Of a stretch of 32,275 nucleotides of DNA, positions 1-32,275 are shown piece by piece (the stretch's first letter is position 1; each line of letters begins with the position of its first letter). This DNA is from Salinivirgaceae bacterium (GTDB taxonomy: Bacteria; Bacteroidota; Bacteroidia; Bacteroidales; SZUA-534), in contig JAEINW010000033.1 in the NCBI GenBank assembly GCA_016342715.1, positions 1-32,275 of the forward strand. Direction: 5' to 3'. The notes under the pieces were generated by a model. The model did not search any database, had not been told where the DNA came from, and saw only the letters and a program-made list of their open reading frames with translations. The position numbers and the translations under genes were made by a program.

Positions 1-1082
1 CGATTTTAATACTGTTAAGTTTTAGTTGTGCTAAAAAACACAATAACTATACAAAGAAAATTCAATCAGATTTAGATAGAGAATTAGCAGAAAATAATTC
101 AGGTATTTTGGTAAATGTAAATTCTTTGGATAAGGATTTTATATGGAGTGGGGCATCTGGTTTGTCTGATAAAGAAGCTAAAACAAAATTACTACCTGAT
201 CAAACGTTCCGAATTGCAAGTGTAACCAAAACATTTGTTGCAGCAACTATTCTTCGATTATGGGAAGATAATAAAATTAGTCTTGATGACCCTATAACTA
301 AGTTTGTTTCAGAAAAACATATTAATATCCTAAAAAATGGTGGATACAAAGTTGATAAGATATTAATAAAACATCTACTAACTCACTCAAGTGGTCTTTC
401 CGAGCATACAAACTCATACAAGTTTGAAGTTGCTTTTCTGAAAACAAAACATGTATGGTCACGTACAGAGCAAATTAGCGATTTGATTATATATTCTAAT
501 CCTGTTGGAGATGTTGGTGAAAAGTTTAGTTATTCAGATACAGGATATATTTTACTGGGTGAAATTATAGAAAATGTTACAGGAAAATCTATGGGTGACG
601 CAATATTGGAACAATTAGATCTTAAGAAGCTAGGTATAAAAGATACTTATATGGAAGATTTTAATGGTGATTTTTCAGGCAGAAGAATTCATCAGTATCA
701 AGATAAATCAGACACTTACTACTTTCACCCTTCAATGGATTATTATGGAGGTGGAGGATTGCTATCAACCACAGCTGATTTGAGTTGTTTTTTTCAAAAT
801 CTTTTTAATCATAAAATATTTCACAACAGAAATACATTAGACACAATGTTGACTCCTATAGTGTACAATGCAGAACAACCATTGGATTACAGGATGGGGG
901 TTTGGAAAATTGATATTGAAGGAAAAATTGCATATACTCATTCAGGTTTTTGGGGTACACAGGTAATATATATACCTGAAATAAGAACAGCAATTGCAAC
1001 AAATTACAGTCAACATTGGACTCAAAAAGGAATTGCTCCAATAATTCCTAAAATTCTTAAAACAATCACACAAAGCAATTAA
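1..1082 (+). CDS. Beta-lactamase-fold serine hydrolase lipoprotein, 5' end outside window
   Basis: The reading frame is open from base 3, so the gene starts before the window; a TTG at 108 is internal and is not the start. The first visible residues, ILILLSFSCAKK, are the end of a lipoprotein signal peptide with a lipobox Cys, so the mature protein is probably anchored in the outer or inner membrane facing the periplasm. Family motifs of the class C beta-lactamase / PBP4* / esterase fold are visible: S-V-T-K (SxxK nucleophile, about visible residue 73), Y-S-D in FSYSDTGYILLG (usually YxN) and H-S-G near the C-terminus (KTG-box equivalent). Such proteins hydrolyse D-amino-acid peptides, esters or beta-lactams; the substrate cannot be told from sequence. 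No partner gene follows and no clear terminator was seen. Family assignment is strong, substrate unknown. Confidence 0.9.
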   Translation, partial: ILILLSFSCAKKHNNYTKKIQSDLDRELAENNSGILVNVNSLDKDFIWSGASGLSDKEAKTKLLPDQTFRIASVTKTFVAATILRLWEDNKISLDDPITKFVSEKHINILKNGGYKVDKILIKHLLTHSSGLSEHTNSYKFEVAFLKTKHVWSRTEQISDLIIYSNPVGDVGEKFSYSDTGYILLGEIIENVTGKSMGDAILEQLDLKKLGIKDTYMEDFNGDFSGRRIHQYQDKSDTYYFHPSMDYYGGGGLLSTTADLSCFFQNLFNHKIFHNRNTLDTMLTPIVYNAEQPLDYRMGVWKIDIEGKIAYTHSGFWGTQVIYIPEIRTAIATNYSQHWTQKGIAPIIPKILKTITQSN

Positions 1083-1487
1083 TTTAAAGTGAATTTATTG
1101 ATTAATAAAACACCAAACACACAACGCAACTATAAGTCATACCGGCTAAATTGTATGTTTTAATAGCAATTGTACTTGTGGGGGCGCAAAATTTCAGTTT
1201 GCTTAACGGTGTTTTATTTATAATTTAGTAAGCAAAATAAAATTTAGCTATGTGGCATGCCAAAACATTATTATTTATCAAGTCAGTATGCCTAGCAGCT
1301 TCAAAGTTAGCGGTTATTATACCCAGAAACCATACTATTATAACAACTTTTAAATTATTTATTATATGAAATATCCATGCAATAAAGCTTGCCCAAAGCA
1401 GAAATGTTTCTCGCTAGCTATCGGGGTGGATATTCCCCCGACTTATCGGGGCAGGCTATCTAACCATTAAAAATAAATTACAAACAG
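1083..1487. other. 405-bp gene-free gap with long imperfect inverted arms and a hairpin
   Basis: No coding sequence was recognised. The gap holds an imperfect inverted pair, TATAAGTCATACCGGCTAA at 1131-1149 and TTAGCGGTTATTATA at 1307-1321; a 10-bp palindrome TGGCATGCCA at 1253-1262; and a GC hairpin TCGGGG (1421-1426) / CCCCGA (1436-1441) about 50 bp before the next start codon. The arrangement recalls the folded recombination sites or dispersed palindromic repeats that flank accessory genes in Bacteroidota, but no integrase is present here. That interpretation is inference. Confidence 0.5.
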
Positions 1488-2579
1488 ATGAAAACATGCA
1501 ATAATTGTCTCCTTGATGAAAAATATCCACAAATATCATTCAATGATAATGATATTTGTTCATTGTGTTATTCCGATAAGAAATTTAAACCAATTGGAGA
1601 AGACCAACTCTTAAATATATTTCAGTCAGCTAGAAACAAAAATGCACAATACGATGCACTCGTTCCTTTAAGCGGAGGAAAAGACAGTACTTATATTTTA
1701 CATTTAGCTGTTAATGTATACAAGCTAAATATACTGGCTATGACTTATGATAATGGCTTGTTTAGTCAGCTTGCCTTAGACAATATTGATAGAGCTATAA
1801 AAATTACCGGAGTAAAACACATTTTTTGTAAACCCGACTTTGAAATTCAAAAAATGGTTTACCAAAATATGTTAAAATATACCGGAGATATTTGTGGTGC
1901 ATGTGATATTGCAACCAAAGCTAATGTATTAAAAGTTGCCAAGGATTATTCGACTCCTATTATTTTATATGGTACGTCACCTTTAGAAAATGACTCATTC
2001 GTACCTGATTCTATACAAGATATTTCAAGGTTTAAGCACATTATGAGCTTGTCTAATAATCTTACAAAAAAACAGATAAACGATTTTCTGATTTTCCCAA
2101 AGCTAAATCTCTTCCTGCAATCTCTTTATAAAAAAACCGGAAAGTTTAGCAAAGAAGTAAGACCCCTATTTTTTATTGAAAATCCCTCAGACAAGGAGAT
2201 GGGAGAAATTATAAAAAAAGAGTTAGGCTGGCAAGATGAACCCGACAAGGAATACTCTAAACATCTTGATTGTATTGCAGAGCCATTAACCAACTATTTA
2301 CGCAATAATATTTATGGATATGAGCGTAGAAAATGCCAATATAGCAATATGATAAGGTCGAATGAAATTACCAGAGAAAAAGCGATTAATTTATTTAATG
2401 CGGACAAAGTAGATGAAAAACCATCCAATTACACTGAAGTATTAAAGCATTTGGAACTAACTGAAAAAGATATTGAAGAAGCTCTTTCGTATAAACCACT
2501 GTTATATGAAAAGAATACCTCTAAAATTAATCGCTTATATATTTATGTAATAAAAAAAATACGAAACGCTAATAAATAG
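1488..2579 (+). CDS. N-acetyl-sugar amidotransferase (PP-loop ATPase, PseA/WbpG-like)
   Basis: A 363-residue protein with an N-terminal zinc-knuckle pattern (Cys4, Cys7, Cys24, Cys27) followed by the PP-loop ATP pyrophosphatase signature SGGKDS at residues 62-67 and a further CGAC motif near residue 137. This layout matches the N-acetyl sugar amidotransferases (WbpG, PseA, LegG-like), which adenylate a sugar carboxyl or acetamido group and use ammonia from a glutaminase partner to make acetamidino sugars for surface polysaccharide or flagellin. The start is the first ATG and gives the complete Cys-rich N-terminus. No glutaminase (HisH-like), HisF-like partner, glycosyltransferase or nucleotide-sugar enzyme lies nearby, which is unusual for this family; the partners would have to be elsewhere or the gene is a displaced cassette. 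A tRNA-thiolation or queuosine-type PP-loop enzyme is a less likely alternative. Confidence 0.8.
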   Translation: MKTCNNCLLDEKYPQISFNDNDICSLCYSDKKFKPIGEDQLLNIFQSARNKNAQYDALVPLSGGKDSTYILHLAVNVYKLNILAMTYDNGLFSQLALDNIDRAIKITGVKHIFCKPDFEIQKMVYQNMLKYTGDICGACDIATKANVLKVAKDYSTPIILYGTSPLENDSFVPDSIQDISRFKHIMSLSNNLTKKQINDFLIFPKLNLFLQSLYKKTGKFSKEVRPLFFIENPSDKEMGEIIKKELGWQDEPDKEYSKHLDCIAEPLTNYLRNNIYGYERRKCQYSNMIRSNEITREKAINLFNADKVDEKPSNYTEVLKHLELTEKDIEEALSYKPLLYEKNTSKINRLYIYVIKKIRNANK

Positions 2580-2597
2580 GACTTTAAGCGGTTTACA

Positions 2598-2615
2598 TTC
2601 CGAAAGCTTTCGGAA
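2598..2615. repeat. 18-bp perfect palindrome
   Basis: TTCCGAAAGCTTTCGGAA reads the same on both strands. It sits 18 bp after the amidotransferase stop codon and immediately before a longer hairpin. There is no T-run after it, so it is more likely a dispersed palindromic repeat or mRNA 3' stabiliser than a classic intrinsic terminator. Confidence 0.7.
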
Positions 2616-2618
2616 CAG

Positions 2619-2660
2619 CATTGAGTTCCTGTTGAATTAAACTTCGACAGGAACTCAATG
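2619..2660. repeat. 18-bp stem hairpin downstream of amidotransferase gene
   Basis: CATTGAGTTCCTGTTGAA (2619-2636) pairs with TTCGACAGGAACTCAATG (2643-2660), 17 Watson-Crick pairs plus one G-T wobble, around a 6-nt loop. It lacks a following U-tract. It may end the upstream transcript or be a dispersed inverted repeat. Confidence 0.7.
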
Positions 2661-2962
2661 CATCGCAGCTTGGTTAATTATGTTTTTTCTCCTATATACT
2701 TTGTAACGAGTTTGAGTATTTTTCACTAATAAATTCAAGGGTTTGCGCTTTTGAATTTAGTGTCGCTGAGAACAGATATAAGTTTGCTTATGAACCAGCG
2801 TGAAAATTTACTAGTAATCAAAAACCACACTAGGTTTATTACAATCGTTGCCTTGAAAACAATGGCACGATGAGATAGAAGTAACATTATTTACTGGGTT
2901 CTTTGAAATATTTGACTGGATTTTACTCTTTATTAGAATACCCTTCACCCCTTTAAATTTTC

Positions 2963-2991
2963 AATCATATTATTAATTTCATAATATGATT
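2963..2991. promoter_or_regulatory. 11-bp perfect inverted repeat upstream of sensor promoter
   Basis: AATCATATTAT (2963-2973) and ATAATATGATT (2981-2991) are exact reverse complements separated by 7 bp. The dyad ends 30 bp before the -33 element of the promoter at 3022-3050, a typical place for an activator or operator site. It could equally fold as a weak AT-rich hairpin. The role is inferred from position only. Confidence 0.35.
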
Positions 2992-3021
2992 TTTATCACA
3001 ATATCATAATCTGTAACTCTA

Positions 3022-3050
3022 TTGGTGATCAATAATTTTTCATACATTTG
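3022..3050 (+). promoter_or_regulatory. Bacteroidota-type promoter for the CHASE4 sensor pseudogene
   Basis: TTG at 3022-3024 and TACATTTG at 3043-3050 match the Bacteroidota primary sigma factor elements (-33 TTG and -7 TAnnTTTG) with 18 bp between them. Transcription would start near 3057, giving about 60 nt of leader before the ATG at 3118. This is the best promoter match noticed in the window, although the gene it serves is broken. Confidence 0.6.
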
Positions 3051-3117
3051 CAGCCCCAATTTTTAAATGATTAATAATAAGTGGGATAATTAATTTAAAT
3101 AGAAAATCAGTTAATTA

Positions 3118-4141
3118 ATGAGATTATTTAGTAGGATAAGGACGCAAACAAAAATCATGATATTATTGATTTTAACCATAAGTGTGTGTGTTTGTGTTTT
3201 ATAGGATATCAATATATAAAAAGTCATCAGAAAAGCATATTTATTAAGGCTAATAAGGAGTCAAAAACACAGGTCATCAATAATATACTAAAATTTAAGA
3301 CAAATAGTTATTTTGGTGCGGTAAATGATAATGCATGCTGGGATGAGATAATTGAATATGTAGAGCATCCCACGGAAGAGTGGCAAATGTAAATATTTCT
3401 ACTATTAAGTCGTACGGCTTTTCTAACACTTGGATTCTTGACGAAGACTTTAATATGGTCTATTCAGTTTTCGATTCCACTGATTTTAATTCTGATTTAG
3501 AAATATCAATGGAAACATGGGCAAATGCCTTTAAGGATAAAGGTACGTGTCACTTTTACCTGAATGTAAGAGATTCTATTTTAGAGATTTTTGACGAAAC
3601 CATTGTTCCCTCTGTAGATTATGAGCACAAAACGACAGCACAGGGTTATTTTTTGGCTGCAAAGTTTTGGAATAAGGATTTTATTTATCAAATGGAAGCT
3701 GAAATGGGTTTTTCCATCAGCTTTAGGTTACCCAATGACACCTTAAATATTGAGAATAAGGATGATTCAAAGATTTCTGTCTCAAAGGTGTTAAAAGATG
3801 TCTTAGGCAACGATATTATGATTGTTGATTTTACAAGTAATGACCAAATGGCGAAGGATTTATCATCGACCAATAAACTCTCTTACGTACTTATTACATT
3901 ACTTTTTATTACCCTGTTCATCTTCTTTTTTGCAGTGCGCTGCTGGATATCCATACCGCTAACCCATATTACTGACAGTCTTAATAATGGAAACTCAATC
4001 TCTGTGGCTGCTCTTGAAGGAAAAAAGGATGAGTTTGGAGAAATTGCGAGACTAATTGAGCGGTTTTTTGAACAAAAAAAACATCTCGCAGTTGAGATTG
4101 TCGAAAGAATTGAGTCCAGTAAAAAGCACCAAGTACCCTAA
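3118..4141 (+). pseudogene. Broken CHASE4-HAMP membrane sensor, two frameshifts, no output domain
   Basis: Three consecutive frames together encode one sensor. Bases 3118-3204 give a 28-residue basic start plus transmembrane helix (MRLFSRIRTQTK...) ending in TAG. About 3186-3392 continue in another frame with the CHASE4 hallmark NDNACWDEIIEYVEHP. Bases 3380-4141 continue in the third frame with the rest of CHASE4 (W-I-L-D-E-D-F-N-M-V-Y), a second transmembrane helix (ITLLFITLFIFFF) and a HAMP-like segment (PLTHITDSL ... EIARLIERFF). CHASE4 is an extracytoplasmic ligand-sensing domain of histidine kinases and diguanylate cyclases. After HAMP the frame stops at 4141 and no PAS, kinase or GGDEF domain follows, so the output is lost. 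The first break is at a GTGTGTGTG tract (3182-3190), where removal of one GT unit restores the frame. Sequencing or assembly error could explain the shifts but not the missing output domain. Confidence 0.8.
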
Positions 4142-4360
4142 CATCCAGAGCAGCAATGAGCTACGAAAGTTGCGGAGCCTAGTGGAGTAATTATCGAAAT
4201 ACATAAGTTTTGCATAATTTAGTAAGTGTTTTTAATGAGATATATCATATTTAAGAGAATTGCATTGCAGATCACATTAATGTTTCGTTTACTTAACTTG
4301 GCTCGGTAAAAAATATTGTGTGATTGTAATAAGCAAGAAAGTGATTATTAAATTAATTTA

Positions 4361-6061
4361 ATGAGAATAAAAGACATTATAATATATTTTTCAATTATTG
4401 TTGTCCTAATTTTTAATCAAAAAAATATTGAAGCAAATCAGGTTTATGATTCTGTAGATGTACGTTTGCAACTTATTACTGACAACCAGGCAAAAATTGA
4501 TTATTTGCTTAATCTTTCTATTATTTTTCAACAAATTGATATTGAAAAGGCATTTGAAAGCCTGGAAAAAGCACAATTTTTGGTTGACAAGATGGATTAT
4601 GATCTGCCGCAAGCAAATATTTTTACTGCTAAAGGTGTTCTTTATAAAAACAGATCTGATTATCCGCGAGCTATGGATATGTTTTTAAAGGCAATAATTA
4701 ATTATGAGGAATATTTAACTGATAACAAGTCAGATTCCATTGCAAGACTTGAGTATGGGAATTGCCTTAATTATATGGGAGAGGTTTATTTTAGTCTAGG
4801 AAGAAAGGATAAAGCAATGGAATATCTGCAATCAAGCATTGTAATTTATAAGCAACTTGACAATAAGAAACGTCTGGCCTTTGGGCTTAGAAATTTGGGA
4901 GGAATTTATTTCAGCAATAAAATGTTTATTAAAGCACTCGAAATTTATCTTGAGGCATTAAAATACTATCAGGAATTAGGAGTTGAAGAAGGACTTCCAA
5001 GTTTGTATTCAAATATTGGAGCGGCCTATTTTACCAGCGATCAACTTGAACTAAGTATTGATTACTTTAATATTGCAGAACATAAATATTTGAAGGCTAT
5101 GGAGCATGATTCATGCAATACAAATTGGAACAAAGGTATCTCATTGGTATATTTCAATAAAGCTTGTTATTACAATGTATTACACAACCAAAAGGCTTAC
5201 GAACAATATCTTCTTAAATCACTTAATATATTAGATAGTATTTATGCTCCCAAGGAATCATGTGCTCCCGCTTTAAATTTACACCAACTTTATGGTACAA
5301 AAGGTGACTATAAAAAAGCCTATAACTATTTGCTATTGTATCAAAGTATTCAAGATAGTTTGTACAACATTAAAAAAACCAATAAAATTAGCCAACTCGA
5401 AAAGCAATATGAATTCACAAAAGTGCAGCAGGATTTTGAACTTGAGAAAAGGAAAGTAGAATTAGTATATTGGATGGCATTAAGTATTATGCTGTTTGTG
5501 TTAATAGTTATTATACTTTTTTTTAATCAACTAAAGGGAAAAAATCGTAAAGTTAAAATTGAAAAAGAGAAACTTGCAATGGACGAAATTATTCTTAAAT
5601 CGCAAATAAAACTGAAGGAAAACAAACTTAAGTTAAAGGAGAAAGAATTGAAGAGTTTAGCTTTTCAAATTGTAGAAAAAGATAATAGCATTAATGGTTT
5701 ACAAGAGGGGGTAAACAAAATGAATACCTACCTGATTAATGAAGTAAATCATGAAAAAATATCCGATATTTGGAAGAAGGCATGTAAATCGATGAAAATA
5801 GATAGTGATCGGCGTAAATTTCTGTTGGGAATGGAATATATTTCAAAAGATTTGTTTAGAAAACTTGAGCGTGATTTTCATGGCCTAACAAAACGAGAGC
5901 TACATATTGCAGCACTTGTAAAGCAGGAATTTACGGCAAAGGAAATAGCTGTTTTATTTAACATTTCGCATAAAAGCGCACAAACTGGAAAATATCGACT
6001 TAAAAAGCGTTTGAATTTGTTGTCGGATCAAAGTCTTGAAGAGTTTCTAAAGAAGTATTAG
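4361..6061 (+). CDS. Membrane TPR protein with LuxR-like HTH (transcriptional regulator)
   Basis: The 566-residue protein has an N-terminal hydrophobic signal (residues 1-25), a tetratricopeptide region at about 45-335 (for example YNCLN-type helices and the repeated A-x-E-Y-L pattern), a transmembrane helix at 368-389, a charged coiled coil at about 395-460 and a C-terminal helix-turn-helix at about 507-552 (LTKRELHIAALVKQEFTAKE followed by IAVLFNISHKSAQ). The HTH has the LuxR/GerE layout of an L-T-x-R-E-L start, helix-turn-helix and a basic end. The topology implies periplasmic TPRs and cytoplasmic DNA binding, so a periplasmic protein or peptide interaction is passed directly to transcription. 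This domain order is common among Bacteroidota. It stands alone, with a minus-strand gene downstream. Targets are unknown; the adjacent secreted-protein gene is the nearest candidate. Confidence 0.85.
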   Translation: MRIKDIIIYFSIIVVLIFNQKNIEANQVYDSVDVRLQLITDNQAKIDYLLNLSIIFQQIDIEKAFESLEKAQFLVDKMDYDLPQANIFTAKGVLYKNRSDYPRAMDMFLKAIINYEEYLTDNKSDSIARLEYGNCLNYMGEVYFSLGRKDKAMEYLQSSIVIYKQLDNKKRLAFGLRNLGGIYFSNKMFIKALEIYLEALKYYQELGVEEGLPSLYSNIGAAYFTSDQLELSIDYFNIAEHKYLKAMEHDSCNTNWNKGISLVYFNKACYYNVLHNQKAYEQYLLKSLNILDSIYAPKESCAPALNLHQLYGTKGDYKKAYNYLLLYQSIQDSLYNIKKTNKISQLEKQYEFTKVQQDFELEKRKVELVYWMALSIMLFVLIVIILFFNQLKGKNRKVKIEKEKLAMDEIILKSQIKLKENKLKLKEKELKSLAFQIVEKDNSINGLQEGVNKMNTYLINEVNHEKISDIWKKACKSMKIDSDRRKFLLGMEYISKDLFRKLERDFHGLTKRELHIAALVKQEFTAKEIAVLFNISHKSAQTGKYRLKKRLNLLSDQSLEEFLKKY

Positions 6062-6447
6062 CACAATACCGCCTTCTTTTTTTACATTATTTCAACGGCT
6101 GATATTATTGTTATTATTAGCCTGAACTCGATGTAATAAATATTCTTAATAATCTGATAATGTTGTGCATGTAAATTATTGCAAATGTATATAAAGTAAT
6201 AAGACACAAGAACACCAAAGCCCTCAACGTAAGTAATCAAGAAAAATGGCAGCATATTTATCTTAAATCTTGATGCCTGTCTGCCGACAAAGCAGGCTTA
6301 TTACTTGATGCTAAATATTACAATAACTAGTAGTTGAATATTAATAACTTATAAAGTTACTTATTTCGAACTGACTTTATTTATTGATTGATAAAAAAAA
6401 GGCTATCTCGTTTTTGAGATAGCCTTTTTTGAAAAAGTACGGCTTTG
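6062..6447. other. 386-bp convergent gap with a terminator
   Basis: This gap lies between the 3' ends of two converging genes. It holds a bidirectional terminator at 6395-6430 and a short GCCTG/CAGGC hairpin near 6275-6297 of the kind also seen at 9360. I see no gene in it. Confidence 0.5.
6395..6430. terminator. Bidirectional intrinsic terminator between converging genes
   Basis: GGCTATCTC (6401-6409) pairs with GAGATAGCC (6416-6424) over a 6-nt loop, with an A-run before and a T-run after, so it can end transcription from either side. It lies 18 bp after the stop codon of the minus-strand SBBP gene and is mainly its terminator. Confidence 0.85.
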
Positions 6448-8946
6448 TTATCTTAATATTTGAACCTTTTTATTAATGGTTCTGTTACTGGTTTGAACCT
6501 GAATAAAATACATACCGTTGATTAAATTATCGGTATTAATTTCTATTTTGTTTTTATTACAATTAATATTCTTAACAATTTGTCCCGCAACATTAATCAA
6601 TTTCACATTTGTCATTACTGATTCGGAATTAACATTCAGATTGTTAGAACTCAATGGATTTGGGTATACTCCTAAATTATTGTCGATTATATTTTCTTCA
6701 ACACCTACACTAGAGCCTGTAGTAAATTCAAGAATAACAATATCATTACTTTCCAGATTTCCCTGATTGTACGACAATGGATTTTCAGCCACAAGTCCGG
6801 TTGATAATCCGGCATCTGTTTTTGCCTGTGTGATAAGCAGTAATCTGTTGTCTGATCTTTTGGCAAAACCATAACCCCATCCAAAATCATCACCACCATA
6901 GACTGTTGACCAGTCAATGTTTTTGTTTTTATCAAATCTCGACCAGAACATAACTCTTACGCCTGCAGCAAAAGAGGTTTGATTAAAGGCTCCTTCAAGT
7001 TCTTTAATTTGAAAGTTTTGCGATGAAGTAGCACCACAAAGCCACATATTTCCTTGATTATCGAAACTTATTCCTGTGGCTAGGTCGCCGTCATCGCCTC
7101 CGTAATAGGTAGCCCAGTTTAAAGCTTTGTTTTCATCAAACCTTAAAATAAAAGCATCAGATACATAAGGTATTAATTCATTGTTTATTTCAGCGCAGTT
7201 AAATGCACCGGCTAATTCTACCGTATTCATATCGCCCGATTCTGTAGCACCTACAACATAAAAGTTGTTTTCGGCATCCCATCCCATACTTCTTGCATCA
7301 TCGGCTCTGGTACCTCCATAAAAGGTTGACCATATTAGGCTGCGGTTTTCATCAAACTCAAGAATTACGGCCTGATTGTAATCTCCGCTGGTGTAGGTGG
7401 GATTGTTGTAAGCACCTGTCTTTGCTACCATAGGAAAATCAGATGAACTTGAATATCCTACAAGCATTAGGTGGTTATTATTGTCAAATTTTAGCATTGG
7501 TAATTGATCGGTATCGTTTCCGCCAAAAAATGTTGACCATGCTAGTTGATCATTTTCGTCAAATTTCATTAAAATACCATCGTTCATACCACCATGGAAT
7601 GAAGCTTCATTGTAGGCTCCTTCTAAATTTACAACTGGAAAATCTGTTGAACTTGTTAATCCCAATATAAATAATTCATTGTTTGCATCAACTTCAATGT
7701 CAGATAAATAGTCCCATTCGGCTCCTCCAATAAAGGTTGACCATAAAAGTTCACCATCGGCATTAACCTTAGTAATAAAACCATTATTTCCACCTTCTAT
7801 CGTTGCGTGATTATAAGCTCCGTCAAGGCTTTTAATAGGGAAGTCGGTTGACTTTGTAGCACCACAAATATAAATTTCATTAGTACTATTATTAATGGCG
7901 ATTCCTCCATCATTGTCATCATTGTCAATTCCACCAAATATGGTTGACCATAAAAGTTTTCCTATTGCATCAAATTTTACAATAAAAGTATCAAAACTAC
8001 CCATATACGAACCACTCCCGGTAAGTCCTGGAAGGTTTGTTGAGCGTGTAAGTCCATAGATGTAAAGGTTGTCTTCGTCATCTACTACCATATCGTTAAA
8101 ATACTCTGTTTCTGATCCACCATAATTGGTTGACCATATTACTACCGGAGGGTCGATAGTTAAGGTTTGCTTAGTGTTGTAATTTTCGATATTAAAAGCA
8201 ATAGTATTATTTTGCAGCTCGTATTTTGACGAAATAATATTTTTTTTAATGCCTTGATACGAAAGAAGTGTTCCTTCTTTTATGCTTCCTAATGAAGTTT
8301 CAATGCTTAGCATCGTTTCTTCATTGTTCAAGTTTATTTGTGCTCCATCATAAACCATTTTGATGGCTTCAGGGCTTGCACCCGGGTGTACAACAAAATC
8401 GTATTTCATGGCAAATTCACTAGCCTCTTCAATATATAAAACCCAGTCGATGCCAGGGTAAATATTTGCAATTGTTATTTCCTTAAATGTTTTGATGTTT
8501 TTTATGCCATCTAAATTACTTGCATTGTAAAAAACACTCTTTGTAGTACTTGATTCTTTTGATGTAATGATATTCTTTTTTTGAATAGACGCACCATCTA
8601 AAATCATATTCGTACGATGATAGTTTATTTTAGAATTTAGGATTTTGCCATCTTTTAATTCACGGCCATTAAGGATACGGTTATTAATTTCTTCACCATT
8701 TTCCGAAAAAACGTAACTTAATCCGGTTGATGTAATAAATATATCCATATTTTTTATGGAACACGAATACAATACATCGGGAATTGAATTACCATTTTCG
8801 TCGGTAATCTGTCCTTTGTTTTCTGTAAAACCAATTAGTTGATTTTGTGCCATCAACAAGTGACCTTTTTTCTCCAGCACAGTTGCGTTTGTATTAATAA
8901 CAAAACAACTTATTAATAACATTAGTATAAGGTACTTTTTACTCAT
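6448..8946 (-). CDS. T9SS-secreted SBBP-repeat beta-propeller protein
   Basis: An 832-residue secreted protein. Residues 1-21 are a signal peptide. An N-terminal region of about 40-265, containing GFTENKGQ, resembles the domain that precedes SBBP repeats in Bacteroidota. Seven blades follow, each starting with a W-S/A-T-x-x-x-G-G motif (WSTNYGG, WSTIFGG, WSTFIGG, WSTFFGG, WSTFYGG, WATYYGG, WSTVYGG) and continuing to a G-x-T/S-x-S-x-D-F-P type strand, consistent with a seven-bladed beta-propeller. The last ~80 residues are a type A T9SS sorting domain with VYPNP and the terminal K-V-Q-I-L-R strand. The protein is expected on the cell surface or released. Its binding partner is unknown. It is alone on its strand, ends at a strong terminator and starts next to a gap with tandem direct repeats at 9021-9041. 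Confidence 0.88.
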   Translation of the reverse strand: MSKKYLILMLLISCFVINTNATVLEKKGHLLMAQNQLIGFTENKGQITDENGNSIPDVLYSCSIKNMDIFITSTGLSYVFSENGEEINNRILNGRELKDGKILNSKINYHRTNMILDGASIQKKNIITSKESSTTKSVFYNASNLDGIKNIKTFKEITIANIYPGIDWVLYIEEASEFAMKYDFVVHPGASPEAIKMVYDGAQINLNNEETMLSIETSLGSIKEGTLLSYQGIKKNIISSKYELQNNTIAFNIENYNTKQTLTIDPPVVIWSTNYGGSETEYFNDMVVDDEDNLYIYGLTRSTNLPGLTGSGSYMGSFDTFIVKFDAIGKLLWSTIFGGIDNDDNDGGIAINNSTNEIYICGATKSTDFPIKSLDGAYNHATIEGGNNGFITKVNADGELLWSTFIGGAEWDYLSDIEVDANNELFILGLTSSTDFPVVNLEGAYNEASFHGGMNDGILMKFDENDQLAWSTFFGGNDTDQLPMLKFDNNNHLMLVGYSSSSDFPMVAKTGAYNNPTYTSGDYNQAVILEFDENRSLIWSTFYGGTRADDARSMGWDAENNFYVVGATESGDMNTVELAGAFNCAEINNELIPYVSDAFILRFDENKALNWATYYGGDDGDLATGISFDNQGNMWLCGATSSQNFQIKELEGAFNQTSFAAGVRVMFWSRFDKNKNIDWSTVYGGDDFGWGYGFAKRSDNRLLLITQAKTDAGLSTGLVAENPLSYNQGNLESNDIVILEFTTGSSVGVEENIIDNNLGVYPNPLSSNNLNVNSESVMTNVKLINVAGQIVKNINCNKNKIEINTDNLINGMYFIQVQTSNRTINKKVQILR

Positions 8947-9020
8947 AATTATTATTTTTAGTGATTATTATTATTGAGAACAATTTTAATTATTTAATTG
9001 CTAAGGATGATTTATTTTAC

Positions 9021-9041
9021 ATACTACATAGATACTACATA
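9021..9041. promoter_or_regulatory. Two tandem ATACTACATA repeats, 11-bp period
   Basis: ATACTACATA occurs at 9021-9030 and again at 9032-9041, one helical turn apart, 75-95 bp upstream of the start of the minus-strand SBBP gene. Spacing of about one turn is typical of a cooperative activator or repressor site. The binding protein is not known. The function is inferred from position and spacing. Confidence 0.35.
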
Positions 9042-9277
9042 AGTAATTACACAAATGCAACTTGCACTATATTAGAATATTATAATAATTCAACAGGAGA
9101 GAGTGTGAAGTAAAATATTTATAGTGATTCATTTGTGGAGTCTGTGTTTTTAATGGAAATAATATAGAATCAAATGTTGATATTTTGCTTACTGCTATAA
9201 ATTTGGATTATGTAAAATTCATAGAATTAAGACAAGTTAATATGCAAACAATCCTTTAAAAAATATGGAAAAATATT

Positions 9278-9360
9278 AAAGTTGACTATCGCCGAGGCAA
9301 GCCTGCGAGATACCTACCGGAAAGTAGGTTTCGCCAACTTTATTTCAGCATATACTGAAA
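9278..9360. repeat. Cluster of nested hairpins
   Basis: AAAGTTG (9278-9284) pairs with CAACTTT (9335-9341), enclosing ACCTAC (9312-9317) / GTAGGT (9324-9329). It is followed at once by TTTCAG (9343-9348) / CTGAAA (9355-9360). This looks like a compound palindromic dispersed repeat or a structured RNA remnant. No coding potential was seen. Confidence 0.5.
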
Positions 9361-9675
9361 CTCCTGCCTGCCGGCCAAACAAATTTTCTTTATGAACCCC
9401 TCTCCCGACCAATGTCAGGGTCTCTCCCCTAAAATTCAGGGAATAAAAAGTGGACCCCCAAGCCGCCTCACACTGATCGTATTATTCCCTTAAGGCAACA
9501 AAAGGGCGTGTGCAGGCAAAGGAAATACGCTAGTTTTCTTAGAGTAGACTTCCCTACACTATCCAGTCAAAAACAGCAAATTTTATAATGAATTAATCAT
9601 TGTATCTTACAAATAAAAATGCTTATTTTATTGTGTTTTTATCAAAAAAAACTTTTTATTTTTTAGTAAGCATTT

Positions 9676-11736
9676 ATGATAATTTCGGCAAAAATAAATT
9701 TCTTTCTTAAACATTTTCTTTTTTTAAGTATTCTTATTTCGCTTGAAAGTTTTTCTTTTAAACCTAACGATTTTAATAAAAAAGATAATTCAGTATTGTG
9801 CGATTCAGGAAATATAAAGACAAGTATTTTAAACTACGAAAAAGCCCTAGAAAACCACAGACAAACCAAAGATTTAGAGGGCATTGCAGCGGCCATGTGC
9901 GGTCTTGGCAAAGTGTATTCTGATAAAGGTGACTTTGAAAATGCACTTGAATATTTTCTCAAAAGCCTTACCATTGAGAAAGAACTAAATAACCACAAAA
10001 ACATAGCCGATCTTTATGAAAAAATTGCTGGTGTTTATAATCGATCAGGAAATTCAAGAAAAGCCTTGGAAAACTTCGAAAAAGCATTGAAAATTTATTC
10101 TAAACTAGAAAACAGGGAGGAAATAGCAAATGCTTTTAATCACATAGGACTTATTTACTCGAATTGGGAAAAATATGAAAAAGCATTAAATTATTTCCAT
10201 AAATCATTAGAAATAAAAGAGATTCTTGGAAATAAAATTGGCGTAGCAAATTGCTATAACAACATGGCATACATATACTACCGATGGGGAGATTTTACAC
10301 AAGCTCTGGAATACAACATGAAATCGTTAAAAATTTACGAACAATTAAATAACGAAAGAAAAAAAACAGATGTAATTAATAATATTGGTTTAATTTATAT
10401 TGAGACCAAAGAATATGACAACGCATTAAAATTTATTCTTAAATCATTGGAATTAGAAAAAAAACTTAATAATAAATTAGGAGTTGCTAAATCATACAAT
10501 AATATAGGACTCATCTATCACAAGCAAGGCAACTTACAAAAAGCTTACACTTATTACATTGATGCTTTAGCAATTACCGAAGAAATGGGCGATATGGAAC
10601 AACTTGCTATTGGATATAGTAATATTGGAACCATATATTTACATAACAATAAAGTAAAAAAAGCACTATACTATTTAGAAAAAAGTACTGAAATAGCTAA
10701 AACAGGAAATTACAAAAGAACTTTAATGTATAATTACAGATCATTTAGCAGTGCTTATGCCATACTTAATGATAATAAAAAAGCTTTTTCATATTACAAA
10801 ATTTATGTGGCTGAAAAAGATTCTGTTTTTAATAAAGAAAAACATAAGCAAATAAATGAACTTAAAATTTTATATGAAACAGAAAAAAAGGAACAAGAAA
10901 TAATTTTACTAAACACAGAAAACAACATTGATAAAATAAAACTCAAAACCCAAAAAAAAGAAATAGTAATACTCGCTGCAGGCTTTATAATCATTCTTTT
11001 TTTATTAATCCTTACATTTATTTATAGCACAAAAAGAAATATAGCCTATAATGATCTGGTTTCTAAAAACGTTGAAATAGTAAATTCCGAAAAAAAATTA
11101 CGATCCGCAAAAAAGCAATCAGAAATTTTGGTAAAAGAAAAAAATATCTATTTAATTGCTTTGCATGAAAAACTAAATAATAAAGTAACAAGTATTTTTA
11201 AATATATTGACCTAATCCCATCGCTTGAAATTTCAAATAATGGCAATCCTAATTACAAAAAACTTATTAAAAAAGAATGCGATATACTAAGCTCTGAAAT
11301 AAATAATATACCTGAAATTTCTAAAACAAATACCTATCAAATACCCACAAACGATAAATATATTAATTCACCAATTTCGGAAAATCAAAGACAAGAAATA
11401 TTAGAAGGAATAGAAGACTTAATTGAAAACAAAAAAGTTTTTCTAGACAAAGATATCAGTCTTGAAAAGATGGCAAACTACTTGAAAACAAATAAAAAAT
11501 ATATCTCTCAAATTATAAATGAAAATTACGATCAAAATGTAAGCAACTTTATTAATGAATATAGAATTAAGGAAGCAAGAAGATTATTATCTGATCCCGC
11601 TTATAAAAACATAACTATTGAAGGTATTGCAACAACAGTTGGCTTTAATTCTAAATCAGCTTTTAATATTTCATTTAAAAAAATAACAGGAATTACACCT
11701 TCTTTTTATCAAAAATCGCTAAGTACTACTACATAG
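9676..11736 (+). CDS. Membrane TPR protein with C-terminal AraC-type HTH
   Basis: A 686-residue protein with an N-terminal hydrophobic segment (residues 7-26, signal or anchor), eight TPR motifs in strict 40-residue register (about 72-381), a transmembrane helix at 430-450, a coiled linker and a C-terminal AraC/XylS DNA-binding domain at about 575-680. In the latter, DISLEKMANYLKTNKKYISQ forms the first HTH and ITIEGIATTVGFNSKSAFN followed by F-K-K-I-T-G-I-T-P forms the second, with the family's characteristic final F-x-x-x-x-G-x-T-P. TPRs should lie in the periplasm and the HTH in the cytoplasm, making a one-protein transmembrane regulator. It is followed in the same direction, after 321 bp, by two giant T9SS cargo genes, which are the natural candidates for its regulon. 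That link is inference from position. Confidence 0.88.
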   Translation: MIISAKINFFLKHFLFLSILISLESFSFKPNDFNKKDNSVLCDSGNIKTSILNYEKALENHRQTKDLEGIAAAMCGLGKVYSDKGDFENALEYFLKSLTIEKELNNHKNIADLYEKIAGVYNRSGNSRKALENFEKALKIYSKLENREEIANAFNHIGLIYSNWEKYEKALNYFHKSLEIKEILGNKIGVANCYNNMAYIYYRWGDFTQALEYNMKSLKIYEQLNNERKKTDVINNIGLIYIETKEYDNALKFILKSLELEKKLNNKLGVAKSYNNIGLIYHKQGNLQKAYTYYIDALAITEEMGDMEQLAIGYSNIGTIYLHNNKVKKALYYLEKSTEIAKTGNYKRTLMYNYRSFSSAYAILNDNKKAFSYYKIYVAEKDSVFNKEKHKQINELKILYETEKKEQEIILLNTENNIDKIKLKTQKKEIVILAAGFIIILFLLILTFIYSTKRNIAYNDLVSKNVEIVNSEKKLRSAKKQSEILVKEKNIYLIALHEKLNNKVTSIFKYIDLIPSLEISNNGNPNYKKLIKKECDILSSEINNIPEISKTNTYQIPTNDKYINSPISENQRQEILEGIEDLIENKKVFLDKDISLEKMANYLKTNKKYISQIINENYDQNVSNFINEYRIKEARRLLSDPAYKNITIEGIATTVGFNSKSAFNISFKKITGITPSFYQKSLSTTT

Positions 11737-12057
11737 GATCTAAAAATATTTTCTTTTCTAACATTCATACTCCCTAAATTGAAACTTTTAAGCTTGCTAT
11801 AAAAAAAATAGTTATTACAAAAGATCTCTTTTTCCTCCTGTTAAAATAAGCTTGTATCAATAAACTATTTAAATACATACCTAAACAAAAAGCTATAACC
11901 CTTTAAATATAGCTAATTAAGTGAGTGTTTTGATTCTTGAATCGAAACATTATTAGTTTTTTATTATCACTGATTAATATGATTTTTATGCCACTATATA
12001 TATATTAAAAAATTAACTACGATAAGCAAGTATATTAATAAACTATAAAACTACATT
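11737..12057. other. 321-bp leader region of the giant ASH-repeat gene
   Basis: AT-rich and non-coding. The only element noted is a short dyad, GATTC-TT-GAATC, at 11932-11943, about 115 bp before the start codon. It could be an operator, but it is short enough to be chance. No convincing TAnnTTTG promoter and no terminator hairpin for the upstream AraC-type gene was found. Confidence 0.4.
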
Positions 12058-15000
12058 ATGAGAAAAGTTGAATTTACAAAAACATGGATCTTCCTGCTTC
12101 TGGCTTTATTTGCTTCCAACATATCATTTGGGCAATTAAACGAAGATTTTTCAGCAGGCATTCCTGCAAATTGGGAAATACGAGACATTGATGGTGATGG
12201 ATCGTTTACAGCGCCGGCATCCGAACTCTTTGGCAGAACAGAATATGCCGGAGGCGATAACCTTGGTGACGACTATTTAATATCACCTAAAGTTACGGTT
12301 ACTGCCAGCGATAAAACATTATCATTTGATCATATGACAACTGATTATGATTATGACTACAATGAATTACAAGTATATATAGTATCTACTATCCCTTCTG
12401 ATAATAATTATTCAGGAGAAACAGCGATTTTCGATGAATATTTGGGAGAATATAATTGGACTACTACTACTTTGGATTTAAACACTTATATAGGAAAAGA
12501 TGTATATATCGTCTTTCACATTAAAAATGATTATGGTGCAACAAATTATGGAGGTATCGATAATGTAAACGGCCCAGCCATTGCTGTAACTAATGCACCC
12601 AAGATTGAACTTACCGCTCTCGTGTTTTCTACTATTATTGAAGGGGCAAGTACAACAGCTAATCTTACCATAAAAAATACAGGTACAGCTGTTTTATCCA
12701 TATCAGGATTTACGGTAGATGCACCTTTCTCAACAACAGTTACAACACTAAGCATAGTTCAGGGAACGCAAGAAGATGTTGAATTCACCTTCGCTCCCAC
12801 AGCTGCGGGAGATTTTACCAAAGAATTAACCGTTAATATCGATGGTGCCTTTGATGGTATTAATAAAATTGAACTTAAAGCTAGCGCTACTGCAAAAAAA
12901 CCCAAAATTGAATTGTCTGTATCTGCTTTTAGCACAATTACAGAAGGCTCAAGTACAAAAGCAAATCTTACTATTAAAAATACAGGTGAAGCTGATTTAA
13001 GTATTTCAGGATTCACTATTGATGCACCCTTTTCAACTACCGCTACAACTTTAACCATTGCAAAAGGGACCCAACAAGATGTAGAATTTACTTTTGCTCC
13101 TACTACAGTTGGTGATTTCACAAAAGATTTAACCATTAATATTGATGGGGAATTTGAAGGAACTAACACCATCCAGTTTAGTGCTGCCGCTATAGAAAAA
13201 AAACCGGCCATTGAACTTAGTATTGCCTCCTTTGATAATATAGATACCGGCTCAAGTACAAAAGCAAATCTTACCATTAAAAATACAGGTGAAGCCGATT
13301 TGAAAATTACAGGATTCACTATTGATGCACCCTTTTCAACTACCGCTACAACTTTAACTATTACAAAAGGAACTCAACAAGATATTGAGTTTGTTTTCAC
13401 ACCAACTGTTGCTGGTGATTTTTCAAAAGAATTAACAGTTACTATCGATGGTAATTATGATGGAGATAACACAATTTCATTAAGTGGTAAAGCTTCTGAA
13501 CCAAAGGTACCAACAATTACACTGACAGCACCGGTTTTCGACAACGTTCCTCCAGGTTCTAACACAACAAAGAATCTCACCATAAAAAACACTGGTGATG
13601 GCGTATTAAATATTACAGGAATAGCAATTGCTGCCCCTTTTTCTACAACGGCTACAACTTTAACTATTGAGCCTGGATCAGAAGAAAGCATAGCGCTTAC
13701 TTTCGCTCCTGTTGTTGAAGGTAACTTTTCAGAAACACTAACAGCAACTATCAATGGCGATTTTAACGGCGACAACGAAATTCAAATTAATGGATCATCA
13801 ACAAAATTAAAACCTACAATAGAACTAATTGTAGCTGATTTTGCTCCTGTAGTTCTAGGTGAAACCAGCAAAGCGAATCTAGAAATTAAAAACACAGGTG
13901 ACGCTGATTTAAATATCACAGGATTTACGATTCCAGCCCCATTTTCTTCAACAGCTACAACTTTAACCCTTGCTAAAGGAACACAGCAGATTATTGAAAT
14001 TATTTTCACTCCAACCATTGCAGGTAATTTCGCTGAAACCTTAACAGTAAATATTGATGGAGATTTTACAGGTGTTAATGAAATTCAATTACAAGGTACT
14101 GCTGCCGAACCAGCAACACCAAACATTACACTTATAGCACCCATTTACGAGAATGTTCCTCCAGATTTAAACGCAACAAAAAATATCATCATAAAAAATA
14201 CAGGTGACGGTGTGTTAAATATTACAGGAATAACAATTGCTGCTCCTTTTTCTTGCAGTGTTACAACCTTAAGCATTGCCAAAAACACACAAAAAGAAGT
14301 GGAAATTACTTTTGCTCCTACCACTGAAGGTGAATTTTCAGAAACATTAACTGTTGCCATTGATGGAGATTATAGCGGTGATAACGAAATTCTGATTAAT
14401 GCTTCATCAACAAAACTAAAACCAACCGTTGAACTTATTGTAGCTGATTTTTCTTCTGTAGTTTTAGGCAATACCAATACGGCAAATTTACAGATTAGAA
14501 ATACGGGTGAAGCCAATTTAAATATTACTGGAATAACAGTTGCGGCTCCTTTCTCTACAAGTGCTGAAACATTAACTATTGCTCCAGGAAACCAACAGGA
14601 TATTGATATAACTTTTACTCCTATAACAGCAGGTGATTTTTCAGAAATATTAACAGTAAATATCGATGACCAATATGAGGGTGATAATACCATTATTTTA
14701 ACAGCTACAGCAACAGAGCCACCTTTACCAAACATTGAGCTTACTGCACTTGAATTTGACAACCTTGCTCCTGGCTCAAATACAACCAAGAATTTTACAA
14801 TAAAAAATACTGGAAAAGGCATTTTAAATATTATAGATTTTACCTTAGCTGCTCCTTTTTCGACAACAGCTAATGCATTAATTATTGATGCCGGAGAACA
14901 ACAAGATATTGAAATAACATATGCGCCTAGCTCTGAAGGAGACTTTTCAGAAATATTAACAGTAAATATTGATGGTGATTTTGAAGGCTCTAATAAGATT

Positions 15001-18000
15001 TCCATTAGTGGAATATCTATTGAACCTAAACCAACCATTGAATTTAGTATGGGTAATTTTACCCCCGTTCTTGTAGGTTCAAATAGTGTTGCTGTTTTAA
15101 GTATAAAAAATACCGGTGATGCCGAATTAGATATTACCGCAATAAACATTGCTAACCCTTTTAGCTGTGTAGCAACAACATTAAAAATTGCTACCGGAGC
15201 ACAAGCAGATGTAGAGATAAGTTTTGCACCAACAAGCAATGGTATTTTTAACGAAACGTTAAGTTTAAATATTAACGGTAATTATAACGGAGAAAACACG
15301 ATTAATCTTACTGGAATAACATATATACCTGATGTTTTATTTGAAGATTTTGAATCTAGTGCATTCCCTCCAAATGGATGGACTGTTAAACACAACGGTT
15401 CTGAATATTATGGATGGAGAAAAGGAACTATTGCTTCATCGGCTTACGAAGGTGTCAGTTATTCATATGCAGGCCCCGATGGTGGTTCTTTAGCTTCACC
15501 TCAATTAAATATAAAATCGGGTGACGAGTTAAGCTTTTATGTTCACAACTCTTCTGCCTCAAACGGAACACTATCTATAAAATATTCGGATGACAACAAC
15601 ATTTGGAATAATTTAGAAGATATTACTTTAACAGACAGCTATGAAAAAATAACAGTAGATTTAAGCTCAATTACTGGCGAAAAATACATTGGCTTTTTTG
15701 GTGAGAATTATGTGTTTATTGACAATGTTTCTGGACCGGAAATGTTAACTTCTGGAACCCCTAATCCTGCAACAAACCCTACTCCCATACATCAAGCACA
15801 AGGTTTGTATAATACCATTGAGTTAAGTTGGGATGCTTCACTGTGCGCCGACGGTTATAAATTATGCCTTGGAACTTCAGAGAATCCAGTTGCCATACTT
15901 GACCATGTTAATACTGGAATAACAACAAGCTATACTGTACGAGCACTCGATTTTGCAACAAATTTCAAATGGAAAGTTATACCATACAATAATGGTGTTG
16001 ATGCAGTAAATTGCCCTGAATGGACATTTACCACCATGGCCGATCCAACAATTAAAAACTTTCCTTACACCCAAGGATTTGAAGAAGATGAACAAAATCC
16101 AGGATGGATAATAAATAATTGGTATTCGGGAGCAGAACCCTATACTGGATTATTATGTGCAAGAACATTACCAATTGACACCAATGCAATACTTATGACT
16201 GCACCAATAGAACTTCCTTCTAATTATTGCATCCATTTTTATTGGAAAGATGATGACATTAGCGCTCCTTCAAAAAACGCCAAAATTAGCGGACATGATT
16301 CAACATTTTTTGAAGTTTCTATTGATTATGGAATAAATTGGACTGTATTAAGAACACTATCCCCAGAAATAGCAATGTCGGAATATCAAAGAGAGATCGT
16401 TGACTTATCTGAATATGCCGAAAAAACAATATTACTTCGTTGGCATTATAAATCGGATGGAAATGTTCAAAAAGCTTACGGAACAGGTGTTGATGCCATA
16501 AGTATTCAAGCAAGACCTTTAATTCCAGTTCCTGAATTAAATCTTACATCATGGGATGCTGGGGTCGTTGATTTTGGAGAAACCATCAATTCAGAAAATA
16601 TTTTTGAAATCATTAATGTTGGGGTCGGAACCTTAAATATAACTTCGGCAATCCTAAATAATAATGAATTCACAACAAGTTTTGTTATAGATGATGTTGC
16701 TTTAGCCGAAAACGAAACATACAAATTTGCTTTTAATTATGAGCCCAGCGATGCAGGTGTTGATAATACTACATTTACTATAGTTTGTTCCAGTGGCGAA
16801 ACATTTATAATTAATTTAACAGGTAAAGCGCATGCCGAAAATTATACAATATGGGATATTGAAGAGATGGATGATTTTTCCGTAACACCCATTCCATGGC
16901 GTACAATAAATGCAGACAATTTACCTACCTGGGGCTGGTCCGATTTCGACTTCCCTCATGAAGGAGATTCGCTTGCATTTATAGTATTTAATCCGGGAGC
17001 AATCAACGCTGAAGGCTTTGAGCCCCATTCAAAAAATAAATTCCTTGCCAGTATTGCTGCAAAGGGAAATACTACTGATCCCGTTTCTAGTAATGATTGG
17101 TTAATCTCGCCTCAGGGACTTCTTGGAGAAAATCCTGAATTCTCTTTCTGGGCAAAATCATCAACCGACCAATCTGGTTTATTAGAAAAATTTAATGTAG
17201 CAATTTCAACAACAGGTCATAATGTAGATGATTTCATAATTATATCGGGTACTACAACCCCCCTAGAAGCTCCTGCTGACAAATGGACAAAATACAATTT
17301 TGACTTGTCACAATATAAGGGTGAAAATGTTTACGTAGCAATACAATGCGTTTCATTTAACAACTTTATATTTATGGTTGACGATTTATGCTTGTATGAC
17401 TTTACTGAGCTTAACACTGCTCCTGTTTTTACTTCAGAAGCAATTGTTACAGCACACGAAAACAAAAATTACAGCTACTCAATAAGTGCTATTGACGATA
17501 ATTTTGATGCTATTACATTTAGTGCTGAAGAGTTACCAAGCTGGTTAAATCTTACCGATAATAACGATGGTACTGCATTGTTAGCAGGAATTCCATTATC
17601 TGCTAATATTGGTGCTAATACTATAAAACTAATTGCATCAGATAGCAAAACCACTACAGAACAGCTATTTACTATTAATGTAGAAGAATTTGCAAATATA
17701 GCTCCTATATTTACTTCTGATCCTGTATCAACAGGTCGCAAGGGTATAAATTACATATACACAATTACTGTATCTGACGAGGATAATGATGATTTAACAA
17801 TTAGTTCAACTGCAACCTTACCATCATGGTTAACATTAACCGCATTAGGTGGAAACACTGAAACATTATCGGGAACCCCAACTACTACGGGTGATTTTGA
17901 TATTGAATTAACGCTAAGCGATGGTTTTACCACAACAAACCAATCATTCACAATTATAGTTGGAGAACCTGAATTTGATAAACCGTTGGATTTAACTGCA

Positions 18001-19080
18001 ACTATTGCAAATAATAATAACGTTGAATTACAATGGGTAAATCCAACAGGAATTAGATTAGAAGAAGGATTTGAAGAAGAAACATGGCCACCGCTAAACT
18101 GGAATGTCAAATATAGTAAAACCATAGACGGTGAACTTGAAGAACCCAAAGAAGGCGAAGAGGCATGGTTCCATACCGATGAAAACTCTTATGGCTCACC
18201 TGCTCATCCTGAAATTATCCATAGTGGTTTGTATGCAGCTGGAATTGAATATTCGGCACCTGATTTTAACTGGCTAATTTCTCCTAATATAAATGTAAAA
18301 GACAACGAGGAATTGTCATTCTGGCTATATTATATAAACGGTGATTATCAGGGAACCTATTATTATACAAACTTTCATGTTCTTGTGAATAAAGACAATG
18401 CCTGGGAAGAAGTTCTGTTTTTAACTGATGGTGATGAAATAAATAATTACAATTCAGAACTAAAAGTTGACTTAAGCGCTTATGCCAACCAATCCATTCA
18501 AATTGCATTTGTGTATGAATTCAACAACAGTTATCAACTATTTCTTGATGATGTAAAAGTTGCTGCGAAACAAGATGAAACTAAATCATTCGAGAATAAC
18601 TTGTCGAAAGGTGATGGAACATTAAGCGGATACAAAGTTTACAGAAACGATGAATCAATAGCAGATATTTCGAATAAGTATCAGGTAAGTTTTACTGATG
18701 AAAATCTAGAAAACGGAGACTATACATATCATGTTGTTGCACTGTATTCAAATCCAGATGGATTATCAGAAGCATCAAATAATGTTACACTAACTGTAAA
18801 CCAAATTGGTATTATTGATAATACAGTGAATAATACAATTACTGTATATCCTAACCCAAATAATGGCCAATTTACAATACACACAGATGCTGAAATAACA
18901 GGAAATACAATTGTTAAAATATTTGATATTAGTGGAAAAATCATTTACACTAATACATTTACTTCCTTCAATAAGTGTTTTAACAATCAAATTAATCTGA
19001 ACGATTGTACTAAAGGAATTTATAATCTTCAAGTTATTAATGAAAATAATGTTTACTCTCAAAAATTAATAATAAAATAA
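12058..19080 (+). CDS. Giant T9SS-secreted adhesin-like protein with nine tandem ASH repeats
   Basis: This 2340-residue surface protein starts with a signal peptide (1-25, ending SFGQ). An N-terminal choice-of-anchor-J/cleaved-adhesin-like domain occupies ~27-180. Nine tandem ~101-residue ASH (choice-of-anchor D) repeats follow at ~181-1092, each with I-K-N-T-G, A-P-F-S and F-A/T-P cores. Then come a second anchor-J domain (~1092-1232), an FN3-like domain (~1236-1330), a third MAM/anchor-J domain (~1331-1488), a diverged tenth ASH domain (~1490-1590), a fourth anchor-J domain (~1595-1785), two Ig/cadherin-like domains beginning A-P-V-F-T-S (1788) and A-P-I-F-T-S (1882), a fifth anchor-J domain with a split FN3, and a type A T9SS sorting domain from ~2260 with VYPNP. 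No enzyme motif was seen, so the likely role is adhesion, matrix or a structural stalk. It ends at an intrinsic terminator. Confidence 0.88.
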   Translation: MRKVEFTKTWIFLLLALFASNISFGQLNEDFSAGIPANWEIRDIDGDGSFTAPASELFGRTEYAGGDNLGDDYLISPKVTVTASDKTLSFDHMTTDYDYDYNELQVYIVSTIPSDNNYSGETAIFDEYLGEYNWTTTTLDLNTYIGKDVYIVFHIKNDYGATNYGGIDNVNGPAIAVTNAPKIELTALVFSTIIEGASTTANLTIKNTGTAVLSISGFTVDAPFSTTVTTLSIVQGTQEDVEFTFAPTAAGDFTKELTVNIDGAFDGINKIELKASATAKKPKIELSVSAFSTITEGSSTKANLTIKNTGEADLSISGFTIDAPFSTTATTLTIAKGTQQDVEFTFAPTTVGDFTKDLTINIDGEFEGTNTIQFSAAAIEKKPAIELSIASFDNIDTGSSTKANLTIKNTGEADLKITGFTIDAPFSTTATTLTITKGTQQDIEFVFTPTVAGDFSKELTVTIDGNYDGDNTISLSGKASEPKVPTITLTAPVFDNVPPGSNTTKNLTIKNTGDGVLNITGIAIAAPFSTTATTLTIEPGSEESIALTFAPVVEGNFSETLTATINGDFNGDNEIQINGSSTKLKPTIELIVADFAPVVLGETSKANLEIKNTGDADLNITGFTIPAPFSSTATTLTLAKGTQQIIEIIFTPTIAGNFAETLTVNIDGDFTGVNEIQLQGTAAEPATPNITLIAPIYENVPPDLNATKNIIIKNTGDGVLNITGITIAAPFSCSVTTLSIAKNTQKEVEITFAPTTEGEFSETLTVAIDGDYSGDNEILINASSTKLKPTVELIVADFSSVVLGNTNTANLQIRNTGEANLNITGITVAAPFSTSAETLTIAPGNQQDIDITFTPITAGDFSEILTVNIDDQYEGDNTIILTATATEPPLPNIELTALEFDNLAPGSNTTKNFTIKNTGKGILNIIDFTLAAPFSTTANALIIDAGEQQDIEITYAPSSEGDFSEILTVNIDGDFEGSNKISISGISIEPKPTIEFSMGNFTPVLVGSNSVAVLSIKNTGDAELDITAINIANPFSCVATTLKIATGAQADVEISFAPTSNGIFNETLSLNINGNYNGENTINLTGITYIPDVLFEDFESSAFPPNGWTVKHNGSEYYGWRKGTIASSAYEGVSYSYAGPDGGSLASPQLNIKSGDELSFYVHNSSASNGTLSIKYSDDNNIWNNLEDITLTDSYEKITVDLSSITGEKYIGFFGENYVFIDNVSGPEMLTSGTPNPATNPTPIHQAQGLYNTIELSWDASLCADGYKLCLGTSENPVAILDHVNTGITTSYTVRALDFATNFKWKVIPYNNGVDAVNCPEWTFTTMADPTIKNFPYTQGFEEDEQNPGWIINNWYSGAEPYTGLLCARTLPIDTNAILMTAPIELPSNYCIHFYWKDDDISAPSKNAKISGHDSTFFEVSIDYGINWTVLRTLSPEIAMSEYQREIVDLSEYAEKTILLRWHYKSDGNVQKAYGTGVDAISIQARPLIPVPELNLTSWDAGVVDFGETINSENIFEIINVGVGTLNITSAILNNNEFTTSFVIDDVALAENETYKFAFNYEPSDAGVDNTTFTIVCSSGETFIINLTGKAHAENYTIWDIEEMDDFSVTPIPWRTINADNLPTWGWSDFDFPHEGDSLAFIVFNPGAINAEGFEPHSKNKFLASIAAKGNTTDPVSSNDWLISPQGLLGENPEFSFWAKSSTDQSGLLEKFNVAISTTGHNVDDFIIISGTTTPLEAPADKWTKYNFDLSQYKGENVYVAIQCVSFNNFIFMVDDLCLYDFTELNTAPVFTSEAIVTAHENKNYSYSISAIDDNFDAITFSAEELPSWLNLTDNNDGTALLAGIPLSANIGANTIKLIASDSKTTTEQLFTINVEEFANIAPIFTSDPVSTGRKGINYIYTITVSDEDNDDLTISSTATLPSWLTLTALGGNTETLSGTPTTTGDFDIELTLSDGFTTTNQSFTIIVGEPEFDKPLDLTATIANNNNVELQWVNPTGIRLEEGFEEETWPPLNWNVKYSKTIDGELEEPKEGEEAWFHTDENSYGSPAHPEIIHSGLYAAGIEYSAPDFNWLISPNINVKDNEELSFWLYYINGDYQGTYYYTNFHVLVNKDNAWEEVLFLTDGDEINNYNSELKVDLSAYANQSIQIAFVYEFNNSYQLFLDDVKVAAKQDETKSFENNLSKGDGTLSGYKVYRNDESIADISNKYQVSFTDENLENGDYTYHVVALYSNPDGLSEASNNVTLTVNQIGIIDNTVNNTITVYPNPNNGQFTIHTDAEITGNTIVKIFDISGKIIYTNTFTSFNKCFNNQINLNDCTKGIYNLQVINENNVYSQKLIIK
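12598..15333 (+). repeat. Nine tandem ASH-domain coding repeats with a two-repeat super-unit
   Basis: Repeat starts are at 12598, 12901, 13204, 13510, 13813, 14119, 14422, 14728 and 15031, giving lengths of 303, 303, 306, 303, 306, 303, 306, 303 and ~303 bp. Repeats 4, 6 and 8 share one subtype (V-P-P-G / A-P-G-S openings and N-T-T-K-N), and 5, 7 and 9 the other (V-V-L-G or V-L-V-G openings). Linkers alternate likewise: S-S-T-K-L-K-P-T after 4 and 6, and x-E-P-x-x-P-N after 5 and 7. The array therefore grew partly by copying a ~609-bp two-domain unit. Confidence 0.85.
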
Positions 19081-19102
19081 GTTAAGTTAATAAAAATGCA
19101 AT

Positions 19103-19137
19103 AAAAGTAAACCCTGCAAAATGCAGGGTTTACTTTT
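19103..19137 (+). terminator. Strong intrinsic terminator after the giant ASH gene
   Basis: A 16-bp perfect stem, AAAAGTAAACCCTGCA (19103-19118) with its complement at 19122-19137, around a 3-nt loop, ends in a T-run 23 bp after the stop codon. The A-run on the left makes it bidirectional in principle. It implies that the C25 peptidase gene is transcribed mainly from its own promoter in the 147 bp that follow. Confidence 0.9.
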
Positions 19138-19284
19138 TAAATTATTATTTCATTATTCTCAGCTTATAATAAACCACAAACAAGCGTCTTACTATAATAT
19201 GAATTTAAAAATCAATTCATATTTAATATACTAAAAACTGTATAATCAATATCAGCTATATACAAAATTATTAAAACACCTATT

Positions 19285-22200
19285 ATGATTAAACGAATAA
19301 CAATTATAATTTTTTATTTACTAATTACCTTCACCGTTTTTGCACAAAATAAAGTTCGTGTAAATTTATTATATTCAAAAAACAAATCAACAAATATTGA
19401 AGATATCCAATCAGACAAAAATGGAATAAAAATAAAAGAGAGCATTTCATATCTTGATTTTGCAGAGACAGAGACAAAGGAGGGAAAATACATACAATTC
19501 TCATCGCAAGGAATGACTGTAAGTTATAAAAAAGGAAAACCAAACTTGCCCTTAATTAGCAGACTGATAGAAATTCCATTGAACACCAAACCAATAATTA
19601 AAGTACTAAATTATGATGAAGAGTATATAAATTTAAAAGACTATAAATTAGGGAACGAAATTATACCGGCACAACCCTCACTTTCAAAAAGTGACAACCC
19701 TAACAAGGTGCCTTTTTATAAGAATTTAGAAATTTATTCAAAAAATGAATTTTTCAAAAACGAAATTATAACATTTGAAGACCGAGGCTATTTAAGGAAT
19801 AAACATTTAGGATATATTGAAATATCCCCATTTGAATACAACCCTGTAACAAACACAATAAAAGTGTTAAACAATATTGAAATTGATATTCATTTTGTAA
19901 ATGATAACAAGTCAAAATCAATAAATACAAAGAATTCAGCATCACCCTATTTTGATAATATCAAATTAAACACCATAAATAATAATAATAATAATAGTAC
20001 AAAAGCACTATTAAATGGTCCTATAAAATATGTAATTGTTTCCGATAGAATGTTTGAAGAAACATTACAAAAATTCGTAAACTGGAAAATATTGAAAGGC
20101 TTTAATGTTATTGAAGCTTATACCGACGATCCGGATGTTGGTAATACCACAAATTCAATACGTACCTATTTGCGAAATTTATATGATAATCCGAGCGATG
20201 ATATATCTCCTACATTTATCTTGTTTGTAGGTGACATTGAACAAGTACCTTCTTTTTCGGGAACAACAGGAAGTCATGTTACCGATCTTTATTATTGTGA
20301 ATATACCGATGATAAATTACCCGAAGTATTTTACGGACGATTCTCTGCAACAAACATTGAAGAGTTACAACCGCAAATTGATAAAACCCTTGAACTTGAA
20401 AAATATGAAATTCCCGATGCTGCCTATTTAAACAATGCTGTATTAATAGCAGGGCACGACACTTACGGAAACGATTTAATTGTTGGTAATGGCCTTGTTA
20501 ATTACGCAAGCAAAAATTACATTAACGAAAACAATGGAATAAATAGCTATTCATATCTATCGCCTGAATCTCAAAACTACGCTTCAGAAATACGGGATAA
20601 TATTAATAATGGAGTTTCAATAGCCAACTACACAGCACATTGTAGTTCTAGTGGCTGGGGCGATCCTTCGTTTACTACCAGTAATATACCTGCAATGACC
20701 AATGAACATATGTACCCCCTAATGATAGGTAATTGTTGTTTGTCGAATAAATTTGATGATAATGCCTGTTTTGGAGAATCACTTTTAAGAGCTAAAGATA
20801 AAGGTGCTGTGGGATATATTGGAGCATCAAACAGCAGTTTGTGGGATGAAGATTTCTATTGGGGCGTTGGATTGGCTGAAAAAACATCAAATCCAACATA
20901 CCAAAATAGCGATTTAGGTTTCTACGACCGCTTCTTTCACTTAAATGGAGAAGAAAAAAATGATTGGTACATAACCCAGGGTCAAATGATTACAGCTGGC
21001 AATCTGGCTGTGGAATCTTCAGCATCTGCCAATAAAGCATATTACTGGGAAATATATCATTTGATGGGCGATCCTTCCTTAACACCTTATGTTACAATAC
21101 CTCAAATATTAACTGCATCATATAATTCTGAAATTGTACTTGGTGCATCAAATTTTCAAATTACAACAGAAGAAAATTCCTATGTAGCGCTTTCATACAA
21201 AGGCCAAATTCTCGATACAAAACTAGTGGATGAATCTGGTATTGTCAATTTATCTTTCACCAGTTTAACAAATGCTGGTGTTCTTGATTTGGTTATAACA
21301 AAACAAAACAGACAAGTAATTATTGATCAAATTAAAATTAATCCATACATACCCTATATTGTTTTAGATGAATTTGAGATAGACGATAAACTAGAAAATG
21401 CAAATGGACAGGCTGATTACAATGAGTCGATAAGGCTAAATGTAAAACTTAAAAATATTTCAGATATCAGCAATGCATTCAATGTAATTGCAACACTTAC
21501 AAGTATCGATACAAATGTGATAATTACTGATAACACTGAAACTTATGGTACAATAAACAAATCAGAAAATATAAGCATCGAATCTGCATTTGGCGTTAAT
21601 GTAAAATCGAGTTTTAAAAATCAGCATACTGCTCAATTTAATTTAAACATTACAGGTACTGATGCCGAAGGCGTAAATTATAAATGGAACTCAAAGCTTA
21701 ATATAAAACTAAACGCCCCCCAACTTGAAATCAAGGAAATTTATGTAGGTAACAATTTCGAAGATAATAATTTTCTTGTTCCAGGGACAACTGATGATAT
21801 CAGCATTATAGTAACAAATATTGGCGATGCATTAATTTCTGATATCTCGATCATCGCAAATACCTTATCTAATAGTAGTGCATATTTAAATTTCAATAAT
21901 TCACAAATAGCCAATATTAATCTTGATACTCAACAAACCGATACTTTAAAATTTAACGTAACAATAGAGCCCACTGCACCTGTTGGAACATTAGTTTACT
22001 TAAATTTCAATCTAAATAACTATCCTGATAATTACTATTCGCAACAACAGAATAAAAAACTTATTATTGGTGAAATTCCCGAAATTCTTATTTCTCAACA
22101 AGGTATTATACAAACAAACTACGCATATTTTTATGATACTGGAGGGAAAAATAACAATTATACCAAAAATGAAGATTATACCATTACGTTTATACCGAAT

Positions 22201-23427
22201 GATATTAATAAAAAATTATTGGTTAATTTCTTTTCAATTGACATTGAATCAGGAACAGATGAATGCTACGACTATTTAGAAATATACAATGGAGAAAACA
22301 CAAATGCACCATTAATAGGTAGCTATTGCAATGCAAACAGACCAAAAACAATTAAAGCAAACAATGAAAACGGAGCATTAACATTTAAATTCTTCTCCGA
22401 TGTTTCTGTTAATCAAGCAGGATGGGAAGCCGAAATATTTTCTTTTGAGGGATTTAACTATCAACTTACTGTAAATGGTGTTGACGGACCACTAGCAGGT
22501 GCTGCAGTTAGTTTAAATGGAAAAACGATAACAACTGGCTCCGATGGAATTGCATTATTTGAAAATATAATTGAAGGTATTGATATTCCTTTATTAGTTA
22601 GTGCTGATGGATACAATGAGATTAGTACTGCTATTAATTTGCTGGAAAATACTACCCAAGAGATTAGCCTTACTAAAATACTATACAATTTAACGTTTAT
22701 AATTAAAGATAAATTTAGCCATATTCCTGTAGAAAATGCCGAGATAAAATTTATTGACCAAACTGTTTATAGTAACGAAAATGGCATATATATTTTTAAC
22801 AATTTAGAACCACGACTAAATGAAACTATTTTAGTAACAAAAGACGGGTTTGAAAACACAACAAATTCTATAAATATTAACAATAACAAAACCGTTATTA
22901 TTAATATTACACCCACAAGCTACAAAGTTACTTTTAATGTTTTTGATATAGATGAAACTCCACTTAAAGACGTAACTGTCACCTTTAATTTAATTAGTAC
23001 TAAAACAAATAGTGCAGGCATAGCAATATTTAATGATATTGTAGCTGCAAAAAAAATGCCGTACATCTTATCAAAATCGGGCTATAGCAACATTATTGAT
23101 ACTACTGATATTATAGATGAAAATGTAACAATAACAAAACAGATGGATCGGGTTTCAGGAATAATAAAGAATAAAGAACTTTTAATAAAAGTTTACCCTA
23201 ATCCTTCAAACGGTATATTCAATTTAAACATATCAAAACCCCAAAAGACTGATTATACTATTAAAATATATGACGTTTTAGGATCACTTATTTATTCGAA
23301 AATATTAAAAGGCGAGACCAAAATAATGGAACAAATTAATATTTCAGAAAATACAAAAGGAATATTTTTTTTAAAAATTGAATCCAACGAAGGCCTGCTT
23401 TTTAATGAAAAACTCTTTATTAAGTAG
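19285..23427 (+). CDS. T9SS-secreted gingipain-family cysteine peptidase (C25) with CUB and three CarboxypepD-reg-like domains
   Basis: A 1380-residue secreted protease. It has a signal peptide at 1-20 (ending FAQ), a propeptide-like region (~60-225) and a C25 caspase-like catalytic domain (~245-610). The catalytic His is His452 in NYTAHCSSSGWG and the nucleophile is probably Cys485, the second Cys of GNCCLSNKF, by comparison with ACVNGDF of gingipains. After Ig-like domains come a CUB-like domain (~935-1055, with DECYDYLEIYNG), three carboxypeptidase-regulatory/PEGA-like beta-sandwiches (~1058-1132, 1133-1210, 1211-1290) and a type A T9SS sorting domain with YPNP at 1304. Gingipain relatives cleave after Arg or Lys; specificity here is not readable. 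Six or so AAT units near 19977-19995 code for an Asn run before the catalytic domain, the likely activation junction. It has a terminator on each side and may be controlled by the upstream AraC-type TPR regulator. Confidence 0.9.
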   Translation: MIKRITIIIFYLLITFTVFAQNKVRVNLLYSKNKSTNIEDIQSDKNGIKIKESISYLDFAETETKEGKYIQFSSQGMTVSYKKGKPNLPLISRLIEIPLNTKPIIKVLNYDEEYINLKDYKLGNEIIPAQPSLSKSDNPNKVPFYKNLEIYSKNEFFKNEIITFEDRGYLRNKHLGYIEISPFEYNPVTNTIKVLNNIEIDIHFVNDNKSKSINTKNSASPYFDNIKLNTINNNNNNSTKALLNGPIKYVIVSDRMFEETLQKFVNWKILKGFNVIEAYTDDPDVGNTTNSIRTYLRNLYDNPSDDISPTFILFVGDIEQVPSFSGTTGSHVTDLYYCEYTDDKLPEVFYGRFSATNIEELQPQIDKTLELEKYEIPDAAYLNNAVLIAGHDTYGNDLIVGNGLVNYASKNYINENNGINSYSYLSPESQNYASEIRDNINNGVSIANYTAHCSSSGWGDPSFTTSNIPAMTNEHMYPLMIGNCCLSNKFDDNACFGESLLRAKDKGAVGYIGASNSSLWDEDFYWGVGLAEKTSNPTYQNSDLGFYDRFFHLNGEEKNDWYITQGQMITAGNLAVESSASANKAYYWEIYHLMGDPSLTPYVTIPQILTASYNSEIVLGASNFQITTEENSYVALSYKGQILDTKLVDESGIVNLSFTSLTNAGVLDLVITKQNRQVIIDQIKINPYIPYIVLDEFEIDDKLENANGQADYNESIRLNVKLKNISDISNAFNVIATLTSIDTNVIITDNTETYGTINKSENISIESAFGVNVKSSFKNQHTAQFNLNITGTDAEGVNYKWNSKLNIKLNAPQLEIKEIYVGNNFEDNNFLVPGTTDDISIIVTNIGDALISDISIIANTLSNSSAYLNFNNSQIANINLDTQQTDTLKFNVTIEPTAPVGTLVYLNFNLNNYPDNYYSQQQNKKLIIGEIPEILISQQGIIQTNYAYFYDTGGKNNNYTKNEDYTITFIPNDINKKLLVNFFSIDIESGTDECYDYLEIYNGENTNAPLIGSYCNANRPKTIKANNENGALTFKFFSDVSVNQAGWEAEIFSFEGFNYQLTVNGVDGPLAGAAVSLNGKTITTGSDGIALFENIIEGIDIPLLVSADGYNEISTAINLLENTTQEISLTKILYNLTFIIKDKFSHIPVENAEIKFIDQTVYSNENGIYIFNNLEPRLNETILVTKDGFENTTNSININNNKTVIINITPTSYKVTFNVFDIDETPLKDVTVTFNLISTKTNSAGIAIFNDIVAAKKMPYILSKSGYSNIIDTTDIIDENVTITKQMDRVSGIIKNKELLIKVYPNPSNGIFNLNISKPQKTDYTIKIYDVLGSLIYSKILKGETKIMEQINISENTKGIFFLKIESNEGLLFNEKLFIK

Positions 23428-23449
23428 TTAAATAATATTTATTATTTTC

Positions 23450-23484
23450 AGGGCTGTTCATTTAAACATGACAGCCCTTTTTTA
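23450..23484 (+). terminator. Intrinsic terminator of the C25 peptidase gene
   Basis: GGGCTGT (23451-23457) pairs with ACAGCCC (23471-23477) and is followed at once by a T-run. It begins 23 bp after the stop codon. Confidence 0.85.
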
Positions 23485-23593
23485 TTATAAACCGCCAAGA
23501 CAAAAGCGGGAATTCTTTAGAATGAATGCCCCCGGTGCAAGTCATAATGCCATTAACTTAAGCACTTAAGATTTACCAGTTTTATAAAGAAAT

Positions 23594-23669
23594 ATACCGA
23601 CCTGAAGGTCAATCTCTGGCATTCGGAACAAAATATTAAATTAGCAGCTTAAAAATAAGAGCTCTGCTA
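23594..23669. repeat. Left copy of a >=76-bp perfect direct repeat
   Basis: This sequence is identical, in the same orientation, to 32200-32275, the last bases of the window. Bases before 23594 and 32200 do not match, so the left boundary is sharp. Inside are a dyad GACCT-GA-AGGTC (23599-23610) and a bulged hairpin, TTAGCAG-CTTA (23641-23651) against TAAG...CTGCTAA (up to 23670). It may be the end of an insertion element, a MITE-like unit or a palindromic repeat. Confidence 0.9.
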
Positions 23670-23760
23670 AAAACAATTACCAATAAATTAGAGCCATATC
23701 AATTTTAGTTATTCCTGTTTTGACCGAATAATCTTTCGAGCTTACCTTCGTAATCTATTC

Positions 23761-23983
23761 GTGGAAGGAAGTGTAATCAATTTATTGCGTAAGCTTGGAT
23801 TTAAAAGTTATAGCAATGGTGTGTTAAAAACTATAACAGACCAATTAAATACTCACATAAAGAAGGTTTCAGTACAAATTGGGATCCAAATACATCGCTG
23901 GAGTAATACAGAAAAAAAGAAATACAATTCAAGCTTGATTACGTAAAGGATGTTTACCGGAAAGAGATAAACAAAGTGCAGAA
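23761..23983 (+). pseudogene. Unidentified decayed coding remnant in two frames
   Basis: A 61-codon frame from GTG at 23761 (V/MEGSVINLLRKLGFKS...) ends at 23946. A second frame overlapping its end continues with K-L-D-Y-V-K-D-V-Y-R-K-E-I-N and runs on to a stop in the 24040s. Both peptides are amphipathic and lysine-rich and read as one interrupted protein. I do not recognise the family; a transposase or regulator fragment is possible. It directly follows the left direct-repeat copy, so it could belong to the same element. It may also be non-coding. Confidence 0.3.
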
Positions 23984-24069
23984 AACAGACAAGGTTATTT
24001 GTATAATAAAATCATTAAAGAATACACAACCCTTTATTATCAAAGGCAAATAAGACAGCAATAAACAAA

Positions 24070-24162
24070 ATGTCAAACAACCCTTCAAAAACTGAGCAAG
24101 CATTTTCAATGATTAATAATGCGATAAGCCTTATCTCTTCTGGATTGGGACTTGTTGCATAG
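24070..24162 (+). CDS. Possible 30-residue peptide or truncated 5' gene end
   Basis: ATG at 24070 opens a 30-codon frame, MSNNPSKTEQAFSMINNAIS then LISSGLGLVA, with a polar start and a hydrophobic C-terminal half. It may be the surviving N-terminus of a deleted gene. There is no supporting neighbour, and it may not be expressed. Confidence 0.2.
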   Translation: MSNNPSKTEQAFSMINNAISLISSGLGLVA

Positions 24163-24169
24163 AAAATAA

Positions 24170-24194
24170 AAAACGTGAATTTTATTTACGTTTT
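24170..24194 (-). terminator. Hairpin terminator downstream of the caspase gene
   Basis: AAAACGTGAA (24170-24179) pairs with TTTACGTTTT (24185-24194), one G-T wobble, loop of 5 nt, flanked by A and T runs. It lies about 105 bp past the minus-strand caspase stop codon and would end the module's transcript. Confidence 0.55.
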
Positions 24195-24299
24195 AAAAAA
24201 GTTAAACATAAAATCTTTTTCATTGATAGTTTAAATTTATTTGCGCCTACTCTTTATTACCCGTTTTCGGCACCCCGAGATTATTTTGTGTATTTTCAG

Positions 24300-25997
24300 T
24301 TACTTTAATTTCCAATCCATCCAATTTTCTCCCAGCTCAATTGAGTATAAGATGTTAGGAGTTTGTTCTTTACTGTTTACTTTTACACAGTTCAGATCCA
24401 CTTCTTTTTTCACATAATTGTACAAATCGTTGTATGAAATATCTCCATTGGTTTCCTGAATCTTTTTCAATAAATAATAGGTAAACATACCATGCTGCTT
24501 GTCTTTAAATGGCAATGAGGATTGCTCGCCCGATGAAGAAGTAAATACAACAATATTCCCGGTCAACAGATTCTGTTTGGGTTTCACTTTAACACCTCTT
24601 GAGGCAAGCAGACCTTGTCCTCTACTCCCTCCAGAAAAACAGGCATCCATAAATACTGTTATTTTTTTTGATGGATATTCGGTTAATTTGGTGTAAAGGG
24701 TGTGCAATTTAATGGCGCTTTGCAGGTTCGTTGCCGATACATCGACAGGAATAATGTACGGTTCATTCGTTTTTTCATCGGGTAACCCATGTCCGGCATA
24801 ATAAACCACCACCTCAGCTGAGCCTCCTTCTTTTTGGATGATTTTATTTATCCAGGCAATAGCCTGATACATTTGACCAGAAGTTGCATTGCTTAAAAAC
24901 TTTATATTGCTTTCCGGAATTCCAAAGGTATTTAGAATGTAATTTCTAAATATGTTGGCATCATTTACTGCATAAGCCACATTCACTTCACTGCTTAAAT
25001 CGGATTGATAACTGCTATAATCCTCATTCCCGATAATTAACGCATAAGCATGTGGGTTAATCGTTTTAGTAGTAGGAATATTTACGTCTATATCGACAAT
25101 AGTAGGATTAATATCCATATTATTATTTTTAGCTAAACAGATTAATGAACCTTCATTAGTATCTAAAAATTTATTGCGAAATGCATCCTGAATAATAATC
25201 TCAACTGAAATACGACGGTATTGAGCCCCACGCTCTTTTGCTACAATTGCAAAATGTTGATAGGTGTTCTGTGTAACTCGAAATTGTTCGACATACTTGT
25301 CAATAAAATCCCTGACACTATAAGTACGCAGAAATGCAAGTTGAGCATTATTTACTATGCCGGTTTCTTTTGTTATGCTCAATTCATCAAAGTAGCCGTT
25401 TAAAAAGTAGCCCGCATTAATAAAATCACCATATTCTCCCAAATAAGGGATTTTCGAAGTAATGGGTGTGCCATCAGTAGAGCCTGTAATCTTTATCGTT
25501 ACTTTGGTGCCTGAAGATAAATACTCGGACAACTGGTTTTCGACAGCTTTTTTGAGTAATTGCATGGTGATTTTGGCTGCGTTTGAAGCCAATAATTTGT
25601 ATTTGCCCATTGGAAAATCTTCGGTTTGATTTTCTATCAGAGCCTTTATCACTTCGTATTTATACTCTACATGTAAATTAAGTATTGAATTGCCTGTATT
25701 AGTGTCAGTTTCTTCTTTCACATTAGCAACAACCGATGTTTTAATGTTATCAGTAATTATTTTTTGTTCGCGTTGCTTTTTTGTATAAAGCTCCATGTCT
25801 ATTTTAAACAATGTATCTATTTTGGCAACTTCGTGTTCTATTTTTATCCGACGTGGTATAGTAATACGAGCAATGTTGCTCGCAATTATCTCGTAATTTT
25901 CACTTCGAACAGGAATACCAATAGACTGACTATTAACATTTACACAAATAATAATTACTATTAAAAAAATAATTGTCTTTAACCTCATGTGACACAT
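24300..25997 (-). CDS. Caspase-family (C14) protein with signal peptide and OmpA-like region
   Basis: A 565-residue exported protein. The N-terminus reads MCHMRLKTIIFLIVIIICVN; Met4 (25988) is an equally good or better start, giving a normal signal peptide. Residues ~150-272 resemble an OmpA-like peptidoglycan-binding domain: V-T-I-K-I-T-G-S-T-D-G (166-176), N-N-A-Q-L-A-F-L-R-T-Y-S-V and R-R-I-S-V-E-I (261-267), although the usual glycine spacing is altered. Residues ~313-540 are a caspase p20/p10-like domain with H-A-Y-A-L-I-I-G-N-E-D-Y, catalytic His403 in YYAGHG and Cys453 in DACFSGG, so it should be active. Bacterial C14 proteases cleave after basic residues as a rule. The location would be periplasmic, perhaps tied to the cell wall. 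It is the last gene of the minus-strand module and follows the barrel gene by 239 bp. Caspase assignment is strong, OmpA-like assignment moderate. Confidence 0.88.
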   Translation of the reverse strand: MCHMRLKTIIFLIVIIICVNVNSQSIGIPVRSENYEIIASNIARITIPRRIKIEHEVAKIDTLFKIDMELYTKKQREQKIITDNIKTSVVANVKEETDTNTGNSILNLHVEYKYEVIKALIENQTEDFPMGKYKLLASNAAKITMQLLKKAVENQLSEYLSSGTKVTIKITGSTDGTPITSKIPYLGEYGDFINAGYFLNGYFDELSITKETGIVNNAQLAFLRTYSVRDFIDKYVEQFRVTQNTYQHFAIVAKERGAQYRRISVEIIIQDAFRNKFLDTNEGSLICLAKNNNMDINPTIVDIDVNIPTTKTINPHAYALIIGNEDYSSYQSDLSSEVNVAYAVNDANIFRNYILNTFGIPESNIKFLSNATSGQMYQAIAWINKIIQKEGGSAEVVVYYAGHGLPDEKTNEPYIIPVDVSATNLQSAIKLHTLYTKLTEYPSKKITVFMDACFSGGSRGQGLLASRGVKVKPKQNLLTGNIVVFTSSSGEQSSLPFKDKQHGMFTYYLLKKIQETNGDISYNDLYNYVKKEVDLNCVKVNSKEQTPNILYSIELGENWMDWKLK

Positions 25998-26236
25998 ATC
26001 TCAATATAATAAATTAAAAAAAATGGAATAGATATAAACCTTATCGCAGTTTTATATCAGAACATTGAATATCACATTTATTGGATCATTTTGATAATTT
26101 AATTGGGTAGAACTCTACAATTAATTAGACCTCAAATATTATCAGTAATATATATAATAACATACTATCGATATCCAATTCTCTTTTGTAATAAAACATC
26201 CCTATACTCCTTGTCTTATTATTAAGCGATTTTTCA

Positions 26237-27328
26237 TCATTTTGCAGAGATGCAATAACCAATGCCAAATGAAACATTCAAAGGCAATCCCACTCCAATA
26301 TTAAAAACAAAATGACGAGCTTGACCGATGAAACCAATATCAGCACCAGAGTAATTATACATATCTTCATAATACCCAGAGTAGTCTGTGTAATATTTGA
26401 GATAACCACCATCGTAAACACCAAAAGCGAAATGAATATCAACACTTCCAGCATCAAAAAGATATGTCGACACCCCAATTCCATAATTATAGCCACCACC
26501 TAATCCAAGTTGTGCATGATAACCCCAATCATTCAACACTCCAATTTTCAAACCTAATACAACGCTGTTGTGTTGAATAATACCTCTGCAAAATGGCATT
26601 GCAAAATAACCTTTCCCATTTAAAGTGCTTGAAGTACAATATGTACTTACAGTTTTTATATCAGCACTTTGAATGGAGTATTTATCGTTAGTTTTTGATT
26701 GCAAGGTGATTTTATCATTCGGATAAATCTCTGTAATACTACCACATACAATATCCCCATTTTTTAATAAAACACTATCTTTACTAATTTTTTTGCTTCT
26801 AATCACTTTAATTTCAGCCGGTTTTAATGTAAGAGAATTGCCATCGGTTGCCAAAAATTTAAAATTGATTCGTGCAAAACGTTGATCCAGCTTTCCGTTA
26901 AGTTGGTTGCCATTATTAAATACTATTTTATCCCTGCTTTTATTTTGTTTTCCCCTTGCAATCTCTGTAATATCGGTTAATGTGTTGGTTGAAGCATATG
27001 GTTTGGTTGCCAAAACTTTTACATTTAGTTCTTCGCCCTGTAAATCAATACCATCGGCTCTCATATTCCATATAATACGTTTTTTTGTCCCCACAGTAAT
27101 ACTTTTACCAATGTCGCCACTTAACGTTATGGCTGTTATTATTTTATTGCTTGTTGTTTTAATATCAAGCCATACGTTATCCAAGGTACTTGAACCAGCA
27201 ACGTCATAAGTAATTATTAGGTTATCACCTTCTAATTGCAGTTGAGTATTTTCAATCTTACTCTCCTGAGCAAATCCTTTTGTGAAAAGCAAGCTTAAAA
27301 AAGCTACAAATACTAGAATCTTATACAT
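26237..27328 (-). CDS. Putative outer-membrane beta-barrel protein with N-terminal beta-sandwich
   Basis: A 363-residue exported protein with a signal peptide at 1-20 (ending FAQ). Residues ~25-108 form a beta-rich, Ig-like region with D-N-V-W-L-D-I-K and a K-K-R-I-I-W-N-M turn, a pattern met in Bacteroidota envelope proteins of unknown role. A middle part (~115-230) has two short K-N-G-D-I-V / N-N-G-N-Q-L-N-G strands. The C-terminal ~130 residues alternate aromatic and glycine residues (GYHAQLGLGGGYNYGIGVS and so on) as in small outer-membrane barrels. The start codon lies 20 bp from the ancestral stop of the decayed caspase fragment upstream, so this gene once directly followed a caspase gene; an intact caspase gene now follows it. 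Co-occurrence suggests an envelope complex. Exact function unknown. Confidence 0.65.
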   Translation of the reverse strand: MYKILVFVAFLSLLFTKGFAQESKIENTQLQLEGDNLIITYDVAGSSTLDNVWLDIKTTSNKIITAITLSGDIGKSITVGTKKRIIWNMRADGIDLQGEELNVKVLATKPYASTNTLTDITEIARGKQNKSRDKIVFNNGNQLNGKLDQRFARINFKFLATDGNSLTLKPAEIKVIRSKKISKDSVLLKNGDIVCGSITEIYPNDKITLQSKTNDKYSIQSADIKTVSTYCTSSTLNGKGYFAMPFCRGIIQHNSVVLGLKIGVLNDWGYHAQLGLGGGYNYGIGVSTYLFDAGSVDIHFAFGVYDGGYLKYYTDYSGYYEDMYNYSGADIGFIGQARHFVFNIGVGLPLNVSFGIGYCISAK

Positions 27329-27348
27329 ATTTATTTTTTTAGTTTTTT

Positions 27349-27455
27349 CTATTTTAATTTACATCCCATCCAATTTTCTCCTAACTTTTGAGAGTATAAA
27401 ACATTTGGTGGTTGTTCCTTATTGTTTACTATTACTCAGTTCATATTCACTTTTT
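27349..27455 (-). pseudogene. Decayed C-terminal remnant of a second caspase gene
   Basis: Read on the minus strand, the last 36 codons, ending with a preserved TAG at 27349-27351, align without gaps to the C-terminus of the intact caspase: 23 of 36 residues are identical, including K-E-Q-x-P-N-x-L-Y-S, L-G-E-N-W-M and K-L-K-stop. The codon matching Cys537 has become TGA, so the fragment is dead. The homology fades near 27460; a weak continuation toward ~27515 is possible. The catalytic part is gone, replaced by the FKBP-N-like gene fragment. This points to a former caspase copy on the other side of the barrel gene. Confidence 0.85.
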
Positions 27456-27480
27456 TATCTAGCAGGGCTATTAGGATATT

Positions 27481-28328
27481 TCATTTTCCGTTTTCTTGTG
27501 GATCCTGATTTGTCTTCAAATTATTTGGATCATGTAATCCCTCTATAAGTCCTTGTCTAACTAATTCGGTATTTATTTTTAATTTGGAATTATTATTCAA
27601 TCCAGATATTAGTTGGTTCTTTAACGAATTACCGAATGCAGTCCCTGAATAATATATTTGAAAATACCTACTCTCATTTACGTCCATACTAGCTCTAAAT
27701 CCTTCAATAAATGGAGCGATTTGTAGATTTGTAGAATCACCCTTAATATAATCTTCTTTTATAGTGGTACCTATATTCATACCATAAGGGTAATTAAGCA
27801 TTCTAATTCGGGTTGTGAATAGTTTTTTGATATATTTATTTTCCTTGTTATAAACTGTCTGGCTTTCTGGGGATTCATAAAATTAAACGATTTATTTAAT
27901 GCGTCAATAAAGCCAGTTTCTACCAATTTTTGATTGAAAGTAATTGTTGAATCTTCCATTACTCCTTTTGAGTTTTGTTTTATAATAAAATCCCCTACAG
28001 TAACGCCCTTTTTATACATTTTAGCTTGGTCTGTTTCCGAACCGATATCTAAACCTAATCTTAGCCAGTCCTCTTGAGCGAATACTTCATCAAATGCATA
28101 TATGAATGAATAAAATGATTTGTCGGTTGAATCGTTATTAAAGTAACATCTTCTTATACTATCACCATAAGATCCTTCAAAAGCAAAATTCAAACTATCA
28201 ATTTTGGTAACAAAATCAGATGTATTTATATGTTGAATTGCTGAATCATTTTGTAAATTAAAATCCTGGGCGTTAGTTTTGTTCCAGAATAGAAATAGTG
28301 AAAATATAATGGCAAATCCTAGCTTCAT
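27481..28328 (-). pseudogene. Frameshifted exported protein resembling repeated FKBP N-terminal domains
   Basis: The start is ATG at 28328, opening a clean signal peptide (MKLGFAIIFSLFLFWNKTNA); an upstream in-frame ATG at 28487 would overlap the regulator gene and bury this signal. The first frame runs to a stop at 27777. A second frame, overlapping it from ~27850, carries on to 27481, so one indel between ~27850 and 27777 splits the gene. Each half has an L-G-L-D-I-G / Y-G-M-N-I-G motif and a following L-V-x-x-G-x-I-x-x-L motif (ELVRQGLIEGL in the second), resembling the dimerisation domain before FKBP-type prolyl isomerases. No FKBP catalytic domain is present; the frame stops just before the caspase remnant. 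A working fused protein of about 280 residues is possible if the indel is an error. Domain assignment is moderate. Confidence 0.55.
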
Positions 28329-28434
28329 AATCAGGTTATTAATTGAAAAATTGATATTTAAGTAATAAAAATATCTATCATTATATTTTTTCGTTAATAT
28401 TTTCAATGCAATCATATATTTAAAAAGATGTTGC

Positions 28435-29223
28435 CTAAACCATATTATCATATCTCTCTTTAAACTTAGCCAACTTATTACGGGCAATTTGATATTTCAT
28501 TTTATCGAAAGGGGGAACCATGATGCAGTCGCGATTTTTATAATCGACAAAACTGAGGTAGTTCAAATTGATAATGGTGCCGGAGTTGATCATGAAAAAA
28601 TCGGGATTGTTGGTATGTCCCAAAAGAACTTGACCTTTTATCGTTCGACGCAAAATTACTTTTCTGTTGTCGTAAATAAATGCTGCCCAATAAGGTTTTA
28701 CTCCTACTTCATGAGCCATGTACTCAAATGCAACAATTTCATCTTTTTGAAAAAAGCAAACCCCATCGGCCGTGGGCAACGAAATTCGTTGTGTGCCTTT
28801 CTCTTGTATTTGGTTTATTTTGTTGCGAAAACTGCTTTTGTATTTCAGGTTCAAAAAACGGTTAATCATGTTACTCAAATCAGGTCGTTCAACTGGTTTC
28901 ATAATAAAATCGAAAGCAGCTTCGCGCAGGGCATCGATGGTGTATTTTTCGTAGCCTGTTTGAAACACCACATGGCAATCAAAATCGGAGTCGTCGCGCA
29001 AATTTCGCAAAACCTCAATTCCACTCTTTACAGGCATTTGAATGTCTAAAAATAGAATATCTGGTTTCATCTCTTTCGCCTTTTTTATTCCAACCAATGG
29101 ATCGGTTGTTGTAAAAAGGATATTGAGCTTAGGCTCGCGGAAAGTCACAATTTCGTTGCGAAGCATTTTTATTGCATTCTGTTCGTCGTCGATGATGGCT
29201 ACATTTATTTCCTGTATCGGCAT
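28435..29223 (-). CDS. LytTR-family response regulator
   Basis: A 262-residue cytoplasmic transcription factor. Residues ~5-125 are a receiver domain with acidic pair Asp12/Asp13, phospho-acceptor Asp60 in LFLDIQMP, Thr89 and Lys109 (IMKPVE). Residues ~150-260 form a LytTR DNA-binding domain with the features F-x-K-D-E-I-V-A-F-E-Y and F-F-M-I-N-S-G-T-I-I-N-L-N-Y. It follows the LytS-type kinase on the same strand after a 211-bp gap and is almost certainly its partner, by the usual pairing of the two families. Downstream on the same strand lie the FKBP-N-like, barrel and caspase genes. Known relatives control envelope and peptidase functions. Targets are not proven. An inverted pair TACAACAA / TTGTTGTA lies upstream. 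Confidence 0.93.
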   Translation of the reverse strand: MPIQEINVAIIDDEQNAIKMLRNEIVTFREPKLNILFTTTDPLVGIKKAKEMKPDILFLDIQMPVKSGIEVLRNLRDDSDFDCHVVFQTGYEKYTIDALREAAFDFIMKPVERPDLSNMINRFLNLKYKSSFRNKINQIQEKGTQRISLPTADGVCFFQKDEIVAFEYMAHEVGVKPYWAAFIYDNRKVILRRTIKGQVLLGHTNNPDFFMINSGTIINLNYLSFVDYKNRDCIMVPPFDKMKYQIARNKLAKFKERYDNMV

Positions 29224-29434
29224 ACTTTTAATTGTAAAATTCTACAACAAGGATAATTCACTTTCGCTAATTTTGGTTTATAGGATTATTAATTTGGGCG
29301 TTATTTGGTCGGGAATTGGGATTAAATTGTTGTAAACCCATTAAATATTATATTAAGTTTTATCCATGCCGATGTAAATTAACAAGGTTTAAGAAGCGAA
29401 GTGCACTTAAGGCGCATTTTTATTTACATTGAGT

Positions 29435-31912
29435 TTAGTTTAAAATGTAGTCGTATCGCATTGGGATTTTGATGATGACTTTTGTTCCCGAACCATCTTC
29501 GACATTTATATTTACTATTTCATAGGACATCTTGTTCGAATTGTTTTGATTCAAAATATGCATCGTATTGCTTAGTACTTTTAAACCTGTTCCTGTGCCT
29601 TTGGTTGTACAGGAGGTCTGCTGTAGTCCCAGTCCATTGTCAGAAATATGGAATTTCAGGAATCCCAACTCTGTTTTTATATCTATCAATAATAATCTAT
29701 TGTCTTTTTTTGGTGCAAGCCCATGCTTAATTGCATTTTCAACGGGTATTTGTAGCATCATGCCTGGTATATGTTGGGTAAGATCGATTCCATCTTCAAT
29801 ATTCCATAACACTTTTAATTCGTTGTTCATCTGTATTTTTTGAAGTTCGATAAAGCTTTTTACAAAGGCGATTTCGTCGCAAAGAGGAATGGCTAACTGT
29901 TCGGTATTGATAAGGCTTCGGCGTATGAGGTTGGTTAAATTATCGAATTGTACTTTTGCAGTTTCACGATCATCAATTATTGCCCAAATATTATTCAATA
30001 CATTAAAGGTGAAATGTGGAGAGAGCGCATTTCGTATGTTCTGCATTTTCAAAATGGTGATGTTTGAGAGTTGCTTTTGGTAAAGAACGGATCGACGTTT
30101 GCGGAGTAACAAAGTAATAAACGTTATTAATAGTATTGCCAATAGGAACAAGATAACAAGCATCACAATAATGAATTTTTGCTGTTTTGCTTCTATTTCC
30201 TTTTGACCAATTATTTCATGATCTAGTTTTTGCATATTCACCAGATTGTCAATTTCCAGCTGTTTTTTCTCAATATTCCATCGGGCTTCGGCAAAGATTA
30301 AGGCTTCTATTTTATTTTTATTAAGCAGGCTATCAGACAAAGCATTGTAGATCTCAAAATATTCGAGGGCTTCCTTATCTCGACCTTGCATTTGATAGAT
30401 TTTTTTCAATCCACCACTCACATCCCGCCTTACAGGTATTGTACCTATTCGTGTTGCTATTTTATAAGATCTAAGACCTGCTTGTTCTGCCTTTATCAAT
30501 AAATTATTTTTCTGATTTTCCAAAAATCCTTCCGCCTGTGTTACATATAAATTTGATAGATGCAGGTTTACTGTAGCTATGCCTTCCTCCTCTTTCATTT
30601 CGGTTTTTAATTGCAAGGCTTGAAACAGAAGTTTCTCCGATTGGTCATACTTCTTATTTAGTCGGTATTCATCCGCCAGATTAATGCATAAATTGGAAAT
30701 GCCATAAGTATAATCAATCTCTTTGTACGATTCCATTACTTTGTTGTAATAGAAAATGGCACTGTCATTTCTGTTTACAGCACTGTAAATACTAGCAATG
30801 CTATTGTAGTTGCTGCCAATTTGTATGATGTTTTTAATTTCTTGGTTTATTTTAAGCGATTTCTGAAAATATGATAACGATTTTAGATAATCTTTCCGAT
30901 GAAAATACAATTTTCCCAGTCCAAAAAAACCTTTTGCAAGACTAGCCTTATCGTTAATTTCCTCTTTTATTTTTAGGGATTTAAACAATAGGTCAGCTGC
31001 CGTATCATAGTCGCCCAATTGAATAAAAACATCGCCAATATTATTATAAGCTTTTGCCAGGTTCGATTTGTCGTCCATCTCAAGCGCATGTTCTATTGTG
31101 AGCTGGTAATATTCAATTGCTTTTCCAAAATCGGAGAAGCCATAGTAAGCGTTACCCAAATTCATGTAACAACGTAAAACTCCATTTTTATCATTGATTT
31201 TCTGAAACAAGGCAAGTGCATAGTTGTAATAGGCAAATACACTGTCGTTTTGGCTTTGGTTGGAGTAAAAAATGGCCAGATTCATGTAGCTACTGGCAAT
31301 AAGGGGTTCATTGTTGAGTTGTTTACAAATATTGAGGGCTTTGGTAAACCCGTCAATGGTTTTTTGATTTTGTCCTTGATAAAAATAAATCATCGCCCGA
31401 TTGGAGTATATTTTTGATTGAATCTCCAAATCACCGATTCCAATTGCCAGTTGCTCCGCTTTTTCATAACAGCGCAAAGCCTCATCGTAAGAGGCCAATT
31501 TAAAAAACGAGATACCTCTGACTATAAAAACTTTGGCTTGTGTCCTTTCATCCCCACACTCAAGGGCGTAAACCATTGCAATGGAATCATTTTTAAAAGC
31601 CTGATAATAGTTGCCAGTTTCCAAATAAACATGTGAAATTCCAACAAACGAATTGGCAAGCAGATGGTACTTGTCCTTTCTGTTCTCATAATCCTGAAGT
31701 AATGAAATAGTTTGGTTGTAGTAAATAAGAGCAGTATCAGGCTTGGAATTTCTAACACTGTCAGCTATTTCAATAAGTTTGGAAATATGATCAACCAAAA
31801 ATGATTTTTTGGAATTTTGTTCCGACCTTGACTTATGCCAAATTACAAAAGAGAAAAGTGTAGCGGCAACCACTGAAATTGCCATCACGACAACCATTTT
31901 TTTTCTGTTCAT
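29435..31912 (-). CDS. TPR-containing LytS-type sensor histidine kinase
   Basis: An 825-residue membrane kinase with an N-terminal anchor helix (6-24), a long TPR domain at ~55-525 with about ten 40-residue repeats, a coiled coil, a transmembrane helix at ~580-603 and a His_kinase/HATPase domain. The phospho-acceptor is His633 in ALSPHFTFNVLNN, the hallmark of the LytS/YehU class. The ATP site shows an N-box at VENAIKHG (724-731), DNGLGL (758-763) and GTGTGL (772-777). TPRs face the periplasm, so the input is probably a protein or peptide interaction. It is first in the minus-strand module, ahead of its LytTR partner. A promoter-like pair lies upstream at 31952-31977. The kinase looks complete. 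Confidence 0.93.
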   Translation of the reverse strand: MNRKKMVVVMAISVVAATLFSFVIWHKSRSEQNSKKSFLVDHISKLIEIADSVRNSKPDTALIYYNQTISLLQDYENRKDKYHLLANSFVGISHVYLETGNYYQAFKNDSIAMVYALECGDERTQAKVFIVRGISFFKLASYDEALRCYEKAEQLAIGIGDLEIQSKIYSNRAMIYFYQGQNQKTIDGFTKALNICKQLNNEPLIASSYMNLAIFYSNQSQNDSVFAYYNYALALFQKINDKNGVLRCYMNLGNAYYGFSDFGKAIEYYQLTIEHALEMDDKSNLAKAYNNIGDVFIQLGDYDTAADLLFKSLKIKEEINDKASLAKGFFGLGKLYFHRKDYLKSLSYFQKSLKINQEIKNIIQIGSNYNSIASIYSAVNRNDSAIFYYNKVMESYKEIDYTYGISNLCINLADEYRLNKKYDQSEKLLFQALQLKTEMKEEEGIATVNLHLSNLYVTQAEGFLENQKNNLLIKAEQAGLRSYKIATRIGTIPVRRDVSGGLKKIYQMQGRDKEALEYFEIYNALSDSLLNKNKIEALIFAEARWNIEKKQLEIDNLVNMQKLDHEIIGQKEIEAKQQKFIIVMLVILFLLAILLITFITLLLRKRRSVLYQKQLSNITILKMQNIRNALSPHFTFNVLNNIWAIIDDRETAKVQFDNLTNLIRRSLINTEQLAIPLCDEIAFVKSFIELQKIQMNNELKVLWNIEDGIDLTQHIPGMMLQIPVENAIKHGLAPKKDNRLLLIDIKTELGFLKFHISDNGLGLQQTSCTTKGTGTGLKVLSNTMHILNQNNSNKMSYEIVNINVEDGSGTKVIIKIPMRYDYILN

Positions 31913-31951
31913 CTGAGAAGTGAGAGTGTTACTAATAAATTAGAATATGAA

Positions 31952-31987
31952 CTAAAGTACATTCTTTTAAACCGCAATATACATTGC
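31952..31987 (-). promoter_or_regulatory. Candidate promoter and dyad of the TPR-LytS kinase gene
   Basis: On the minus strand TTG (31977-31975) and TACTTTAG (31959-31952, one mismatch to TAnnTTTG) are about 15 bp apart, a slightly short spacing. The -33 element is inside the dyad GCAAT-atac-ATTGC (31974-31987), a possible operator. It lies about 40 bp before the ATG at 31912. Confidence 0.35.
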
Positions 31988-32199
31988 AACATTTGTTTGC
32001 CCCCTATTAATCGAACTTTTTTATAGACGGTTAAACAAACATAATAATTCTTCACTATATTTACAAATGTAAGGAACAACCGATGGTGATTTTTATACCG
32101 ATAGTTCGTGATAAGGTATTTTTAGTTTATGTTTCATTTTTCGTTTCTCTAGATTTATTTCTGTTTTGATTAAATTTTTTTCCCAACAATCCCAAAATA

Positions 32200-32275
32200 A
32201 TACCGACCTGAAGGTCAATCTCTGGCATTCGGAACAAAATATTAAATTAGCAGCTTAAAAATAAGAGCTCTGCTA
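32200..32275. repeat. Right copy of the >=76-bp perfect direct repeat, cut by window end
   Basis: This is identical to 23594-23669 over all 76 available bases in the same orientation, and the repeat continues beyond the window to an unknown length. The sequence left of 32200 does not match that left of 23594. Together the copies bracket the kinase-regulator-caspase module. Confidence 0.9.

Follow-up and report, generated by a model that had tools for sequence, protein, structure and literature searches.

Insertion sequences of the IS200/IS605 group are described, in the sections of PMC6006769 that deal with them, as lacking terminal inverted repeats, carrying a short left-end hairpin next to a short target-like sequence and giving rise to short non-coding derivatives; one table of the same source lists 152 for their protein. 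The non-coding hairpins dispersed in REP/TnpAREP and REPIN systems are tied there to an enzyme of the single-strand type (PMC6006769). Among rolling-circle initiators, Rep-Arvir is described as pairing a catalytic domain with a MarR-like winged helix-turn-helix (PMC13107129).

The window analysed here, a stretch of 32,275 nucleotides, is an entire contig (labelled C7) that stops at position 32275. Positions 23594-23669 and 32200-32275 are identical in 76 of 76 nucleotides on the same strand, with no identical base further to the left, and our re-comparison thus agrees with the original prediction of a mismatch-free 76-bp repeat with a sharp left border. Chance is not a realistic source of identity over such a length. 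With a probability of roughly 85%, we interpret each repeat as the 5' end of an insertion-sequence-like element, present here in two closely related copies that inserted independently. The features of the region are as follows.

23545..23595, plus strand: end of a different dispersed repeat, the resident target (border at 23595; over 51 bp, 90% identity to contig C12 and 88% to C68)
23596..24210, plus strand: element copy 1, 615 bp long after an internal deletion, its transposase-like frame broken (right limit from a motif common to other copies)
23599..23610, plus strand: left-end hairpin-forming sequence GACCT-GA-AGGTC (from covariation across subfamilies)
23692..23943, plus strand: 84-aa open stretch, the longest left in the transposase-like frame (from its N-terminal part)
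24170..24194, plus strand: right-end palindrome with an 11-bp stem (sequence similar among copies; fold z -1.24, not significant by energy)
24300..25997, minus strand: caspase (Peptidase_C14), 565 aa, outside the element
26237..27328, minus strand: uncharacterised 363-aa gene, originally read as a barrel gene, with no convincing Pfam match
27352..27516, minus strand: decayed caspase 3' end (49% identity, 2 stops; DNA repeat D4)
27481..28487, minus strand: two frames that overlap and resemble each other, with an FKBP_N match in the downstream frame
28435..29223, minus strand: response regulator, LytTR match below cut-off
29435..31912, minus strand: TPR sensor histidine kinase
32202..32275, plus strand: left end of element copy 2, truncated where the contig stops (from identity to copy 1)

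The 200-bp left flanks of the two copies are unrelated, sharing just one 9-bp chance match, and further copies lie elsewhere in the genome, which bears out the earlier proposal that a mobile unit had inserted twice, at separate sites. Copy 1 is nested in another dispersed repeat, the homologues of which on C12 and C68 run on without the element. The first two shared bases, AT, are identical in both copies but probably belong to the target, because 23545-23595 ends a resident repeat that is found without the element at C12 and C68 and because AT lies upstream of 14 of 15 left ends; the element proper would then start at 23596. An impression by eye that the C12/C68 repeat is IS4-like was not retained, its 224-aa frame having no Pfam match at 0.001, and a reading of the right flank of copy 1 as a continuation of the resident repeat was dropped, its basis being about 6 bases. 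Copy 1 retains approximately residues 6-135 and 507-549 of a 549-aa relative and is an internally deleted, coding-dead derivative. Its right limit (24210) was placed by a GTTAAAC-ATA motif also present in other copies, and the 3' joint of the internal deletion is identical in copy 1 and C184. Position 23664 begins CTG in copy 1 and ATG in C355 and C184.

The whole-genome search with the repeat that had been suggested as a check returned nine matches, corresponding to about eight copies or fragments on six contigs (C7, C184, C98, C355, C201 and C85), and establishes a multicopy element; left ends are present in five of the approximately eight. Both C7 and C85 terminate inside it, and in the assemblies G071, G004, G009 and G002 contigs begin or end in the element, which lies within 8 bases of their edges; such edges are the behaviour of a multicopy sequence. 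An intact relative of 1,727 bp with a single 549-aa gene was found in a Bacteroidales MAG (G071/RB_MAG_00005), where the left and right end sequences are the same as those of the window's family, and the autonomous form would accordingly measure about 1.73 kb and carry that one gene for a presumed transposase. Bacteroidota, Burkholderiales and Actinomycetota also contain distant relatives (21-29%). On Burkholderiales and Rhodococcus plasmids a block of 1.7-1.9 kb containing the gene recurs with differing direct flanks, as does the first 1.3 kb of the block on two Mycobacterium plasmids; these plasmid blocks begin 5-12 nt upstream of the stem. The left ends of two more Rhodococcus copies (L159 and L161) were not recovered, the shared stretch starting at L065 1551 and 1587. 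Scans of viral contigs for relatives yielded a single contig (L075, the same as L097). No empty site spanning both sides of a complete copy was recovered, and a search of plasmids with the left flanks of two Burkholderiales copies gave no uninterrupted relatives.

The left ends that could be placed share a TA in 15 of 16 rows, followed by two nucleotides and then a 5-bp stem. The sequence of the stem varies between subfamilies while its pairing is kept, in 94.7% of cells versus 56.1% in shuffles, with a covariation score of 0.937 versus 0.270 and 29 two-sided cells versus 10.6; for each of these three values none of 500 shuffles was as high, and slid controls gave pairing of at most 46.7%. Two of the five covariation measures were no higher than shuffles (139/500 and 210/500), and one pair is broken in 4 of the 16 aligned rows. 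As judged from these alignments, the left-end stem covaries across subfamilies. By fold energy none of nine folded ends was unusually stable (z from +0.38 to -1.24). The fold of lowest energy predicted for the left end in the window, itself not unusually stable, differs from the GACCT/AGGTC hairpin. The right-end palindrome recurs by sequence among Bacteroidales copies, four folded right ends giving z values of -1.24, -0.77, -1.16 and -0.04. Terminal inverted repeats were absent from five elements, in which the inverted-repeat score was matched by 179-385 of 500 shuffles. Inspection of six flank pairs by eye revealed no obvious target duplication, a 2-bp duplication remaining compatible with them.

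Across the family the protein measures about 500-555 aa, and a C-terminal winged helix is its sole convincing domain match in Pfam, NCBIfam, PHROG and PDB, with no convincing PDB chain outside that region. A Pfam scan of eight members at E up to 0.1 returned winged-helix families, scattered weak matches and no transposase domain; the HUH Y1 transposase domain, which we take to be Y1_Tnp in Pfam, had no match among these members, and no recognised DDE transposase was found in the scans. The alignment contains 29 invariant columns, none of them a histidine, an invariant tyrosine numbered Y347 and a conserved motif K-x-Y-x-K ... R-x-E. AlphaFold gave no usable model, with a mean pLDDT of 35.3 for the intact 549-aa relative (3 rows) and 36.1 for a 313-aa core fragment (2 rows). 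The annotation given to the family's protein is either 'hypothetical protein' or 'ArsR family transcriptional regulator'. The intact element has just one open reading frame of at least 100 aa, and hence no TnpB-like gene. The 549-aa protein is presumably the transposase. It would recognise, in single-stranded DNA, the left-end hairpin-forming sequence located two nucleotides past the nearly invariant TA of an element devoid of terminal inverted repeats, would cleave beside AT in Bacteroidales or a CTA-like sequence in other groups, and may mobilise deletion derivatives in trans. We put forward only tentatively the broader proposal that the elements of Bacteroidota, Burkholderiales and Actinomycetota form an unrecognised class of single-stranded-DNA transposons, with a hairpin-recognising transposase that uses a catalytic tyrosine, falls outside the HUH Y1/Y2 enzymes and is possibly a distant Rep_trans-like nuclease joined to a winged helix.

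It is unlikely, in our view, that the copies are instead integrated relics, with the 549-aa gene either serving a small rolling-circle replicon as its replication initiator or being a mere passenger. The C-terminal winged helix would suit such a protein, and the K-x-Y-x-K ... R-x-E motif recalls rolling-circle initiators such as Rep-Arvir as described in PMC13107129; however, sharp-ended blocks of 1.7-1.9 kb lie at different places in plasmids, copies are dispersed in MAG contigs, and PF02486 (Rep_trans) was absent both from the eight scanned members and from 148 genomes of the phylum, among them the window's own, in a genome search whose control, Bacillus subtilis, was matched. The phage B5 replication protein belongs to Rep_1 and is not usable as a Rep_trans comparison.

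The right border of copy 2 is an assembly limit: the identity does run to 32275, but this is where the contig stops and marks no element boundary, and the break hides the interior of that copy from view. The extension past 32275 that had been advised points to C85, the last 67 bp of which are identical to 24147-24213; on the strength of this match, C85 is probably the other half of copy 2. The shared lengths, 76 and 67, are unequal, whereas a plain fixed-k break would give equal ones. One of the grounds for doubt named in the original prediction, the end of a contig, does bear on the right copy. That copy 2 stops at a contig end could also mean that it is absent in reality and the contig end chimeric; this we hold to be very unlikely, since a second right flank (C85) is found beside a second left flank (the C7 end), as two real copies would give, and the junction displays the family's shared AT-ACC border.

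The genes that had been read between the repeats were all recovered, namely the kinase, the regulator (LytTR below cut-off), the FKBP_N-like gene, the caspase remnant, the barrel gene and the caspase, which carries AGHG and DACF, presumably the caspase dyad motifs. No other gene of this set was present near the caspase at the five loci examined (the own C202 and four relatives, fetched out of 25 with a caspase match). The response regulator found only distant paralogues in 40 relatives, the best at 33% outside its own gene among the matches listed, so that nothing is learned from it on the mobility of the module. That the copies flank and jointly move the 8.6-kb caspase/two-component segment as a composite transposon or island is highly improbable, for although they share orientation, are identical in their known ends and lie nearer each other than to other copies, the element is scattered over the genome, the caspase loci of the four relatives and C202 lack the neighbouring genes, copy 1 is coding-dead, and its flank is another repeat, marking a repeat-rich spot. 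The claim that the repeats delimit an 8.6-kb mobile module is thus not supported, given the eight or so scattered copies and the lack of linkage between caspase and neighbours in the loci examined: the pair probably defines no island, the caspase genes are probably flanked by coincidence, and the cluster need not be taken as a mobile island. Recombination between the copies could possibly delete or amplify the segment, as with any repeat pair.

The family is a candidate new insertion sequence family, apparently unnamed. It was not recognisable in the literature from titles and the beginnings of abstracts, and as ISfinder and subscription papers were outside the scope, 'unnamed' here means absent from the libraries and literature searched. 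If our reading is true, a transposon family annotated as hypothetical or ArsR was missed by the domain libraries searched here, and another kind of enzyme handles hairpin-marked single-stranded ends. Copies could then be sought, and the mechanism tested, directly through the left-end pattern of a TA, two bases and a 5-bp stem.

Compared with known systems, the element differs from classical DDE insertion sequences in having neither terminal inverted repeats nor a recognised DDE transposase. With Rep-Arvir and Rep_trans proteins, as far as the published description extends, the 549-aa family shares a MarR-like winged helix and a conserved tyrosine followed by a glutamate, but it has no PF02486 match and no convincing PDB chain beyond the winged helix, and its gene lies within a dispersed 1.7-kb element rather than a known replicon. 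As in REP/TnpAREP and REPIN systems, hairpin sequences are dispersed in non-coding form, although the enzyme is not TnpA-like by our scans and the copy number is low (about 8). TnpA of IS200/IS605 is a protein of about 150 aa, in contrast to the approximately 500-555 aa found here, and the family further departs from that group in its lack of a transposase domain (eight members), of an invariant histidine and of a TnpB-like gene. Like IS200/IS605, nevertheless, the element has no terminal inverted repeats, places a left hairpin after a short target-like sequence and has short non-coding derivatives; the left subterminal hairpin beside a short target is evident from sequence and covariation, its fold energy being ordinary. 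By analogy, the overall pattern resembles single-strand transposition of the IS200/IS605 type carried out without a recognised HUH enzyme.

The original prediction of a 76-bp direct repeat, exact at both window sites, was confirmed by sequence comparison. We find that both repeats are ends of an element present in several copies, whose protein is unclassified and whose left end has a covarying stem. The assembly of this genome has 358 contigs that total 5.54 Mb, with a completeness of 98.4, and contig C7 (32,275 bases) is the entire window. The following features of C7 are relevant here:

23594-23669 and 32200-32275: the 76-bp repeat
23596-24210, plus strand: copy 1 of the element, a 615-bp internal-deletion derivative
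32202-32275: left end of copy 2, cut by the contig end
between the copies, minus strand: caspase, a 363-aa gene, a decayed caspase end, FKBP_N-type frames, a response regulator and a TPR kinase (the caspase segment)

A genome search with the 76 bp found five sites, in C7 (two, 100%), C355 (97%), C98 (93%) and C184 (93%). When the own genome was searched with 872 bp from around copy 1, and next with 620 bp, the repeat proved to be the 5' terminus of a longer unit, matched over 613 of 620 bp in C184 (86%), over the first 442 in C98 and over the first 219 in C355; 3' parts alone were matched by C201 (two sites), C355:16385 and C85. The genome thus holds nine element matches, or about eight copies if C7:32200 and C85 are halves of one. 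The island reading is unsupported, the repeats being ends of a multicopy element and the second one being cut by the contig end.

The last 67 bp of C85 are identical to window positions 24147-24213, a stretch that covers the final 64 bp of the element, in the limits used here, and runs three bases past it. Among the own-genome matches listed, no contigs other than C7 and C85 end inside the element, so the simplest reading is that these two lie on either side of one unassembled copy. The shared lengths are unequal (76 versus 67), which argues against a simple cut at a fixed k. Contigs also start or stop inside the element, at most 8 bases from the edge, in G071 (C124, both ends), G004 (C173), G009 (C341) and G002 (C40). 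DNA matches to the element were found in 7 of 60 genomes, this one included, those in G003 and G008 being short and weak.

As calculated from the coordinates, 89 bp separate copy 1 from the caspase gene, past its 3' end, and 289 bp separate copy 2 from the start of the kinase gene, on the upstream side. Caspase domains of the same type are common in relatives (26 of 60 genomes, including this one). When six window genes were compared by tblastn (1e-4) with caspase neighbourhoods of G002, G007, G005 and G042 (14-18 kb each) and of C202 in the same genome (6 kb), the caspase alone matched. PADLOC, run on five window genes of which four are from this set, gave matches to the caspase model and to a TPR model, besides a single weak one for the response regulator (PDC-M60B, E 0.00073); no defence system was called. 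The caspase 3' end (24280-24407) has a decayed duplicate across the 363-aa gene (27352-27516), a sign of duplication and loss. Two overlapping frames at 27481-28487 share 25-26% likeness, with an FKBP_N match in one only, and are possibly tandem duplicates or the product of a frameshift. Elsewhere in the window, 12058-19080 encodes a protein of 2340 aa that carries nine Ig-like/ASH-type repeats of ~101 aa in tandem (DNA copies 62-72% alike versus the reference copy) and a type IX sorting tail. Immediately ahead of the element, 19285-23427 encodes a C25 peptidase of gingipain type (1380 aa), which has a propeptide, a CUB domain and likewise a type IX sorting tail.

Copy 1 contains no intact frame, its longest readable piece being 84 aa. 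Of 295 genomes from the order searched at the protein level, seven gave matches, including this one. In one of them, G071, an open frame of 555 codons contains an ORF of 549 aa. A public contig identical in length, from the uncultured Bacteroidales MAG RB_MAG_00005, carries the same protein at 100%. Relative to it, copy 1 retains about residues 6-135 and 507-549, some 370 middle residues being gone; C184 has the 3' joint of this deletion in common with copy 1 and 39 extra bases. The start-codon position reads ATG in C355 and C184, ATA in C98 and CTG in the two C7 copies, which makes these each other's closest. We infer that movement of a coding-dead derivative implies help in trans, the interior of copy 2 being unseen.

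A list of 23 rows, once four repeat listings and four rows judged to be chance were dropped, left fifteen distinct left ends, from seven genomes, that match ACCGACCTRAAGGTCAA with at most four changes; 14 of the 15 are directly preceded by AT. One of the rows judged to be chance, in G004:C12, has AT ahead and a right-end-like palindrome 193 bp on, and may be a decayed end; the left-end-like and right-end-like motifs there (L038 ~1935-2190) lie ~190 bp apart on one strand, perhaps as a very short decayed derivative. Copy 1 sits in the end of another repeat (23545-23595), whose other copies run on into CAAAATCGG, so the AT before copy 1 probably predates insertion. This resident family recurs at C12:2412-2462 and C68:18003-18053 (L014, L015), with 187 bp at 93% and more pieces. 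Right ends have in common a palindrome like ACGTGAATTTTATTTACGTTT and, after 7 nt, a motif like GTTAAAACATA. Five elements, with copy 1 ended at 24205 for this comparison, showed no terminal inverted repeats: between 179 and 385 of 500 shuffles scored at least as high. No target duplication was obvious by eye in six left/right flank pairs, and a 2-bp duplication is compatible with the data.

More distant left ends carry a stem at the corresponding place:

Burkholderiales pair L067/L156: common block of 1.7-1.8 kb, opening CTAAC GAGGC TCC GCCTC
Rhodococcus L065/L158: common block of 1.86 kb, with CTACC GGGGC TGC GCCCC 7 nt from its start
Mycobacterium pair L064/L157: first 1.3 kb common, with CCAGT or CTAAT, then GAGGC and GCCTC
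Genome G481: TTAAC CTGGC GAA GCCAG, with ~40 bp of this end alone on another contig (88%)
Genome G551: CTAAC GCGGC GTA GCCGC, single copy
Paraburkholderia OLGA172: CTAAG CCGGA CGA GCCGG, single copy

The last two were placed by likeness to G481 past the stem (AACCAAA), without two-copy comparison; in the Rhodococcus copies L159 and L161 the stretch in common begins too late to place a left end. Sixteen ends (15 distinct) were aligned, leaving out those with the same 20-21-mer as a chosen row (the left end of copy 2, C355, C184, L046, L141, L156, L158) and G004:C12, which has one stem mismatch and CA instead of TA at the matching place. TA occupies columns 2-3 in 15 of 16 rows. Pairing reaches 94.7% of 75 cells, with changes on both sides at each of the five pairs and one pair broken in four rows (L080, L153, L113, L066); sliding the stem by one base lowers pairing to 41-47%. 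None of 500 shuffles equalled the paired percentage, the two-sided cell count or the covariation score, in a post hoc test whose rows were sought as such ends and whose shuffles are blind to relatedness; of the remaining measures, pairs changed on both sides were equalled by 139 of these shuffles and further pair types by 210. It is hard to account otherwise for GC, CG, AT and TA pairs all turning up at one position, in a place that block borders define in several subfamilies. In eight representative loci, perfect stems of this geometry occur at 0.2-0.5% of positions, and stems with 4 or 5 of 5 pairs at 3.5-5.2%. The fold energy of nine ends is not unusual (z +0.38 to -1.24), and the best fold predicted for the window's own left end differs from the stem hairpin.

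Relatives of the protein occur in 12 plasmid records (22-26% identity), from Rhodococcus (6), Paraburkholderia (2), Caballeronia, Mycobacterium, Mycolicibacterium and Candidatus Mycobacterium methanotrophicum. Among 296 genomes of the phylum, 5 hold a relative, including this one; a phage collection searched with the G481 member at 1e-5 gave no match. On the Mycobacterium riyadhense plasmid a second frame (L064 3230-4485), by eye a divergent relative, adjoins a family member on the same strand. Beside a truncated member in G108:C72, a frame (L053 1845-2153) looks by eye like the C-terminal region of group II intron proteins. Pfam, NCBIfam and PHROGs scans of eight members gave winged-helix, MarR-type or ArsR-type matches and scattered weak ones. 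The strongest in other parts were a sub-cut-off Bromo_TP_like match (E 0.00065) close to the N-terminus of the 549-aa protein and the unnamed phrog_9887 (E 0.00056), which matched one member. A PDB profile search gave mainly winged-helix regulators at the C-terminus, the remainder being at chance level.

On anatomy, single-strand transposition is the likeliest mechanism, as deduced mainly from the left ends. Alignment of the eight members yielded 29 invariant columns, none of them histidine, which include Y168, Y170, D173, N196, G197, E276, K345, Y347, K349, R355, E357 and N361. PF02486 had no match in the 148 genomes scanned. The conserved K-x-Y-x-K ... L-R-x-E-T motif is reminiscent of rolling-circle initiators such as Rep-Arvir, which is described as combining a catalytic tyrosine and acidic residues with a MarR-like domain (PMC13107129).
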